Positions 1-64,000 of a DNA stretch of 64,000 nucleotides are shown here, piece by piece. The position numbers were made by a program, and so were the translations under genes. The DNA comes from Opitutaceae bacterium (lineage in GTDB: Bacteria > Verrucomicrobiota > Verrucomicrobiia > Opitutales > Opitutaceae). A model generated the notes under the pieces. That model was given only the letters and a program-made list of their open reading frames with translations. It was not told the origin of the DNA and did no database searches. The stretch covers positions 1 to 64,000 of the forward strand of contig JAUYAK010000043.1 of the NCBI GenBank assembly GCA_030693515.1. The letters are read 5' to 3'. Position 1 is the first letter of the stretch. The number at the start of each line of letters is the position of its first letter.

Positions 1-24
1 GAGGTTTGGCGAGCGTCCTGAACG

Positions 25-44
25 GGCGGGCAGGGACGCCCGCC
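25..44. repeat. GC-rich hairpin, possible dispersed intergenic repeat
   Basis: A perfect 7-bp inverted repeat (GGCGGGC / GCCCGCC around a 6-nt loop) lies in the 97 bases before the first gene's stop codon. Read on the minus strand it is preceded by TGTAGCGGC. Opitutaceae-like genomes carry many short elements of this look, but a second copy is not visible in this window, so the repeat status is inference. There is no T-run, so it is not a classical terminator. I see no gene in bases 1-97. Confidence 0.35.
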
Positions 45-97
45 GCTACACCGAGCATCGCCTGCATTCGCGCGCTCAGTCGCTTCGGCCATTTCGT

Positions 98-1078
98 TCA
101 CTTCAGATACTTGTCCAGCGGCGGGTTGACGATGTCGGCCATCTCGGGGGAGTTGAAATTCGCTTTGGTCACAAAGCCCACGCCGGTGTCCACGCGCGCC
201 TCGACTTTTTCGCCGCGCAGGATGGCGACCATCGATTTCACGCCGAGGTAGCCCATCTTCATCGGATTCTGGACGACGAGGCCGTGGATGTCGCCGGCGA
301 GCAGTCCGGCGTTGAGGGTCTCGCCGGAATCGAAGGCGACGAACTTCACCTTGCCGCCCGCCAGGCCGGCGTCGCGCAGCGCGAGCAGCATGCCGGCGGC
401 GCCCGACTCGTTGCAGGCGAAGATGCCGTTCACCTGCCGACCGAAACGGTTGAGCAGGTTTTCGCTCACGCGCTTGGCGGTGTCGCGGGTGGGACCGGCG
501 TGCTGATCGGTGGAGAGGAGCTTGATGGCGGGGAAATCCTTTTTCATCACCTCGAGGAAACCCTCCTCGCGCTCCTCGGTGCTGGCGGAGCCGACCTGCA
601 GGCGGAGCATGATGACGTTGCCCTTGCCGCCGAGGGCCTTCCCCAATTCGCGCGCCGCGATGCGGCCGCCCTCACGATTGTCGGTGGCGATGAAGCTCGT
701 CGGCGCCTTGGATTCCACGCCGGAATCGATCACGACGATCGGGATTTTCCCTTTCACGGCCATCTCGAGCGGGGCGACGAGGCCGCGTTTGTCGAGCGGG
801 GCGATGACGATGCCGCTCACGCGCTGGGCGATGAAATTTTCCACCACCTGAATCTGCTGCTCGCGATCGTCCTCCTTGAGCGGGCCTTTCCAGATGACCT
901 GCACATTGACGCCCGCGGCCTTAAATTCCATCTCGGCCTTGCGCGCGCCGGCGTGGATGGATTTCCAGAACTCGTGCGTCGTGCCCTTCGGGATGACGGC
1001 AATTTTGTAGGATTCGGCGGCACCCAGGAATGGGGAGCACGCAGCGGCAAGAGCCAATAGCAGGGGGAATTTTCGCAT
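98..1078 (-). CDS. Periplasmic sugar-binding protein of an ABC importer (RbsB-like)
   Basis: A 326-residue protein with a cleavable signal (about residues 1-20, ending FLGA before AES). The rest has the two-lobed periplasmic binding protein fold of the ribose/LacI class: an N-terminal lobe with the FWKSIHAGA region, the segment GIVIAPLD, and a second-lobe GIFACNESGAAG stretch typical of family members that bind pentoses or hexoses. Such proteins deliver substrate to an inner-membrane permease and ATPase, and none lies inside the window. They could lie beyond the left edge, since this gene reads leftwards. A Cys at residue 14 sits in a poor lipobox, so lipidation is possible but unlikely. The terminator at 1169-1203 separates it from the upstream TonB receptor, suggesting its own promoter. 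The ligand is not predictable. Confidence 0.85.
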   Translation of the reverse strand: MRKFPLLLALAAACSPFLGAAESYKIAVIPKGTTHEFWKSIHAGARKAEMEFKAAGVNVQVIWKGPLKEDDREQQIQVVENFIAQRVSGIVIAPLDKRGLVAPLEMAVKGKIPIVVIDSGVESKAPTSFIATDNREGGRIAARELGKALGGKGNVIMLRLQVGSASTEEREEGFLEVMKKDFPAIKLLSTDQHAGPTRDTAKRVSENLLNRFGRQVNGIFACNESGAAGMLLALRDAGLAGGKVKFVAFDSGETLNAGLLAGDIHGLVVQNPMKMGYLGVKSMVAILRGEKVEARVDTGVGFVTKANFNSPEMADIVNPPLDKYLK

Positions 1079-1168
1079 GGGGAAAAGGGTCCAGACAGGG
1101 CACGCTGATTCGCGGGGCGCGTCAAGACACCGGACAGGCCAGGGGCTGCAAACTCCACGCAGCGCGGC

Positions 1169-1203
1169 AAAAAAAAACGCCGCACCTTCCGAGGTGCGGC
1201 GCT
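1169..1203 (-). terminator. Rho-independent terminator of the TonB receptor gene
   Basis: On the minus strand a 10-bp perfect stem (CGCCGCACCT paired with AGGTGCGGCG, 4-nt loop) is followed by a run of nine T residues. It begins about 40 bases after the stop of the TonB receptor gene and lies before the sugar-binding protein gene, so the two are probably separate transcripts or the second is partly read through. Confidence 0.85.
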
Positions 1204-1241
1204 AAAGCAGCGGGGATTCGCCCGCAAATCCGCCTGTGCGA

Positions 1242-3566
1242 TCAGAACTTGGTGCGCAGCGACAGCGTGATGTTGCGCAAGTTGGCGAAGTAGCCGTCGG
1301 TGCCGTCGCGGTAGAGCTTGTCGGCGACGTTTTTGACGTTGAGCTGCGCGGTGATGCGGCGGCCGCCGACCGTGAAGGCATACGAGGCCATCGCATCGTA
1401 AACCGTGAACGCCGGCATCATCACGCGGTTGAGCGGATCGCCAGAGAGGCGGGCGGACGAGCTGTGCCGGAGGCCGGCGCCAAGCGTAAGGCCCTTGAGT
1501 TCGCCGCTGGAGAATGTGTAGCGGTTCCAGAGCTTGTAGCTGGTGGTCGGATTGTAGCTCAGCGGGGCGCCGATGCGTGTGAGGTCATTGCTCTTCGTCA
1601 CCTCGGCCTTGGTGAAATGATTGTAGCTGAACATGAGCTGATAGTTGTCCGTCGGCGAGAGGTTGAAGTCCGCCTCGAGGCCGGAGGAGGACTCGGTGTT
1701 GCCGTAAACGAAGTAGGGGGAACGACCGGTGGAGGCTTCCCGGGCGACATCGCGGAAGGCGAGATTACCGCGCTCAAGATCGTAGTAGGTGATCGTGGAG
1801 ACGAGCCGGCCTTTCAGGAGCTCGGTCTTGAGGCCGAAGTCGGCGCTCTTGCTCTTGATGGGCTCGGCACCGTTGCCGTCGGCATCGATGCTGTAGTTGG
1901 GCTCGATGGCGCGGCTGCCGTTGGCGAAGACGGAGATTTCCGGCGTGAGCTTGAAGAGGATGGCAGCCTGGGGCGAGAGCCCGGGTTCCGCTTCGCCGCG
2001 CTGGCCATTGGTGACCGGCACGGAGTAGGTGTATTTCTGGGTGAACTTGGTGTAGCGCCCGCCATAGATCAGGAATAGCCGCTGGCTGAGGAAATTGCTC
2101 TGGCCGGCGAAGAAGAAGCCGTGCTGGTCCTCGATCGTGTGGCGATTGATGTTAAAATCCTGCCCGCTCGCGTTGAGACTCTGGTAAACGCTCGCGTAGG
2201 CGCCGAGTCCCGGGCGAAAATTTGTGACGAAGGAACCCAGCGGCGAGTTGTTGTATTGGCCGGCGGCGTTGCGATAGCCCGGGCGGAGAAAATCCACGCT
2301 CTGCAACTCCTGGCCCAGCATCCAAACATGGCGGCCGCCCGCGGCGTCGAAGCGCCAGTTGACGCGATTGTCGATGTTGTAGGAGTAGCGCTTATTGATG
2401 AAGCTCTCGGTCTGGAAACGCAGCGAACCGTCGGCGTAGGGATTGAGGTCGCCGTTGTTGGGCTGGATACCGGAGGTGTTGTCGTAGGCCCAGTTCAGGT
2501 TGGTCTGCCACACAAGGGACTTCGAAATCTTGAAAAGATAGTCGAGGTCGACGGTCTTGGAACGCTGAGTCTGGCGCGCATCAGACGTCAGGGAGACCGT
2601 GCGGCCTCGGGGATCGCGCGGGCCGTAGATCGGGGCGAAGATATCGAAGGTCGGGACAAAATTGGCGGCGAGCGCACTGGCGGAAAAGCCCTGGCTGTTG
2701 AGCCAATTCCGCATAGCGGTGGCGGCCGCGGTGGTGTTCTGGTTGACCGGAAAAGCGATTGCGGCGGGGTTGTTGAGCCAACGGGAATTCGTCACGGCAC
2801 GGCTGCCATAGGAAGACTGATAAAAGCGCGAGCGCTCGATGTTCTCGAACTCAAGCTGGACCGAGTGGCGATCGCCATGGCGCCAGGCGAACCCGACGTT
2901 GAGGAAGCGTTCGCGTAGATACTCGAAATCCTGGTCGCCACCCGCGTCGAGGACCGCGAGGCCCACGCTGTAGCCAAAATTTTTCGCGAGCGGCTGGTTG
3001 GTGTAGATCTCACCCTTGTAGTAGGAGTCCTGGCCGACCGCGAGACGCAGCTCGGTGCTGGCCTTCTGGTCGAGCTTGGGCCGGCGGGTGATGTAGTTGA
3101 TCACGCCACCCGGCCGCACGGTGCCGAAGAAAATACCTGCGGCGCCCTTGGCCACCTCGACGCGGTCGACGTTGTAGGTGGTGAAGAGCTGGCGGCGATA
3201 CTGGCCGTTGCGGTAGGAGATGAGACCGCTGAAGCCGCGCACGAGAAACGTGGACTCGTTACGCGGGCTGGTGCCGACACCGGGCACGTAGGTGAGAGCC
3301 TCGGAGAGCGTGTCGGCGGCGACATCAGAGATGAGTTCACTGGTGACCACCGAGATCGGGATCGGTGTCTCGCTGATCTTCATGCCGATGCCGGTCGCGG
3401 TGATGGAGTTCGTGGCGCGATAGCCACTCACGGTGGAATCGGAGACCGTGAACTCCTCGAGCTTGATGAGCTCGTCGCCGGAGCGGGCCGGCGACGGGGC
3501 CGTTTGGGCGGTGGCTAGGGCCGCGGTGAGAGCCAAGGGGAATCCGAGGGGAAGAATCTGCTTCAT
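1242..3566 (-). CDS. TonB-dependent outer membrane receptor (siderophore-receptor type)
   Basis: A 774-residue outer-membrane receptor driven by TonB. A signal peptide (1-20) is followed by an LEEFTVSD box at 36-43, which in Opitutaceae-like receptors sits where the TonB box is expected. The plug domain covers about 55-165 and holds the family signatures VEVAKGAAGIFFG and PGGVINYITRRP. The remaining 600 residues form the 22-strand barrel and end in a C-terminal Phe (LSLRTKF), as outer-membrane barrels do. By similarity class it resembles FhuA/FpvA siderophore receptors. In Opitutaceae, however, such receptors are often paired with LacI regulators and take up sugars. The divergent LacI gene 106 bases away and the sugar-binding protein downstream favour a carbohydrate here. 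The substrate is inference. Confidence 0.9.
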   Translation of the reverse strand: MKQILPLGFPLALTAALATAQTAPSPARSGDELIKLEEFTVSDSTVSGYRATNSITATGIGMKISETPIPISVVTSELISDVAADTLSEALTYVPGVGTSPRNESTFLVRGFSGLISYRNGQYRRQLFTTYNVDRVEVAKGAAGIFFGTVRPGGVINYITRRPKLDQKASTELRLAVGQDSYYKGEIYTNQPLAKNFGYSVGLAVLDAGGDQDFEYLRERFLNVGFAWRHGDRHSVQLEFENIERSRFYQSSYGSRAVTNSRWLNNPAAIAFPVNQNTTAAATAMRNWLNSQGFSASALAANFVPTFDIFAPIYGPRDPRGRTVSLTSDARQTQRSKTVDLDYLFKISKSLVWQTNLNWAYDNTSGIQPNNGDLNPYADGSLRFQTESFINKRYSYNIDNRVNWRFDAAGGRHVWMLGQELQSVDFLRPGYRNAAGQYNNSPLGSFVTNFRPGLGAYASVYQSLNASGQDFNINRHTIEDQHGFFFAGQSNFLSQRLFLIYGGRYTKFTQKYTYSVPVTNGQRGEAEPGLSPQAAILFKLTPEISVFANGSRAIEPNYSIDADGNGAEPIKSKSADFGLKTELLKGRLVSTITYYDLERGNLAFRDVAREASTGRSPYFVYGNTESSSGLEADFNLSPTDNYQLMFSYNHFTKAEVTKSNDLTRIGAPLSYNPTTSYKLWNRYTFSSGELKGLTLGAGLRHSSSARLSGDPLNRVMMPAFTVYDAMASYAFTVGGRRITAQLNVKNVADKLYRDGTDGYFANLRNITLSLRTKF

Positions 3567-3652
3567 GCTAGGCAGGGTGATAAGGGTTGGCCGCCGGGAT
3601 GGCGGTTTTTGAACCGTGGAATAATGATTGGCGTCGAGCCACTGCGGCGTTT

Positions 3653-3665
3653 TCTAACCGTTAGA
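3653..3665. promoter_or_regulatory. Candidate LacI-family operator between receptor and regulator
   Basis: A perfect odd-centred palindrome, TCTAAC-C-GTTAGA, lies 7 bases before the chosen LacI start codon in the 105-base divergent intergenic region. LacI-family operators are short palindromes, so this site could serve autoregulation of the regulator. Its distance (about 90 bases) from the receptor start also allows control of that gene. Binding is inference. Confidence 0.45.
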
Positions 3666-3671
3666 TACCCG

Positions 3672-4700
3672 ATGCCCAAACCCCCGACTATCCGCTCCCT
3701 GGCCCGCCGGCTGCGGCTGTCGGTCGCGACCGTCTCGGAAGCCCTGCGCGACAGCCCCCGCGTGCATGCGACGACGCGCGCCCGCGTGCACCGGGCGGCC
3801 GCCGTCGCCGGCTATCAACGCAACGCCCTGCTCGGAGCGGCATTGTCCGCGGTGCGGCAGTCGCGGCACCACCACTTTCGTGGCACAATCGCCCTCATCG
3901 ATATCGACGAGGCGGACCAATCGCTCTATCTCCCTTTTCACCGTGAGATCGCCCTTGGGGCGGAGGCGCGCGCGCTGGAGCTGGGCTTTGGCACGGAGCT
4001 TTTCTGGGTGGGGCACCAAGCCCCGGCTATGACCCCGCGGCGCCTGCCTGAAATCCTGCACGCGCGCGGTATCGCGGGCGCGGTGCTGCTGCCTTTTCAC
4101 ACCGCTCAGGATTTTTCCGAATTCGACTTCAGCCGCATCGCCGCAGTTCACATGGATCACTGCCTGATCCGTCCACGGCTCCACACCATAATGCCGGACC
4201 ACTACGTCTCCATGATGCAGCTCCTCGCTCGGCTCACCCAACGGGGCTACTGCCGCATCGGGCTCTGCATCGAGGCGCGCAAGGACGCCCGCGTGAAAGG
4301 CAAATGGAGCGCAGCCTTTCGCACGTTCGATCAGAGCGGGATTCCGGCGCTGGTGGCCGAAATGCTGACCCGCGAGGACTTCCTCGATTGGTTCAATGAG
4401 ACGCAACCGGACGTCGTAGTCGGCCACGTGCAACGGATCGTGGATTGGCTGAGGGAATCCAGCTTGGCCGTGCCCGACGATGTGGGCTTCGTAAATTTGA
4501 ACATGACCGAACGCACCGCCCCGTGCGCCGGGCTGGACCTCGGCCCCCGGCGCCTCGGCGCGACCGCCGTCGAAACGGTCGTCGGCATGCTGCACCGGCA
4601 GGAACGGGGCGTGCCGGCCTCTCCCCAAACCATCGGACTCGAAGCCATGTGGATCGACGGCCCGACGCTGCGCGCGGCTCCCTTGCAGCCCGTGACGTAG
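3672..4700 (+). CDS. LacI-family transcriptional regulator
   Basis: The N-terminus has the LacI helix-turn-helix (TIRSLARRLRLSVATVSEAL, residues 6-25) and the hinge-type region GYQRN near residue 48. A C-terminal periplasmic-binding-like sensor domain fills the rest of the 342 residues. The ATG at 3672 was chosen because the HTH begins right after it; the ORF track start at 3609 would add 21 unlikely residues. It is divergent from the TonB receptor gene and has a palindrome directly upstream, so it probably senses a sugar-like effector and controls the receptor and possibly the downstream binding protein. Effector and target genes are inference. Confidence 0.88.
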   Translation: MPKPPTIRSLARRLRLSVATVSEALRDSPRVHATTRARVHRAAAVAGYQRNALLGAALSAVRQSRHHHFRGTIALIDIDEADQSLYLPFHREIALGAEARALELGFGTELFWVGHQAPAMTPRRLPEILHARGIAGAVLLPFHTAQDFSEFDFSRIAAVHMDHCLIRPRLHTIMPDHYVSMMQLLARLTQRGYCRIGLCIEARKDARVKGKWSAAFRTFDQSGIPALVAEMLTREDFLDWFNETQPDVVVGHVQRIVDWLRESSLAVPDDVGFVNLNMTERTAPCAGLDLGPRRLGATAVETVVGMLHRQERGVPASPQTIGLEAMWIDGPTLRAAPLQPVT

Positions 4701-4769
4701 GCGCACGCCACCACACCCTCGGACCCAGCGGAGGCTCGCCCTGCGCGGAAAGGGCGCTTTTCTCGGTCG

Positions 4770-5558
4770 ATGGTGTATTGGCTCAAGAAAACGCTCGGGT
4801 TCTGGCTGATGCCAGTGCCGTTTTGTCTCGGGTCGATGACGCTCGGCCTGTTGCTCATGCTCTCGCGGCGTTGGACGCGCGCCGGGCGGAGGCTCGCGAT
4901 CGGCGGTTTTGCACTCCTGCTCGTCTACAGCAACAGCTACGTCGGGCGCACGCTCATCAAACCACTGGAAACCGTGCATCCGGCGATCCCCGACCTCCCG
5001 GCGGGCACGCCGGTGCCGGCGCGGCTGGCGGCGAGCCAGTTCATCGTCGTCCTCGGCGGCGGCAATGGTTACGCCCCGGGCCTCGCGGCCAACCACCTGC
5101 TCTCGTCGGGCGCTCTCGCACGCATCACCGAGGCCGTGCGGCTGCTGCGAGTCGTGCCCGACGCCAAACTCGTGGTGTGTGGTCCCATCTTCGGGCCGGT
5201 CGAAAGCCATGCGCTGGTGCTCGCCCGCACCGCGATTTCGCTCGGGATCGACGAAAAGCGCATCGTGGTCATCGACCACGCGCGCGACACAGAGGAGGAG
5301 GCCGCGGCGGTGCGCCGCCTCGTCGGTGGCGCGCCCGTCGCGCTCGTCACCTCAGCCTGGCACATGCCCCGCGCGGCCGCACTTTTTCGCCACGAAGGGA
5401 TCGATGCGCTGCCGGCGCCGGCGGACTTCCACTCGCACCGGGATAGCGACAGTCCCGCCGCGCTGTTCCGCTGGGAACTGCCGGCACTGGAGCGCAGCAC
5501 CCTGGCCGTGCGCGAGCGTCTGGGCTACCTCTGGATTTGGCTCCGCGGAAAAACGTGA
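4770..5558 (+). CDS. YdcF/SanA-like DUF218 membrane protein
   Basis: A 262-residue protein with two N-terminal membrane segments (about 9-31 and 42-55) and a DUF218 domain from about residue 90, recognisable by FIVVLGGGN and by the later segments LVVCGPIFGPVES and ALVTSAWHMPRA. That architecture is the ElyC-like subgroup of the YdcF family, linked in enterobacteria to envelope integrity and undecaprenyl-phosphate lipid carriers. The precise activity is not established. It starts 69 bases after the LacI gene on the same strand but shows no functional link to it. Confidence 0.82.
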   Translation: MVYWLKKTLGFWLMPVPFCLGSMTLGLLLMLSRRWTRAGRRLAIGGFALLLVYSNSYVGRTLIKPLETVHPAIPDLPAGTPVPARLAASQFIVVLGGGNGYAPGLAANHLLSSGALARITEAVRLLRVVPDAKLVVCGPIFGPVESHALVLARTAISLGIDEKRIVVIDHARDTEEEAAAVRRLVGGAPVALVTSAWHMPRAAALFRHEGIDALPAPADFHSHRDSDSPAALFRWELPALERSTLAVRERLGYLWIWLRGKT

Positions 5559-5723
5559 AACGCAGGTCGAACCGGGCTCCTGTGCTCGTGGGCGACAGCT
5601 CACCGGCGCGGCCGACGTAGCAGCGGAAGGGGAGGATCGCAGGAGAGGTCGGGGCGGCATTTCGCCGGAGACGGCGCACGACACCGGGATGCGACCACCC
5701 TCTCCCGGTGCGCGGTCCAAACG

Positions 5724-5738
5724 CCGGAGCGCCTCCGG
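5724..5738 (-). terminator. Weak hairpin after the Na/Pi cotransporter gene
   Basis: A 6-bp perfect stem (CCGGAG / CTCCGG, 3-nt loop) lies 20 bases after the stop of the leftward cotransporter gene. The following sequence CGTTTGG has only three T residues, so terminator function is doubtful. Confidence 0.3.
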
Positions 5739-5757
5739 GTCCTTTGCACAACCCGGA

Positions 5758-7461
5758 TCAGTTTGAGGACGGCGGTGGTGGCGGGGCTTGGTAGCCGTGG
5801 CGCAGGGCCTGGAGGATGTTCAGGGCGTGATCCCCGACGCGCTCCAGCGTGTTGACGATGTCGATGTAGAGCATCTCGGCCTTCAGCTTGTCGGCGCCGT
5901 GCTGGATACGCTGGATGGATTCACGGCGGAGCTCCTTGCGGAAGGCGTCAATCTGATTCTCCAATTGGTAGGCCGGCTCCATGTCGGCGGCCGTCACGCC
6001 GGTCATCAGGCGCTTATTGCTGAACTCCATGAACTGAAGCACCAGTTGGGTAAAGTCGCGGATATCCTGACGCGTTTTGGGCGGGAGCACGCGGCGCTTG
6101 CGGTGCTTACGCTCGGCGAGCACTGCCAGCCGATAGCCGCAGTCGCAGATATCCTCCAACTCGGCGACCACGCGCAGGTGGATCGTCGCACGCACGCGGG
6201 TCGCTTCGCTCACGCCGCCGGCGGCGCACGCGAGGAGATGCTGGGTGGTGGTCACGACGCGGCGGTCGCTCTCCTTTTCCAGCAGCTTCAGCTCGCCGAG
6301 CCGTTTCTCCAGTGCGGGCACGTCAGAGCCGTCGGAGTCGAAGATCGTGCCGAAACCCTCGAGCAACTCGCGGCCGAGGGTGCCGACGCGCACGACGTTG
6401 CGCTCGGCCTCGGCGAAGTCCAGTTCGCCGGTGTGCGGCACGAAGGGCGACTCATAGCCGACGTGGTCGCGGCCTTTTTCACCGGGGGCCGGGGTGCGCA
6501 CCATGCGCTCGGAGATCCGCGCGAGCTGCGGCACGAACCAGATGAGAAGCCCGGTGTTGAAGATGTTGAAGAGGGAGTGAAAGGCCGCCATGTGCAGCGG
6601 CATGTGTTCCTTGTCGGTGGCGGCACCGGGCATGAGCCAGTCGATGAAGCCGGTGAATCGGCCGAAGAGCATGACGGCCCAGACCACGCCGAGGATATTG
6701 AAGAGGAAGTGGACGCGCGCGGCGCGCTTGGCCTCGACGTTGCCGCCGATCGCGGCGAGATTGGCGGTGATGGTGGTGCCGATGTTTTCGCCCAAGGTGA
6801 TCGCGCAGGCGGTGGGGAAATCGATCCAGCCCTTGTAGGCCATGGTGAGGGTGATCGCGCCCGCGACGGACGAGGATTGGACGATGACGGTGAGGATGGC
6901 GCCGAAGAGGAGGAAGAGCAGCGTGGAACCCAAACCGCTGCCCGTATAGGCTTGGATGAACGCCAGCACGTCGGGGTTGCTCTTGATGTCGGGCACCGAG
7001 TCCTTGAGGAACATGAGTCCGAGGAACAACAGGCCGAAGCCCATGAGGAATTCTCCGAGGTCGCGCCAAAACGCGCGGCGAATGAAGATCATCGGCAAGG
7101 CCAGACCCATCACGGGCAGGGCGACGGCGGAGATGCTGAATTTGAAGCCGAAGTAGGAGACGAGCCAGAAGGTGGTGGTGGTGCCGATATTGGCGCCCAT
7201 GATCAGGCCGATGGCCTCGTTGAGGCGGAGGAGCTGTGCGTTGACGAAGCTCACGATCATGACGGTCGTGGCGGATGAAGATTGGATGATGCTCGTGACC
7301 AGACAGCCGGTGCACACCCCGGCGAAACGGTTGCCGGCCACGGCGCGCATGATGGCTCGCAGTCGCTCGCCGGACAGCCGTTGGAGCGCTTCCGACATGA
7401 TCTTCATGCCGAAAAGAAACATACCGAGGCTGCCAAGGAGGGAGAGAATGCCGACGGTCAT
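5758..7461 (-). CDS. Na/Pi cotransporter family protein with PhoU-like tail
   Basis: This inner-membrane protein belongs to the PNaS family (NptA/YjbB type), which moves phosphate coupled to sodium. The two inverted QSSS repeats that define the family are present: SIIQSSSATT near residue 60 and VIVQSSSVAG in the second half, the latter followed by GENIGTT. About eight hydrophobic segments fill the first 330 residues. The last 220 residues are helical and PhoU-like, containing ATIHLRVVAELEDICD and ending ERVGDHALNILQAL. The start at 7461 (MTVGILSLLG) gives 567 residues and begins at the family's first membrane helix; the ORF track's 148 extra N-terminal residues are Arg-rich and look non-coding. 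No canonical Shine-Dalgarno sequence precedes it. Confidence 0.88.
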   Translation of the reverse strand: MTVGILSLLGSLGMFLFGMKIMSEALQRLSGERLRAIMRAVAGNRFAGVCTGCLVTSIIQSSSATTVMIVSFVNAQLLRLNEAIGLIMGANIGTTTTFWLVSYFGFKFSISAVALPVMGLALPMIFIRRAFWRDLGEFLMGFGLLFLGLMFLKDSVPDIKSNPDVLAFIQAYTGSGLGSTLLFLLFGAILTVIVQSSSVAGAITLTMAYKGWIDFPTACAITLGENIGTTITANLAAIGGNVEAKRAARVHFLFNILGVVWAVMLFGRFTGFIDWLMPGAATDKEHMPLHMAAFHSLFNIFNTGLLIWFVPQLARISERMVRTPAPGEKGRDHVGYESPFVPHTGELDFAEAERNVVRVGTLGRELLEGFGTIFDSDGSDVPALEKRLGELKLLEKESDRRVVTTTQHLLACAAGGVSEATRVRATIHLRVVAELEDICDCGYRLAVLAERKHRKRRVLPPKTRQDIRDFTQLVLQFMEFSNKRLMTGVTAADMEPAYQLENQIDAFRKELRRESIQRIQHGADKLKAEMLYIDIVNTLERVGDHALNILQALRHGYQAPPPPPSSN

Positions 7462-7771
7462 GATCGTGGTTTGCTTTTCGGTGACGAAACGATGACGGCT
7501 ACCGGTGTCATGAAGAAGGGCAAGGTCGCAATCGGGCGAAATCGAGGGCATCGCGGGGTGCCGCCGCAAGGCCGCGAAGAAGCGGGCGGCGATCGCCACC
7601 GCGCGCAGGTTGCTCGTCAGCCTGCCCGTTTGGTTTGCATGGGCACCCGCCTTCCTCGCCCGCCGCTTCGCCCCGGGCCACTCACTGGAGCGCGCGTGCC
7701 TGGCCTTTGGCTGGGGGCTGTAGTCATGCGACTTTGCCGGCGACGATGCGTCTAGCCCGGCGGCCCGCTCC
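7462..7771. other. Divergent intergenic region, no gene seen
   Basis: These 310 bases lie between the leftward phosphate cotransporter start and the rightward unknown gene. The ORFs crossing it are continuations of high-GC open frames with Arg/Ala-rich translations. I see no tRNA, strong hairpin or clear promoter. A TGTCAT word occurs upstream of the cotransporter, but one half-site is not enough to call a PHO box. Confidence 0.6.
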
Positions 7772-9370
7772 ATGACGCCCCGCCCCACTCCCATCGCACC
7801 GTGCCTCGTCGCGCGTCTGCTCCTCGCGGGATTCATCGGCTGCATGAGCCAGGCCGCCGGGCTGCGGGCGCAGTCAGACTCGACGTTCGGCTCCGGTCGG
7901 AACAACGGCGACGGATTCTCCTCGATGGATCAGCCGCGTGCGCGCCCCATCTTCCTCTATTTCCCGCCTAGCCCGCCCCCGCTCGGCCAGATGATCCCCT
8001 CGGTCGGCCTGGCCTCGGGCCGCAACCCCGCGCCGGCCGGGCTCGCCGCATTCGTCAGCGACATTTTCTATCCTGCGCTCGGCGTCCGGCTGGCCTCGCA
8101 TTCATTGAGCGACAAACAACGCGACCGCCTCGACCGCTACCGCGCCGACAAGACTGCGCTCCAGCAAGAGCTCCGCGCCACCCTCGACAAAATTCGCGAC
8201 GCCGAACCCGCCGCGCGCGACCAGGAACTCGCGGCTCTCGCGCGCGCGCAGGCCCCGCGCCTCGCCGCGCTCGAGCAGGCCGCCGAAGACCTGCGCCGCG
8301 ATCTCGTCCACGGGGAGGAGACCTGGTCTGCTCTCCGCGAATGGCGCCTGGGCGAGCGCGTCGAGCGCGGGTTCTCGCCCAACGAGATTGCGCAGGTCAT
8401 GCGCGGCTACGCCTTCTACTCCCATGCCCTCACGCCCGCCCAGCGCCGGCTGCTCCGCGAAATCCACCTCGAACTCACCGCCGCCGCCCCAAACGCCACC
8501 CATGCCACCGCCGCGCAGCCCTATTTGTTTTTCCCGCCCGAGCCCGCGCGCGTGCTGCTGCCGGATGATCTGCCCGCCGAAGTCGCGGCCCAAATCGCCG
8601 CCTACCAGACCAAAAAATCGCGCCTAAAAAAGGAACTCTACGACGCCGTCTTCGCCGAGGAGCGGCTCAAGCTCAGCTTCCTCCGCGCCAGCCCGCTGAA
8701 GACTCTGGCCACCGCGCAAGAGCCGGCCCTCGCCGAACTCGAGGCGCTCGCCGAGGAAATCCGCCGGGGCCTCGTGCAGCATGCATCGCCCGCCGCGCTT
8801 GCCGAGCGCTCTCCTCTCCCGCCCACCCTGCAGGCCCGCGTCGGCGCGCTCATCGCCAGCCACACCTCCCTCCAGCGCGACGCATCCGCCCGGCTCAATG
8901 AGCTCTTCGCCGCCCACCGCGACGTCCCCATGCAAACCTCCGTGCGCTTCGATCCGGACGGACTGAGGGTCGTCGTGATCGCCGCACCGCCGGGTCGCGG
9001 GGGCGGCAAGAAACAGCCCGATGCCCCCGCGCGCATCGCGGCCGTGCGCGCGCAAGCTGCGGTGGTGGCCGACGACTACGGCCGGCAAATGGCCGAGATT
9101 GTAAACGAGACCAACGCCCTCCGCGTCGAGATCGCCCGCACTCTCGGCACCACCCGCGCGAGTGCCCTCGATGCCGCGTTTGCGGCGGCAACGCGCGTCG
9201 CCGCCGCGCGCGAAACCGCCGGGCTTTATGGCGACTATCGCGTCGCGGTCTTTCAGCCAGGCCTTTCACCCGCGCAACGCCGGCTGCTCCTTGATGGCGT
9301 CGTGGCCGCCCTGGCCCTGCCCCTGCCGCGGGGCGAGCCGCAACCCACGGGCCGCCTCAACCGGTGGTAA
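7772..9370 (+). CDS. Secreted protein of unknown function with internal repeats
   Basis: I do not recognise this 532-residue protein. It begins with a hydrophobic signal-like segment (residues 11-33). Two clear copies of a helical repeat follow: about 111-180 (SLSDKQRDRLDRYRADKTAL) and 266-336 (AAYQTKKSRLKKEL), each ending in LAALEQAAEDLRRDLV-like text. A weaker third copy starts near 348. Each of the first two is preceded by an aromatic-proline motif (FLYFPPSP, YLFFPPEP). LTPAQRRLL and LSPAQRRLL occur after copies one and three and look like the LTxxQ motif of Spy/CpxP periplasmic proteins, but this similarity is short. The Arg/Glu/Leu pattern predicts antiparallel helices. It stands alone, convergent with the next cluster. 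Confidence 0.7.
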   Translation: MTPRPTPIAPCLVARLLLAGFIGCMSQAAGLRAQSDSTFGSGRNNGDGFSSMDQPRARPIFLYFPPSPPPLGQMIPSVGLASGRNPAPAGLAAFVSDIFYPALGVRLASHSLSDKQRDRLDRYRADKTALQQELRATLDKIRDAEPAARDQELAALARAQAPRLAALEQAAEDLRRDLVHGEETWSALREWRLGERVERGFSPNEIAQVMRGYAFYSHALTPAQRRLLREIHLELTAAAPNATHATAAQPYLFFPPEPARVLLPDDLPAEVAAQIAAYQTKKSRLKKELYDAVFAEERLKLSFLRASPLKTLATAQEPALAELEALAEEIRRGLVQHASPAALAERSPLPPTLQARVGALIASHTSLQRDASARLNELFAAHRDVPMQTSVRFDPDGLRVVVIAAPPGRGGGKKQPDAPARIAAVRAQAAVVADDYGRQMAEIVNETNALRVEIARTLGTTRASALDAAFAAATRVAAARETAGLYGDYRVAVFQPGLSPAQRRLLLDGVVAALALPLPRGEPQPTGRLNRW

Positions 9371-9377
9371 AGCCGCC

Positions 9378-10688
9378 TCACTTGCCCGACTTCGGGAGCT
9401 TGCTGCGATAAATGGGCACGGATCGCGGCGCCGTCGGCTGCGCGTCATTCTGCTCGAAGCGCGTCCACCCCGCGTTGCCGATGTAGAAAAAATCGCCGCC
9501 GGTGCCCAGGCACCCGAGCGAAGGCGCGGCCATCGCGAGGTGGCCGGACTCCAGCACCTTCACCGCTGCGACGGAGTCCGCCGTCTCCTCAAGCTGGATG
9601 CGCAGCACGCGGCTGGGCCGCACCCCGTTCTGGACCCCAAGCACATGACCGCCGGGGGCCAGCGCCAGGCCGTCAATGCCGATGAGCGTGGTGTCCGCCG
9701 GCGGTTCCAGCCGCCGCACCTGCCGCGCCGCGAGATCGACCCGGAGCAGGCCGGCGGCAAAATCAGACACCACCGCGACGTCGCCCATGAGCACGATGCC
9801 TTGGACCGACATGAATTCGGCACTCTGAACCCAGGGCTCGAGGGCGGCGCCGCCCGGCGCGAGCCGCCAAAGGATCGGCGCGCCGCTGTCCGTGACCCAC
9901 ACCGTGCCATCGTCGCCCAACGCGAGATCGCCGAGCACATGCGGGTGCCGATCGCCAGGCCCGCCACCGGCCGGGAACAGGCGCCGCACCGCACCGCTCG
10001 CGAGGTCAATTTCGGCGAGCGCGGCGCGGCCTTCCAGCTCAGGGGCAAAACCCCGCATCGCCGGCACCGCGGAGGTCGCCGCCCAAATCGTCCCGCTCGC
10101 CTCGTCGATCGCCAGGCCGAATACCCCGAAGAGTTCGTCGTCCTCCGGGGTGAGCCGGCGCAGCGTCTCGTCCTTGCCGCGCACCCAGATGGCGCGGTGG
10201 TGGACATCGCCGAAGAGAAACTCACCCGTCTTCGCCCGCCACGCGATTCCCTCCATGAGACCGGTCACCCCGCGCAGCGAAAACGCGACCTCGCCCGAGC
10301 CCGAGGGATGGGCGTTGGCCGCGATTTTTTTCACGACGGCCTCAAAATCCTTGCGCGTTTTCAACGGCGCAAAATCCGCGGATTTTTCCACCGGCGAATT
10401 CACCCCGAGCCGCGCGAACCGGCCCAGTGTCGCGATCGCATCGTCGGGTTTTTCCGCCGCAACCTGCGCGGCGGCGAGGTTGATCAGCATGCGCGGGTAG
10501 TCGGGCCGCAGGGCGACCGCCTCCTCCATCTTGGCGAGATAGGTGGCGGTATCCTTCTCCTCAGCCGCAGCGGTCGCCTCGCGCGCGAGGCGGAGAGCCA
10601 GCGCCGTCTCAGACTCCGCTGCGCGGGTTACACTCACACCCACCATCGCCACAAGTGCGGCGGAAAGACTAAAGACCGAGAATCGCAC
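9378..10688 (-). CDS. Secreted TPR plus beta-propeller (SMP-30/NHL-like) protein
   Basis: The ORF track joins this gene to out-of-frame sequence of its upstream neighbour. The real gene most likely starts at the GTG at 10688, which gives a good signal peptide (RFSVFSLSAALVAMVGVSV, cleavage after TRA), a 436-residue product, and a 20-base overlap with the previous stop. Residues 25-100 look like a TPR unit (YLAKMEEAVALRPDYPRMLI). The rest has repeated blades typical of SMP-30/NHL six-bladed propellers, for example GLAIDEASGTIWAA, DLALGDDGTVWVTDS and GLALAPGGHVLGV. Propellers of this group are either lactone hydrolases or binding scaffolds; I cannot identify the metal ligands, so no reaction is assigned. 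It is the last gene of a four-gene leftward cluster. Confidence 0.72.
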   Translation of the reverse strand: MRFSVFSLSAALVAMVGVSVTRAAESETALALRLAREATAAAEEKDTATYLAKMEEAVALRPDYPRMLINLAAAQVAAEKPDDAIATLGRFARLGVNSPVEKSADFAPLKTRKDFEAVVKKIAANAHPSGSGEVAFSLRGVTGLMEGIAWRAKTGEFLFGDVHHRAIWVRGKDETLRRLTPEDDELFGVFGLAIDEASGTIWAATSAVPAMRGFAPELEGRAALAEIDLASGAVRRLFPAGGGPGDRHPHVLGDLALGDDGTVWVTDSGAPILWRLAPGGAALEPWVQSAEFMSVQGIVLMGDVAVVSDFAAGLLRVDLAARQVRRLEPPADTTLIGIDGLALAPGGHVLGVQNGVRPSRVLRIQLEETADSVAAVKVLESGHLAMAAPSLGCLGTGGDFFYIGNAGWTRFEQNDAQPTAPRSVPIYRSKLPKSGK

Positions 10689-11772
10689 GCAGCACCGCCA
10701 TCGCCATATCGATCGGGCTGCCGCCGCCACCGCCACCACCCGGCTGACCGGCGCCTCCGCCACTGGAACTGCCAGAGCTACTGCCGGATTGCCCGCCCTG
10801 CTGGCCGCCTTGTTGACCGCCTTGCTGCCCGCTGCCGGACTGCCCGCCGCCCTGCTGGCCGCCTTGGCTACCACCTTGCTGGCCGCCCTGACTGCCTTGG
10901 CCGCCTTGGCCGCCACCACCGACCGACGCAATTTTTTGCAGGCCACCTTTGCCCGCGCCGACGACGCCGTTGGGATCGCCTTCGTCCCCGCCTTCCCCGG
11001 CTTGACCGGATTTCCCACTCTTTCCGCTCTTGCCCCCGCGCCCGGACCCGTTCTCACCCGCCCCGGCGTTGTCGGCCAGCCCACCGCTCCCATCGCCCGC
11101 ACCGTCGCCCTTGCCACCCGTGCCCGATTTGCCCGCGCCGTCTTTGCCCTCGGCCCCGGCTCCGGTGCCAGCGCGGATTTTATCGTCCATCGCGCCAAAG
11201 GCGTAGTCATCCTTCGCATTTGGAGTCCCATCGCCATCAATGTCGTCATCCTGGTCGTTCGGGATGCCATCGCCGTCCATGTCGTTGTCCTTGGAATTGG
11301 GAATGCCGTCGCCATCAAGGTCGCCGTCGGGTCCGCTGCGGCCGTCGGCGGAGATACGGCCCAGTTCGGGGGCGCCGCCGCCTCCGCCGCCTTCACCCCG
11401 CCGGCCCATCACGCCGGAAAACGTGAAGCGCACAAAATCGACCTGGCTCGTGTTAAGCGTGGCCCGGTGGCGGATCGCGGCGTCGCGCACGGTCTCCATC
11501 TCCCATTTGCGGCGGCGCGCCTCCTCCCGGTCCGCGATCGGGCCGAAGAGGCAGATGAGGTTTTCGTGACGGTAGCGGACATACCAGCCCTCGTCGCTCG
11601 GAGCGAGGCCGGTCGCATTGATGCCGGCATATTTGCCGCGAAATTCCTCTGCCGGCATCAGCATCAGATCAGGAATCGCCTCGACAGGATAGATAACCGT
11701 GGTCGCGCGGGCCAACGATGCAAAGCCTGCCGCGAGCGCGAGGCCGAAAAGGACAGTGGAGAGGGTTTTCAC
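10669..11772 (-). CDS. Secreted protein with TSP3-like aspartate repeats and Gly/Gln-rich tail
   Basis: The 367-residue product has a signal peptide (1-23, ending LARA) and an unrecognised N-terminal domain of about 95 residues. Around 147-189 come three consecutive DxDGDGxPN units (DLDGDGIPNS, DMDGDGIPND, DIDGDGTPNA). This is the thrombospondin type 3 pattern that binds calcium. From about 205 to 355 the sequence is low-complexity Gly, Ser, Gln and Lys (GGQQGGQQGG blocks), probably disordered. The short hydrophobic end, MAMAVLRAILGL, is unusual. The architecture suggests a cell-surface or matrix protein. It lies 23 bases after the other Gly-rich gene and overlaps the next one, so it belongs to the same transcript. 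Function unknown. Confidence 0.75.
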   Translation of the reverse strand: MKTLSTVLFGLALAAGFASLARATTVIYPVEAIPDLMLMPAEEFRGKYAGINATGLAPSDEGWYVRYRHENLICLFGPIADREEARRRKWEMETVRDAAIRHRATLNTSQVDFVRFTFSGVMGRRGEGGGGGGAPELGRISADGRSGPDGDLDGDGIPNSKDNDMDGDGIPNDQDDDIDGDGTPNAKDDYAFGAMDDKIRAGTGAGAEGKDGAGKSGTGGKGDGAGDGSGGLADNAGAGENGSGRGGKSGKSGKSGQAGEGGDEGDPNGVVGAGKGGLQKIASVGGGGQGGQGSQGGQQGGSQGGQQGGGQSGSGQQGGQQGGQQGGQSGSSSGSSSGGGAGQPGGGGGGGSPIDMAMAVLRAILGL

Positions 11773-11795
11773 GCGGAGGGAAATGCAGGGATATC

Positions 11796-12650
11796 CTACA
11801 GGCCGGCGGGAATCGCCCGGCCCTTTTCGACGCGATTGCCGGACTGCACCCCGGTCGGGGCCCGGCCACCAGTGCCAGTGCCCTTCTCGTGATGCTGAGT
11901 GTTGCCGGCCTGCTGTTGCGCGTTGGCCCCCGTGGCTCCGGCCATCCCCGGAGTAGGCTCGATGCGCATCGCGGAATCGCCGATGGTAACGGCGGAAGGT
12001 TTGCCATCCGGAGCACCAGCGGGATTGTTGCCGGCGGCTGTTTCACCCTGAAGCCCGCCAACCTGTGCACCGCCCGGCTGACCGCCACCCTGCGCGCCGC
12101 CTTGCTGGCCGCCCTGCTGGCCCGGCGGTTGACCGGCCTGCTGGCCACCTCCGGCCCCAGCCCCCCCGAGGGGATTGGGAATCTGCGGCAACCCGGCGCC
12201 CTGCTGCGCGGGATCGATGCCGAGGCCGCCGCCCGGGGGCAGTCCGGGCAAGCCACCTTGGCCGCCGGGCACCCCCATCGCACTCGGCAGACCGGGAAGA
12301 CCCGGCACGGAAATCTGTGGTGTTTTCTGCCCTTGATTCGGCTGCGTGCCGCTTCCGCCCGGACCATTGCCACCGACTTTGCCCGGGTTGGCATTCTCGT
12401 CGCCCGGCAATTCAAAGTCCCCGATCATGCCGTGCTCGGATTTTTTTGCGACGGGATGAGTCGAGCCATCCAACAAAGCCGGATCAGGCACCGGCCCACG
12501 GGCGGTGCCGCGCGCAGACGAGGATTTCGTCGCAGCGGTCGAGCCCGGCCGCGAGGAAGACGCCGGCGCATCAGCCGCCAAGGCTGCGCCCGAAAGCATG
12601 CAGCCGACGATGACACACGCGACCAAGGGACGGGAAGAAGTAAAGCGCAT
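11796..12650 (-). CDS. Secreted Gly/Pro/Gln-rich low-complexity protein
   Basis: A 284-residue protein with a signal peptide (about 1-25, GAALA before ADAP). A Ser/Thr-rich linker follows, then a long Gly/Pro/Gln-rich region (about 85-215, for example GGQQGGAQGGGQPGG) and a polar C-terminus. It shares the GQQGG composition with its downstream neighbour, suggesting both work in the same extracellular or periplasmic structure. No catalytic motif or known domain is visible. It lies 9 bases after the TPR membrane protein gene, so the two are almost certainly co-transcribed. Confidence 0.7.
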   Translation of the reverse strand: MRFTSSRPLVACVIVGCMLSGAALAADAPASSSRPGSTAATKSSSARGTARGPVPDPALLDGSTHPVAKKSEHGMIGDFELPGDENANPGKVGGNGPGGSGTQPNQGQKTPQISVPGLPGLPSAMGVPGGQGGLPGLPPGGGLGIDPAQQGAGLPQIPNPLGGAGAGGGQQAGQPPGQQGGQQGGAQGGGQPGGAQVGGLQGETAAGNNPAGAPDGKPSAVTIGDSAMRIEPTPGMAGATGANAQQQAGNTQHHEKGTGTGGRAPTGVQSGNRVEKGRAIPAGL

Positions 12651-12659
12651 GGGGAGAGA

Positions 12660-14369
12660 TCAGCCGCGGGAGATCGAGACCGTGCATGCGACCGTGACGG
12701 TCGGCGGCGTCGTGCCACTGCGGACTTGGAGGAGCATCTCGACATCGCGATAGCCCTTGCGGCTACCTATGACTTGATAGTCGCCGGGGAGCATCTTGAT
12801 GACATTGGTCTCAAACTTGGATGGCTGCCGGAAATTGGCGATCCGGACCCAAGTATTGCCGTCGGACTTGAAGGTCACCTCGACCGGCTTGTTCTGCGCC
12901 ATGAGGAGCGCATGCAGTTGCTGCACCCGATCGCTGTTGACGAGGTAGGACGGCTTCACAGCCATGGCCTCGTTGAACCGTTTGATGGCGGATTGAAACT
13001 CGGCTTTGTTGGCAAATTGCTCGGCGGCCTCAATGTATTTCTCGTATTGGAGGAGCGCACGAATGACGGTGCCGGCGCGGGTATAGCCTTCCTTTGCGTC
13101 GGTGTTTTCCGGCTCAAGCTCAAGCGTCTCGTTATAAGCTTCGCGGGCTTCGCGCCATTGGAAGGCCTTCTCGTGCGTGAAGCCGCGGGCCAGCGCTTTT
13201 TGCACCGACTCCTTGTGCGCGCTCTCCCGGGCCGACTTGAGCAAAGCCTGCACGTCAGTCTTCTGCGGATAGACTTTCAGCGCGGCCTGATACTCGGCGA
13301 TGGCCTTCGTCCAATCCTTCTCCTTTACAGCGGCGTCGGCGGCATTCTTGGCACTGGCAAACTTGGTCTCCTTCTCGAGCCGGCTCGCGCGCGACTGGCC
13401 CTCCTGCGCGGCCGCCGACTGGCCGTCGAGGGCAAAGGCTTTCTTGTAGGATTCGGCCGCATCAGCGAAACGCGCCTCCTGTTCGAGCTTCGCGCCCTGC
13501 TGCAGCAGCGCATAGACGCGGTCGATGTTCTCGGCGCGCTTGAGTCCGGCGACGGCAATTTCGTTGCCGGAGGATTTCTCCAGCGCCGCCTGAAACGCCT
13601 GCTGCGCTTCCGCTTTCTCACCCCGGGTGAGGGCGCGCTGGCCGGCCACGAGGCGATCGCGCACATGGTCGGCAAGGAGTTCCTCGGCTCGTTTCAACTG
13701 CGCAAACCCGGTGTCGAAGACTTCTTTCGCGCCGATGAAATTGCCTTCGCTGAGCAGACGGTTGCCGGCGGCCGCGGCAGAAAACGCCTCGTCCAACGCC
13801 TCGGGGGCGAGCGGACGCGCGACCTCGAGTTCCCTCACCCGGAGAAGAATCTTGTGGTAGGCCTGCTGCGCCTCGCCCCGGATTTTGACGTTGGCGCTGA
13901 ACGCCTCGATGTCGCTGCGCAGGGCCTCGAACACTTGCAGCGCACGACCCCACTGGCGCTCCGCAAGGAGATGTGAACCCGAATTGTAATCGGTCTCCAT
14001 GCGCACCAGTTCCTGCACCTGCCGCGGGTGATCGGCCGGCATGCGCCGCAGCTCGCCCAGTGACTTGGTCGCAAGATCGCGCAGCTGCTCGGCCTTGGTC
14101 TGGGCGCGAAACGATGCGTTCGCGTCGGCCACCGTCTCGCCCTCCGCCATCGCCGTAACGCGGGACGAAAACACCTCAGGACCGAAGACGAGCTTGATGC
14201 CGCGGATGACAAGGCCCGCGCACAGCAGCAAAGCCACGAAACCACCGAAACCCCAAGCCAAGATGCGCGGCACGGTCCATTTCGATCGCGCCTGCTCGCG
14301 ACCGGCGTCCGGGTTCCAATGAATGATACGGCGTTTTTTCGCGGAATTATGATCGGGTTCCTCGGCCAT
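12660..14369 (-). CDS. Membrane-anchored TPR protein with C-terminal PEGA-like domain
   Basis: The 569-residue product has a basic cytoplasmic N-terminus, one membrane helix (about 36-58, ILAWGFGGFVALLLCAGLVI) and then a helical region with several TPR-type units. Examples are AIAEYQAALKVYPQKTDVQA, AREAYNETLELEPENTDAKE and AIKRFNEAMAVKPSY. The last 80 residues are beta-rich with the PEGA-like pattern LPGDYQVIGSRKGYRDVEM. Both tail regions should lie outside the inner membrane. TPR scaffolds of this form often organise envelope or surface complexes. It heads a four-gene leftward cluster with two Gly-rich secreted proteins and a propeller protein, so it may be their assembly platform; that role is inference. 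Confidence 0.75.
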   Translation of the reverse strand: MAEEPDHNSAKKRRIIHWNPDAGREQARSKWTVPRILAWGFGGFVALLLCAGLVIRGIKLVFGPEVFSSRVTAMAEGETVADANASFRAQTKAEQLRDLATKSLGELRRMPADHPRQVQELVRMETDYNSGSHLLAERQWGRALQVFEALRSDIEAFSANVKIRGEAQQAYHKILLRVRELEVARPLAPEALDEAFSAAAAGNRLLSEGNFIGAKEVFDTGFAQLKRAEELLADHVRDRLVAGQRALTRGEKAEAQQAFQAALEKSSGNEIAVAGLKRAENIDRVYALLQQGAKLEQEARFADAAESYKKAFALDGQSAAAQEGQSRASRLEKETKFASAKNAADAAVKEKDWTKAIAEYQAALKVYPQKTDVQALLKSARESAHKESVQKALARGFTHEKAFQWREAREAYNETLELEPENTDAKEGYTRAGTVIRALLQYEKYIEAAEQFANKAEFQSAIKRFNEAMAVKPSYLVNSDRVQQLHALLMAQNKPVEVTFKSDGNTWVRIANFRQPSKFETNVIKMLPGDYQVIGSRKGYRDVEMLLQVRSGTTPPTVTVACTVSISRG

Positions 14370-14637
14370 GGCGGGTGGGGGTGGCGGGTTGGAAGATTGG
14401 AGACGTGACGTGCTATGACGGCTGGGCCGGCACTTGGTTAGACGAACACTGCGGTCGGTTGTTCAGATTGGGGTCGAAACCTGAAGCGTTGTGAACATGT
14501 GAACATGACCCTGAAATGCAAAGGGCATTCCAAATTCCACGGTGTTTTTTCGTAACGATTCGGTCGTCCTGCAGCCCGGGCACTTGCCAATTTTGACCTT
14601 CTCCTCATACCTTCTGTCCAGCCCCGCCACGAAAGCC

Positions 14638-15453
14638 ATGAACGCACCGGCCCGCCTCCTCGCCTCCGCCTTTTCCGTCCTGGTCCTTGCCTCGTGCTAC
14701 CAAGTGCCCGTGACAGGCAGAAACGCGATCAACTTGGTTGATGACAAAGAGCTCACCAAGATGAGCATCACGATGTTCGACGACCAGAAGCGCCGCACCA
14801 AAATCTCCCGTGATCCTGAGCGCCTCGCCCAGCTCCAGCGGGTCGGCGAACGCATCTCCAAGGTGGTATTCTGGGACATGCCTGATGCCGACTGGGAGTT
14901 TGTCGTTTTCGACAGTCCCGAGGTCAATGCGTTCGCGATGGCCGGGGGCAAAGTCGGGGTTTACACCGGCCTGTATAAAGTCGCGAAGACCGACGACGAG
15001 GTCGCCGCGGTCATTGCCCATGAAATCGCCCACGTGACCGCCAAACATGTGCATGAGCGCCTCTCCCGCGACTTGGCGGTGCGCACGGTCGGGGCGGTCG
15101 GCATGATCGGCGGAGCGGTCGCCGGTGCGCCCGGCCTCACCATCGACATGCTGGGCGCGGCCTACGGGCTTAGCACGGAACTCGGCGGCTTCGCTTATGA
15201 TCGCCGCGCCGAGAAGGAGGCGGATTATATCGGCCTCATGTATATGGCCCGCGCCGGCTACGATCCACGCGCGGCCATTCAAGTGATGGAGGCGCTCGAC
15301 GCCCAATCGTCCAACGAACCGATGCCACCCGCCTTTCTATCCACTCATCCCACCGGCCCCGAACGCATCATCCAACTCATGGACGCCATGCCCAAGGCCC
15401 TTGAGGAAATGGAAAAAAGCACCTACCGCACCGGCCCCAAGATCGTGAAGTAA
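14638..15453 (+). CDS. M48-family metalloprotease lipoprotein
   Basis: A zinc protease of the LoiP/BepA-like M48B group, active in the periplasm on envelope proteins. The ATG at 14638 gives 271 residues with a clear lipoprotein signal (LASC, Cys20). It carries the zinc motif HEIAH at 128-132 and the third-ligand region AEKEAD at 191-196. The NAFAMAGGKVGVYTGL stretch before the HEIAH helix is a hallmark of the group. There are no C-terminal TPRs, so it is LoiP-like in size rather than BepA-like. It stands alone and ends at a strong shared terminator. Confidence 0.92.
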   Translation: MNAPARLLASAFSVLVLASCYQVPVTGRNAINLVDDKELTKMSITMFDDQKRRTKISRDPERLAQLQRVGERISKVVFWDMPDADWEFVVFDSPEVNAFAMAGGKVGVYTGLYKVAKTDDEVAAVIAHEIAHVTAKHVHERLSRDLAVRTVGAVGMIGGAVAGAPGLTIDMLGAAYGLSTELGGFAYDRRAEKEADYIGLMYMARAGYDPRAAIQVMEALDAQSSNEPMPPAFLSTHPTGPERIIQLMDAMPKALEEMEKSTYRTGPKIVK

Positions 15454-15461
15454 GAAGGCCT

Positions 15462-15492
15462 AAAAAAAGGCGGACCGCTCAGTCCGCCTTTT
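15462..15492. terminator. Bidirectional rho-independent terminator
   Basis: A stem with core GGCGGAC / GTCCGCC and a 6-nt loop is flanked by a run of seven A residues on the left and TTTTCG on the right. It lies between the convergent M48 and YugP-like protease genes. It reads as a terminator in both directions, and is stronger for the leftward transcript, which gets seven T residues. Confidence 0.85.
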
Positions 15493-15539
15493 CGCCATCC
15501 GAGGACCCGTCACGGCTGACAGGAGCGAGCCGAAGCCGC

Positions 15540-16229
15540 TCAATCGTCCCGCCGCCCTGACAGCAGCATGAGGATGTGCAGCAAGCTCCCTAGCGCCGCC
15601 ACAAACCCCGCCACGTAGGTGAGCGCCGCGGCATCGAGCGTCTGGTGCACGCCCGACATTTCATCGCGATCGACAATGCCGAGGTTCACTAACTGGGCCT
15701 TGGCCCGGCGGCTCGCGTCAAACTCCACGGGCAGCGTGACCAACTGAAAGAGAACGATCAGGCCCAGCGCCACCGCACCCATCGTGAGGAGCATCCCGCC
15801 AAACGCCGAGCCGATGAGCACGATGCCGAGGATCAGGACAAAGTTGGACACGCCCGCGGCAATCTGAGTGGCCGGCGCGAGCGTCTGCCGCACCGTCATC
15901 ATCGAATAGCCGACCTTGTGCTGGATCGCATGACCCGCCTCGTGGGCGGCCACCCCCAGGGCAGCTAGGCTGGTGCCATGGTAATTGTGTTCCGATAACG
16001 CGAGCCGCTTGTTCATGGGGTCGTAGTGGTCGGTCAATTCGCCGGGAACCTGCACAATCTCGACGTCGCTGATGCCGGCCGAGTCCATGACTGCTTGTGC
16101 AGCTTCACGGCCCGTGATGCCGCCGCGAGAACGAATCTGCACATTCTTGGCGTAAGCGCTCCGGATGCGATACTGCGCATACAAACCGAAGAGCATCGGA
16201 ATAATGATAAGGATGATCCAGATGAGCAT
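15540..16229 (-). CDS. YugP-like membrane zinc metallopeptidase
   Basis: A 229-residue integral membrane protein of the Zn_peptidase_2 (YugP) family. An N-terminal membrane helix (MLIWIILIIIPMLFG) is followed by a cytoplasm- or periplasm-facing catalytic region with HEAGH at 96-100, and later hydrophobic segments near 125-165 and at the C-terminus. The start at 16229 matches the family's usual N-terminal helix; the extra 59 residues in the ORF track are not hydrophobic or conserved-looking. Substrates of the family are unknown. It is convergent with the M48 protease gene. Confidence 0.87.
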   Translation of the reverse strand: MLIWIILIIIPMLFGLYAQYRIRSAYAKNVQIRSRGGITGREAAQAVMDSAGISDVEIVQVPGELTDHYDPMNKRLALSEHNYHGTSLAALGVAAHEAGHAIQHKVGYSMMTVRQTLAPATQIAAGVSNFVLILGIVLIGSAFGGMLLTMGAVALGLIVLFQLVTLPVEFDASRRAKAQLVNLGIVDRDEMSGVHQTLDAAALTYVAGFVAALGSLLHILMLLSGRRDD

Positions 16230-16386
16230 AGGTGGTGGTGGGTTAAATGTGGATTGAGCGCGCGCAACGATGGGTCGCGCACCCTGCACGTTAACCAATC
16301 CTGTGAATTTTCCAGAGTATTCGGCCCGATTGGAAAACGCCGACGGCGCTTCCAATCGCGTCAACCCCCGGCTGGGCGGCAGCGGC

Positions 16387-17535
16387 TCAGCCCAATTGCG
16401 GCACATCCACCCAGCGGCGCTCGGCCCACGACTTGATTCCGAGTTCCGCGAGCTGCACGCCCTTGGCCCCCTGGAAAAGATTCCACGGGAACGGATCGCC
16501 CTTCACCACGTGGCGCAGGAAGAGCTCCCACTGAATCTTGAACGCATTGTCGTAAACGCCTTGGTCCGGCACCCGCGTCCAGCCGTCGAAGTATTTGATC
16601 GGGCTGTCGATGTCGGGATTCCAGATGCAGCGCGGGGTCGCCGAAAGATGCTGCGCCGTGCAATCGCGCAGGCCCGCGACCGCCGTGCCGTGCGTGCCGT
16701 CCACTTGGAGCGTGAGCAAATCGTCGCGCCGCACGCGCACGTCCCACGAGGAATTGAACTGGCAGATGACACCGTTGACCAACTCGAAGGTCGCATAGGC
16801 CGAGTCGTCGGCGGTGCACTTGTAGGGTTTGCCCGCCTCGTCCCAGCGCTGCGGGATGTGCGTCGCGCCGAGGCACGTGAGCGACTTCACCTCGCCGAAA
16901 AGATTCTGAATCACATACTGCCAGTGGCAGAGCATATCGACGATGATGCCGCCATCGTCTTCCTTGCGGTAGTTCCACGAGGGGCGCTGGAGCTTCTCGT
17001 GCTCACCCGTGAACACCCAGTAGCCAAACTCGCCGCGCACGGAGAGGATTTTTCCAAAGAATCCAGTATCGATCAGATACTTCAACTTGAGCAGGCCGGG
17101 CAGCCAGAGCTTATCCTGCACCACGCCGTTCTTCAACCCGGCCGCCGTGACTTCCTTCGCGAGCGCGAGCGCTTCAACAGAGGTCGTTGCCGACGGTTTC
17201 TCGCAATAGATGTGTTTCTTGGCCGCGATGGCCTTGCGCACGCCCGTGGGTCGCTGGCCGGTCAGCGTCGCGTCGAAATAAACCTGGTTCGCCGGATCGG
17301 CGAGGGCCGCGTCGAGATTGGTCGAGTAGCGCTTGACGCCGGCGCGAGCCGCGAGCGCCGCGAGCTTCGGCTCGCTGCGCCCGATGAGAATGGGATCGGG
17401 CATGATGACCTCGGTGTCGCCGAGCTTGATGCCGCCTTGGTCGATGATGGCTTTGACGGAGCGCAGCAGATGCTGGTTGGTGCCCATGCGTCCGGTGACG
17501 CCGTTCATGATGATGCCGACTTTGTGCGTGGTCAT
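16387..17535 (-). CDS. Gfo/Idh/MocA-family NAD(P)-dependent oxidoreductase
   Basis: The 382-residue product has an N-terminal Rossmann region (VGIIMNGVTGRMG), the family signature CEKP at 111-114 containing the catalytic-region Lys, and the typical C-terminal alpha/beta domain. Family members oxidise or reduce sugars, inositols and related polyols. This long subtype with the early MNGVTGRMG motif is common in Verrucomicrobia and Planctomycetes sugar clusters. It is divergent from an AraC regulator with a 147-base gap that holds three 21-bp direct repeats, so it is probably the regulator's target. The substrate is unknown. Confidence 0.88.
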   Translation of the reverse strand: MTTHKVGIIMNGVTGRMGTNQHLLRSVKAIIDQGGIKLGDTEVIMPDPILIGRSEPKLAALAARAGVKRYSTNLDAALADPANQVYFDATLTGQRPTGVRKAIAAKKHIYCEKPSATTSVEALALAKEVTAAGLKNGVVQDKLWLPGLLKLKYLIDTGFFGKILSVRGEFGYWVFTGEHEKLQRPSWNYRKEDDGGIIVDMLCHWQYVIQNLFGEVKSLTCLGATHIPQRWDEAGKPYKCTADDSAYATFELVNGVICQFNSSWDVRVRRDDLLTLQVDGTHGTAVAGLRDCTAQHLSATPRCIWNPDIDSPIKYFDGWTRVPDQGVYDNAFKIQWELFLRHVVKGDPFPWNLFQGAKGVQLAELGIKSWAERRWVDVPQLG

Positions 17536-17582
17536 AGTATTCTAAGGGGTTGAGGAGTGAGCCCAGAGCATACTCCGAAGCC

Positions 17583-17645
17583 CCGACTTGCGTTAGCACG
17601 ATTCCGACCTTTGCTAGCACTAACCCGACCTTACTTTAGACGGCC
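17583..17645. promoter_or_regulatory. Three 21-bp direct repeats, candidate AraC binding sites
   Basis: Units start exactly 21 bases apart at 17583, 17604 and 17625. The first two share CCGAC, a TAGCAC core and their spacing (CCGACTTGCGTTAGCAC and CCGACCTTTGCTAGCAC). The third keeps CCGACCTT and then diverges. A 21-bp step puts each copy on the same face of the helix, as in the direct half-sites bound by AraC. The array lies between the divergent oxidoreductase and AraC genes, 48-110 bases from the former and 38-100 from the latter. Confidence 0.6.
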
Positions 17646-17682
17646 CGCAGCACCGCGCCATCCATCGCCTCCGCCCCCTCCC

Positions 17683-18444
17683 ATGCTCGCTTGGAGCCCT
17701 CTCCTCATCCAGAAGATTGAAATCCATGCGCTTGGGTTTGTGCTGCGAAAACTGCAGCTCAATCGCCACCGCGACGCCGAGGTTGCCGCCCACGGCCACG
17801 ACTACGCGCAGCTCATCCTCTACCTCACGGGCGAAGGCGTGCAGACCGTGAATTCCCGTCGCCGCCGGGCCCACGCCGGCGATCTCTTCGTTATCCCGGC
17901 GCGCACCCCACATGGGTTCTCCACCGTCGGGCACAGCCGGCCGCTTTGTCTGGTGCTGGACTACGAACTCGAGGGCCACGGCCGCGTGCGCGCAACGCAT
18001 CGCACGCTCTCACCCGCCACACTGAACGAACTGCATGCGCTCCTTTCCCGCGTGCCGCGCAAGGGCCGCCTCACGCTCACCGACTATGCCGCGATTCTCG
18101 CGGTCGTCGCCCGCCTGCTCGGCCAAGCACCGGCCGCCCCGGCGCCCACGGTCACTCTCTTCGAGCGTTTGAGCGACCGAGTCCGCGTCCCCGCCCCGCT
18201 CGGCCAAATTGCACGCGAACTTGGCTACCATCCCGACCACCTCAGCCGGAAACTGAAACGCGAATCGGGCCTCGGCCTGCGCACGCTGCGGGACCGGGTC
18301 CGACTCGAAACCGCCGAGGTCGCCCTGCGCTCCGCGGCGACTGTCGCTGATGCAGCGACGCGCTGCGGCTTCGAAGATCCGAACTATTTCGCCCGCTGGT
18401 TTCGCCGCCAGACCGGCCAGACACCCAGCGCTTGGCGCGGCTGA
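17683..18444 (+). CDS. AraC-family transcriptional regulator
   Basis: A 253-residue regulator. The N-terminal cupin-type ligand domain includes HGHDYAQLILYL and GDLFVIPARTPHGF. The C-terminal double HTH spans about 170-253, with LGQIARELGYHPDHLSRKLK and AATRCGFEDPNYFARWFRR. The ATG at 17683 was chosen because the upstream extension is Pro/Arg-rich and runs into the direct repeats. It probably senses a sugar or related compound and controls the divergent oxidoreductase gene and perhaps itself. Confidence 0.88.
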   Translation: MLAWSPLLIQKIEIHALGFVLRKLQLNRHRDAEVAAHGHDYAQLILYLTGEGVQTVNSRRRRAHAGDLFVIPARTPHGFSTVGHSRPLCLVLDYELEGHGRVRATHRTLSPATLNELHALLSRVPRKGRLTLTDYAAILAVVARLLGQAPAAPAPTVTLFERLSDRVRVPAPLGQIARELGYHPDHLSRKLKRESGLGLRTLRDRVRLETAEVALRSAATVADAATRCGFEDPNYFARWFRRQTGQTPSAWRG

Positions 18445-18453
18445 GGCCCCGGC

Positions 18454-18909
18454 TCACTCGCCCGGTTTTTTGGTGCACTGCGGCTGCGCGCCTTCAGGCA
18501 ACGGCGGGATGCCGCCCTCGCCGGCTTTCGGCAGCGTGCCGTTCAGCTCCTGCCGCCAGTGCGCGACGTCGCCGCCCGGGCAATAGACATAAATCATGTG
18601 CATCGGCTCGTCGCCGGTGTTGGTGAGTTGGTGAAACAGCGTCGGCGGCATGAAGACCGCCTGCCCTGCCTTGATCGGGCTGCGCTCGGTGCCGACGCAG
18701 ATTTCACCCTCACCCTGCACGATGAAGTAAACCTCCTCCTGCTCCTGATTGTGCCACGGAACCTGGCCGCCCTTCGGCTCCAAAATGGAATAGCCCATCG
18801 AGAACCCTTTGGCGGCAATCGGCTGCCCAAGTTGCCCGACGAGTCCGCGCCCCCAACGGCGCGCAGGGAAAGTTCCACCCGGAAGTTTGGCGAGATCGGC
18901 GATAATCAT
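18454..18909 (-). CDS. Cupin-domain protein
   Basis: A single-domain cupin of about 151 residues. The first motif region is PWHNQEQEEVYFIVQGEGEI and the second is HQLTNTGDEPMHMIYVYCPG. The His/Glu pattern of a metal site is present. The start at 18909 (MIIADLAK) is preferred; an ATG four codons upstream is equally possible. Family members range from sugar isomerases to storage proteins, so the reaction is unknown. It is convergent with the AraC gene, 9 bases away. A tie to the neighbouring sugar genes is only a guess. Confidence 0.8.
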   Translation of the reverse strand: MIIADLAKLPGGTFPARRWGRGLVGQLGQPIAAKGFSMGYSILEPKGGQVPWHNQEQEEVYFIVQGEGEICVGTERSPIKAGQAVFMPPTLFHQLTNTGDEPMHMIYVYCPGGDVAHWRQELNGTLPKAGEGGIPPLPEGAQPQCTKKPGE

Positions 18910-18966
18910 ATGGCACCGCATTACGCGGCGTTTACCCCGCGCGACGATAAAAAATTTTCTCCCTGC

Positions 18967-21108
18967 TCAAAATGGCGCACCCACCGAGATCTGCCAGGTT
19001 CCGCCGGGATCGCCCGCGCGCGGATTCAGGTTTCGTCCATACTCCACCCGAATCGGCCCGATCAGCGTCTGATAACGCACCCCCAGCCCCGCCGTGTAGA
19101 GGCGTTCGCCACCCCAGGGGTAGTTGCGGAGCTGCGCCGCCGTCGCCAGTGCATCACCGAAGACCACGGCCGTCCATTTCCCGAATAACGCCTGCTCCAG
19201 CTCGAGGTTCGCGAGCCCGTAGCTCTTCGCGCCGATGAAGCGCCCGTCCGCCCCACGCGGCGACGCTTCGCCGTCCCGATAGCCGCGGATGCTGCTCCCG
19301 CCGCCCGGAAAAAAACGCTTGTTCACCGGCAGCAGCCGATCGCTGGTCCCCCACGTTGTGATGACGCCGTGCGTCACCGCCGCATGCACCCAGCGGCCCG
19401 CGCCCCAGGGGGTGTGATACGCACCGCCGCCCTCGAAGCGCTGAAACTCCGCACTGCCGCCGAGCCCACGGCTCGCCGCCTCGACCTGCGCAAACCAGCG
19501 GTAGCCGCGCCGCGGTCGCAGCGGATTGTCGCGCCGGTCGCGCGTCAGCCCCACGTCGAGGCTGGCGACCGTGACCTGCTTGTCGTCCACCGCCCGCGTC
19601 GCCAGCTCGTTGTCGCGATTGCGCAGCGCCTGAAACGTGTAACCGGCGGTGGCGTGCGCACCGAGCCAGCGCACCGGCAAACTCACCGCCACGTTCGCAC
19701 CGTATTCCTGGCGGAGAAACGACAGCTCCTCGCGTTGCAATCCGAACACCCGCGCGGTGCCGTCGATCGATTCCCCGAAAATCTCGGGCACGGTGTAGGA
19801 ATAGTCGCCCCGGCTGCTCTTCATCGATTGGGCCAAAAGGAGGCGGGTCTGGTGCGCGCGCCCGAACAGATTGAACTGCCGCAGCTCCACCGCCCCGCGC
19901 GCCTGCTCGTAGCTGCCGTAGCCGAACAGCAGGTTCGTCTCCAGTGTCCGCCCTTCGCGCACGGTGAACACGGGGCTGCGCACGGGTCCGTCCGGCGGAT
20001 CGTAGCGCAACGCCACTTTCTCGAACACGCCGAGGCGCGCCAGCCGGAACCTCGCCTGATCGATTTCCAGCGGGTTGAGCAGCTGGTCGGGTTGCGCGTG
20101 CACCCGCCGCCGCAGCACGGCTTCGTGCATGTGCTCCGCGCCTTCGAACCGCACCTCGCCGAGCCGCACCCGTTCGCCTGGCTCCACCCGCAGCGTCACG
20201 GTCGCGTCCTTTCGCCCATCGCGCGCCGGTCCCGCCGTGCGCGTCGCCTGCACGCGCACATCCGCATAGCCTTGCGCAAAAAAGGCCTTTCTCACTTCGC
20301 CCGCCAGGCTCTGCTGCACCACCTCGGTCCACAGCTTGCCGGAAAATTTCTCCAAACCTTCCACCATCACGCCCGTGGCCTCCGCTCCCTCGATCCGCAC
20401 CGCGCCCACCTGCCACCGCGCACCTTCCGCCACCACCACTGCGATCACGACCTCTCCGGTGCGCTCATCGACAGCCACATCGCTGGCGCGGACTTCCGCC
20501 TCGGCATAACCGAGCTGGCGCAACTCCGCCTGCAGCCCATCCAGGGCCCGCGACAACCGCGCCGGCGTATAGGCGCGGGCCGCCTTCCCGGAAAAGAGCG
20601 CCGAGTCGCCCGCAAAAAAACTCCGGGCGACGTTTTCCTTCAGCGCGTCCAGTCCCGCGAACGTCACGTCCCGCACAAAAAACCTCACGCCCCGCTTCAC
20701 GTTGAAACGCACCTCCCGCGCCGCCATCGTCCGAGGCACCGTCGCTGTCATCGTCTGGTCGAGCGTGATCGCTGTTTTTTTCCCGTCCGCTTCGATACAC
20801 TCCATGGCAATCACAGGTTTCAAAAAACCCTCCGCCTGCACCGCAGACATCAGTAGAAACATCGCGTCCTCCACCGCATTGGCCCGTAGCACCTCGCTCC
20901 GCTCGTCGCCGAGCAGCCGCTCCAACGAAGCCCTCAGCTCGCGGTCCCGCAGCCAACCCGTTCCTGCCACCGTCAACGTCGCCGGCGTGGGGCCTTTCGC
21001 GCCCGGCGTCGAGCATGCGGACATCGCTCCGGCGAACAAGCCCACCAGAGCTAGCCACAGGCCGAGGGCTGGCTTGCGCCTGCCGTATTGCTTGCACGTA
21101 TGCGTCAT
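18967..21108 (-). CDS. TamA/BamA-superfamily outer membrane protein, lipoprotein-like (TamL type)
   Basis: A 713-residue Omp85-family protein. POTRA-like units fill roughly residues 100-380 (for example VRFNVKRGVRFFVRDVTFAG, VGAVRIEGAEAT, VRLGEVRFEGAEHM). The C-terminal barrel holds the conserved SSIRGYRDGE lid-loop motif and ends in Phe (ISVGAPF). The start at 21108 overlaps the TamB stop by ATGA, so the two are translationally coupled and form the Tam module that inserts or supplies outer-membrane components. Unusually, the N-terminus looks like a lipoprotein signal (LVGLFAGAMSAC, Cys32), as in the TamL variant of Bacteroidetes. The ORF track's 15 extra residues lie inside tamB. Confidence 0.88.
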   Translation of the reverse strand: MTHTCKQYGRRKPALGLWLALVGLFAGAMSACSTPGAKGPTPATLTVAGTGWLRDRELRASLERLLGDERSEVLRANAVEDAMFLLMSAVQAEGFLKPVIAMECIEADGKKTAITLDQTMTATVPRTMAAREVRFNVKRGVRFFVRDVTFAGLDALKENVARSFFAGDSALFSGKAARAYTPARLSRALDGLQAELRQLGYAEAEVRASDVAVDERTGEVVIAVVVAEGARWQVGAVRIEGAEATGVMVEGLEKFSGKLWTEVVQQSLAGEVRKAFFAQGYADVRVQATRTAGPARDGRKDATVTLRVEPGERVRLGEVRFEGAEHMHEAVLRRRVHAQPDQLLNPLEIDQARFRLARLGVFEKVALRYDPPDGPVRSPVFTVREGRTLETNLLFGYGSYEQARGAVELRQFNLFGRAHQTRLLLAQSMKSSRGDYSYTVPEIFGESIDGTARVFGLQREELSFLRQEYGANVAVSLPVRWLGAHATAGYTFQALRNRDNELATRAVDDKQVTVASLDVGLTRDRRDNPLRPRRGYRWFAQVEAASRGLGGSAEFQRFEGGGAYHTPWGAGRWVHAAVTHGVITTWGTSDRLLPVNKRFFPGGGSSIRGYRDGEASPRGADGRFIGAKSYGLANLELEQALFGKWTAVVFGDALATAAQLRNYPWGGERLYTAGLGVRYQTLIGPIRVEYGRNLNPRAGDPGGTWQISVGAPF

Positions 21109-24100
21109 TTTTTGTCCGACTCCTTCGTTCCACCCTTCGAGAATACCCGCCATTTCAGCCCGACGTTGAAATCGTCGAATTCGTCATACTCCCCCACGGC
21201 GGTCCACCGCTCGCTCAGCCGGTATTCGATGCCATAGGTCTCGCGCCCCTGCCGTGAAACATTCTCGCCGGTCGAGATGCTCAGCCGCTCGCTCGCGTCG
21301 CTGTCGCCCCCGAAGCTCGCGAGCAGGCTCTGCCCGAGAAAAGCCCCGAGCCGCGCCATCCTTTGCCGGTCCGAGGCGTTGAACTCGTCGTGCGGGGACT
21401 CGCCCGTCATCACCATCAGCAGCACCTGCCCCGACTCCAACGGCGGGCTCGACGAAAAAACCAGATTCGGCGCCGAGGCGGGCCCGCTCGCTTCCATGCG
21501 CAAATCGTAATTCATGCGGCGCACCGTGCCCACGAACCACACCTGCGGATCGACGCCCTGCTCCGGGGTCAGGCTCACCCGGCCCTCCTGCACCACAAAC
21601 GTCGCGAAGGGCAGCTTCACGGTCCCCTCGTCGATCGTCGCTTCGCCTCGCGCCAGCGGCTCGCCCAGCGTGCCGCTCAGTTGAAACCGGGCCGAGGCCA
21701 AGCCGTTGAACAACGCGGTGCGCAGTTTCAAAAACTTCTCGCCCTGCACCGCCACGTCGAGCCGCCACGCGTCGTAGGGCTCGGCCTCCACCGCAAAATA
21801 GGGCGGCGTCCGTGCCTTGGACCTCGCGCCGCCCGGCAACAGCGCCCGCAGATCCGACAGAAACAGGCTCTCGCGCAGGCGCACCGCCCCCGCGATCAAC
21901 GGCGGCCCGCTCGCGGGCGAGGTCAGCTTCAAATCCAGATCGCCGCGCACCAGCACCCCAGTCTGACGCACAAAAGGCAGGTTTTCCCCTTTTAACGCCA
22001 AATCGAATTTCAACCCGTCCACCATCGCGGCGGCATTCCCCTCCGCGACGACCGGCAGTTCCACGCTCCCGCTCAACGTCACCGTCTGTCCGCCGGTCTG
22101 CGCCGTCACCGAGCGCAATTCCATCTTGCGCCCGACCAGAGCGACCTCCGCGCTGATCTCCTGCAACACTCCGAGCGGCCCGAGTGGACGCGTGGCCGCA
22201 TCGCGGAGTCGCAGCATGCCGTCCAAGGCTCCGTTCCGGAAGCTGACGTCGACGGACAATCGGCCTTTCGGCGCCACGAACACCGGCAAGAAGCGCGCCA
22301 CGGCCGCCACATCCGCATCGGGCACTTCAATTTTCCCCTCCGCCCCGCCCTGCAGCGCCAGCATCGGCTTCGTCAAAAATTCGCGCCACTTCCCCTCCGC
22401 CACCGGCAGCCGCCCGCTCGCGCGCACCGCCTGGCCCTCGACGCTCAGCGAAAGCTTCTCCAACCGCACCCCGGCCTCGTCTCCGGTCAGCTCCATCGCC
22501 AGGGCCTCGATCGTAGGCATCGGCCGTTTGAAACGAGTCGCATCCGCCGCGACGCGCGCCGCCTTCACGCGCACCGTCCCCTTCGGCCGCGCCCACGTGC
22601 CCGTGACGTGCGCCTCCGCCTCCGGGTCCTTGAGTTCGAAACCGGTGAGACCTTGCAACTCCTGCCAGAAGGCGGCGCCCGCCTCCGTCGTCACGTCGAG
22701 CATGAGCGCTCCCTCCGGCTCAAGCTCCACGGGCTGCGCCGCGCCCGGACTCAAACGCAGCGGAATCCTTCCGACGACTTTAACGACGCTCTTCTCCGCC
22801 TCGATGACGCTCAGCTCCTCGATGCGGACCCCACTCTTGTCGCCCTGTGCCGTCGCGGCGATGATCGCCGACTTTCCATCGCCCAGTTCGATCGCCGCCT
22901 TCGTTTTCAGGGAAAAAATCATCGGCCCGCGATCCCACGCGCCTTTGGCCTCCAGTGAGGACACCTTCCACGCCGGCCCGGACCACAGCTCCAGATCGTC
23001 CAACCAAGCGGAGGAAAAGTTTCGCACCGACATTTCCACCCGGCCGGTCTCTCCCCACGAGAGGGCCGCCTCGACCGCGCCTTCCGGCCCCGCCAGATGC
23101 AGCGCCTCCACCGCGAGGGCCGGCCGCCACCGGAGCATTGCGGGCTCTTTTAACTGCAACCGCATGTCGTCCCCTTGGACCAGCTCCAGTTTCGTCAGCC
23201 GCGCGGATTGCCCGCTCGACGCCCCTTCCGCCGTGATCGTCGTCGCACCCGCCTTTGCCACTAGGCGTATCGATTCCATCGTCGAGCCGCTACCTGCCCA
23301 AGTCAGGGCAAGCCCGAGCGGCTTCAGCGCCCGAAATGTCACCTTCTCGGCCTGCGCTTGCCCGGCATGCTTCAAACCCATCGGTGCTCCAGTTGCCTCG
23401 GCCTTGAGCGTGATTGACTCGAACTCCACGTCCGCCGGCACCCAGCGCGCCACCGTCGCGCGCCGAATCGTTCCCTCGGCCGCGGCATCGAAAATCTCTT
23501 TCGTCGAAAAATCCCACCCACCTCGCCAAGTGAGTTTCTCACCTGTGGTCCCCGCGAGCGTGCCCTCACTGACCTTCACGCGCGGCCAGTCGAATTGTCC
23601 CTTCGCCTCGACCAGCGAGGCCGCCCAATCCGCCGCCGCCACATCGCGCCCCGTCAGTCGAAATTCCACCACGGGTGCTTGTCCGAGGCTTGAGACCCAC
23701 CGCGCCTCGCCGCTCACCGCGCCCTTGGCCGTAAACCAGGGTTGTTTCTCCAAGTCCGCCTCCAGGGAAAACCGCGCGCCGCTCTGCCGGAATTTTCCAC
23801 TGCGCTCCACCGTCACGGGCTCGGTCAGTCGTGCGACGATGCCCGGCAAATCTGCGTTCAGCGATTCCACGGTGAACGCCTCCGCATCGCCTTGGCCGCG
23901 CAATGTCACCTCGAGCGGCGGCACCGTTTTTCCACTCACGGGTTCACCCTTGGCCACGAAATCCGCCACGAGCTTCTCCCCCCGCCACTCGATTTTCCCG
24001 CGACCGCGCACCGCCTCATACGCCGCCCCGAGCTTCAATTTCTCGCCGGGCACATTCCAATCCTCCGCCTGCAACACCACCTCGGCCGGCAGCCAGCCGC

Positions 24101-24764
24101 GCTCGTCAAAGCGCGCGTTCAGCTCGGCCCGCTGGCCCCACCATGTCAGTTCACCTTTCACGTCTGCACCCCGTCCCACCAGCGTCGCCCCGCCGTCCGT
24201 CGCACGTGCCTCGACCCGCAGCGCATCCGGCGCAAACGCGACCGACACATCCGCCTTGAATTCATGAAACGCGAGCGCCTTCACCGCCAGCGTGCGCTCC
24301 GCCCAAAGCGCCGCCCCGCACGTCAGCTCGCCGCCCGGCCACCGCACCACACCCGCTTCCGCCGAGACCCGCGGCGCCCAGCGCGCAAGCTGCGCCGCGA
24401 TTTTTTCCAACGTGGCGCGCAGCGGCATCCATCCGCGATTCGCCGGGTTCACGGGAACGTCGGCTTTGCGTTCCGCCACGTCGACGGTCCACTGCCCCAC
24501 GACCACCTGGCCGCGCCGCCACCAGGCCACGAGCGGCGTGTCCGCCTCGATCCGCGATGCCGTCACACGGACGCCCGGCACTTTCAGCTCCGCCCCATGC
24601 AGGGCGAACCGGGTATAGCCAATCCGCTCGTAGCGCGCAAACGTCAGCCCGCGCGAGGCGCCCGCCCCGCCCAGCGCCGCGCCCAGCCACCACGGCAGCG
24701 TCGCCGCGCCCAGCATGAGCACGGCCACCGCAATGGATAAAATAATGAGAAGACGGCGGCGCAT
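21105..24764 (-). CDS. tamB: TamB-like translocation/assembly protein (AsmA-like)
   Basis: A 1219-residue protein with one N-terminal membrane helix (about 5-30) and a long beta-rich periplasmic body. The C-terminal DUF490/TamB domain is recognisable by DPQVWFVGTVRRMNYDLRM, the segment NLVFSSSPPLESGQVLLMVM and the closing YGIEYRLSERWTAVGEYDEF. TamB-like proteins form a groove between inner and outer membrane and are thought to help lipid transport or barrel assembly with TamA. It lies directly upstream of the TamA-like gene with an ATGA overlap and 29 bases after the M3 peptidase gene. The ORF of 713 residues on the opposite strand is a GC shadow. Confidence 0.88.
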   Translation of the reverse strand: MRRRLLIILSIAVAVLMLGAATLPWWLGAALGGAGASRGLTFARYERIGYTRFALHGAELKVPGVRVTASRIEADTPLVAWWRRGQVVVGQWTVDVAERKADVPVNPANRGWMPLRATLEKIAAQLARWAPRVSAEAGVVRWPGGELTCGAALWAERTLAVKALAFHEFKADVSVAFAPDALRVEARATDGGATLVGRGADVKGELTWWGQRAELNARFDERGWLPAEVVLQAEDWNVPGEKLKLGAAYEAVRGRGKIEWRGEKLVADFVAKGEPVSGKTVPPLEVTLRGQGDAEAFTVESLNADLPGIVARLTEPVTVERSGKFRQSGARFSLEADLEKQPWFTAKGAVSGEARWVSSLGQAPVVEFRLTGRDVAAADWAASLVEAKGQFDWPRVKVSEGTLAGTTGEKLTWRGGWDFSTKEIFDAAAEGTIRRATVARWVPADVEFESITLKAEATGAPMGLKHAGQAQAEKVTFRALKPLGLALTWAGSGSTMESIRLVAKAGATTITAEGASSGQSARLTKLELVQGDDMRLQLKEPAMLRWRPALAVEALHLAGPEGAVEAALSWGETGRVEMSVRNFSSAWLDDLELWSGPAWKVSSLEAKGAWDRGPMIFSLKTKAAIELGDGKSAIIAATAQGDKSGVRIEELSVIEAEKSVVKVVGRIPLRLSPGAAQPVELEPEGALMLDVTTEAGAAFWQELQGLTGFELKDPEAEAHVTGTWARPKGTVRVKAARVAADATRFKRPMPTIEALAMELTGDEAGVRLEKLSLSVEGQAVRASGRLPVAEGKWREFLTKPMLALQGGAEGKIEVPDADVAAVARFLPVFVAPKGRLSVDVSFRNGALDGMLRLRDAATRPLGPLGVLQEISAEVALVGRKMELRSVTAQTGGQTVTLSGSVELPVVAEGNAAAMVDGLKFDLALKGENLPFVRQTGVLVRGDLDLKLTSPASGPPLIAGAVRLRESLFLSDLRALLPGGARSKARTPPYFAVEAEPYDAWRLDVAVQGEKFLKLRTALFNGLASARFQLSGTLGEPLARGEATIDEGTVKLPFATFVVQEGRVSLTPEQGVDPQVWFVGTVRRMNYDLRMEASGPASAPNLVFSSSPPLESGQVLLMVMTGESPHDEFNASDRQRMARLGAFLGQSLLASFGGDSDASERLSISTGENVSRQGRETYGIEYRLSERWTAVGEYDEFDDFNVGLKWRVFSKGGTKESDKK

Positions 24765-24793
24765 ATTTGAGACCGGTCCGACCGCCGTCGCAC

Positions 24794-26851
24794 TCAGGCG
24801 GCCGGAGCCAAACCGTTGCGCCGCAGCAGTGCGTTGATGTCGGGATCCCGACCCATGAACGCGCGATACAGTTCCGCGGGTTCAAGTGAATTGCCCCGGC
24901 TCAGCACCTTTTCCACGAATTCCGCGCCCACGACCGCGCTGAAAATCCCTTCCCGCTTGAAGCGCGTGAACGCATCCGCGTCGAGCACCTCGGCCCACTT
25001 GTAGGAATAGTAGCCGGCCGCGTAGCCCACCGGATCGGAGAAGATATGGTTAAACCGCTTCACGAGCGTCGGCGCCGGCGGTTCGGTCGGGATGAGACAA
25101 TCCGCGATCACCGCGCGAGCCAGCGGCTCGATATCCGCCGCGGCGGCAAAGTCCGCCGTCCGCATATGCAGCAGCAAATCCATCTTCGCCAGCGCGACCT
25201 GCCGCATCGTGGCGCAGGCCGAGCGGAAATTTTTCGCCGCCGTCATCTTCGCGAAAATCTCCTCCGGTATTGGCGCGCCGGTTTCGTGATGCCGCGCAAA
25301 CAGATCGAGGCTCGCGCGCTCCCAGGTCCAGTTCTCCATGATCTGCGAGGGCAGCTCGACGAAATCCCATGCGACGTTCACGCCGTTGAGCGACTTGATC
25401 TCCACTTCGCCGAGGAGGTGGTGCAGCAGGTGGCCGAACTCGTGAAACACCGTCTCGACCTCGCGATGCGTGAGCAGCGCGGGCTTGCCTCCGGCCGGCG
25501 GCGTCATGTTGCCGCACATCAAGCCGAGGTGCGGCGCGCGGGTGCCGTCGGGCCTGGGTCCACCCGTGATCAGATAATTCATCCACGCGCCTCCGCGTTT
25601 CGCTTCGCGCGGATGCCAGTCGGCGTAAAATGAACCGACGTGCCGGTCGCGCGCATCATGCACCTCGTAGAACTTCACCTCGGGATGCCACCCCTCGACT
25701 TCGCCCGCGGGGCGCTCGGCCACGCGGAGGCCGAAGATTTTCCCCACGAGCTCAAACATTCCCGCGATCACACGGTCCATCGGAAAATAGGGGCGCAACG
25801 CCTCCTCGTCGAAAGCGTAGCGCGCCCGCCGCAGTTTCTCCGCCCAAAACATGATCTCCCAAGGCGCGAGCGGTTCGATCGCACGACCGGTTTCCTGAGC
25901 CTTGAAGGCTTCCAGTTCGCGGCACTCGCGCGCGAAGGCCGTGGTGCAGCGACGCTGAAAATCCTCCACAAAAGCGAGCGCCTGCGCGCCGCTCCGCGCC
26001 ATGCGCCGCTCCAGCACCACGTCGGCAAAATGCGGCTGCCCCAGCAGGGCGGCCTTTTCCGCGCGCAGGGTGAGGATGCGGCCGATGAGCGCCGTGTTGT
26101 CATGCGGCGTCTGCGCGCCGACCGCCGCGCTCGCCGTCCACATCTCGCGGCGCAACGCGTCGTCTTCGAGATAGGTCATGAAGGGCTCGATCGAGGGCTG
26201 ATGCAGGGTAAAGCGCCAGCCGGCGATGCCCTTTTTGGCCGCCGAGGAGAGCGCACCACCCTTGGCCAGCGGGGGCAGGCCGGCGAGGCGCGCCTCGTCG
26301 GTCACGACGAGCTGCCAGGCGTTGGTGGCATCGAGCACGTGCTCGGAATACTTCTGCGTGGCCTGTGCCAGCTCGCTCTGCAGGGCCTCGAGGCGCGCGC
26401 GTTTCTCCGCCGGCAGATCCGCGCCCGCCTGGCGAAAATCCTTCACCGTCTCCTCAAGGAACCGCCGTCGGATGCCGGTGAGGTGCGCCGCGGCCGGCGA
26501 CTCGGCAAAGGCTTTCAGTCGCGCCCACAGCGCCACATTCAGCGGGATCGCGGCGTAAAACGCCGACACGCGCGGCAGCATGGCATTGTGCGCGTCGCGC
26601 AACGCGGGCGCGTCGGCAACGGACTGGAGATGCGTGACCTTGCCCCACGCCTGGGTCAGCTCCTCGGTCGCATCCTCGAGCGCGAGGAATGTGTTTTCAA
26701 ACGTCGCCTCGCCCGCCGCGCCCGTCGCGATGGCATCGATGGTCGCCTGCGCCCGGGTCAGCGCCGACTCGATGGCCGGTGCGATCAGATCGGGCGTGAG
26801 CACCGACCAGCGGATGTGAAACACGGGATCGAGGAATGGATTTTCGGCCAT
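24794..26851 (-). CDS. M3-family oligopeptidase (PrlC/oligopeptidase A-like)
   Basis: A 685-residue zinc peptidase that cleaves short peptides in the cytoplasm, including released signal peptides in the case of the E. coli enzyme. The zinc motif HEFGH is at 470-474 with the downstream Glu in the segment ending NWTWE. The C-terminal YYSYKWAEVLDADAF is characteristic of the PrlC/Dcp branch. No signal peptide is present. The start at 26851 (MAENPFLDP) matches the family N-terminus, while the ORF track adds 15 residues. It is the gene before tamB in the same leftward run. Confidence 0.9.
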   Translation of the reverse strand: MAENPFLDPVFHIRWSVLTPDLIAPAIESALTRAQATIDAIATGAAGEATFENTFLALEDATEELTQAWGKVTHLQSVADAPALRDAHNAMLPRVSAFYAAIPLNVALWARLKAFAESPAAAHLTGIRRRFLEETVKDFRQAGADLPAEKRARLEALQSELAQATQKYSEHVLDATNAWQLVVTDEARLAGLPPLAKGGALSSAAKKGIAGWRFTLHQPSIEPFMTYLEDDALRREMWTASAAVGAQTPHDNTALIGRILTLRAEKAALLGQPHFADVVLERRMARSGAQALAFVEDFQRRCTTAFARECRELEAFKAQETGRAIEPLAPWEIMFWAEKLRRARYAFDEEALRPYFPMDRVIAGMFELVGKIFGLRVAERPAGEVEGWHPEVKFYEVHDARDRHVGSFYADWHPREAKRGGAWMNYLITGGPRPDGTRAPHLGLMCGNMTPPAGGKPALLTHREVETVFHEFGHLLHHLLGEVEIKSLNGVNVAWDFVELPSQIMENWTWERASLDLFARHHETGAPIPEEIFAKMTAAKNFRSACATMRQVALAKMDLLLHMRTADFAAAADIEPLARAVIADCLIPTEPPAPTLVKRFNHIFSDPVGYAAGYYSYKWAEVLDADAFTRFKREGIFSAVVGAEFVEKVLSRGNSLEPAELYRAFMGRDPDINALLRRNGLAPAA

Positions 26852-26905
26852 GCGAGGCGCAAAGACCCAAGCACCGCCGCCAAAGTCAAACCGCAAACCC
26901 GTCGC

Positions 26906-28738
26906 TCACCACGCGTGGCTGATCGTCGCCGAAAGCTGGCGACGCGCGGCCGGCACCGCGGGCACGTCTTGAAACGCTTCGTTCCAAAGATTGTCCGCCT
27001 GGACCGCGAATTCCGCGCCCGGCCAGATCTTCGGGCGGAAAGCGAGGGCCAGCGAACTGGCGACGGCCCGCCGTCCGCCCACCGTCCGCAGGAGGTTGGC
27101 CGCCTGCACGCGGGCGACGTTGTCCATGCGCAGCTCGAAGCCGCCGCCCAGCCGCGCCGTGATGGCGGCGGTCAGGCGGTGCTTCGCGTAGTTCAACGCG
27201 TAGAAACTGGCGTCAACCGCCGCGCCACGGTAGTCGGCGTCCTTCGCCAGCCCCGTGTAGCCCACGACCAAATCGACGTAAGCCCAGCTGCGACGTGCGA
27301 CGAATTCCAGGCCCGCCACGTCGATATCGACGGGATTGGCCGCCCGGGCCGTCACCCCGCGGCGAAACGTCCAGTCCACCAGCCCGTCGTCGCGCCGCCA
27401 GAAGAGCGCGCCCTCGACCGTCCAGCCGGCGAAGAGACCGTTCGCGCCCAGTTCCAGGGCGTGGCTGCGTTGGCGCCCGAGGTTGGGGTTGCCGCGGAAG
27501 AGTCCCGCCGCGGGATTGGAATTCAGCGCCGTGTAAGTCGGCACTTGCGACGTCTTCGCATAGCTGAGGTGGAGACGGCGCAGCTCGCCGCGGGGAAATT
27601 CGCGCGCCAGCTCCACCACCGGGGCGAAGGTCCCGCCGTCGCGGTTGGTGTCGTCGTGCGCCAGGCCGGCCTTGAGGCTCGTGCGCACCCCCGCGGGGTC
27701 CGTCCACGTCTTCTCGGGCACCATCGCCAGCTTGGTAAAGGTCCGTTCGCGATAGCGGCCAAACGTCAGCGAGGTCGAGCGCAGCTCGTCCCGCTGCACT
27801 TCGCCGCGAAGATTCAGCGCCCACTCGCCGATCTCCCAGCGGCCGCTCGCGGCCGCGCCCTGCGTCCAGCTCGTGTGCTGAAACGGATGCACCGGCCCCA
27901 GCGGGGCGAAGCGGTTGAAGGCGTAGTCGTCCTTGTGGCGCCGGTGGAAAGCGCCCGCCTCGAAAAACTGCCCGGACCCAAGTTCGGCGCGGTGATTGAG
28001 CGCGACCAGCACCGTCTGGAGTCGCTCGGTTTCGTTGGAGTTGAAGGGGGTGTAGAGATTGGGCCACCCAAAGAACTTCGCCTGATACCCCGCGAACAGA
28101 TCTGTCTGCGACGTGGCCTCGGCGCGCTGCAGACGCACGTTCACCCGATCGAACTCGTGCTCGCCGAAGCGCACCACGCCGTCCGACTCCGAATGCGCCA
28201 CCGCCACATCGGCGCCGAAACGCGGTGCGCCGGAGCCGCCCGCCGTGGTCGCGTAGCCTTGGTAAAGCTCCGCGCGGCGCAGCCCAAACTCGCCCGCGCC
28301 CACCATCGCCGCACCCGCGGTGCGCACCGGCCGCCAGCCATAGCCGATCGCGCCCACCGTGGCATTGCTCGCGCCGAGCGCGAGTGCCGCGCCGGTGCGC
28401 ACCGCTGGGGCCGTGAGCAGCGCCGGGGCAATGGGGATTTCCGCGGCGTAGTGCCCCGTCTGGGGATCGAGCAGCGAAACGGCGCCGACCTGGAACCCCG
28501 TATTCTCGAAAATCCCGCCGCGGATTGTCACATCGGCCTGCGCTTCGGCGAGATTACGCCCTTGGATGTCAACCCGGGGCTCGTAGCGCAGGGCCGACAC
28601 CGGCATCGCAAACGTGCCCGCCGGCGTCTGGTTCGCCACGCGCGGGGAATAGACCGTCACCTCCGGGAGGCTGACGGTTCCCTGCGCGTGCAGCGCAACG
28701 GAGGCGAGCAAGAGAGCGGAGGCCGCATGGAATTTCAT
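26906..28738 (-). CDS. TonB-dependent outer membrane receptor (BtuB/vitamin-type size)
   Basis: A 610-residue outer-membrane receptor. The start at 28738 gives a signal peptide of about 19 residues (ASALLLASVALHAQG). A plug domain follows, with the TonB-box-like VSLPEVTVYSPR and the segment DVTIRGGIFENTGFQVG, and then a 22-strand barrel ending in an aromatic residue (ATISHAW). The size and plug text are closer to BtuB-type receptors than to siderophore receptors. I see no cobalamin riboswitch in the 90 bases upstream, so the substrate is unassigned. It lies 54 bases before the M3 gene and may be co-transcribed with it. Confidence 0.85.
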   Translation of the reverse strand: MKFHAASALLLASVALHAQGTVSLPEVTVYSPRVANQTPAGTFAMPVSALRYEPRVDIQGRNLAEAQADVTIRGGIFENTGFQVGAVSLLDPQTGHYAAEIPIAPALLTAPAVRTGAALALGASNATVGAIGYGWRPVRTAGAAMVGAGEFGLRRAELYQGYATTAGGSGAPRFGADVAVAHSESDGVVRFGEHEFDRVNVRLQRAEATSQTDLFAGYQAKFFGWPNLYTPFNSNETERLQTVLVALNHRAELGSGQFFEAGAFHRRHKDDYAFNRFAPLGPVHPFQHTSWTQGAAASGRWEIGEWALNLRGEVQRDELRSTSLTFGRYRERTFTKLAMVPEKTWTDPAGVRTSLKAGLAHDDTNRDGGTFAPVVELAREFPRGELRRLHLSYAKTSQVPTYTALNSNPAAGLFRGNPNLGRQRSHALELGANGLFAGWTVEGALFWRRDDGLVDWTFRRGVTARAANPVDIDVAGLEFVARRSWAYVDLVVGYTGLAKDADYRGAAVDASFYALNYAKHRLTAAITARLGGGFELRMDNVARVQAANLLRTVGGRRAVASSLALAFRPKIWPGAEFAVQADNLWNEAFQDVPAVPAARRQLSATISHAW

Positions 28739-28829
28739 CGCCGCCGGGGTAGCAGGCACTGCGACAAAAACAAGCCTCTGTTTATGGAGACTTACGGTTC
28801 TAGTTAACAATGCCGCCGACACTCAAATG

Positions 28830-28856
28830 AAAAACCCCGGCACTGGGCCGGGGCTG
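28830..28856 (-). terminator. Rho-independent terminator of the ferredoxin gene
   Basis: On the minus strand a 7-bp GC-only stem (CCCCGGC / GCCGGGG, 5-nt loop) is followed by five T residues. It begins about 35 bases after the ferredoxin stop and stops its transcript before the TonB receptor gene. Confidence 0.85.
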
Positions 28857-28889
28857 GCAAGCGGAAGAATGAGTCAGCGCAGCGACCGC

Positions 28890-29126
28890 TCAGGCATCGC
28901 CATCGTTGCCAATGGCCTCGACCGGGCAGCCCTCAAGCGCCTCCATGCATTGGGCGATGTCCTCCTCAGTCGTCGGCTGCTTGTGCACAAACGAATAGCC
29001 GCCCTCGTCATGGCGCGTGAAAAAATTCGGGGCGGTCTCGCGGCAGAGGTCACAGTCGATGCACTGCTGATCGACGTAGAATTTGCCGCCTGCGTTCTGG
29101 TCCCATTTGTCTGCTTTGTTCGCCAT
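28890..29126 (-). CDS. Single-cluster [4Fe-4S] ferredoxin
   Basis: A 78-residue ferredoxin with Cys22, Cys25 and Cys28 (CIDCDLC) and the distant Cys67-Pro (GCPVEAI), the ligands for one [4Fe-4S] cluster. Cys60 is an extra, possibly structural cysteine. The short acidic protein with a single cluster resembles Thermotoga/Desulfovibrio-type ferredoxins. It carries electrons in the cytoplasm; the partner enzyme is not in the window. The start at 29126 (MANKADKW) was chosen because the ORF track's 24 extra residues show no similarity to ferredoxins. It has its own terminator. Confidence 0.9.
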   Translation of the reverse strand: MANKADKWDQNAGGKFYVDQQCIDCDLCRETAPNFFTRHDEGGYSFVHKQPTTEEDIAQCMEALEGCPVEAIGNDGDA

Positions 29127-29156
29127 AGGAGGAGTTAAGGATGTTGGGACAAAGCG

Positions 29157-30209
29157 ATGCCAGCGCAGCGTGTCAAGCGGGCACCCAAACCATCTCAAAA
29201 AACAGTAGCGCCGCCCGCCGCTGCTCCCCTTGCAAAAGAGAGGAATTCATGGTGGCGGCTTGTCTTCGGTCGGCCTGCCGCTACGCTCCCGTCAATGCTT
29301 GCCGAGCGGCCTTACATGCGGGGCGAATACCGTGGAGAAAAGACCTCGGCTCTCACGTGGCTGCTCTCCGCTTTGGCGGCGGGCTTTTTCGTCCAGCTGA
29401 TGGTCGGCCTGGCTTGGTCCGGCACCGGGCGGCTGGAGAATTTGGCGGGTCTTAGCGTGGGCAGCTTCCGGGCGAGCTGGGGTCTCCCCTTGCTGACGCA
29501 TGGCATGCTGCACAGCACCGGGTTTATTTTTCACGCGCTCGGAAACGGCCTGCTGCTCTGGTATCTCGGCCGTGAATTGATGCCGATCCTTGGGCCCCGG
29601 CGGCTCACGGGGCTCCTTGTCGTCACCAATGTCCTCGGGGCCCTTATCTGGCTGGGTCTCCACTGGCAGCGGCCGGGCGATATGCACATCGGCATCACCG
29701 CCGCGATCAGCGGACTGTTCGTGGTCTTTGCGTGCTTCAATCCCGCGCACCGGATCGACTTCCTGCTGTTCTTCCTCTGGCCGGTTTCCTTCAAGCTGAA
29801 GCACGCGGCGTTCGCCTGGCTGGGCTTTACGATGCTAGGGTTCGTCCTGCATGAGCTGCCCGCCACCGAGCTGCCTTTTCAGCTCACGCTCGCCCACTCG
29901 GCCCACCTCGGCGGCATGCTCGCGGGCTACGCCTACTACCGATGGATCCACAACGCCCCGTGGTTTAACCCCCAGGATCGCCCCGCGGCCGCTTTGCCTA
30001 GCTGGCTGCCCTCCCGCCCCGCTGCGGCGCCGCCAGCCCAACCGGCCGCCCCCGGATTCGACCTGGCGCCTCCGGCTCTCAACGCCGCCGAACTCCGCGT
30101 CGAAGTCGATCGCATCCTCGACAAAATCAGCCTCCAGGGCATCGCCTCGCTCACACCGGCCGAGCGCCAATTGCTCGACGAAGCCCGCGCCAAGCTCCCG
30201 CGCCGCTGA
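29157..30209 (+). CDS. Rhomboid-family intramembrane serine protease
   Basis: An integral membrane protein with six hydrophobic segments. The rhomboid signatures are HGMLHS with FIFHALGN (His126 and Asn130 by this numbering), TAAISG (Ser185) and AHSAHLGGMLAGY (His250), which give the Ser-His dyad. The usual GxSG glycine before the serine pair is Ala here, so activity is likely but not certain. The C-terminal 80 residues are Pro/Ala-rich with a short helical end. The start is uncertain: 29157 as in the ORF track, or the ATG at 29295 (MLAERPYMRG), which would remove a basic, non-hydrophobic leader. It is divergent from the ferredoxin gene. Confidence 0.83.
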   Translation: MPAQRVKRAPKPSQKTVAPPAAAPLAKERNSWWRLVFGRPAATLPSMLAERPYMRGEYRGEKTSALTWLLSALAAGFFVQLMVGLAWSGTGRLENLAGLSVGSFRASWGLPLLTHGMLHSTGFIFHALGNGLLLWYLGRELMPILGPRRLTGLLVVTNVLGALIWLGLHWQRPGDMHIGITAAISGLFVVFACFNPAHRIDFLLFFLWPVSFKLKHAAFAWLGFTMLGFVLHELPATELPFQLTLAHSAHLGGMLAGYAYYRWIHNAPWFNPQDRPAAALPSWLPSRPAAAPPAQPAAPGFDLAPPALNAAELRVEVDRILDKISLQGIASLTPAERQLLDEARAKLPRR

Positions 30210-30265
30210 TCTTTCCTCACCACTCTCAGAAACAATTTCCCGCTCCGCGCATCCCATCCTCCGCC

Positions 30266-32458
30266 ATGACTCGCATTCTCCGGTCACTCGCCGTCTTCGT
30301 CGCCTTTTCGCTCGCTCTCGGGGCCGCCGGTGCCGACCGCAAGCAGTTCTCCACTTCGACCACGCTCGGCAATGAGGCCACCGCCCTCACCAAGCTGCTC
30401 GACGAACTCCATTACAACCACGACGCCGTCAAGAGCGCCGACTACGCCAGCGTGGTGCCCGACTACATGAGCGACCTCGACGGCCAGCGGCTGTTCTTCC
30501 TCGCCTCCGATCGGACCAAGTTCTCAGCCGAACTGGGAAAAAACATCTACTACAACGTCGCCTTCCTCGGTAACATCAACGCCGCCTACGACATCTTCTA
30601 CGTCTACCAGTCGCGCGTCGAGGCGCGCATCGCTTGGATCTTTGAGCAACTGAAGCAGGATTTCGATTTCACCGCCGGCGACACCTACCGCCGCGATCGC
30701 AAGGACGCCGAATGGCCGGCCGACCCCGCCGCGGCGGACGACCTGTGGAAACGCCGCCTCAAGTTCGAACTCTTGGAGGAAATCCTCAACAAGAAGCCCG
30801 TGGACGAGGCCAAGACCGTCGTCCGCAAACGCTACGAGCGCATGCTGAAAAACCTCGGCGAGATCGACGGTCCGGAGCTGGCCGAACTCTTTCTCACCAC
30901 CATCGCCAAGCTCTACGACCCGCACTCGAGCTACTTCTCCGCCTCCACCTACGAGGACTTCGGCATTCAAATGAAACTGAAGCTCGTCGGCATCGGCGCG
31001 GTGCTCGGCCTCGACGAGGACACCTGCGTCGTGAAGGAGATCGTCCCCGGCGGCCCCGCCGACCTGGAGCGCCAGCTCAAACCCAATGACCGCATCCTCG
31101 CCGTCGCCGAGAAGGGCCAGGAACCCGTCGAGGTCGTCGGTATGAAGCTCCGCAAGATCGTCGAGAAAATCCGCGGCCGGAAAGGCAGCGAGATCCACCT
31201 CACCGTGCAGCCCGGCGATGCCGCCGACAGCTCCGTCCGCAGGCAGATCGTCATCGTGCGCGACACCGTGAAGCTCAATTCCGCCCGCGCCCGCGCCGCC
31301 GTCTTCGACCTGCCGGCGACCACGCCCGATGCGCCTGTTCAAAAGCTCGGCGTCATCACCCTGCCCACTTTCTACAACGAGTCCGAGGAGGGCGACACCG
31401 ACGCCGATCGCAGCTCCGCCTCCGGCGACGTCGCCAAGCTCATCGAGCAACTCAAGGCCCAGGGCGTGCAAGGCATCACCCTCGATCTGCGCCGCAACGG
31501 CGGCGGCTTCCTTAAGGAAGCCATCGACCTCGCCGGTCTCTTCATCGCCCAGGGCCCCGTCGTGCAGGTGAAGAACTTCTCCGGCGAAATCCACGTCGAC
31601 GGCGACAAGGACGGCAAGATCGCCTACTCCGGCCCCCTCGCCGTGCTCGTCGATCGCTTCAGCGCCTCAGCCTCCGAGATCGTCGCCGGCGCCCTGCAAA
31701 ACTACGGCCGCGCCATCGTCGTCGGCGACAGCTCCACCCACGGCAAAGGCACCGTGCAGCAGGTCGTCGAGATGCGGCAGATCAACCGCTCCTTCGCCTT
31801 CTCGCCGCAGAAAACCGGCGCCGTGAAATTCACCATCCAGAAATACTATCTCCCCAGCGGCGCCTCCACCCAGCTCAAGGGCGTCGTGCCCGACATCACC
31901 CTGCCCTCCATCGAGGATTACCTCCCCATCGGCGAAGGCGACCTGCCACGCGCGCTCGTCTGGGACAGCATCGCGACCAGCAAATTCGACGGCTCCCCGC
32001 TCGATCAAAAGATCATCGCCCCGCTAAAGGCCGCGAGCCTTGCCCGCCAGGAGAAGCTCCCTGAGTTCGCCTATCTCCGGAAAAACGTCGAATGGTTCAA
32101 GACCCGCCAGGAGCAAAAACTCGTCGCCCTCAACCTCGAGGAACGCCAGCGCCAGAAGGCAGCCGACGACATCTTCCGCAAGGAGATGAAAGCCGAGAAA
32201 GAACTCCTCGCCAAGAACGACTTTGCCTTCAAACCCTTCTACCTCGGCGGACCGCCGCCGAAGAAAATCAAGGCCCCGAAGAAGGCAGAGGACGACGAAG
32301 ACGACGACTTCGATGCCGACGAGAACGAGACCTACCTCAAGGCCGACGTTCACCTGCGCGAAGCGCTGCGCGTCCTGAGCGACGCCATCGAGCTCGGCGG
32401 CAACCGTGCCCTGTGGGTCAGCAACCACGCCCCGATCACAGCGCGGTCGGGGGGGTGA
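30266..32458 (+). CDS. prc: Tail-specific C-terminal processing protease (Prc, S41A)
   Basis: A 730-residue periplasmic protease that degrades or trims proteins from the C-terminus. It has a signal peptide (1-23). An N-terminal helical domain contains SDLDGQRLFFLASD, and a PDZ domain (about 230-330) contains LVGIGAVLGLDEDTCVVKEI. The S41 catalytic core follows, with FSASASE and, about 26 residues later, THGKGTVQQ; by alignment to CtpA these give Ser468 and Lys494. The C-terminal DUF3340-like helical region is as in E. coli Prc. It starts 56 bases after the rhomboid gene on the same strand, so the two protease genes may share a transcript. A REP-like hairpin follows the stop. Confidence 0.92.
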   Translation: MTRILRSLAVFVAFSLALGAAGADRKQFSTSTTLGNEATALTKLLDELHYNHDAVKSADYASVVPDYMSDLDGQRLFFLASDRTKFSAELGKNIYYNVAFLGNINAAYDIFYVYQSRVEARIAWIFEQLKQDFDFTAGDTYRRDRKDAEWPADPAAADDLWKRRLKFELLEEILNKKPVDEAKTVVRKRYERMLKNLGEIDGPELAELFLTTIAKLYDPHSSYFSASTYEDFGIQMKLKLVGIGAVLGLDEDTCVVKEIVPGGPADLERQLKPNDRILAVAEKGQEPVEVVGMKLRKIVEKIRGRKGSEIHLTVQPGDAADSSVRRQIVIVRDTVKLNSARARAAVFDLPATTPDAPVQKLGVITLPTFYNESEEGDTDADRSSASGDVAKLIEQLKAQGVQGITLDLRRNGGGFLKEAIDLAGLFIAQGPVVQVKNFSGEIHVDGDKDGKIAYSGPLAVLVDRFSASASEIVAGALQNYGRAIVVGDSSTHGKGTVQQVVEMRQINRSFAFSPQKTGAVKFTIQKYYLPSGASTQLKGVVPDITLPSIEDYLPIGEGDLPRALVWDSIATSKFDGSPLDQKIIAPLKAASLARQEKLPEFAYLRKNVEWFKTRQEQKLVALNLEERQRQKAADDIFRKEMKAEKELLAKNDFAFKPFYLGGPPPKKIKAPKKAEDDEDDDFDADENETYLKADVHLREALRVLSDAIELGGNRALWVSNHAPITARSGG

Positions 32459-32487
32459 GCGACGCTTGGAGTGCGTCGAAAAGGTCT

Positions 32488-32512
32488 GCTGTAGGAGCGC
32501 GCTTGCGCGCGA
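32488..32512. repeat. REP-like element with GCGCGC-TT-GCGCGC hairpin
   Basis: The text TGTAGGAGCGCGC followed by TTGCGCGCGAT contains a perfect 6-bp inverted repeat with a 2-nt loop. It matches the general form of the TGTAGGAGCGnGCTTGCnCGCGA repetitive extragenic elements known from Pseudomonas and other high-GC bacteria. It lies 30 bases after the prc stop and before the convergent prmC end. Only one copy is in the window, so the assignment rests on resemblance. Confidence 0.55.
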
Positions 32513-32585
32513 TGGGATGCGGCGTCACCGAGCGAACCCGCCGGCAAAATCCGCCCGGTGCCGTTTCAGCGAGCGGGGACTGGTC

Positions 32586-33431
32586 TCACCGCCAGGCAAA
32601 CATAAACCTATCCCGGCCGGTCAGGTCTTGGCGTGACTCGGGGCGGTTGAAACCAGCCGCCGCCAATTGCTCTCGCAACCGAGCGTGCTGGGCTATCCCC
32701 GTCTCGAGCGCGAGCAAACCACCGGGACAAAGGAAACGCGGCGCATCAGCGATGATGCGCGTAAGGTGATCGAGGCCATCGCCGGGTGCGGTGAGCGCCA
32801 CCGCTGGCTCGTGAGCGCGCACCTCGGGCGCGGTGTCTGCCGTCTCCATCGCCGAGAGATACGGCGGGTTGCCGACGATCACGTCGAAGGATGGCCCGGA
32901 CAGCGCGGCGAACCAATCCGACGCGAGAAATTCGATCCGCCCGGCCGCGCCGGCCGTCGCCGCGTTTTCCCGTGCGAGTGCAAGCGCCTCGGCGCTCACG
33001 TCCACCGCCGTCACCGCTGCGCCCGGCAGCATCGTCGCCAGCGCGATCGCGATCGCGCCGGAGCCGGTGCCGAGGTCGAGAATGCGCGCCGGCGGATTCG
33101 CCGCGCAGAGCGCGACCACGTGGGCCACGAGCAGCTCGGTCTCGGGCCGCGGGATGAGCGCCCGCTTGTCCACCTTCAGCTTCAAGCCGTGAAACTCCAC
33201 CTCGCCCACGATGTATTGCAGCGGCTCGCGCTGGCCGCGGCGTCGCACAAGGGGGCGAATTTTTTCCAACTCCGCCTCCGCCAGCGGCCGCTCGAATTCC
33301 ATGTAGAGCTGCATCCGCGTGCGCCCGAGCGCGTGGCCGATGAGCAGCTCGGCGTTGAGCCGCGCCGACTCGACGCCCTTGGCGGCGAAAAACTCCGTCG
33401 TCCGCTTGATGATTTCGAGGACGGTGAGCAT
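32586..33431 (-). CDS. prmC: Release factor glutamine methyltransferase PrmC
   Basis: A 281-residue enzyme that methylates the Gln of the GGQ motif in peptide chain release factors, using S-adenosylmethionine. It shows the SAM-binding motif ILDLGTGSGAIAIAL (about 117-131) and the Gln-binding NPPY at 188-191. The N-terminal helical domain that contacts the release factor is present. It follows prfA by a single base gap on the same strand, the classic prfA-prmC pair. Confidence 0.95.
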   Translation of the reverse strand: MLTVLEIIKRTTEFFAAKGVESARLNAELLIGHALGRTRMQLYMEFERPLAEAELEKIRPLVRRRGQREPLQYIVGEVEFHGLKLKVDKRALIPRPETELLVAHVVALCAANPPARILDLGTGSGAIAIALATMLPGAAVTAVDVSAEALALARENAATAGAAGRIEFLASDWFAALSGPSFDVIVGNPPYLSAMETADTAPEVRAHEPAVALTAPGDGLDHLTRIIADAPRFLCPGGLLALETGIAQHARLREQLAAAGFNRPESRQDLTGRDRFMFAWR

Positions 33432-33432
33432 C

Positions 33433-34551
33433 TCAGTCTTCGTCGTGGGCCGCGGCGCGCGGCGTGAAGACGTGACCCGTAAGCGCGGCGAGTTTTTCCT
33501 CGTAGTCCGCCTTCTGAAGCGCCGCGATCACGGGCTCGATCGCGCCCTCCATCACCTGCGGCAGGGAGTAGAGCGTGAGGCCGATGCGGTGATCGGTGAG
33601 ACGGTTCTGCGGGAAATTATAGGTGCGGATGCGCTCGCTGCGGTCGCCGGAGCCGATCTGGCTTTTGCGCGCGGCGGCGTATTTCGCCCGCTCCTCCTCC
33701 TCCTTGAGCTTGAGCAGGCGCGAGCGGAGCACGGCCATGGCGCTCGCCTTGTTCTTCTGCTGCGAGCGCCCGTCGGCGCAGAAGACGATCATTCCGGTGG
33801 GCTTGTGGATGATGCGCACGGCGGAATCCGTGGTATTGACGCCCTGCCCGCCCGGCCCGCTCGCGCGCTGCACGGTGATCTCGAGGTCCTGCGGGTTCAC
33901 GTCGATGTCCACTTCCTCGGCCTCGGGCAGCACGGCGACGGTGACGGTCGAGGTGTGGATGCGGCCGTTGGCCTCCGTGACCGGCACGCGTTGCACGCGA
34001 TGCACGCCGCTCTCGAACTTGAGCTGCTTGTAAACATCACTGCCCGTGATGAGGAAAATCACCTCCTTGAATCCGCCGCGTTCGGAGCCGCTGCTACTCA
34101 TCGGCTGGATTTTCCAGCCCCGGCCGTCGGCGTATTTCGAGTAGAGCCGGAACAGCTCCGCGGCGAAAAGGCTCGCCTCATCCCCGCCCGTGCCGGCGCG
34201 GATTTCCATGACCGTGTTGCGCGAATCCGTCGGCTCCGGCGGGATCATCGCGAGCAACACGCGCTCGCGCAGATTCGCGCGCTGTTTCTCAAGATCGGGC
34301 AGCTCCGCCGCCGCCAGTTCGCGCAGGTCCGCATCGGCTCCCGCGCCCTTCGCCAGCGCCTGCGCCTCCGCGATCTCGCGTTCGGTGCGGGAGTGCGCCT
34401 CGTGATCGGCGACCAGCTGGGTGATTTTTTGGTGCTCGCGCGTCACCTCGGCGGCGCGGCGGGCGTTGGCGTAGAACGAAGGCTCCGCCATCTGCGCCGC
34501 GAGTTCGTCGAGGCGGCGTTGAAACGGTGCGAGGTCGGGAAGTTCGTCCAT
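33433..34551 (-). CDS. prfA: Peptide chain release factor 1
   Basis: A 372-residue class I release factor that ends translation at UAA and UAG. The GGQ motif is at 234-236 ([10 protein letters not shown]), and the anticodon-mimic tripeptide is PVT at 190-192 ([18 protein letters not shown]), which marks RF1 rather than RF2 (SPF). Length and domain order are normal. It is translated just before PrmC, the enzyme that modifies it. Confidence 0.97.
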
Positions 34552-34661
34552 GAAATGCGAAGACGGCGGCGGGCGATTTGCGAATTGCTCGGGCCGCCCG
34601 TTGCGCTACGGATGGCGGCCAGCATCACGCGAGGCAATTTGCCTAGCGGTGCTGATCTGCA

Positions 34662-35687
34662 ATGGCCACGACACTGTTCACTCAAAACACCATCGCCTGC
34701 ATCTGGGATTTCGACAAGACGTTAATCCCGGACTACATGCAGTCGCCGCTTTTCCGGCGCTACGGCCTCGACGAGGCCACGTTTTGGGAGGAGACGAACA
34801 AGCTGGCCGGGCACTACCGCAAGCGCGGCTACCATCTCTCGCCCGAGATCGCCTACCTCAACCACCTGCTCACCTACGTGCTCGCGGGGCCGCTCGCCGG
34901 GCTGAACAACAAAATCCTCACCGAGTGCGGCGCGGAGATTAAGTTCTATCCAGGCCTGCCTGAGTTCTTTGACCTCGCGAAAAGCTACGCCCGCGAGAAG
35001 CCCGAGTATGAGAAGCACGACATCACCGTGGAGCACTACATCGTGAGCACCGGCATCGCGCCCATGGTGCGCGGCAGCGCGATTGCGCCGCACGTGGAGG
35101 GCATCTGGGCCTGCGAGTTTGTCGAAAACCCGCTCCAGCCCGGCTTTCTCAAGCAGAAGGAACTCGGCCTCGAGGCCAGCGCCGAGATCGCCCAGATCGG
35201 CATGGTCATCGACAACACCACCAAGACCCGCGCCATCTTCGAAATCAACAAGGGCACGAACAAGAATCCCGCCATCGACGTAAACTCCAAGATGGCCGCC
35301 GAGGATCGCCGCATCCCGGTCCAGAACATGATCTACATCGCCGACGGCCCCAGCGACGTGCCGAGTTTCTCGGTGGTGAAGGGCGGCGGCGGCCGCGCCT
35401 ACGCCGTTTACAACCCGGACAAGCCCGAGGAGTTCGCCCAAAACGACCGCCTGCTCCAGTCGGGCCGCATCCATGGCTACGGCCCCGCCGACTATCGCGC
35501 CGGCTCCAGCACCGCGCAGTGGCTGCGCCTGCATCTCCATCAGATCTGCGATCGCATCGTGACCGATCGCGAGGCGGCGGTAGCAGCCAAGGCCTCCAAG
35601 CCACCGCGCCACCTCAACGCCACGCCGGAGGAAGAGGCCGCCAAGCGCGCCGCCAAGGCGCCAAAACAGGCGAACTTCCTCGAGTAG
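34662..35687 (+). CDS. HAD-superfamily hydrolase
   Basis: A 341-residue cytoplasmic protein with HAD motif I DFDKT (16-20), where Asp16 would be the nucleophile, and a late motif resembling motif IV (YIADGPSDVPSF). Motif II Ser/Thr is plausible in the YIVSTGIAPM segment, with Lys motif III in between. Overall it looks like a phosphoserine-phosphatase-like HAD of a type common in several phyla with unknown substrate. The C-terminal 40 residues are Lys/Ala-rich. It is divergent from prfA by 110 bases and shows no operon partner. Confidence 0.83.
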   Translation: MATTLFTQNTIACIWDFDKTLIPDYMQSPLFRRYGLDEATFWEETNKLAGHYRKRGYHLSPEIAYLNHLLTYVLAGPLAGLNNKILTECGAEIKFYPGLPEFFDLAKSYAREKPEYEKHDITVEHYIVSTGIAPMVRGSAIAPHVEGIWACEFVENPLQPGFLKQKELGLEASAEIAQIGMVIDNTTKTRAIFEINKGTNKNPAIDVNSKMAAEDRRIPVQNMIYIADGPSDVPSFSVVKGGGGRAYAVYNPDKPEEFAQNDRLLQSGRIHGYGPADYRAGSSTAQWLRLHLHQICDRIVTDREAAVAAKASKPPRHLNATPEEEAAKRAAKAPKQANFLE

Positions 35688-35721
35688 GCGGGACCCGGCC
35701 GGGGACCAAGGCGGCCTTAAA

Positions 35722-35752
35722 GCAAAAAGGGCGCGCTCTACGCGCGCCCCGC
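35722..35752 (-). terminator. Rho-independent terminator of the FecR-domain gene
   Basis: On the minus strand an 8-bp stem (GGGCGCGC / GCGCGCCC, 5-nt loop) is followed by five T residues. It begins about 24 bases after the FecR-domain gene's stop. The plus-strand reading has no T-run, so it serves the leftward gene. Confidence 0.75.
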
Positions 35753-35772
35753 AAAACCTGTTCTCCCGGAAC

Positions 35773-37206
35773 TCAGAGCCCTGACGGGCTCACGTTGGCC
35801 GAAGGGTCGATCGGCGCGAACGGCGTGATCGTGGTCTGCGCCGGCGGGGAAACGTTATTTTGACCCGGCCGAGGCGGCGTGCCCGCAGGCGGCGTGGAGG
35901 TAAGCGTGGAGGAACCGCCCGGTGTGTTGATCTGGGTCGTGACCGCGCCGAGCCCCGCATTCGAGATCGTCGTAGTGGAGCTGGCGTTGTTACCCGTCCC
36001 GGCGTCGCCCACCGTCACGGTGGTGGTGACGACAATCGTGCCCGTGCCGGGATTGGGCGTGGCCACAATGCTGACGACCGGCGGCGTGCCGCTGCCGGTG
36101 GCCGCACCCGCGGTCACGGCATTGGCCACGGTGCTGGTGATGAGCCCGGCGTTATTGCCGCCGGCACCTTGAATCGCCGCCGCCGCCACCACGTCGCCGA
36201 TGGCGCTGAGCAGACCAACCACGGTGCCACTGCCCGCACCGCCTGGCGCAATTTGCGCGACCGCCTGGGCCGCACCCTGCGCCGCGCCAGCCGATTGGGT
36301 GAGCGTGCCGCCGGCGGCGGCCACGGCCTGCGCCGCAGCACTGGTCACGGCGGTGATGGCGTTCAACATCGTCTGCTGGCTGCCACTCGTGGCGGAACCG
36401 GGAGTCACAATCGCTGAAACGAGCGTCTGCACCACGGCGCCCGCCTGGCCAGGGAGCGCCGTGACGACCGCGGTGGTCACGGCTTGGAGCATGGCCGTCG
36501 CAACATCCGGTCCGCCGACCGCCGAGGTATTGGCGGCGACATTGGCCGCAAGGATCTGGACGGCCGCGAGGAGATCGGCGGCGAGTTCGGGCGAGCCCTG
36601 CACCAGCGCCGCGAGGGCCGTGGCCGAGCCGGCGTTGTCGAGCGCGGCTTGGCCGTAGGGAATCGAGAGGGGCGGCTGGCCCGGCCCGAGATCGATCACG
36701 ATGTTGCCGTCGACGACGAACGCCGAGGTCCCGGATGCCACCGCGGAGACGCCATACACCGTGCCGCGCGCGGCGGCCACGCCCCGCGGGGTCTTGATGC
36801 CGTATTTCGTGATCGCCTGCTTGGTGGGATCGAGGGTCGAGATGATCTTGCCGCGCTCCAGCTCGAGTTCCGCCTGGCGCTTGCCGGCATCGGCGCCGGT
36901 GCTGAGGAGCCGGAGACCCGAGAGCTTTACCAGCGAGTTCTGCCGGATGGTCGCAACGGCGCCGGGGAAGGTCTCGACATAGAGGTCCACGCCGGCGCGC
37001 GTCTCGATGATCGAGCCTTCGACGACGGGCAGATTAACGGCCGGTGCGCTGCGCGCACCCGTGGGATTCGTGATGGTCGCCTGCTGCGGATTGCCGGTGA
37101 TGCGAACAATTTTCGCGGTCATCTGGGCCAGCGCGGTGGCCGGCAGCAGGGCTACAGCCAAGGCACTGACAATGAGGAGGGCGAAGGTCTTGCGGGAGGT
37201 TCTCAT
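35773..37206 (-). CDS. FecR-domain secreted protein with long Ala/Gly-rich region
   Basis: A 477-residue exported protein with a signal peptide (1-28, ATALAQ). The FecR-type domain spans about 60-180, with VEGSIIETRAGVDLYVETF and the family closing motif IKTPRGVAAARGTVYGVSA. From about 185 to 365 it is strongly biased to Ala, Val, Gly, Ser and Gln (for example AAQAVAAAGGTLTQ). The last 110 residues are Thr/Pro/Gly-rich. FecR proteins normally sense a TonB receptor and act on an ECF sigma factor. Here there is no membrane helix, no adjacent sigma factor and no adjacent receptor, so this is the freestanding FecR-domain type, probably with an extracellular role. Confidence 0.82.
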   Translation of the reverse strand: MRTSRKTFALLIVSALAVALLPATALAQMTAKIVRITGNPQQATITNPTGARSAPAVNLPVVEGSIIETRAGVDLYVETFPGAVATIRQNSLVKLSGLRLLSTGADAGKRQAELELERGKIISTLDPTKQAITKYGIKTPRGVAAARGTVYGVSAVASGTSAFVVDGNIVIDLGPGQPPLSIPYGQAALDNAGSATALAALVQGSPELAADLLAAVQILAANVAANTSAVGGPDVATAMLQAVTTAVVTALPGQAGAVVQTLVSAIVTPGSATSGSQQTMLNAITAVTSAAAQAVAAAGGTLTQSAGAAQGAAQAVAQIAPGGAGSGTVVGLLSAIGDVVAAAAIQGAGGNNAGLITSTVANAVTAGAATGSGTPPVVSIVATPNPGTGTIVVTTTVTVGDAGTGNNASSTTTISNAGLGAVTTQINTPGGSSTLTSTPPAGTPPRPGQNNVSPPAQTTITPFAPIDPSANVSPSGL

Positions 37207-37377
37207 TGAGGCGAAATACGCGGGATGGCGCGGGATGACGGGTGACGCGCAATCAATTAGCAGCAGCGCAGCTTGGTATCAACAGGCAAAAAGCCCTGCA
37301 ATCCGTCCGGCCGTGCGGCACATTTCCACTGAGATTGTCGCCAATTTGTCAGCACCCGCCGAGCAGACGACTCGCAT

Positions 37378-37827
37378 TCAGGGGAGCTTGGCCTGCACGA
37401 GTTTGCTCACGGCACCAAAGTCGATGAGCGCCGCATCCGGATGCTGTTTCAGGGCGCCGATGACCTTGCCCATCTCCTTTTTGGAGGCGGCGCCGGTTTG
37501 CGCGATGGCCGCGGCGATGAGTTCATCGACCTTCGCCGGATCGAGGGCCTTGGGGAGATATTTTTCCAGGATGGCGATCTCGGCGTTGTTCGCTGCCACG
37601 AGATCGGCACGGCCGCCTTTCTCAAACTCGGCCTTGGCATCGACCAGGTTTTTCACGCCCTTGCGCATCGTCGCGATCACGAGCGCTTCGTCGATGTCCT
37701 TGTTGGCGTCCATTGCCGCGCGCTTGATCGCGGCGTCGGCGGTGCGGAGGGCGGTGGTGGTCGCGCTGTCGCGGGCTTTCATTGCGGTGATGATGTCGGC
37801 GCGGAGAGTTTCGTAGGTCGTGGCCAT
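37378..37827 (-). CDS. GatB/YqeY domain protein
   Basis: A 149-residue all-helical protein of the YqeY family, which shares the tail domain of the GatB subunit of tRNA amidotransferase and is thought to bind tRNA. The motif GKVIGALKQHPDA (about residues 118-130) is the family's most conserved segment, and LEKYLPKALDPAKVDELIAA precedes it. It is transcribed away from the esterase-like gene, with 64 bases between the two starts. The exact function of the family is unknown. Confidence 0.92.
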   Translation of the reverse strand: MATTYETLRADIITAMKARDSATTTALRTADAAIKRAAMDANKDIDEALVIATMRKGVKNLVDAKAEFEKGGRADLVAANNAEIAILEKYLPKALDPAKVDELIAAAIAQTGAASKKEMGKVIGALKQHPDAALIDFGAVSKLVQAKLP

Positions 37828-37891
37828 GCGCGAAAATCAGATCGTGCATCGCGGGGGGCAACCGTGATTTCATGCCATCGCCCCCTTCCCC

Positions 37892-39142
37892 ATGAAACTC
37901 CGCGTCCTCGCCTGCCTCTGCGTTCTGTCGTTTGCGATATCGGCCCAGGCCGACGTGCCTTGGCTTCCGCCGGGGCTTCCGCCGAAGCCCGCCAGCGGAC
38001 CTGCCCTCACCCAAGGCAACTTCCTGAAACCGGAACAAGGCCGGGCCGTGCTTGAAGCCGCACTAAAACAATTTCCCGACCGCGCCTCTTGGGAAGCCTA
38101 CGCCGCACACCTCCGCACGCGCATCCAGCAAGGCGCCGGCCTCGCCCCGTGGCCCAAGCGCACCCCGCTCAACGCCGTCATCCGCCAGCGCCGCACCCAC
38201 GACGGCTACTCGGTCGAGAACGTCGCCTTCGAGTCGATCCCGGGCTACTTCGTGACGGGAAATCTTTACCGGCCGCTCACCGCCCGCGGCCCCCTCCCCG
38301 TCGTCCTCTCCACGCACGGCCACTACCGCGCGATTGCACAACCCGAGGACTACGACCAGCACGCGCGGTTCTCGCCCACGATGCAGAGCCGCTGCGCCAG
38401 CCTCGCGCGCATGGGCGCGGTGGTCTTCTCGATCGACATGTTCGCCGCGGGCGAGTCGATGGCGATCTTCGGGGCGGACGCCCACAAGCAGCCGATCGCG
38501 ATCACCATCCAAACGTGGAACGCGATGCGCGCGCTCGATTTTCTGCTCTCGCTCGAGGGCACGGATGCGACCCGCGTGGCCGTGAGTGGCGAGTCCGGCG
38601 GCGGCACGCAGACTTTCCTGCTCACAGCGCTCGACCCGCGCGTCACCGTGAGCGCGCCGGTCGTGATGGTGTCGTCGTATTTCTTCGGCGGTTGCGCCTG
38701 CGAGAGCGGACTGCCCCTCCACCGCAGCGCCGATCATTTTGCCAACAACGCCATGATTGCCGCGCTGGCCGCGCCGCGGCCGCTCCTGCTCGTCTCGGAT
38801 GGCAAGGACTGGACGCAGCACAACCCGACGATCGAGTTTCCGTTTCTCCAAAAAATCTACAACTACCACGGCGCGCGCTCGCAGGTCGCCAACGTCCATC
38901 TGCCTGACGAAGGCCACGACTACGGCCCTTCCAAGCGCGCGGCCGTCTATCGCTTCTTTGCCGACAAGCTTCGGCTCAACCTCGCCGCCGTGCAGGGCAC
39001 CGACGGCAAGATCGACGAGTCACGAGCCACGATTGAGAAAGCTGCGCAACTCCGCGTCTTCACCGCCGACTATCCGATCCCGCACAATGCCCTGCACGAC
39101 GCCGCCTCGGTCCGGGAAAGATTAATCAGCCTGCAACGTTAA
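37892..39142 (+). CDS. Secreted alpha/beta hydrolase, acetylxylan-esterase-like
   Basis: The 416-residue product has a signal peptide (1-20, ISAQA). An alpha/beta-hydrolase fold follows, with the oxyanion region VVLSTHGHYRA and the nucleophile elbow GESGGG with Ser235. The closing catalytic His is probably in HLPDEGHDYG. Verrucomicrobial members of this group are annotated as acetyl xylan or acyl esterases and often sit in polysaccharide clusters, but no such cluster is beside it. Substrate unproven. Confidence 0.85.
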   Translation: MKLRVLACLCVLSFAISAQADVPWLPPGLPPKPASGPALTQGNFLKPEQGRAVLEAALKQFPDRASWEAYAAHLRTRIQQGAGLAPWPKRTPLNAVIRQRRTHDGYSVENVAFESIPGYFVTGNLYRPLTARGPLPVVLSTHGHYRAIAQPEDYDQHARFSPTMQSRCASLARMGAVVFSIDMFAAGESMAIFGADAHKQPIAITIQTWNAMRALDFLLSLEGTDATRVAVSGESGGGTQTFLLTALDPRVTVSAPVVMVSSYFFGGCACESGLPLHRSADHFANNAMIAALAAPRPLLLVSDGKDWTQHNPTIEFPFLQKIYNYHGARSQVANVHLPDEGHDYGPSKRAAVYRFFADKLRLNLAAVQGTDGKIDESRATIEKAAQLRVFTADYPIPHNALHDAASVRERLISLQR

Positions 39143-39382
39143 GACCGCGCAGCGCCCAAGAGGCCACGCGATTGAGCGGGCGAGTAGCGGGCGCAAAGCC
39201 GTCGACGCGGGCCGCCCACCATTCAATCCACCCATATTGGTCTGTCACGGGCACTTCCACGTTGCTGAGCGGTCAAGCACACCTATGCATCGAACAAAGG
39301 AGACCATTTGACGATCAGCCGATGATCGCAGCTGCGTTTTTCCTCCGCGATTCCAGCACCCTTGCAAACCAGCACCACCACC

Positions 39383-41236
39383 ATGTTTTGGTTTCCCCGG
39401 CTGGCGACGTTTGCCCTCGTCGTCGCGATGCTGCGCTTGGCCGAGGAGGTCCTGCTCCCCATCGCCTATGCCTTGCTGCTGGCGTTTCTGCTGTCCCCGC
39501 TGGTCGTGCGCTTGATGCGCTGGGGCGTGTCGCGCGTGCTGGCGATCATTCTGACGGTCAGTGTCGCCTTTGCCGTCATCGGCGGGATCGGCTGGATCGT
39601 CACGGCCCAGGTAATCGGTCTCACGCAGGAGTTGCCCAAATACGAGGAGAACATCCGCAACAAGGTCCGGGCGCTGAAATCACCTTTTTCGCCGGAGGGG
39701 CCGACCCCGATGTCAGAGATGGTTGCCAGCCTGCGCCGTGAAATAAAGACCCCGCCGCCCGAATCTCCCACCACTCCCGCCACCACCAACGAACCCAAAC
39801 CCGTCGCCGTCGAGGTAAAGGCCATCGAGCCGACGTCGTTCGAATTCGCCCGCGACCTCGTGACTCCCTTCCTCAAGCCACTCGGCACCGCCGGCATCGT
39901 CGCGGTGTTCGTGGTCGCGATTCTTTTCCAAAGGGAAGATCTCCGAGACCGCTTCATCCGGCTGATCAGCCAGGGGAAAATCCACGTGGCGATGGAAGCC
40001 GTGGACGATGCCGCCGGCCGGGTGTCGCGCTATCTCGGCATGCAACTCGTCGTAAACGCGACTTTCGGTATCCCGATCGCCGTCGGCTTGTTTTTTATCG
40101 GCGTGCCCAACGCGATGCTCTGGGGCCTGATCGCCATGCTGCTGCGGTTCATCCCCTTTCTGGGTCCGTGGATCGCGGCGGTCTTTCCCATCACCATGGC
40201 GCTCGCCGTCGATCCGGGCTGGAACATGGCCTTCTACACGATCGGGTTGTTCGTGGTCATGGAACTGATCAGCAACAATATCATCGAGCTCGTGCTCTAT
40301 GGCGCCAGCACCGGCATCTCCAATCTCGCGCTGCTGGTCGCCGCCGTGTTTTGGACTTGGCTGTGGGGCCCGGCCGGACTGGTGCTATCGACGCCTTTGA
40401 CGGTCTGCGTGCTGGTGATCGGCAATTACGTTCCCGCCATGAACTTTCTCAGCACGCTGCTGGGCAGCGCGCCGACCGCCGAGCCTCCGGCCCAATTCTA
40501 CGAACGGCTGCTCTCGACCGAGGCGGATGAGCTTTCCGACCTCGCGGCCCAGCACATCGCGAAACAGTCGCTGGAGGTCTTTTACGAGGAAGTGTTCGTG
40601 CCTGCGCTGCTGCTCGCCGAGGAGGACCGCCACCGGGGCACGCTGCCGGAGACGCGCCAGCGCTTCATGTTCCAAGCCGCACGCGACTTGATCGACGAAC
40701 TCGAGCGTGAGGAGGAAATGAAAAAAAACCGGAATCAGCCCCCGGCGTCCGCCCTTCCCTCAATCCCGATGGTCGTGGGATTGCCGGCTCGCGACGAAGC
40801 CGACGAAGTGGTTGCCCACATCTTGTGTCATCTCTTGCGCCGCCGTGGCATTCACGCCGCCGTCACTCCTCTCGCCGTCAAACTCGACGATGCGTTTGCC
40901 TCCATCCAACGCACCGAGGTCCGCGCCGCCTTCATTTCCGCCCTGCCGCCGTCGGCCGTCAGCGCCGCCCGCCAAATGTGCGGTCAGCTCAAAGCCCGGG
41001 AACCGGACAAGCCCGTGCTCGTCGGCGTGTGGCGGCACCGCGCAAGCCTCGAAGTGCTGGGACGCCGATTGCTGTCGAGCCAACCTGATCAAATCGTCAC
41101 CAGCCTCCGCAGCGCGGTCGAACAGCTTGAGGCGATGATTCGCGGGGTGAGCATGAAATCCTCAGAGGATCTCCCGACCGACGCTTCAAACCAAGCGCCG
41201 GTCTCGGACGAAAAAATCGCTGCCGCAGAACGCTAA
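39383..41236 (+). CDS. AI-2E-family permease with C-terminal Rossmann-like (B12-binding-like) domain
   Basis: The 617-residue product starts at the ATG at 39383; the ORF track's TTG start adds 7 residues. Residues 1-360 form the AI-2 exporter-like permease (PF01594), with eight or so membrane helices and the motifs FIPFLGPWIAAVFPI and ELISNNIIELVLYG. Family members include Na+/H+ antiporters and possible AI-2 exporters, so the name does not prove autoinducer transport. The last 160 residues (PMVVGLPARDEADEVVAHIL from about 462) form a separate cytoplasmic alpha/beta domain resembling cobalamin-binding domains but lacking the DxHxxG motif. The 240 bases upstream hold no gene and no clear promoter. 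Confidence 0.85.
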   Translation: MFWFPRLATFALVVAMLRLAEEVLLPIAYALLLAFLLSPLVVRLMRWGVSRVLAIILTVSVAFAVIGGIGWIVTAQVIGLTQELPKYEENIRNKVRALKSPFSPEGPTPMSEMVASLRREIKTPPPESPTTPATTNEPKPVAVEVKAIEPTSFEFARDLVTPFLKPLGTAGIVAVFVVAILFQREDLRDRFIRLISQGKIHVAMEAVDDAAGRVSRYLGMQLVVNATFGIPIAVGLFFIGVPNAMLWGLIAMLLRFIPFLGPWIAAVFPITMALAVDPGWNMAFYTIGLFVVMELISNNIIELVLYGASTGISNLALLVAAVFWTWLWGPAGLVLSTPLTVCVLVIGNYVPAMNFLSTLLGSAPTAEPPAQFYERLLSTEADELSDLAAQHIAKQSLEVFYEEVFVPALLLAEEDRHRGTLPETRQRFMFQAARDLIDELEREEEMKKNRNQPPASALPSIPMVVGLPARDEADEVVAHILCHLLRRRGIHAAVTPLAVKLDDAFASIQRTEVRAAFISALPPSAVSAARQMCGQLKAREPDKPVLVGVWRHRASLEVLGRRLLSSQPDQIVTSLRSAVEQLEAMIRGVSMKSSEDLPTDASNQAPVSDEKIAAAER

Positions 41237-41317
41237 TCGCCGGCGACGCCACGCCGGCGGCAATTGCGGCGAAATTAACCGGACGACAGCGCGGCTCCAC
41301 CGTGCTACCGTGGCCGC

Positions 41318-42742
41318 ATGAGACTAAGCCACGCCACGATGTTTGCCCGCGTCCTCGAGAGCGACGCGTCGTGCAACGGCCGCTTTTTCTTCGGCGTCAC
41401 CACCACCGGCATCTACTGCCTGCCGGCCTGCAAGGCCCGCAAGCCGAAGCCGGAAAATGTCCGCTTCTTCCCCACCTGCGAGACCGCCCGCGCCGCCGGC
41501 CTGCGCGCCTGCAAGAAATGCCACCCCGACGACTTCGCCCGCGGCGCCGATCCGGTGCTCGCCGACAGCGAGGCTCTCGTCGCCGAAGTGCGGGCCGCGC
41601 CGCAGAACTTCGCCGATGCCCGCGCCATCGTGCGCCGTTCCGGCTTCGGCACGACGCGGCTGTTTGAGCTGCTGCGCCTCTACTATCATACGACACCCGC
41701 CGATCTTCTCCTGCGCGCGCGACTGGCGGCGGCAAAAAGCCGGCTGCTTGAAACCAACGAAACGCTCGCACACGTCGCAACGGAGGCTGGCTTCGAATCG
41801 CTCTCCGTTTTCCACGAACACTTCCGCCGCCTCAACGGCCTCACGCCCGCCGCCTATCGGGCGCTCGCCTCCGCCCAAGCCTTCACCATCGGGCTCCCTG
41901 AGGGCTATCCGCTCGGCTACCTGCGCCGCGCGCTCAGTCGCGACATCCACAGCGTGAGCGAACGACTCAACGGCGACCGCTACGAAAGCGCCGTCCACCT
42001 GAGCCACGGACCCGCGTTGCTGCGCTTGGATCTCTCGTCCACTGCCGTCGCGGCCGAGATTTCATCCGGCTCCGCCGTCGAAGCCCACGCGCTCGTCGCA
42101 GGGCTCCTCGGCCTCGATCAGGATGCGGCGGCCTTTGCGAGGCTCGCGCGCAAGCTCGGGCTCGCGCGCCTCGTCGCCGGACGCCCTGAACTCCGCATCG
42201 CCCAGACGCCCTCGATCTACGACGGACTCCTCTGGGCCATCCTCGGCCAGCAGATCAACTTTCCCTTCGCCTGCCTGCTGAAGCGCCGGCTCTTCGAGCG
42301 CGCCGGCGAAAAGCTGCCCAACGGCCTCATCGCCGCACCGACGCCCGCCACCGTCGCCGCGCTCGATCCGGCGGACCTGTTGCCGCTGCAATTCTCCCGC
42401 CAGAAAGCCGGCTATGTGATCGCGACCTCGCGGCTCATCGCCGCAGGCAAACTCGACCTCGCGGCATTGCGCACGATGTCGGCCACGCGTGCGGAGCGCA
42501 CCTTGCTGGCGATTCACGGCTTGGGTCCATGGTCCGTGAACTACCTCATGATGCGCGCGCTCGGCTTGGCCGATTGCGTGCCGCTCGGCGACACCGGCGT
42601 GACCAGCGGTCTCCTCGACCTGCTCAGGCTCGACGAACGGCCGGATGTGCCCGCCACGCGCCGGCTGATGACGCTATTCTCTCCCTACCGCAGCCTCGCC
42701 ACGGCGCATTTGTGGCAATTCAATCAACCGATTCCGATATGA
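41318..42742 (+). CDS. Ada-type methylphosphotriester sensor fused to AlkA glycosylase
   Basis: The 474-residue fusion handles DNA alkylation damage. Residues 10-70 form the Ada zinc domain, with the four ligand cysteines in IYCLPAC and ACKKC (Cys34, 38, 65, 68); Cys34 is the methyl acceptor by analogy to Ada Cys38. An AraC-type HTH follows (about 85-175, TLAHVATEAGFESLSVFHEHF). Then come the AlkA N-domain and the HhH-GPD glycosylase (about 270-470) with IHGLGPWSVNYLMM and the catalytic-Asp segment LGDTGV. The product should therefore sense alkyl phosphotriesters, activate transcription, and excise alkylated bases. Its stop overlaps the start of the methyltransferase gene by ATGA. Confidence 0.93.
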   Translation: MRLSHATMFARVLESDASCNGRFFFGVTTTGIYCLPACKARKPKPENVRFFPTCETARAAGLRACKKCHPDDFARGADPVLADSEALVAEVRAAPQNFADARAIVRRSGFGTTRLFELLRLYYHTTPADLLLRARLAAAKSRLLETNETLAHVATEAGFESLSVFHEHFRRLNGLTPAAYRALASAQAFTIGLPEGYPLGYLRRALSRDIHSVSERLNGDRYESAVHLSHGPALLRLDLSSTAVAAEISSGSAVEAHALVAGLLGLDQDAAAFARLARKLGLARLVAGRPELRIAQTPSIYDGLLWAILGQQINFPFACLLKRRLFERAGEKLPNGLIAAPTPATVAALDPADLLPLQFSRQKAGYVIATSRLIAAGKLDLAALRTMSATRAERTLLAIHGLGPWSVNYLMMRALGLADCVPLGDTGVTSGLLDLLRLDERPDVPATRRLMTLFSPYRSLATAHLWQFNQPIPI

Positions 42743-43239
42743 GACAATTCTACGACACGTTCACCACGCCACTCGGCGACTACTCCGTCGCGCTCAACGC
42801 CGCCGGTTCCGTCATCGCCACCGCCTTCGGCGGCTTGCCCGAGCTGCGCGAGCGGTTCACCGCGGACGAGATCGTGCTCGACCCCAAACGCGCCGCCGAT
42901 GCGCGCCGCGAACTCACGGAATATTTCACCGGCAAACGCCGGCAATTCACCGTGCCGCTGGCGTCGAGCGGCACGCCGTTCCAGCAAAGCGTGTGGGCCG
43001 CGCTCCGCGCCATCCCGCCTGGCGAGACGCGCACGTATGGGGAACTCGCCGCCGCCATCGGCAAGCCCGACGCCGCCCGCGCGGTCGGCCGCGCCAACGC
43101 CACCAACCCCATCTGCGTGATCATTCCGTGCCACCGCGTGATCGGCAGCGATGGCACCCTCACCGGCTTCGCCTTTGGCGAAGACATCAAGCAGCGCCTC
43201 CTCGAGCTGGAACGGATGCCAACCTCGCGCGCCGCCTAA
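42739..43239 (+). CDS. Methylated-DNA-protein cysteine methyltransferase (Ogt-type)
   Basis: A 166-residue suicide enzyme that removes alkyl groups from O6-alkylguanine by transferring them to Cys131 in the PCHRV motif (CVIIPCHRVIGSDG). The HTH-like recognition region TRTYGELAAAIGKPDAARAVG is intact. The start at 42739 overlaps the Ada-AlkA stop (ATGA), so the two repair enzymes are translationally coupled. Together they provide every activity of E. coli Ada plus AlkA, divided over two chains. The stop codon overlaps that of trpF on the other strand (CTAA). Confidence 0.94.
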   Translation: MRQFYDTFTTPLGDYSVALNAAGSVIATAFGGLPELRERFTADEIVLDPKRAADARRELTEYFTGKRRQFTVPLASSGTPFQQSVWAALRAIPPGETRTYGELAAAIGKPDAARAVGRANATNPICVIIPCHRVIGSDGTLTGFAFGEDIKQRLLELERMPTSRAA

Positions 43240-43901
43240 GCCTGCGGCTTGGCGGTCGCCGCCTGGTGCAGGGCGACGATGAAGCGCTTGAGCTTCGCCT
43301 CGTCCTTCACGCCGGGCGCGGATTCGACGCCGCTGTTCACGTCGACGAACTTCGCCCCGCTCGCGCGCAACGCCCCGCCGATGTTCTCCGGGTTGAGCCC
43401 GCCCGCGAGGATCCAGAAATTCTCCGGGTGCGCCGTCTGCGCGCGGGCGAAGCCGGCCCAGTCGCCCGTCTGGCCCGAGCCGCCAAAGCCTGCGGCGTGA
43501 AACGTGTCGAAGAGGATGAACTTCGCCGCCGTGCGCACCGCGGCTGGGATGGCGGTGCCAGGCGGAAGCTTCGGCGCAAGCCAGAGGTGCTTCGCGCCGA
43601 CGAGCTGCGACCACGCGGCGAGCTGGGAATCCGGTGTCTCGAGGCGGTGATGAATCTGGAAGTAGTCGAAACCCGCGCCCTTCTGCGCCGTCAGCGCGTC
43701 GAGCGTCGGCTCGACCGACACCGCGACCTTGCGGCGCAACGGCAGGCGCGGCGCCATCGCCTGAAACTGCGCCAGCGAAATGCCCCGCGGCGACTGGGGA
43801 TGAAAAATAAACCCGAGATAGTCGGCCCCGCAGCGGTCGGCGAAGTCCGCATCGACGAGCGAGGTGAGCCCGCAGACTTTGACTCGGATGCCGTCGATCA
43901 T
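43236..43901 (-). CDS. trpF: Phosphoribosylanthranilate isomerase
   Basis: A 221-residue TIM-barrel enzyme of tryptophan synthesis that isomerises phosphoribosylanthranilate. It shows the N-terminal KVCGLTS with the catalytic Cys10, the GFIFHPQSPR phosphate-loop region, and the C-terminal LAGGLNPENI and DVNSGVE motifs with the catalytic Asp region. The start at 43901 (MIDGIRVKVCG) matches the family; the ORF track fuses it to an out-of-frame part of hemD. Only 5 bases separate it from the hemD stop, so it is read with the heme genes. The other trp genes are not here. Confidence 0.95.
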   Translation of the reverse strand: MIDGIRVKVCGLTSLVDADFADRCGADYLGFIFHPQSPRGISLAQFQAMAPRLPLRRKVAVSVEPTLDALTAQKGAGFDYFQIHHRLETPDSQLAAWSQLVGAKHLWLAPKLPPGTAIPAAVRTAAKFILFDTFHAAGFGGSGQTGDWAGFARAQTAHPENFWILAGGLNPENIGGALRASGAKFVDVNSGVESAPGVKDEAKLKRFIVALHQAATAKPQA

Positions 43902-43906
43902 CGGAA

Positions 43907-44692
43907 TCAGCCCAGTTTCTTCACCAGCGCATCCACCAAAGCGTCCAGGCTCGGGGTCTTGGCCGTGAAATCGATCGGCATGCCAGCCTGCTTCATCGTC
44001 TCGCTCGTCTGCGGACCGATGCTGCCGGCGAGCGGGCGTTTCGCGTCCTTCGCCACTTTCAGCGCGGCCGCCTGATCGACGAAGGACTGCACGGCGGAGG
44101 AGCTTGCGAACAGGATCGCATCGGCGCCGCGGGCGCGGAAATCCGCCGCGGCCGGATCGGCGCTCAGATCGGTTTGCTCGGTCTTGTAAACTTGCAGGCG
44201 GTCCACGATCGCGCGGGCTTCCTCGAGTTTCTGCACGAGTTCCTCGCGGTTGAGGTTGCCCGAGATCACGAGGACTTTGGCGCTGTCGAGGCTGCCGGTC
44301 GCGATGAGATCGTCGGCCAGCGCCGCGCCGGTCGCGACTTTGGGCTGGCACTCGATTTTGAGGTGTTTTTGGCGGATGGCGGCGGCCGTGGTGTCGCCGA
44401 CGACGGCGAAGCGGAGCAGACCGAGCGAGCGGATGTCGTCGTAGATGCGGTGAAACTCCTCGAAGAAAAACCGCACGCCGTTGGCGCTCGTGAACACGAT
44501 CCAGTCGTAGCTGCCGAGTTCGGAAAGCACGTCATGGAGCGAATGCTTGTCGATGTCCTTGGTCACGGTGATGAGCGGCAGTTCGATCACCGCGGCGCCG
44601 AGCGCGGCGAGCTTGGCCGCGAGTTCGGGCGATTGCTCGCGCGCGCGGGTGACGGCGACGCGGCGGCCGGAGAGAGGGAGGGAAGCGCTCAT
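43907..44692 (-). CDS. hemD: Uroporphyrinogen-III synthase
   Basis: A 261-residue enzyme that closes hydroxymethylbilane with ring-D inversion to uroporphyrinogen III. The family is weakly conserved. Recognisable parts are RRVAVTRAREQSPELAAKL at the start, DWIVFTSANGVRFFFE, and the late ADAILFASSSAVQSFV and SIGPQTSETMKQAG. The start at 44692 lies in an ATGA overlap with hemC, the preceding enzyme of the pathway, which also supports the assignment. Confidence 0.92.
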   Translation of the reverse strand: MSASLPLSGRRVAVTRAREQSPELAAKLAALGAAVIELPLITVTKDIDKHSLHDVLSELGSYDWIVFTSANGVRFFFEEFHRIYDDIRSLGLLRFAVVGDTTAAAIRQKHLKIECQPKVATGAALADDLIATGSLDSAKVLVISGNLNREELVQKLEEARAIVDRLQVYKTEQTDLSADPAAADFRARGADAILFASSSAVQSFVDQAAALKVAKDAKRPLAGSIGPQTSETMKQAGMPIDFTAKTPSLDALVDALVKKLG

Positions 44693-45546
44693 GGGATCAG
44701 TTTCAAATCGTGCAGGATGCGGCCGGCCGCCACGGCGGGATCGGCGAAGTCTTCCGGGCGCAGTGACACGCTGACGACGCCCACCGTCTCGTGAAAGAGG
44801 TGCAGCACATCGCCCGCGACATGGGCGCCGAAGGCCGTGTGGCAGCCGCCGCCGAGCGCCGCCTGGAAGGCCCGCTCCATCGTGACCGCGCGCATCGTGG
44901 GCGCATCGAAGATGGCGGTGAACTTCGCCGCATCGTCCGCGCGGCACTGCACCGCGATGGCCCCCTGCCCGACGGCGGGCACCATCTGGTCGAAATCGAG
45001 GGGCGCAAACTCCACGCCGGGCCACGTGTCGAGGCCGAGGCGCTTGAGCCCCGCGGCGGCGAGCACCGTGCCGTCGGCGACGTGTTGCTCCCCGATCTTT
45101 CGGAGGCGGGTGTCCACATTGCCGCGGATCTCGGTGAAGGCCACGTCGGGAAACATCCGCTGCATCTGCATGCGGCGGCGCGGGCTGCCGGTCGCGAGGC
45201 GGGCCGGCAGGTCCACGCCGCTGCGCAGCACGAGCACATCCCGCGGGTCCGCGCGCGGCAGATAGCCGCCGATGGCGAGACCCCCCGGCGAATCGCCCGG
45301 CAGGTCCTTGCAGCTGTGCACGGCAACATCGGCCTCGCCGCGCTGGAGCGCCGCCTCGAGTTCGCCGGTAAAAAGCCCCTTGCCCCCGCGCTGTTCGAGC
45401 GACCAGTCGGCCTGCTTGTCACCGGTCGTCACGATCCGCAGCAGCTCGGTCTCGACGCCGAGCTGGTTGCGCAGGTGCGCCGCCACCATCTCGGTCTGGG
45501 CGAGGGCGAGCGGGCTTTTGCGGGTGGCGAGGATGAGTTTGGTCAT
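44689..45546 (-). CDS. hemC: Porphobilinogen deaminase (hydroxymethylbilane synthase)
   Basis: A 285-residue cytoplasmic enzyme that polymerises four porphobilinogens. The cofactor-binding Cys235 (LGGGCHTAFGAH), catalytic Asp81 in HSCKDLP, and the Arg-rich GSPRRRMQMQR region are present. The start at 45546 (MTKLILATRKSPLAL) matches the family N-terminus; the ORF track's 28 extra residues run into the upstream intergenic repeat. Its stop overlaps the hemD start. Confidence 0.96.
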   Translation of the reverse strand: MTKLILATRKSPLALAQTEMVAAHLRNQLGVETELLRIVTTGDKQADWSLEQRGGKGLFTGELEAALQRGEADVAVHSCKDLPGDSPGGLAIGGYLPRADPRDVLVLRSGVDLPARLATGSPRRRMQMQRMFPDVAFTEIRGNVDTRLRKIGEQHVADGTVLAAAGLKRLGLDTWPGVEFAPLDFDQMVPAVGQGAIAVQCRADDAAKFTAIFDAPTMRAVTMERAFQAALGGGCHTAFGAHVAGDVLHLFHETVGVVSVSLRPEDFADPAVAAGRILHDLKLIP

Positions 45547-45565
45547 TTGAGTGCCCATCGTGAGG

Positions 45566-45643
45566 CACAGAGAAAAGCAAAGAGGCCACAGAGGGGAGGA
45601 AGAGCAACTCCGTGCCCTCCGTGCCGCCACTGTGGCCTCTGTG
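45566..45643. repeat. CTCTGTGGC-type intergenic inverted repeat
   Basis: An 11-bp perfect inverted repeat (AGAGGCCACAG at 45581-45591, CTGTGGCCTCT at 45630-45640) is nested with a second pair, CACAGAG at 45566 and CTCTGTG at 45637, which would compete for the same bases. Words such as CTCTGTGGC and CTCCGTGCC recur between the arms. This composition is typical of a dispersed intergenic element found in many Verrucomicrobia, Acidobacteria and deltaproteobacterial genomes. It fills most of the 108 bases between ilvC and hemC and could act as a hairpin between those transcripts. Confidence 0.55.
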
Positions 45644-45654
45644 TCGAAGATCGA

Positions 45655-46683
<1,029 letters not shown>

Positions 46684-46732
46684 GGGAAGGTTGGTTACGG
46701 GGGGATTATGGTTTTTCGATGTCTGAAAAGAA

Positions 46733-47203
46733 TCAGCGCTTCAGCGCGAGGCGCCCGGTGCGGGCGATCTCGAGGATGCCGAAGGGCTCGAGCAGGCTGA
46801 GCAGGGCGGAGACCTTGTCGTCGGTGCCCGTGAGCTCGATGATCAGATTGTCCGCGGAGAGGTTGACGATCTTGGCGCGGAAGATGTCGGCGATCTGCAC
46901 GATCTCGGAGCGGGTCTGGGTGTCGGCGCGGACCTTCACAAGCACGAGTTCGCGCGAGACGGCCTGGCCGGCCGTGAAATCGATCACCTCGACGACATTG
47001 ATCAGCTTCCGGAGCTGGCGGATGCAGAGGTCGAGCTGGGCCTCGTCGCCCTTGAGCACGGCGGTAATGCGCGAGAGCGAGGCGTCGTGCGTGGGCGCGA
47101 CGTTGAGGGAATCGATGTTGAAGCCGCGGCCGGAGAAGAGCCCGGAGACGCGCGCCAGAACGCCGAACTTGTTCTCAACGAGGACGGAGATCGTGTGTCG
47201 CAT
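46733..47203 (-). CDS. ilvN: Acetolactate synthase small (regulatory) subunit
   Basis: The 156-residue product has the N-terminal ACT domain ([32 protein letters not shown]) that binds valine for feedback inhibition, plus the C-terminal ALS small-subunit domain with [12 protein letters not shown] and the end segment [13 protein letters not shown]. It normally pairs with IlvB, which must be encoded elsewhere. It starts 26 bases after the 3' CCA of a tRNA-Val gene on the same strand. It is followed by ilvC. Confidence 0.96.
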
Positions 47204-47229
47204 GGAGGTGTGGATGGAAAAATTATGGT

Positions 47230-47306
47230 TGGTGGACGCTGAGGGACTCGAACCCCCGACACCCTCGGTGTAAACGAGGTGCTCTAACCAACTGAGCTAA
47301 GCGTCC
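47230..47306 (-). tRNA. tRNA-Val (anticodon TAC), CCA encoded
   Basis: On the minus strand a full cloverleaf can be drawn. The acceptor stem is GGACGCT/AGCGTCC, the D stem GCTC/GAGC, the anticodon stem CCTCG/CGAGG around the loop TTTACAC, and the T arm GGGGG-TTCGAGT-CCCTC. The discriminator base is A and the 3' CCA is encoded. The anticodon TAC reads valine GUA/GUG codons. Five T residues follow shortly after the 3' end, and ilvN starts 26 bases downstream. Confidence 0.95.
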
Positions 47307-47407
47307 GAGCCAGTGGGAAAGCAAATCCGGCGGCAGGCGCCTATGACAAGGAATTATTCCGGTATGACGGCCGGACAGACGGTCCCTGGCGGCGCCACCG
47401 CCGGAGC

Positions 47408-48595
47408 TCAGGGGACCAGTTCAAACACTCCCACGCGTTTTTCCGTCTCGGCTGTGCCGTTGAGAAAGGCCAGCACGATCTCGGGCGCAGTCGCGATCAA
47501 CTGCTCGTAGCGCCGCAAGTCCCACTTGGCCACGGGTTCGCCATTGATGCGCGTGACCAGATCGCCCGTTTGCACGCCGGCGGCAGCCGCGGGCGACTGC
47601 GGCACGACAGCCGCGACGCGCCAGTAGGCCGGGGTCTTGCTGAAGCCCAGTCCAGGGCTCCGCAACGCCGGCGTCGGGATCGGCGTCCGCTCATCGCGAA
47701 AAAAGGTCACCCGATCGCGTTTCTGGTCAAAGCTCACGGAAAAGTGCCGGAGCATGCCGCCACCGATCGCCGAAAGTTCGTCCGAAAGATCGACCATCGG
47801 CTCGCGAAACGTGTAGGCGCCGAGGCCCAGCGAACCCGCGAGGCGGCCGACGCGCCGCGTGCGCTGCCCACCGAGGGTGCCGACCGTCCCGCCTTCGGTC
47901 GGGCCGGCGGAAAAAAGAGGCTCCAAGCCCACCGGATTGAGGCTGAACAAGGCGTCGCTGCCCGAATCAATGAGCGCCACCACCGAGCGATCGCCGATCT
48001 GCACCGGAATGACGGGCGTTTTCAGCGTGTCATCAAATTCTATAACCGAGCCCGGCAGCAAGGGCCGGTCGCTCGCCGCCTGGAGGATCACGCGGCCCCC
48101 CGGGTAGTCGAGCGTGAGGACCGTATCCCGAAAAAGCGGGAAGCCCAGGACCCCGTCAATTTTCACCCCGAGGTGCGCGGAGAGCGGGGCGCAGTCGTAG
48201 ACCAGCACCTCCAGATCCTCGAACTTCGCCTCACCCAGTTCGATCCGCCGCAGCGAGCCCCGCGGCAATTCCTTCACCGTGCCATCGGCGCCCGTCACGC
48301 GCACCCGAGTCGCGGCCGGCGAGAACGGCTCGCGGCCTGGGTGACGCAGGGCGAGCGCCGGGGTCACGAGCGTGACCGAAGAGCCCGTGTCGATCAGGAA
48401 ACGGTAGGGGCCGTGGCGGTCCCATTTCGTCTCGAGCAGCAGGTAGTTGCCGATCAGCTGCGCCGGCAGAATCACGAGCGGCGATCCCAGGGTCGTGCGG
48501 CCGGGTTCGGGAGGCCGGCGCCGCGGCATCAAGGAACAACCGGCGAGCAGCAGAATGCCCGCGACGATCATGACCTGGACCAGCGCGCGCCTCAT
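47408..48595 (-). CDS. Lipoprotein with retropepsin-like aspartic protease repeats and PDZ domain
   Basis: The 395-residue protein has a lipoprotein signal (ILLLAGC, Cys20). Two pepsin/retropepsin-like half domains follow in one chain: FLIDTGSSVTLV with Asp69 and VALIDSGSDALFSL with Asp210, which would supply both catalytic aspartates without dimerisation. The C-terminal 80 residues form a PDZ domain (AAVVPQSPAAAAGVQTGDLV). Related clan AA aspartyl proteases with PDZ domains are common in Gram-negative envelopes; substrates are mostly unknown. Its start overlaps the MFS gene stop (ATGA), so the two are coupled. It probably acts at the periplasmic face of a membrane. Confidence 0.85.
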   Translation of the reverse strand: MRRALVQVMIVAGILLLAGCSLMPRRRPPEPGRTTLGSPLVILPAQLIGNYLLLETKWDRHGPYRFLIDTGSSVTLVTPALALRHPGREPFSPAATRVRVTGADGTVKELPRGSLRRIELGEAKFEDLEVLVYDCAPLSAHLGVKIDGVLGFPLFRDTVLTLDYPGGRVILQAASDRPLLPGSVIEFDDTLKTPVIPVQIGDRSVVALIDSGSDALFSLNPVGLEPLFSAGPTEGGTVGTLGGQRTRRVGRLAGSLGLGAYTFREPMVDLSDELSAIGGGMLRHFSVSFDQKRDRVTFFRDERTPIPTPALRSPGLGFSKTPAYWRVAAVVPQSPAAAAGVQTGDLVTRINGEPVAKWDLRRYEQLIATAPEIVLAFLNGTAETEKRVGVFELVP

Positions 48596-49938
48596 TTTTC
48601 CGGCTTAGGCAAGCGCAGCCCGAGCGCCAGCGCGAGCGCCGCAAACACCGCGCCCGCGACAAAGACCGTCTCCGAACCCCACACCCAAAACACCACCCCC
48701 GCGAGCACCGGCGTAAACGCCCGCGAGAGCGAACCCAGTGAGCGAAAAATCCCCAGCACCCGCCCTTGCTCCCCCGCAGGGGCGTAGAGCGAGATAAGAC
48801 CGGTCGTGGCCGGATTCACGAGGCTGGAGCCAAACACGAGCACCCCCACCCCCGCGTAGAGCTGCCACGGCGCGCCCGCGAACCCGACGATCACGAAGCC
48901 CACGATGGCCGCGCCAAGCCCGATCGCCAGCACGCGCACCTCGTCCACGACCCGCAGGAGTTTTCGCACGAGAAAACCCTGCGTGAAAATCGCGCAGAGC
49001 CCGAGGAAGCCGAGCAGGTAGCCGTTTTCGCGCGCGGCGTAGCCGAAGCGCTGTGTCGCCAGAAACGTGAGCGTCGCCTCCATCCCCACAAACGCCACCG
49101 CGAACACAAACGCCACGAGGTTAGTCCGCCGCAGCGCGGGGTTGGTCAGTCCGAGGATGGCCGCGAGCGGATTGCGCAGACGGGGCTCGCGCGACTCGGC
49201 CTTGGCCTGCGGCGAGAGCGTCTCGCGAAACTTGGCCGTGATCCAAACGAGGTTCACGAGGCACATCGCGAAGGCCACCAGCGCCGGCACCGAGAAGGGG
49301 TTGATGCCAAAACGCTGGAGTTCCGGGAATCGCGCCGCGAGATTCAGCTGCGTCGTAAACGCCCCGAGCATCGGCCCCGTGAGCAGTCCGAGGCCGAAGG
49401 CCGCGCCGACGAGCCCCATCGCCTTGGACCGCTCCTCGCGCGTCGTCACATCCGCGACCGCCGCGGTCGCGACCGAGAGATTGCCGCTGAAAGCCCCGCT
49501 CACCACGCGCGACAGCAGGAACAGCCAGAACGATCCGCTGAACGCCCAGAGCAGGTAGCTCGCCGCCGTGCCCGCCACGGTGAAGAGCAAAACCCCGCGC
49601 CGCCCGCGCCGGTCGCTGAGCGCGCCCCAGAACGGCGCGAAAATGAACTGCAAAATCGAAAACACCGAAGCCACCACGCCGCCAAACAGCACCGGCGCAT
49701 AGCTCGCGATCCCGAGCGTGCTGGCCAGCGCATCCGTCTGCCCCACGACCCACCCCAGCACACCGGTCCGCCCCTCCTGGCCCAGATAGTGCGCGAGCAA
49801 ATCCGGTCCCAGCGGAAACCCGATCGAGAAGCCGATCAGATCGATGTAGAGCGTGAGAAAAATGACGCCGAGGGACAGCGGGCGGGCGGGAGCAGGAGCG
49901 GCAACGTTGGGCACGAGTGAGGCGAAACGAAAGAGCAT
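48592..49938 (-). CDS. MFS transporter, TCR/Tet-like efflux family
   Basis: A 448-residue inner-membrane transporter with 12 hydrophobic segments. The MFS loop 2-3 signature is present as FWGALSDRRGRRGVLLF. The motif-C-like LVGAAFGLGLLTGPMLGA and the TCR/Tet-like LDLIGFSIGFPLGP-type start place it near the TetA/DHA1 drug exporters. Substrate not predictable. The start at 49938 (MLFRFASLVPN) removes a Cys/Gly-rich leader in the ORF track. It is translationally coupled to the PDZ protease lipoprotein. Confidence 0.85.
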   Translation of the reverse strand: MLFRFASLVPNVAAPAPARPLSLGVIFLTLYIDLIGFSIGFPLGPDLLAHYLGQEGRTGVLGWVVGQTDALASTLGIASYAPVLFGGVVASVFSILQFIFAPFWGALSDRRGRRGVLLFTVAGTAASYLLWAFSGSFWLFLLSRVVSGAFSGNLSVATAAVADVTTREERSKAMGLVGAAFGLGLLTGPMLGAFTTQLNLAARFPELQRFGINPFSVPALVAFAMCLVNLVWITAKFRETLSPQAKAESREPRLRNPLAAILGLTNPALRRTNLVAFVFAVAFVGMEATLTFLATQRFGYAARENGYLLGFLGLCAIFTQGFLVRKLLRVVDEVRVLAIGLGAAIVGFVIVGFAGAPWQLYAGVGVLVFGSSLVNPATTGLISLYAPAGEQGRVLGIFRSLGSLSRAFTPVLAGVVFWVWGSETVFVAGAVFAALALALGLRLPKPEK

Positions 49939-50059
49939 CCCGGGGCGCACGCCAAGGCGCAAAGGGACAGAATAAAATCCCGTTCCGCATGACGGCCCAG
50001 CGCAAGGGCGACTCCCCATTTCACCGCATAGATACCGCCCTGATAGGCGTCCTACTTGG

Positions 50060-51532
50060 CTACGCCGCGCAGCAGCTTAGTTTTTTCACATCTTTGCCAA
50101 ACGACAGGGAGGCCAGCTTGATGCCTTCGCTGAGCGTCAGGTAGGGATGAAACGCCGACGCCAGCTCCCGCACGGCGATGCCGTGCCGGATCGCGAGCGC
50201 GGCCTCCATGAGGAGTTCGCCGCCTTCCGGCGCCAGGATTCGCGCGCCGAGGAGCCGGTCGGTTTTCCGGTCGCGGATCAGTTGAATGAATCCGCGCGTG
50301 TCGCGCGCGGCGAGCGCGCGCGGCACTTGCGAGAGCGGGACCGTGCTGGCCTCGGCGTCGTGGCCGGCGGCTTCCGCCTGCACCAAATCGAGGCCCACGC
50401 CCGCGACTTGCGGATCGACGAAGACCACCCACGGCAACGCCGTGTAGTCGCGCGAACGGGCGGCCCCCGTGAGCGCGTTCTCGGCGGCGAGAGCGCCTTC
50501 GTAAGCCGCGGTATAGACGAACATCGGTTCGCCGATGACATCGCCCGCCGCGTAGACCCCTGGCACCGTGGTGCCGAGGTGATCGTCGGTCCGAATGAAG
50601 CCATCCGCATCTACCTTCACGCCGACTTCTTCAAGGCCGAGCCCGTCGGAGTTGGGTGTGCGTCCGGTGGCGAGCAACAAGTGGCTGGCGCGAAAGACCT
50701 CGCGCTGTCCGTTGACGACAGCTTCCACGGCGACCCCGGGGCCATCCTTGAAGACACGCTGCACGGCGACGCCCGTGACGATACCCAGACCTTCCGCCTT
50801 CAGGTGGGCCGCAAGTTCCTCCGTCAACCCGGGCGATTCCGTGGGCAAAATGCGCGTCGAGCGTTGGACCACGGTCACACGGCTGCCGAGCCGGGAAAAA
50901 ATCTGTGCGCACTCCAGCGCGACATAGCGCCCGCCCAGCACGAGCAGCGACTCGGGCAGCTCGTTCAACTCAAACGCCGACTCGTTGGTGAGGAAGGGCA
51001 CGTCCGCGAGTCCGGAAATGGCGGGCACCGACGGCCGGGCTCCCGTGCAAAGCAGCACGGCATCGCCGCTGAGGCGCCCGCCATGGACCTCGACGGTGCG
51101 GGCGTCGATCAGCCGGCCCCGGCCGGGGATGAACTTGATCTTGGGATCGTCGCCGATCACGTCGGCGTATTTGGCTTGGCGCAACGCCTCGACGAGTTCG
51201 TGCTTCTGGCGAATGACGGCGGCGAAATCAGCCAGTTGGCCCGTCGTCTCGATTCCCGCGAAGCGGCCCGGCGATTGGACACGATTCAAAGCCTCCGCGG
51301 CGCGCAGGAGCGTTTTGGACGGCACACAGCCGACATTCACGCACGTGCCGCCCATCGGCAGCCCGTCGTTGATGATCGTGGCGCGGGCCCCGAGGCCCGA
51401 GGCCTTGAGCGCGGCGGAAAACGCCGCGCCGCCACCGCCCACGATCAGGAGGTGTTTGTCGGCGGTCTGCGTCGCGCGGGCCTCGGTGACGGAGGCGGGG
51501 GAAGTTTGGTCGGTGGAGCAGCAATCGGACAT
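50060..51532 (-). CDS. merA: Mercury(II) reductase
   Basis: A 490-residue FAD disulphide reductase that reduces Hg(II) to Hg(0) with NADPH in the cytoplasm. The redox pair is Cys64/Cys69 in GGTCVNVGCVPSK. The C-terminal vicinal cysteines that pass mercury into the active site are in KKLSCCAA (487-488), the feature that separates MerA from lipoamide dehydrogenases. The N-terminal HMA metal-binding domain of long MerA forms is absent; instead the protein starts MSDCCS with a second vicinal pair. It follows merTP by 24 bases on the same strand. Confidence 0.95.
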   Translation of the reverse strand: MSDCCSTDQTSPASVTEARATQTADKHLLIVGGGGAAFSAALKASGLGARATIINDGLPMGGTCVNVGCVPSKTLLRAAEALNRVQSPGRFAGIETTGQLADFAAVIRQKHELVEALRQAKYADVIGDDPKIKFIPGRGRLIDARTVEVHGGRLSGDAVLLCTGARPSVPAISGLADVPFLTNESAFELNELPESLLVLGGRYVALECAQIFSRLGSRVTVVQRSTRILPTESPGLTEELAAHLKAEGLGIVTGVAVQRVFKDGPGVAVEAVVNGQREVFRASHLLLATGRTPNSDGLGLEEVGVKVDADGFIRTDDHLGTTVPGVYAAGDVIGEPMFVYTAAYEGALAAENALTGAARSRDYTALPWVVFVDPQVAGVGLDLVQAEAAGHDAEASTVPLSQVPRALAARDTRGFIQLIRDRKTDRLLGARILAPEGGELLMEAALAIRHGIAVRELASAFHPYLTLSEGIKLASLSFGKDVKKLSCCAA

Positions 51533-51556
51533 ACGGAGATGGGTTGAGGGTTTTGC

Positions 51557-51919
51557 TTATTTGACAGTGGAGCGGTCAGCCGGGAACCCGCTGGCGTCGA
51601 TGAGGGCGAGCAGCTTGTCGCGACTGGTGACGGCCGGATCGTAAACCAAAATCGCCGCTTTGGTGGCATAATTCACCGCGGCCTGCTTCACACCGGGCGC
51701 CCGGTTGAGCGAGGCTTCGATGCCCTGCGCGCAGGGGGGGCAATCCATCGAGGGAATCAGCACGCTGAGTTGAGCGTCGCTGGCGACCACGACCGCGGCA
51801 TCGATCCGATGATTCGCCACCGGCAGTGAAGGGTAAATTGCCGCTCCCAGCGCCACCAGCGTGCCCAGCCACAGACTGATCCGCGCCGCCTTGCCAGGCC
51901 GGCCGGGCGCAGGAACCAT
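51557..51919 (-). CDS. Out-of-frame third helix plus MerP-like domain of MerTP (possible separate ORF)
   Basis: If the break in merTP is genuine, an ATG at 51919 could start a 120-residue protein. It would carry a single membrane helix (about 13-31), or a signal anchor, and a mercury-binding HMA domain with Cys60 and Cys63. That would resemble a membrane-tethered MerP. No Shine-Dalgarno sequence precedes the ATG, which overlaps the MerT frame by about 25 bases. I consider a single frameshifted MerTP more likely. Confidence 0.4.
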   Translation of the reverse strand: MVPAPGRPGKAARISLWLGTLVALGAAIYPSLPVANHRIDAAVVVASDAQLSVLIPSMDCPPCAQGIEASLNRAPGVKQAAVNYATKAAILVYDPAVTSRDKLLALIDASGFPADRSTVK

Positions 51920-52145
51920 CTTCGCAGTCCGCTTTTGGCTTACGATAGGTGAGATACCACGCCAAGCCCAGCAGCACGAAAGTGAGGCCGAGCAGTGCCG
52001 GTCGCCATTGGGCAAACCACGCCGAGGCGGCGAAACTGCCCAGCCCAAGGGTGAGCGACAGCAGCGGTCCGATGCAGCAAAGTGAGGCCACGATGGCGGC
52101 AAAGACGCCCCCGGTCAGAATCCATGAGGAATTGGGCTTTTTCAT
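51557..52145 (-). CDS. merT: Mercuric transport protein MerTP, split by an apparent +1 frameshift
   Basis: The first part, from ATG 52145, is MerT: two membrane helices with the mercury-binding pair LCCIG (Cys23-Cys24) and a cytoplasmic loop with Cys74 and Cys79 (DCEDGSC). The third helix (ISLWLGTLVALGAAIYPSL) and a MerP-like HMA domain (SMDCPPCAQG) then appear in a different frame, offset by one base, ending at 51557. Joined as ...GSCARPGKAARISL..., the two frames make a normal MerTP fusion that brings Hg(II) through the inner membrane to MerA. Frame A alone runs on to 51576 as Arg/Gly-rich nonsense. It may be a real mutation, a sequencing error, a translational frameshift, or two overlapping genes. 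Confidence 0.78.
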
Positions 52146-52151
52146 GGTTAC

Positions 52152-52183
52152 ACCATACACCGTGTAGTATGGTATAAGGTCAA
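52152..52183 (-). promoter_or_regulatory. Divergent mer promoter with MerR operator
   Basis: For the leftward merTP-merA transcript a -35 TTGACC (52178-52183) and a -10 TATGGT (52152-52157) are 20 bases apart. The stretch between them is overlapped by a palindrome with perfect 7-bp arms ACCATAC / GTATGGT at 52152-52173. An over-long spacer holding a dyad is the signature of MerR-type promoters, which MerR untwists when mercury binds. The -10 box ends only 6 bases before the merT ATG, so the transcript is probably leaderless or nearly so. merR starts 22 bases beyond the palindrome on the other side. Confidence 0.75.
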
Positions 52184-52194
52184 AGGCCTGTCTC

Positions 52195-52587
52195 ATGACT
52201 ATCGGAAAACTGGCAAAAAAAGCCGGCGTGAACGCCCAGACCATCCGCTATTATGAGCGAGAGGGATTGCTGGCGGACGCGCACCGGTGGCCGGACTCGG
52301 GTTACCGGGATTTTGACGAAAACGCTTTCGCGCAAATGCGATTTATTCGCTCAGCCAAAGAACTCGGCTTCACGTTGCGGGAGATTAAGGACCTGCTGAA
52401 CTTGCGGCTACTGCCCGGCCAGTCATGCCGTGAAATGCGGATGGAACTGGAACGGAAAATCGCCGACATCGATCGGCGACTGACGCAGATGCGGAAGATC
52501 CGGAAAACCTTGGTCAAATTGGCGGCAGGCTGCTCCGCACGGGGAAACACCGATAGTTGCCCCGCGTTGTGGGCGATTGAGCAGTAG
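52195..52587 (+). CDS. merR: Mercury-responsive MerR transcriptional regulator
   Basis: The 130-residue regulator has the MerR winged HTH (IGKLAKKAGVNAQTIRYYER) and a long dimerisation helix. Cys78, Cys113 and Cys122 are spaced 35 and 9 residues apart, exactly the spacing of the three Hg(II)-binding cysteines 82/117/126 in Tn501 MerR, so it should sense mercury rather than other metals. It is divergent from merTP-merA across the operator and probably represses itself. Confidence 0.94.
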   Translation: MTIGKLAKKAGVNAQTIRYYEREGLLADAHRWPDSGYRDFDENAFAQMRFIRSAKELGFTLREIKDLLNLRLLPGQSCREMRMELERKIADIDRRLTQMRKIRKTLVKLAAGCSARGNTDSCPALWAIEQ

Positions 52588-52972
52588 ATTCGCCTTGGCG
52601 CGGGTCTGGCGGCGGACCCGACTGCCACAAAGGGAAGCGGAACGTTTGCGTGAGGCGGATATCCCGGCCGGGGGTAGACTGGAAAAGTGCTCGCTGTCCG
52701 AAGCACTGGGCAACTTGACCACGAAGGAAGTCCGCTCGCCGCCGTTCTTCGATCGCATCTTAAAAAGCGACCGACGGTCTCTCGGCTCGGCGAACCCGTG
52801 AACACAAGTCGCGTGAGGCGCCTCTTCTTGGCGCATCAAATCACGTAATTTGGCAACTATACCAATGTCCCTTGATTTTTAGACGGTCACGGCAAAGAGC
52901 GGTTCGACGAAACCATCCAGCTTGACCGACACGGGGTGCTGCGCGCTCCGCGCAATGACAAAAGTCTAGAAC
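52588..52972. other. Intergenic region after merR, no gene seen
   Basis: These 385 bases separate merR from the YjbR-like gene. The small ORFs in it (for example 52577-52801) are Arg-rich and show no domain or start signal. Base composition looks less GC-rich than most of the window. I see no terminator with a T-run, no IS end and no tRNA. It may be degenerate remnant DNA beside the mercury genes. Confidence 0.55.
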
Positions 52973-53338
52973 TTACGGGACGTTGATATAAAGTCCGAAC
53001 TCCGTGCGGAGTTTCTTCGGGAGCTTGGCAACGACGAGGTCGTAGCTGCGCCGGATGCGACGATCGAGTTCAGCGGCAGGGAGCGCCGCAAGATCGCCGA
53101 TGCGGACCCAGTGGCGCTTTGCGCAGTAGGGCGCCTGCGTGATGCCGTCGATGTCAGTAAGATCGTCGAACTCCTCCGGCGTGCATTTGAACACGACGCC
53201 GTCGATCGTCTCGGCGTCGAGCGCGATGATCAGAAACATCTTGCCCGCGACCTTGAAGACGAGGCACTCGCCCCACTGCTTCACCCACGTCGTGTGCGAG
53301 AACGAGAGCGCGAACTGGCGCAGGACGGGCAAGCGCAT
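52973..53338 (-). CDS. MmcQ/YjbR-family protein
   Basis: A 121-residue single-domain protein of the YjbR family, with VKQWGECLVFKVAGKMFLII, VVFKCTPEEFDDLTD and the closing HWVRIGDLAALPAAELDRRI. The fold is CyaY-like and described as DNA-binding-like. The function is unknown. It lies 51 bases after the HEAT-repeat gene on the same strand, so the two may be co-transcribed. Confidence 0.9.
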   Translation of the reverse strand: MRLPVLRQFALSFSHTTWVKQWGECLVFKVAGKMFLIIALDAETIDGVVFKCTPEEFDDLTDIDGITQAPYCAKRHWVRIGDLAALPAAELDRRIRRSYDLVVAKLPKKLRTEFGLYINVP

Positions 53339-53389
53339 AGAGCGACAAGGGAGATTTCGCGCGCAAGGCCAAGGCGCAACTGGCAGTGA

Positions 53390-53992
53390 TCAAACCCGCC
53401 GAGTCTCAAAACTCCGCGCAAGTTTCTCAGCCGTGTCGCGAACCAACCCGTTGGAATCGTTGCGGGCACTCTTGATTAAGGGCTCAACGGTTGCCTTGTC
53501 CGCGCCGATCACTTTCAGGCCACGCAAAGCCAGTCGCCGAATCCGCGCATCGCGGCTCTCGAACGCGGAGACAAAAACACTCACCGCTGAAATCGCGTTT
53601 GGCCCCAAATCGATGAGAGCAAACAGGGCCAGTTTTTGCGTTTCTGGTTCGGATGCAGCGAAAACGAGCGGCTTAATCGCTCGCTGCGGATAGCGGATGC
53701 TAATCCGCGCAAGCGTCAAAACCGCTACGTCACGAATGACCTTGTCATGATGAAAAACAAACTTCGTGACCGCTTGAATCGCTAGGTGCGCGTCTCGCCC
53801 GATGAGGTGCAGTGCGCACAGGGCACGATGCACAATGACAGTGTCGTCGATGGCCAAGCAGGACAGTATCTGCGGGACGATAATCGCAACACGTTCGGCG
53901 TCGTAGCGGCAGCGATAGAGCTGCGAATTGGAGTCACGCTCCAGCTCATCCAAGATTTCGCGGGCTTCATGCTTTGTCGCGACGTGCATCAT
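53390..53992 (-). CDS. HEAT-repeat protein
   Basis: The 200-residue protein consists of about four or five HEAT-like helical repeats, visible as DTVIVHRALCALHLIGRDAH, DKVIRDVAVLTLARISIRYP, ETQKLALFALIDLGPNA and DARIRRLALRGLKVIGADKA. There is no signal peptide and no catalytic motif, so it is a binding scaffold in the cytoplasm. Codon usage and base composition look less GC-biased than the flanking core genes. The partner is unknown. Confidence 0.78.
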   Translation of the reverse strand: MMHVATKHEAREILDELERDSNSQLYRCRYDAERVAIIVPQILSCLAIDDTVIVHRALCALHLIGRDAHLAIQAVTKFVFHHDKVIRDVAVLTLARISIRYPQRAIKPLVFAASEPETQKLALFALIDLGPNAISAVSVFVSAFESRDARIRRLALRGLKVIGADKATVEPLIKSARNDSNGLVRDTAEKLARSFETRRV

Positions 53993-54072
53993 CCGCCCCA
54001 GTTGGTAGCTTCTTGCACAGCGACACGACGCCGGCTGTCACAATTTTTGATGCTGAGTCCCAGCAGCGAGAA

Positions 54073-55341
54073 TCACATCCGATACGGCAGCGGATGCTGC
54101 GCGGTGAGCACGGCGACGCGTTGTTTCACGGCGTCGAGCGCGGCGGCTTCGCCCGGGGTGCCGATGGCGGCGAGCACGGTGTCGATGCAGCCGGCGATCT
54201 CGTCCATTTCATTTTCGGCGAAGCCGCGAGACGTGATTGCGGGCGTGCCGAGGCGGAGGCCCGAGCCCTGGAACGGACTCCGGGTCTCGAACGGCACGGT
54301 GTTTTTGTTGCAGGTGATGTGGGCGAGATCGAGGGTCTCCTGCGCCTTCTTCGCGGTGAGTTCGGGGAACTTCGTCCGCAGATCGATCATGAAGAGGTGG
54401 TTGTCGGTGCCGCCGGAGACGATCTTGTAGCCGCGGCTGAGGAACGCGGCGGCGAAGGCGCGGGAATTTTTCACGACTTGCTCCGAGTAGGTCTTGAACT
54501 CGGGTTTGAGGCACTCGGCGAGGCACACGGCCTTGGCCGCGATCACGTGCATGAGCGGGCCGCCCTGGCCGCCGGGGAACATCGCGGAGTCGATGGCTTT
54601 CGCGTGCGCGGCGCGGCAGAGGATGAGGCCGCCGCGGGGACCGCGCAGGGTCTTGTGCGTGGTGGTCGTGACGAAATCCGCGTGCGGGACCGGCGAAGGA
54701 TGCACGCCCGCGGCGACGAGGCCCGCGATGTGCGCGATGTCGGCGAAGAGGTAGGCGCCGACCGAGCGCGCGATCTCGCCCATGCGGGCAAAGTCGATCA
54801 CGCGCGAGTAGGCGCTGGCGCCGACGGTGATCATCTTGGGCTTCTCGCGCTGGGCGATGGCGGCGAGTTCGTCGTAGTCGATCAGGCCGTCGGACTCGCG
54901 CACGCCGTATTGGACGAAGGTGTATTGCTTGCCGGAGAAGTTCGCCGGGTTGCCGTGCGTGAGGTGGCCGCCGTGGCTCAGGTTCATGCCGAGGATCTTG
55001 TCGCCGAGCTGGAGCACGGCGGTGTAAACGGCGAAGTTGGCCTGCGAGCCGGAGTGCGGCTGCACGTTGGCGTGCTCGGCGCCGAAGAGTTTCTTCGCGC
55101 GCTCAATCGCGATGTTCTCGACCTTGTCGACGTGCTCGCAGCCGCCATACCAGCGCTTGGCCGGGTAGCCCTCGGCATACTTGTTGGTGAGGACGCTGCC
55201 CTGCGCCTCCATCACGGCCGGATAGGTGAAGTTCTCCGAGGCGATTAGCTCGATGTGGCTCTGCTGGCGGCCGAGCTCGGCGGTGATCGCGGAGTAGATT
55301 TCGGGATCGAGGGTGCGGAGGGGAGCGGAGGTGAGAGACAT
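54073..55341 (-). CDS. glyA: Serine hydroxymethyltransferase
   Basis: A 422-residue PLP enzyme that interconverts serine and glycine with tetrahydrofolate. The PLP-lysine is Lys230 in [14 protein letters not shown]. The N-terminal [20 protein letters not shown] and the [18 protein letters not shown] segment are typical. It supplies glycine and one-carbon units, the former being a substrate of PurD upstream in the same leftward run. An inverted repeat separates it from the phosphatase gene. Confidence 0.97.
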
Positions 55342-55346
55342 CAGGA

Positions 55347-55443
55347 ATTACGATTTAGGATTTACGATTTGAGAAATGGGCCGGGGCCGGTCGCCGGAAA
55401 ATTGCGGAGCGAAAATCGTAAATCCAAAATCGTAAATCGTAAT
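55347..55443. repeat. ATTACGATTT-type inverted repeat element
   Basis: The left arm (55347-55370) reads ATTACGATTT then AGGATTTACGATTT. The right arm (55413-55443) is its near-perfect reverse complement with one extra ACGATTT unit. Between the arms is a 42-base GC-rich loop. The AT-rich text stands out sharply from its surroundings and lies exactly between the phosphatase stop and the glyA start. It looks like a mobile or dispersed palindromic element of the REP/MITE kind. It has no coding capacity. Confidence 0.6.
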
Positions 55444-55934
55444 CACGCCGGCTTGGGCGCGATCAGCGTCTTAAGGTGCGCCACGAGTGACGGAATCGCC
55501 TCGACCATCTCGTCGCGCGCGGCCTCGTAGGCCTTGAGCGGCCCGCCGAAGGGATCGCAGATCTCGCGGTCGACCGGACCGGGGATGAACTCCCGGAACA
55601 GGAATAGATTCTTCGGCGCGGGCGCGCCTTGCAGCTCGATCATCGCGCGGTGCGATTCGGTCATGCCGATGACGGCCAGCGCGCCATCCAACATCTCCTG
55701 CGTGAGCGCCCGGCTGCGGTGGCCCGCAACGTCGAGGCCGACCTTCCGCAAGGCGATGACCGAGTTCTCGGAAACCTGGTCGCCGCCCCGGCCGGCGACG
55801 GCGGCGGAGACGACCTTGAGCGAGCGCAGCGGCTCGGCCTCGGCACGGAGGGCGTGCTGGAGGAGGGCCGCGGCCATCGGGCTCCGGCACACGTTGGCCG
55901 TGCAGACGATGACGATGGTTCCGGGAGAAGACAC
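55443..55934 (-). CDS. Low-molecular-weight protein phosphatase
   Basis: A 163-residue phosphatase with the P-loop CTANVCRS (nucleophile Cys11, Arg17) and the general-acid Asp in ICDPFGG. In Firmicutes the homologue next to glyA is YwlE, a protein-arginine phosphatase whose P-loop has Thr at the fifth position (CTGNTCRS). Here the residue is Val15, similar to the Ile of tyrosine phosphatases, which argues for phosphotyrosine. It lies upstream of glyA and about 130 bases after the small secreted protein gene. Confidence 0.88.
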   Translation of the reverse strand: MSSPGTIVIVCTANVCRSPMAAALLQHALRAEAEPLRSLKVVSAAVAGRGGDQVSENSVIALRKVGLDVAGHRSRALTQEMLDGALAVIGMTESHRAMIELQGAPAPKNLFLFREFIPGPVDREICDPFGGPLKAYEAARDEMVEAIPSLVAHLKTLIAPKPA

Positions 55935-56065
55935 AGCGAGCGAAAGGACAGGGTTTCAGGCTAAAAGCAAAGCCGGAGTGGGCGGCCAGGTAGCGGCGGG
56001 AGGCTCGGCGCGCCGGTTCAGGATGATCGCCAAACTTCGGCGGGCAGGAACGCACCGCCGCTCCG

Positions 56066-56698
56066 TCAGAGCTTTTTCAGGGCGAGGAGCGCGCGGTGCA
56101 GATGCAGGGCGCGCTGCAAGGCGGCATCAATCAGCGGCGGCGGACGGCGGGGGGTGGGAGATTCGTCCGCCCCATCCGGCGAAGGCTGGCCCGCCGATCC
56201 GTGCACCAGGCGGGCCTCGTCGTTGCGGACCTTGTCGGGATTGTCGGCGAGCAGCGTCTCAAGGGCGGCCCCTTGCTCCAGCGCATCGTAGGCCCTGCGC
56301 TCCTCCTCCGCCGAGATTCGCACCGCGCTGTCCGGCCGAAAACTCCCGCCGGCCGCGCCAATCACGATGATGCCGTCGCCCGGCAGACGAGGGGCAAGCG
56401 CATCGAGGAGCGCGGGCGAGGTCAGCGCGTTGGCGAGCACAAAGACAGGGGTGCGGGGAGCCGCGCGGAAACGCAGCCAGGCCGCAAACGTCGTGACCGC
56501 CGCCGCATCCGCCTCGATGTAGCGCACATCAACGACACAGGGCGGGGCCTTGCCCGCGGGCGGGGCAGGCAAATCAGCCGGCAGGTGCTTCACCCGCACA
56601 TAAACGAGCCCCAGCCCGAGATCGCGCTCGGGCGCAGCCGCGGCCCACGTCGCCGCGAGGGCGGAAAAAATGCCGGCGAGCCAAAGGCGGAGCATCAT
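56066..56698 (-). CDS. Small exported protein of unknown function
   Basis: The 210-residue protein begins with a signal peptide (LWLAGIFSALAATWAAAA) and overlaps the purD stop by ATGA. The middle part (CVVDVRYIEADAAAV, then TPVFVLANALTSPALLDAL) has a faint resemblance to the core of S41 peptidases, but the SASASE serine motif and the lysine motif are missing. If related, it is a non-catalytic remnant. The C-terminal 60 residues are charged and Pro-rich. No function assigned. Confidence 0.62.
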   Translation of the reverse strand: MMLRLWLAGIFSALAATWAAAAPERDLGLGLVYVRVKHLPADLPAPPAGKAPPCVVDVRYIEADAAAVTTFAAWLRFRAAPRTPVFVLANALTSPALLDALAPRLPGDGIIVIGAAGGSFRPDSAVRISAEEERRAYDALEQGAALETLLADNPDKVRNDEARLVHGSAGQPSPDGADESPTPRRPPPLIDAALQRALHLHRALLALKKL

Positions 56699-58011
56699 GA
56701 GCGGTTGAGTTGGCGCGCGCCGATGTCGCGGCGGAAGTATTTTGCGGCACACTGGATCGCATCGCAGGTGGCGTAGGCCTGGTCCGCGGCGGCGCGGAGG
56801 GTGGGCGCGACCGCGGTGACACCGAGCACGCGGCCGCCGTTCATCACGAGCTGGCCCGCCGGGTTGCGCGCAGTGCCGGCATGCAAAATGGACACGCCAG
56901 GCGGGAGCGAAGCAGCAGCAGGCAGAGCGATCACGTCGCCCTTCGGGTAGGCGTCGGGATAGCCTTTGGCGGCAATCACCACGCACATCGCGTGCTCGGG
57001 TTTCTCGACCAGTTTCACACCGCCGAGTTCACGGCGCGTGGCGGCCCAGAGGAGCGCGAGCACGTCGTTGGCGAGGCGCGGCAGCACGACCTGCGTCTCG
57101 GGATCGCCGAAGCGGGCGTTGTATTCGATCACGCTCGGACCGGCGGACGTGAGCATGATGCCGATGAAGAGCGTCCCGCAGTAGTCGATGCCCTCGTCCG
57201 CGATGGCGTTGACGGAAGGACGAACGATTTCGTTTTCGATCCGGGCGAGCAGCGCGGTCGTGACCACCTCGGCGGGCGAATAGGTGCCCATGCCGCCGGT
57301 GTTGGGGCCGGTGTCGCCGTCGCCGATGCGCTTGTGATCCTGCGAGGTCGGCAGAATCACATAGTCGCGGCCGGAGACGACGACGAGGATCGAGGTCTCC
57401 TCGCCGAAGAGACAGTCCTCGATGAGCAGTTGTTGGCCACTCGCGCCGAATTTCCCGCCTTCGAGCATCTCGCGCACCGCGGCCTCGGCTTCAGCGAGCG
57501 ACTGAGCGACCACCACGCCTTTGCCCGCCGCGAGGCCGTCGGCCTTGATCACGATGGGGATGGGACGGGTGCGCAGGTAGGCAAGCGCCGGCGCGACCTC
57601 GCTGAAAAACCCGGCCGCCGCCGTCGGGATGCGGTGCTTGAGCAGAATCTGCTTCGTGAAAATCTTCGAGGCCTCAAGGCGCGCGCCGGCGGCCTGGGGG
57701 CCGTAAACCGGGATGCCAGCCGCGATCAACTGGTCCGCGAGGCCCAGGGAAAGCGGCACCTCGGGCCCGACGACGACAAACGCGATTTTCTCGCGCTGCG
57801 CGAGCGCCACCAAGCCCGGCACATCGTCAGCCGCGACGGGGAAGCACGCGACCTCGTCGGCGATGCCCGCATTGCCGGGCGCGCAAATCACACGCGGCCG
57901 GGCCGGCGAGGCCATCAGCGCACGCACGAGGGCGTGCTCACGACCGCCGGAGCCCACTACGAGAACGGAACCGGGAAGAATGGTTTGAGCCACAGGAAGG
58001 ATCGTGCGCAC
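56695..58011 (-). CDS. purD: Phosphoribosylamine-glycine ligase (GAR synthetase)
   Basis: A 438-residue ATP-grasp enzyme for the second step of purine synthesis, which joins glycine to phosphoribosylamine. It shows the N-terminal VLVVGSGGREHAL, the GPEVPLSLGLADQL segment, PIVIKADGLAAGKGVVVA, DHKRIGDGDTGPNTGGMG and EYNARFGDPETQVVLPRL. The start codon is unclear. The ORF opens with GTG at 58011, and a second GTG at 57993 is equally plausible; no ATG is near. It lies 3 bases after the LOG-like gene. Confidence 0.96.
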   Translation of the reverse strand: MRTILPVAQTILPGSVLVVGSGGREHALVRALMASPARPRVICAPGNAGIADEVACFPVAADDVPGLVALAQREKIAFVVVGPEVPLSLGLADQLIAAGIPVYGPQAAGARLEASKIFTKQILLKHRIPTAAAGFFSEVAPALAYLRTRPIPIVIKADGLAAGKGVVVAQSLAEAEAAVREMLEGGKFGASGQQLLIEDCLFGEETSILVVVSGRDYVILPTSQDHKRIGDGDTGPNTGGMGTYSPAEVVTTALLARIENEIVRPSVNAIADEGIDYCGTLFIGIMLTSAGPSVIEYNARFGDPETQVVLPRLANDVLALLWAATRRELGGVKLVEKPEHAMCVVIAAKGYPDAYPKGDVIALPAAASLPPGVSILHAGTARNPAGQLVMNGGRVLGVTAVAPTLRAAADQAYATCDAIQCAAKYFRRDIGARQLNRS

Positions 58012-58014
58012 CGG

Positions 58015-59922
58015 CTACAGCACCTGCAGCTTCTTGCGATAGAAGGCCACGACTTCGTCGGGATCGTCGCTGAAGAGCACGTAGTCGCGCATCCAGGCCG
58101 GCGCGCGCTTGGTTGCGATCATGGTGTCGAGCTGGCGACGCAGGTCGTCCCAGAATTTGGCGTTGAAAAACACGTAGGGCACGCGCGGACGGATGCCGAG
58201 CTTGAGGTTGCACAGCTCGATGCCGACCTCCTCGAGCGTGCCGACGCCGCCGACGTTGAAGATGCAAAAATCCGCCGCCTCGAACCACTTTTGCCGGAAA
58301 TGCCGCGATGATTCCTGAAACGTGTTGAAGAAATCCACGCCCAGCTCCGGCGGCTGCGCCTCGAGTTCGAGGAAGCAGGCGCCCGTGAGCGCGCCCTTGG
58401 CCCGGGCCTGCTCGGTGGCGAGGCGCATGACGCCGCCACCGCCGCCCGTGAGCACACCGAGGTTGTGCCCGATGAAGGTCGTGAGCTTGTCCACCAGCGC
58501 GGAGATGCGGTCGGAGTCCTGCTGTTCGAGGCCCCAGGCGGAGCCGTAGAAGGCGAGCACGGTGGCCTCCTGGAATTTCCGCGCCAGCTCCTCGCGCACG
58601 AAGAAGCCGTGCTCCTTGCGGTAGGTGTGGCGGTAGACGTCCTTCGTCTGCTCGTCATACCAGTGGACCTGCACGCCGATGGCGTGGAAGGCATCGAGGC
58701 GCGCGTGCGCGTTGCTCGAGAGAAAATAGCCGTGCGTGCGCGAGGCGCGGCGGAAGATGATGCGCTTGATCTTCGCGTCGCCGAGGCGGGTGAAGAGTTC
58801 GATCTGCTCGAGGAGGTCCGGGAAGTAGTCGAGGATGAGCGTGTCGGCATTGTCCGGCGCGTGATCGAGCGCCTGAATCATCGTGCGGCTGCCGACGGGG
58901 CAGGCGTCGCATTCGAGGAATTTTTTCAGGTCCTCGTTGGCCCGCACGACGACCGAGCGGTTCTCCATCGCGCCGCTCTGGCCGCGCACGGTGATCTTGG
59001 TGCGGGGCCTGGCCTCGGCCGTGGGCGCGGGCGGATTATCGTCGAGGCATTTGTAGAGGCCGGCGGCCGTGGCGAGGAGGCGCGTGCGTTTCTTCGCCAG
59101 CGGCTTCAGGTCCGGATCCTCGGGCTCGGGCGCGCGGAAGACCTCGACCGAGACCATGGGATTTACCACCGGCTGGTCGCCGGTGTTGTAGATCTCGAGC
59201 ATCACATTCGTGCCAAAGGTCTTGATCGGATCGAGCAGCACGGCGCTGGTGTGGATACCGAAGTTGCCGGCGCCTTGGTTGAGCACGACAAAATGCTCCT
59301 TCAGATACATCGAGCAGCTCGTGAGGATGCCGGAGCGCGGCGGAATCACGAGCGGCGAGGCGTCGTGCCGGATCTGCACACGATCGAGAAAGTTGCGGCC
59401 GGCGAGCCCGGCGATCACCCGCTCGAACTCGTGCCGCTGCAGGCGCGGCTGGAGCGTGTAGGTGACTTGGTGGGGCGTCAGAAAAACCCGCCCGGAGCTG
59501 TCGATGCTGATCGTGTTGGGCAGCTTGAGGCTGTTCTCGGCGAGGGCGGTGCGGATTTCGGCGGTCGAGAGCTTGGCGGCCGCCGGGGCGTGGTAGAGCC
59601 GGCCGACGGGCGAGCCCACGCGCATGAGTTTTTTCCAGTAGGCGGCGTGGGGGAAGCTCGCGTCGTAGATAAAGGCCTCGACCTCGATCTCGGCGCGGTT
59701 GCCCTCGATGCGCGGGGCGCCCGTGATTACCATCTCGATGCCGATGCGCGCCATCGAGCTGCGCAGGGTGAACTTGAGCGCCGCGATCTGCTCCTTCATG
59801 AAGTCGAACTCCACGGGCTGGCGCGGCCAAAACCCAAGGTTGAGCACCACGGTGCGCTCGTCCTTGTTCTTCACCGAGAGGATCTGGCCATCCTGACTCG
59901 TCCAAAATTGTGAGGCATTCAT
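58015..59922 (-). CDS. LOG-family (lysine decarboxylase-like) Rossmann protein with long unknown N-terminal region
   Basis: The 635-residue product has an unrecognised N-terminal part (about 1-400) without membrane helices. The C-terminal part resembles LOG phosphoribohydrolases: TGGGGGVMRLA at about 492-502 and VGGVGTLEEVGIE at about 557-569, with an Arg/Lys pair (RHFRQKWF) in between, where LOG enzymes keep their catalytic Arg and Glu. The usual Pro of PGG is Val. LOG enzymes split nucleoside monophosphates such as AMP or cytokinin nucleotides into base and ribose 5-phosphate. Location directly upstream of purD (3 bases) supports a role in purine metabolism; activity is inference. The start at 59922 follows the better N-terminus. 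Confidence 0.75.
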   Translation of the reverse strand: MNASQFWTSQDGQILSVKNKDERTVVLNLGFWPRQPVEFDFMKEQIAALKFTLRSSMARIGIEMVITGAPRIEGNRAEIEVEAFIYDASFPHAAYWKKLMRVGSPVGRLYHAPAAAKLSTAEIRTALAENSLKLPNTISIDSSGRVFLTPHQVTYTLQPRLQRHEFERVIAGLAGRNFLDRVQIRHDASPLVIPPRSGILTSCSMYLKEHFVVLNQGAGNFGIHTSAVLLDPIKTFGTNVMLEIYNTGDQPVVNPMVSVEVFRAPEPEDPDLKPLAKKRTRLLATAAGLYKCLDDNPPAPTAEARPRTKITVRGQSGAMENRSVVVRANEDLKKFLECDACPVGSRTMIQALDHAPDNADTLILDYFPDLLEQIELFTRLGDAKIKRIIFRRASRTHGYFLSSNAHARLDAFHAIGVQVHWYDEQTKDVYRHTYRKEHGFFVREELARKFQEATVLAFYGSAWGLEQQDSDRISALVDKLTTFIGHNLGVLTGGGGGVMRLATEQARAKGALTGACFLELEAQPPELGVDFFNTFQESSRHFRQKWFEAADFCIFNVGGVGTLEEVGIELCNLKLGIRPRVPYVFFNAKFWDDLRRQLDTMIATKRAPAWMRDYVLFSDDPDEVVAFYRKKLQVL

Positions 59923-60068
59923 GAGTCGAAGCTGGCGGTGATGGGGCAACGCCGCCAGCGGTTCAAGCGGGGAGATCGGGATTGCCTTCGCCGGGGGCGG
60001 CCGGCACATCCTGCAACTTTTCGGGCACAAATCCAACACCGCGGTTACTCCACTCCGTCTTTCCCTCC

Positions 60069-60830
60069 ATGAAACTGAAGCTCCTCGCCACTCTCTCGAT
60101 TCTCGCGCTCGGCCCCGTCGCCCTGCGCGTCCAAGCCCAGCAGGTCACCCTGCCCGGCCAGCCCGCGCCCGCGCCGACTTTCACCGACACCCAGCTCGTC
60201 GAGGAATTCGGCTGGTTCATCGGCAAGCGCGTCGGCCTCACCGAGCTGGAATTCAGCGAAGCCGATCTCGACACGCTGCTCCGCGGCATCCGTGCCGCCG
60301 CGATGGGCAAGGACTCGCCCTACGAACTCGAGAAGATCGGGCCCGCGATGGACGAGTTCATGCAGAAGCGCCAGGGCGCCTACCTCGCCAAGCTCAAAAC
60401 CAAAAACGAGGGCGCCAACGCCGCCTACTTCGCCAAGCTCAAGGAAAACAAGGCCGTCGTCGCGCTCCCCAGCGGCCTCCATTACGAAATCATCAAGCAG
60501 GGCGACGGCACGACACCGCGGCCGACCGACACCGTGAAGGTCCACTACGTGGGCACGCTGCTCGACGGCACCGAGTTCGACAGCTCGATCAAACGCAACG
60601 AGCCCGCCGAGTTCCCGCTCGACCAAGTGATCCCCGGCTGGACCGAAGGCATCCAGAAGGTGACCAAGGGTGGCAAAATCAAACTCTACGTCCCGCCCGC
60701 GCTCGGTTACGGCGACCAAGGCAACTCCGGCATCCCTCCGGGCTCGACCCTCGTGTTTGACGTCGACCTGCTCGACATCAAGAGCGCGACGCCCGCGCCC
60801 GCCGCGCCGGCCCCGGCCACGAAGAAATAA
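60069..60830 (+). CDS. FKBP-type peptidyl-prolyl isomerase, exported
   Basis: A 253-residue periplasmic foldase. It has a signal peptide (about 1-22, RVQAQ), an N-terminal helical dimerisation domain, and a C-terminal FKBP domain (about 140-235) with VKVHYVGTLLDGTEFDSS, the QVIPGWTEGIQKVTKGGK segment and YVPPALGYGDQ, a composition typical of Mip/FkpA. The tail is Ala/Pro-rich. The start at 60069 was chosen over the ORF track start, whose first 29 residues are polar. A strong terminator follows. Confidence 0.93.
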   Translation: MKLKLLATLSILALGPVALRVQAQQVTLPGQPAPAPTFTDTQLVEEFGWFIGKRVGLTELEFSEADLDTLLRGIRAAAMGKDSPYELEKIGPAMDEFMQKRQGAYLAKLKTKNEGANAAYFAKLKENKAVVALPSGLHYEIIKQGDGTTPRPTDTVKVHYVGTLLDGTEFDSSIKRNEPAEFPLDQVIPGWTEGIQKVTKGGKIKLYVPPALGYGDQGNSGIPPGSTLVFDVDLLDIKSATPAPAAPAPATKK

Positions 60831-60874
60831 GCGCCGCACTCCCGCCGCGGCCGCACCCGGCCCCGCTCTCTCCC

Positions 60875-60906
60875 ACGCGCCCCGGTTTGCCGGGGCGCGT
60901 TTTTTT
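60875..60906 (+). terminator. Strong rho-independent terminator of the FKBP gene
   Basis: A perfect 11-bp stem (ACGCGCCCCGG / CCGGGGCGCGT, 4-nt loop TTTG) is followed by a run of seven T residues including the last base of the stem. It starts 45 bases after the FKBP stop codon. It is the clearest plus-strand terminator in the window. Confidence 0.92.
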
Positions 60907-60962
60907 TCGGGCTCGCGGAAACACCGGAACCCGCTCGAATCGTTGGGAGTCCCCCTTAGCCC

Positions 60963-61619
60963 ATGCGTTCCCCTGTCCGGATGTTCCTCGCCTGCGCACT
61001 GCTGCTGCTCGCGGCAGCTGGCTTGGCGCCGTCCGGTCACGCCGCGGGTGATGACAGCCGTTTCTCATCCTCGCTCAACGCCACCGACCGCGCTGCCGCG
61101 GGCCTGCCCAAGCTCACTTCGGATCAAATCGCCGTCATCGACGCGCTCGTGCGGCGCGATACCTCGCGCGTGGCGGGCAGCATCGCGGCGAACGCCACCT
61201 CGACCGCCGAGGCGGCGGCGACTTTTTCGCAGCGCCTCACGGCCGACGAGCGCCGCGTCGCCGGCCTCGCCGGCCTGTCCACCGCCGAGATCGCTCAGCT
61301 CGATTCGCTCATCGCCCGCCAGCAGACGGCCCGCTTCGCGCGCACTCTCCTCGCGCCCCCGGCCTTCCTTGCCCGGCCGTCCCGCACCATCGAGGCGACC
61401 GAGAAGAAGACCGAGCGCGCGATCCACGGATCGTTTTCGCTGAGCTTCGGCATGGGCAGCGGCGGCTACAGCGAGAAGACCGGCTCGATGAATTTCGTCT
61501 TCGAGGATCCGGCCCGCGGGCTCACGATCAGCGTCGGCTACAGCGAATCGCACATCAAGGGCGGCCGCGACTATCGCGAGATTCCCTACGCGCTGTCTCG
61601 CGATCCGGCGCAGCCGTAA
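60963..61619 (+). CDS. Exported protein with two tandem helical repeats
   Basis: I do not recognise this 218-residue protein. It has a signal peptide (about 1-28, PSGHA). Two copies of one unit then follow with a 54-residue period: 34-72 (SLNATDRAAAGLPKLTSDQI) and 88-126 (RLTADERRVAGLAGLSTAEI), both continuing to a D-(A/S)-L-(V/I) helix and an Arg-rich end. The C-terminal 60 residues are Gly/Ser-rich and beta-like (GSFSLSFGMGSGGYSE). There is no catalytic motif. It follows the FKBP terminator, so it has its own promoter. Confidence 0.68.
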   Translation: MRSPVRMFLACALLLLAAAGLAPSGHAAGDDSRFSSSLNATDRAAAGLPKLTSDQIAVIDALVRRDTSRVAGSIAANATSTAEAAATFSQRLTADERRVAGLAGLSTAEIAQLDSLIARQQTARFARTLLAPPAFLARPSRTIEATEKKTERAIHGSFSLSFGMGSGGYSEKTGSMNFVFEDPARGLTISVGYSESHIKGGRDYREIPYALSRDPAQP

Positions 61620-61658
61620 GGGCTGCAGTCCCGGATCGGTTGCATGGACCAGCCAGCG

Positions 61659-63842
61659 TCAGGTCGACGCCGGCCCCGGCGCCGGCACGATGGCCGGCGT
61701 GACCGGCGGTGTCGCGCGCGCGATGGCCGCGGCCATGAAATACCGCTGCGCGCGAAACGACTCCTCGCCCGCCGCGCGCGTCGGCGCGGTGTAGGTGCCG
61801 TCTGGCCTCAGCTCGCGGGCGTCCTCGTTGTCGCGCAGTTCTGTCGCGAGGATTTCCTCGATCACGCGGCGGCGCAGCACGGGGTCCTCGACGGGAAACA
61901 CCGCCTCGACGCGCCGGAAGAAATTCCGCGGCATCCAGTCCGCGCTGCCGCACCACACGCGGGGATCGCCCCCGTTTTCAAAGCAGAAGATGCGCGCATG
62001 CTCGAGGAAACGGCCCACGATGTTCCGCACCCGGATGTTTTCGCTCAGGCCCTTCACGCCCGGCAGGAGACAGCAGGTCGCCCGCACGATCAGGTCGATC
62101 TTCACGCCGGCCTGCGAGGCCGTGTAGAGACTCTCGATCGTCGTGGGATCCACGAGCTTGTTCATCTTGGCGACGATGCGCGCGGGCTTGCCGGCGAGGG
62201 CGTTGGCCGTCTCGGCCGCAATCAGCTCCTGGGCGCGGGCGTGCAGGTTGAAGGGCGCCACCAGCAGGTGTTTGAACTCCGGCGTGCGGCCGAGGCCGGT
62301 GAGGGTGTTGAAGAGCTGGGCCACCTCGGCTGCGAGGTGATCGCGGCAGGTCAGGAGGCTGAGGTCCGTGTAGAGCCGCGCGGTCTTGGGATTGTAGTTG
62401 CCGGTGCCGAGATGCACGTAGCGCCGCAGCGCCCCGGCCTCGCGCCGCACGACGAGGCAGCACTTGCAGTGGGTCTTGTGGCCCACGAGGCCATAGACCA
62501 CGTGCACGCCCGCCTCCTCCAGCTCGCGCGCCCAGCGGATGTTGTTGGCCTCGTCGAAGCGCGCCATGAGCTCGATCAGCGCCGTCACCTGCTTGCCGGC
62601 CACCGAGGCGTCGATGAGCGCCCGCACGATCGGCGAATCGCCGCTCGTGCGGTAGAAGGTCTGCTTGATCGCGAGCACATCGGGATCGCGCGCGGCCTGC
62701 TCCACAAACTCCACCACCGGGGCGAACGAATCGTAGGGATGGTGCAGGAGCACATCGCCCTCGCGCATGAGATCAAAAATGGAGCGGTGGGGCGTGAGCT
62801 TGGTCGGGTCCGGCGGCGCAAACGGCGGGAATTTCAGGTCCGGCCGGTCGATCATCTCGTAGAGGCTCATCAGCCGGAAAAGATTCAGCGGCCCCCGGAT
62901 CCGGATGGCGTTTTCCGGCGCGAGTTCCAGGTGCCGGCACAGCGCGTCGAACAGCTCCTCGTGCGCGCCGTCCTCGATCTCGAGGCGCACCGCGGCGCCG
63001 CGGCGGAGATTGCGCAGCTCCTCCTCGACCTTCTTGAGCAGGCTCTCGGACTCGTCCTCGTCGATGTAGAGATCGCTGTTGCGCGTGACGCGGAACGCGT
63101 GCGCGCCGCGCACCGCGTAGCCGGGAAACAGCTCCCCGGCGCAGAGCTTGATGATCTCGCTGAGAAACATGTGCCGGCGCGGCCCGGGCGCGTCGGGCAG
63201 GATCTGCACGATGCGCGGCAGGCTGCGCGGCACCGGCAGGATGATCATGAGGTTCTCCTGCTTCGGCGTCTCGGGGTGATCGAGGGAGACGAGCACGTTG
63301 AGCGTCTTGTTGCCGAGCAGCGGAAAGGGATGCGCCGCATCGACGGCGAGCGGCGTGAGCACGGGCTGCACCTGCGTCGCGAAATGCGCGCGCACCCAGG
63401 CGAGCTCCTTTTCATCCAGCTGCGCCGCGGTGCGAAACTGCACGCCGATCGCATCGAGCGCGGGCAGCAGCTCGCGGCGCCAGCACTCGTATTGGTCCGC
63501 CACGAGTTCGTTGATCGCCGTCCGCACGAGGCGCAGCTGCTCGCGCGGCGTGAGGCCGTCCAGCGAAAGATCGCCCGTCTCCGAATCAGCCTGCTGCATG
63601 AGGCCCGCGACGCGAATCTCGAAATACTCGTCGAGGTTGGAACTCACGATCGCGAGGAACTTCACGCGTTCGAGCAGCGGGTTGGCGGGGCTGCGCGCCT
63701 GCTCCAGGACCCGGCGGTTGAACGCAATCCAGCTCAGCTCGCGGCTGCCAAAGACGACTTTGCCCGCCGCCGGCGAGCGGCGCGCCGCGCGGGCGGCGGC
63801 TTCGGAGGGCGAGGGACGGCGTTTGGGACGGGGAGAGGGCAT
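61659..63842 (-). CDS. ppk1: Polyphosphate kinase 1
   Basis: A 727-residue enzyme that makes polyphosphate from ATP. It has the N-terminal KVVFGSRELSWIAFNRRVLEQA domain and the phospholipase-D-like catalytic core with GHKTHCKCCLVVRR (His458 corresponds to the phosphorylated His435 of E. coli Ppk) and the HLGTGNYNPKTARLYTD segment. The Lys/Arg-rich first 27 residues are not conserved. There is no exopolyphosphatase (ppx) gene immediately downstream. The next leftward gene, cut by the window edge, lies upstream. Confidence 0.96.
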   Translation of the reverse strand: MPSPRPKRRPSPSEAAARAARRSPAAGKVVFGSRELSWIAFNRRVLEQARSPANPLLERVKFLAIVSSNLDEYFEIRVAGLMQQADSETGDLSLDGLTPREQLRLVRTAINELVADQYECWRRELLPALDAIGVQFRTAAQLDEKELAWVRAHFATQVQPVLTPLAVDAAHPFPLLGNKTLNVLVSLDHPETPKQENLMIILPVPRSLPRIVQILPDAPGPRRHMFLSEIIKLCAGELFPGYAVRGAHAFRVTRNSDLYIDEDESESLLKKVEEELRNLRRGAAVRLEIEDGAHEELFDALCRHLELAPENAIRIRGPLNLFRLMSLYEMIDRPDLKFPPFAPPDPTKLTPHRSIFDLMREGDVLLHHPYDSFAPVVEFVEQAARDPDVLAIKQTFYRTSGDSPIVRALIDASVAGKQVTALIELMARFDEANNIRWARELEEAGVHVVYGLVGHKTHCKCCLVVRREAGALRRYVHLGTGNYNPKTARLYTDLSLLTCRDHLAAEVAQLFNTLTGLGRTPEFKHLLVAPFNLHARAQELIAAETANALAGKPARIVAKMNKLVDPTTIESLYTASQAGVKIDLIVRATCCLLPGVKGLSENIRVRNIVGRFLEHARIFCFENGGDPRVWCGSADWMPRNFFRRVEAVFPVEDPVLRRRVIEEILATELRDNEDARELRPDGTYTAPTRAAGEESFRAQRYFMAAAIARATPPVTPAIVPAPGPAST

Positions 63843-63921
63843 GGCGGACAGGCCACCATGCAGCGGGCCCGGCCGGCGGCAAGCCAGCCGGGAACGAGGC
63901 CGTGACCCAATTGTGACGCGA

Positions 63922-64000
63922 CTACGCCGGTTTCGGTGCCTTGCGCTGCTCGACGAGCGCGAGCAGCAGATCGGTCTTGGCCAAGCTGCCCCGCAGCACG
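63922..64000 (-). CDS. 3' end of a leftward gene, cut by the window edge
   Basis: An open frame on the minus strand enters from the right edge and ends with TAG at 63922-63924 after 25 visible residues (RGSLAKTDLLLALVEQRK and a basic end). It stops 79 bases before the ppk1 start. The fragment is too short to name. Confidence 0.5.
   Translation of the reverse strand, partial: VLRGSLAKTDLLLALVEQRKAPKPA

Follow-up and report, generated by a model that had tools for sequence, protein, structure and literature searches.

The window analysed here is a stretch of 64,000 nucleotides from an Opitutaceae bacterium. It carries a group of four leftward-reading genes, and the first-pass annotation had described these as closely packed, two neighbouring pairs lying 9 and 23 bases apart and a third overlapping by 20 bases; the open reading frames confirmed this arrangement. 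The genes encode a TPR scaffold protein, a Gly/Gln-rich secreted protein, a secreted protein with a conserved N-domain and TSP3-type units (the YFGP-domain/TSP3 protein), and a secreted TPR/propeller-like protein. An M48 metallopeptidase lipoprotein is encoded beside them (Table 1). The first three genes are referred to as the trio below.

Table 1. Genes and features of the locus, with positions in the 64,000-nucleotide window.
Feature	Position	Strand	Basis
M48 metallopeptidase lipoprotein gene (BepA/LoiP-like)	14638..15453	+	divergent neighbour of TPR gene
TPR scaffold gene, 569 aa	14369-12660	-	ORF call
TPR protein topology: cytoplasmic N-tail, one membrane helix, periplasmic solenoid, C-terminal beta-domain			Pfam, model, orthologs
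TPR N-terminal motif KKRRIIHWNP, ahead of membrane helix	14310..14339	-	conservation
TPR predicted membrane helix, residues 33-62	14184..14273	-	model secondary structure, hydrophobic sequence
TPR C-terminal beta-domain, residues 495-562	12684..12887	-	conservation, model
Gly/Gln-rich secreted protein gene, 284 aa	12650-11796	-	ORF call
Gly/Gln N-terminal motif PDPALLDG	12465..12488	-	kept in distant orthologs
Gly/Gln end-anchored C-terminal tail EKGRAIPAGL	11799..11828	-	kept in distant orthologs
YFGP-domain/TSP3 secreted protein gene, 367 aa, GTG start	11772-10669	-	ORF call
Conserved N-domain, residues 22-125 (GWYVRYRHENL..FGP)	11398..11709	-	29 orthologs
Three DxDGDGxPN units, lineage-specific linker	11206..11322	-	sequence motif
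TSP3 protein hydrophobic C-terminal tail SPIDMAMAVLRAILGL	10672..10719	-	conserved end
Secreted TPR/propeller-like protein gene, 436 aa, GTG start, accessory not core	10688-9378	-	ORF call

The description of the first protein as a single-pass TPR protein was upheld by a Pfam TPR_2 match (E=3e-10) and by an AlphaFold model (pLDDT 85) with one membrane helix, a TPR-type solenoid and a terminal beta-domain. The KKRRIIHWNP motif is kept across the genus and in most of the distant orthologs aligned, and the beta-domain is among the most conserved parts of the protein across families. The C-terminal end had also been called PEGA-like, but Pfam gave no PEGA match there, and the label is therefore a fold-level guess only. 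A fold search with the model returned mainly generic TPR solenoids; weak NCBIfam matches to TraC and Amuc_1098 were likewise taken as generic TPR similarity. Of the 27 genus genomes searched, only G022 lacked the protein, and orthologs occur in other families of the order as well.

The Gly/Gln gene stands directly after the TPR gene in 25/25 genus loci fetched, and its product has no match to a Pfam family. The Gly/Gln richness is not conserved, since one distant ortholog is rich in K, N, S and E and the composition shifts between lineages. Constant among the orthologs are a PDPxLLDGS motif near the mature N-terminus and an end-anchored tail; additional internal motifs are conserved within the genus. 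The tail closes the protein with [IVMF]-P-x-[GDE]-[LI] (IPAGL in this genome), with Leu or Ile as the last residue and Pro as the third counted from the last residue but one.

Wherever the contig of a genus locus extends far enough, the gene for the TSP3 protein follows the Gly/Gln gene. The three DxDGDGxPN units reported earlier are present, and in this the protein resembles TSP3/calcium-binding repeat proteins; unlike these, it has no Pfam match, the TSP3 model included, and the units are missing in distant orthologs. They number 0 to 9 among orthologs, with none in one genus member and in all other-family orthologs examined. The constant part of the protein is the N-domain of ~100 residues, modelled with a pLDDT of 81 and the element order b-a-b-b-a-b, for which a Foldseek comparison with PDB folds gave no match (best E 0.45). 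The succession of secondary-structure elements fits a SPOR domain, yet neither Foldseek nor Pfam supports membership (2/29 members match Pfam SPOR, weakly, with E=0.11 at best), and the assignment to SPOR is doubtful. In most members the protein ends in a hydrophobic C-tail, which the genus has kept and which has similar counterparts in some distant orthologs. Both the Gly/Gln and the TSP3 protein, as we infer from their sequences, seem to consist of variable linkers between conserved ends for docking.

The expectation that all four genes would stay together in relatives was borne out for the first three, which keep their order in every genus member with a contig long enough. Because the trio is intact and ordered wherever genus contigs reach far enough, the clustering of the TPR, Gly/Gln and TSP3 genes exceeds chance. 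The tie drawn earlier between the TPR gene and two low-complexity secreted proteins is thus a strict linkage, and an envelope complex of the TPR protein and the low-complexity proteins is likely. The propeller gene, on the other hand, turned out to be optional, an accessory and not the core part that it was taken for; it occurs in 10 other genus loci, and several loci without it have room for it. A sub-threshold Pfam match to SMP-30/SGL (E=0.033) is what the propeller call stands on, and the TPR matches of this protein in Pfam are also sub-threshold. A secreted protein of 532 aa is encoded at 7772-9370, convergent with the propeller gene, and among the genus loci compared it has a match in G018 only (81%).

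A second cluster encodes a TolQ/MotA-like channel, an Hsp70-fold protein (ACT), two VWA proteins (VWA1 and VWA2) and two lipoproteins; it is called the motor cluster here. In the window genome (G000) it lies on a separate contig (C44, ~60.2-66.4 kb), and the connection of the trio to the motor is hidden there because the motor half lies elsewhere. In three other genomes (G040, G033 and G043) and in the genus members G003, G005 and G025, the trio is convergent on TolQ-ACT-VWA1-VWA2, and in G023 the two groups are ~5 kb apart. The coordinates of VWA2, the N-domain and TPR are adjacent in further family members. In most linked loci, genes for a DUF4136-like and a glycine-zipper lipoprotein are divergent to TolQ. 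Besides its trio-linked cluster, G033 contains a second, more divergent TolQ-VWA1-VWA2 cluster (L088, G033:C300:15000-32000).

The TolQ-like gene on C44 (L077) matches MotA_ExbB in Pfam (E=3e-14) and is followed by ACT, VWA1 and VWA2. The profile of the TolQ-like protein matches a solved TolQ structure, and its alignment contains two invariant Thr residues, in GTVRG and FNxT, which would line the lumen of a pentamer. Both VWA1 and VWA2 start with a FSLSFLDCxxCGFGAVILLFVL helix, the Asp of which is invariant in both alignments. The two are distinct families, adjacent in nearly all complete loci; DTSGSM is invariant in VWA2, and the first Asp of this motif is missing from VWA1 in most members. 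None of the cluster genes scanned matched PF02472 (TolR/ExbD), and VWA1 and VWA2 match VWA models. Searched as a profile against the PDB, VWA2 yielded weak matches only, mostly to coiled coils. The ACT profile matches Hsp70 ATPase chains (E=8e-8), and some members have an FHA domain.

The presence of TPR and of VWA2 agreed in 55/57 relatives, both exceptions being incomplete genomes (Fisher p=4e-14 for all relatives and 1e-5 for those outside the genus, p-values that ignore shared ancestry). Among 289 evenly sampled genomes of the phylum, the N-domain was found in 18 and VWA2 in 18, with an overlap of 17 (p=3e-25, which again ignores shared ancestry); G158 and G175 break the pattern. Strong VWA2 matches were counted in this sample and weak coiled-coil matches were not, and TPR profile matches with E above ~1e-10 in the phylum search were set aside as generic TPR proteins. 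Within the genus, G022 is without TPR, VWA2, the N-domain, the DUF4136-like parts and the TPR-linked M48 copy, a joint absence suggestive of an independent event there.

In every genus locus with room, a distance of 144-322 bases separates the M48 gene from the TPR start, the two genes being divergent, and a divergent M48 gene beside the TPR gene is also found in another genus (G033). In G022, which has no trio, the only M48 copy is a generic paralog. An M48 gene occurs near VWA2 in many gammaproteobacterial operons too, and we regard the M48 metallopeptidase lipoprotein as a probable member of the system.

When named genomes were scanned with VWA2, the close relatives among the matches listed were in metagenome-assembled genomes labelled Opitutus or Opitutaceae, and the distant relatives among them were in Gammaproteobacteria, Desulfobacterales, Myxococcales and Vicinamibacteria. 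The gammaproteobacterial carriers among the matches listed were Halieaceae, Pseudoalteromonas, Microbulbifer, Bowmanella and Peristeroidobacter. Outside the phylum, in Gammaproteobacteria and others, the genes for TPR, a PEGA-repeat protein (recognised by eye), a small secreted protein, TolQ, ACT, VWA1, VWA2 and lipoproteins typically stand in one operon, often joined by an M48 peptidase gene; operons of this kind are widespread in Gammaproteobacteria. No YFGP-domain gene turned up in the gammaproteobacterial loci examined, and this gene is therefore not universal.

In Gammaproteobacteria the place of the Gly/Gln gene is occupied by the small secreted protein, mostly ~70-140 aa long, which ends in FPxDI. 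The tail [FY]xP[ST]ExIxxDxx[VI]xFPxDI was present in 44/47 small proteins from non-phylum loci, as compared with the ends of 3/3926 background ORFs; the count is a recount with a denominator and a background, an earlier list of tails having been selected by the motif itself. G043 exhibits an intermediate order, with TPR, a PEGA-like repeat protein, a 128-aa protein ending in FPADI, and the N-domain protein. Given this arrangement, the Gly/Gln protein is read as a putative expanded form of the small tail-motif subunit, on the grounds of position, secretion and tail. The repeat protein between TPR and the small tail protein in G043 (L055, G043:C27, 5805-9690) was judged PEGA-like by eye, and the PEGA-like repeat protein of G043 and of gammaproteobacterial loci is absent at this place in the window genus.

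The observed gene order, conservation, co-occurrence and motor-type sequence features led us to propose that the trio, together with the M48 protein, forms the periplasmic arm of a proton-driven trans-envelope motor, the core of which is encoded on contig C44; we assign this reading a probability of about 0.72. As to the exact role of the tethers and the cell process served, we infer a machine that would draw on the proton gradient and pull or rotate something in the space that separates the two membranes. A TolQ-like pentamer would surround a VWA1/VWA2 dimer in a 5:2 arrangement, with the proton-binding Asp carried by the membrane helices of the dimer. Proton flow would turn the dimer and thereby move the periplasmic VWA domains, with the TPR protein as an inner-membrane scaffold beside the motor. 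The Gly/Gln and YFGP/TSP3 proteins may act as flexible periplasmic tethers that pass the motion on to outer-membrane lipoproteins, a role that we suggest tentatively and rate at somewhat under even odds. Docking would be by their conserved ends, namely the IPAGL/FPxDI tail of the one and the folded N-domain and hydrophobic C-tail of the other. Cytoplasmic control of the motor may fall to the Hsp70-fold/FHA protein, and maintenance of the outer-membrane end to the M48 protease. Against the proposed motor it can be held that its two halves are unlinked in the window genome and some relatives, and that the homology between the Gly/Gln and FPxDI proteins is argued from position and a short motif.

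In its most general form the proposal would describe a complete and widely distributed trans-envelope motor system of about nine proteins, in which a VWA rotor is coupled outward by a disordered secreted tether and not by an arm of the TolA/TonB type. The tether would dock via its absolutely end-anchored tail, which is FPxDI in Gammaproteobacteria and IPxGL in Opitutaceae, with a VWA metal site or the TPR groove as a possible docking place. We consider this generalisation speculative and rather doubtful.

That the Gly/Gln and TSP3 proteins are cargo instead of tethers is the main rival to the proposed motor arm; they would then be no motor parts but secreted or surface proteins that the motor carries along the surface or through the outer membrane. 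Both have signal peptides and long low-complexity stretches, like exported adhesins, and the repeat number is variable, but every locus has just one copy of each beside the scaffold gene, and their end-anchored motifs are kept over great distances. The gammaproteobacterial counterpart, at mostly ~70-140 aa, is moreover small for a surface protein, and we judge the cargo role to be unlikely. The motor might also be a gliding or surface-motility machine, which would be compatible with the preferred explanation: in Agl-Glt of Myxococcus, too, one TolQ-like and two TolR-like proteins occur with TPR envelope proteins (PMC3169522). Here, however, VWA partners are found instead of the TolR/ExbD fold (PF02472), and no match to a Glt family was obtained, so that gliding is improbable. 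It further counts against it that the hosts include bacteria that, to our knowledge, are not known to glide.

The physical separation of trio and motor in the window genome and several relatives is what would be expected of an independent envelope operon found together with the motor for no reason other than shared ancestry. Both are missing from G022, inside the genus, they occur together across families, and in several genera they are directly adjacent, all of which makes such independence very unlikely. The first-pass annotation had favoured a matrix or surface system, with the TPR protein assembling a pair of low-complexity proteins that bind calcium. The strict linkage of the TPR gene with the two low-complexity genes is in line with it and the DxDGDG units could bind calcium, but neither these units nor the Gly/Gln richness is conserved, and the linkage and co-occurrence with a proton motor would be left unexplained; we find this reading scarcely credible.

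A class of motors named TPH-vWA was described in 2025 (Mol Biol Evol) from Proteobacteria and Verrucomicrobia, in which paired vWA proteins with a TolR-like helix are predicted to form 5:2 motors with TolQ-like pentamers and for which no function is known (PMC12204202). The class is characterised by a TolQ-like gene beside a heterologous vWA pair with an Asp-bearing TolR-like helix (PMC12204202). Judged by sequence, the motor half described here belongs with it, as the channel gene is next to the vWA genes, the pair is heterologous, the helix Asp and the Thr residues are conserved, and no tolR/exbD was found among the genes scanned. In the passages of PMC12204202 consulted, Opitutaceae, an Hsp70-fold partner, the tail motif, YFGP, lipoproteins and M48 are not mentioned for the class, and a TPR gene is noted beside a different vWA family. 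New here are the linked TPR, tail-motif, YFGP-domain/TSP3, M48 and lipoprotein partners and the split arrangement. In the open-access literature on the gene set, on 5:2 rotary motors and on Opitutaceae with TolQ (subscription papers and preprints being outside the scope) no other description was recognised.

Conservation thus yields a partner list, comprising the TPR scaffold, end-tail protein, YFGP-domain protein, Hsp70/FHA protein, lipoproteins and M48, for vWA motors that were predicted without a known function. The list makes the system testable, since the operon is carried by cultured hosts (Pseudoalteromonas denitrificans, Microbulbifer and Seongchinamella unica). The case also illustrates how a subunit can escape notice when its locus is split and its low-complexity sequence changes fast.

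Two further systems were compared. A TolQ-type channel and coupling of two membranes are shared with Tol-Pal; neither cluster contains a recognisable TolA, TolB or Pal gene. Genes resembling TolB occur elsewhere, in relatives with and without the motor system, and a replacement of Tol-Pal is therefore ruled out. Weak matches to ZorA of the Zorya (ZorAB) defence system (E ~1e-4) came via the shared channel domain, the other proteins gave none, and this candidate was rejected.

Other genes of the window were noted in passing. A mercuric reductase-like gene adjoins a gene for a small membrane protein resembling MerT (50060-52244), the second half of which looks frame-shifted. Adjoining minus-strand genes at 18967-24764 resemble those for an Omp85/TamA-type and a very large TamB-like protein, and two genes, at 1242-3566 and 26906-28822, read as TonB-dependent receptors.
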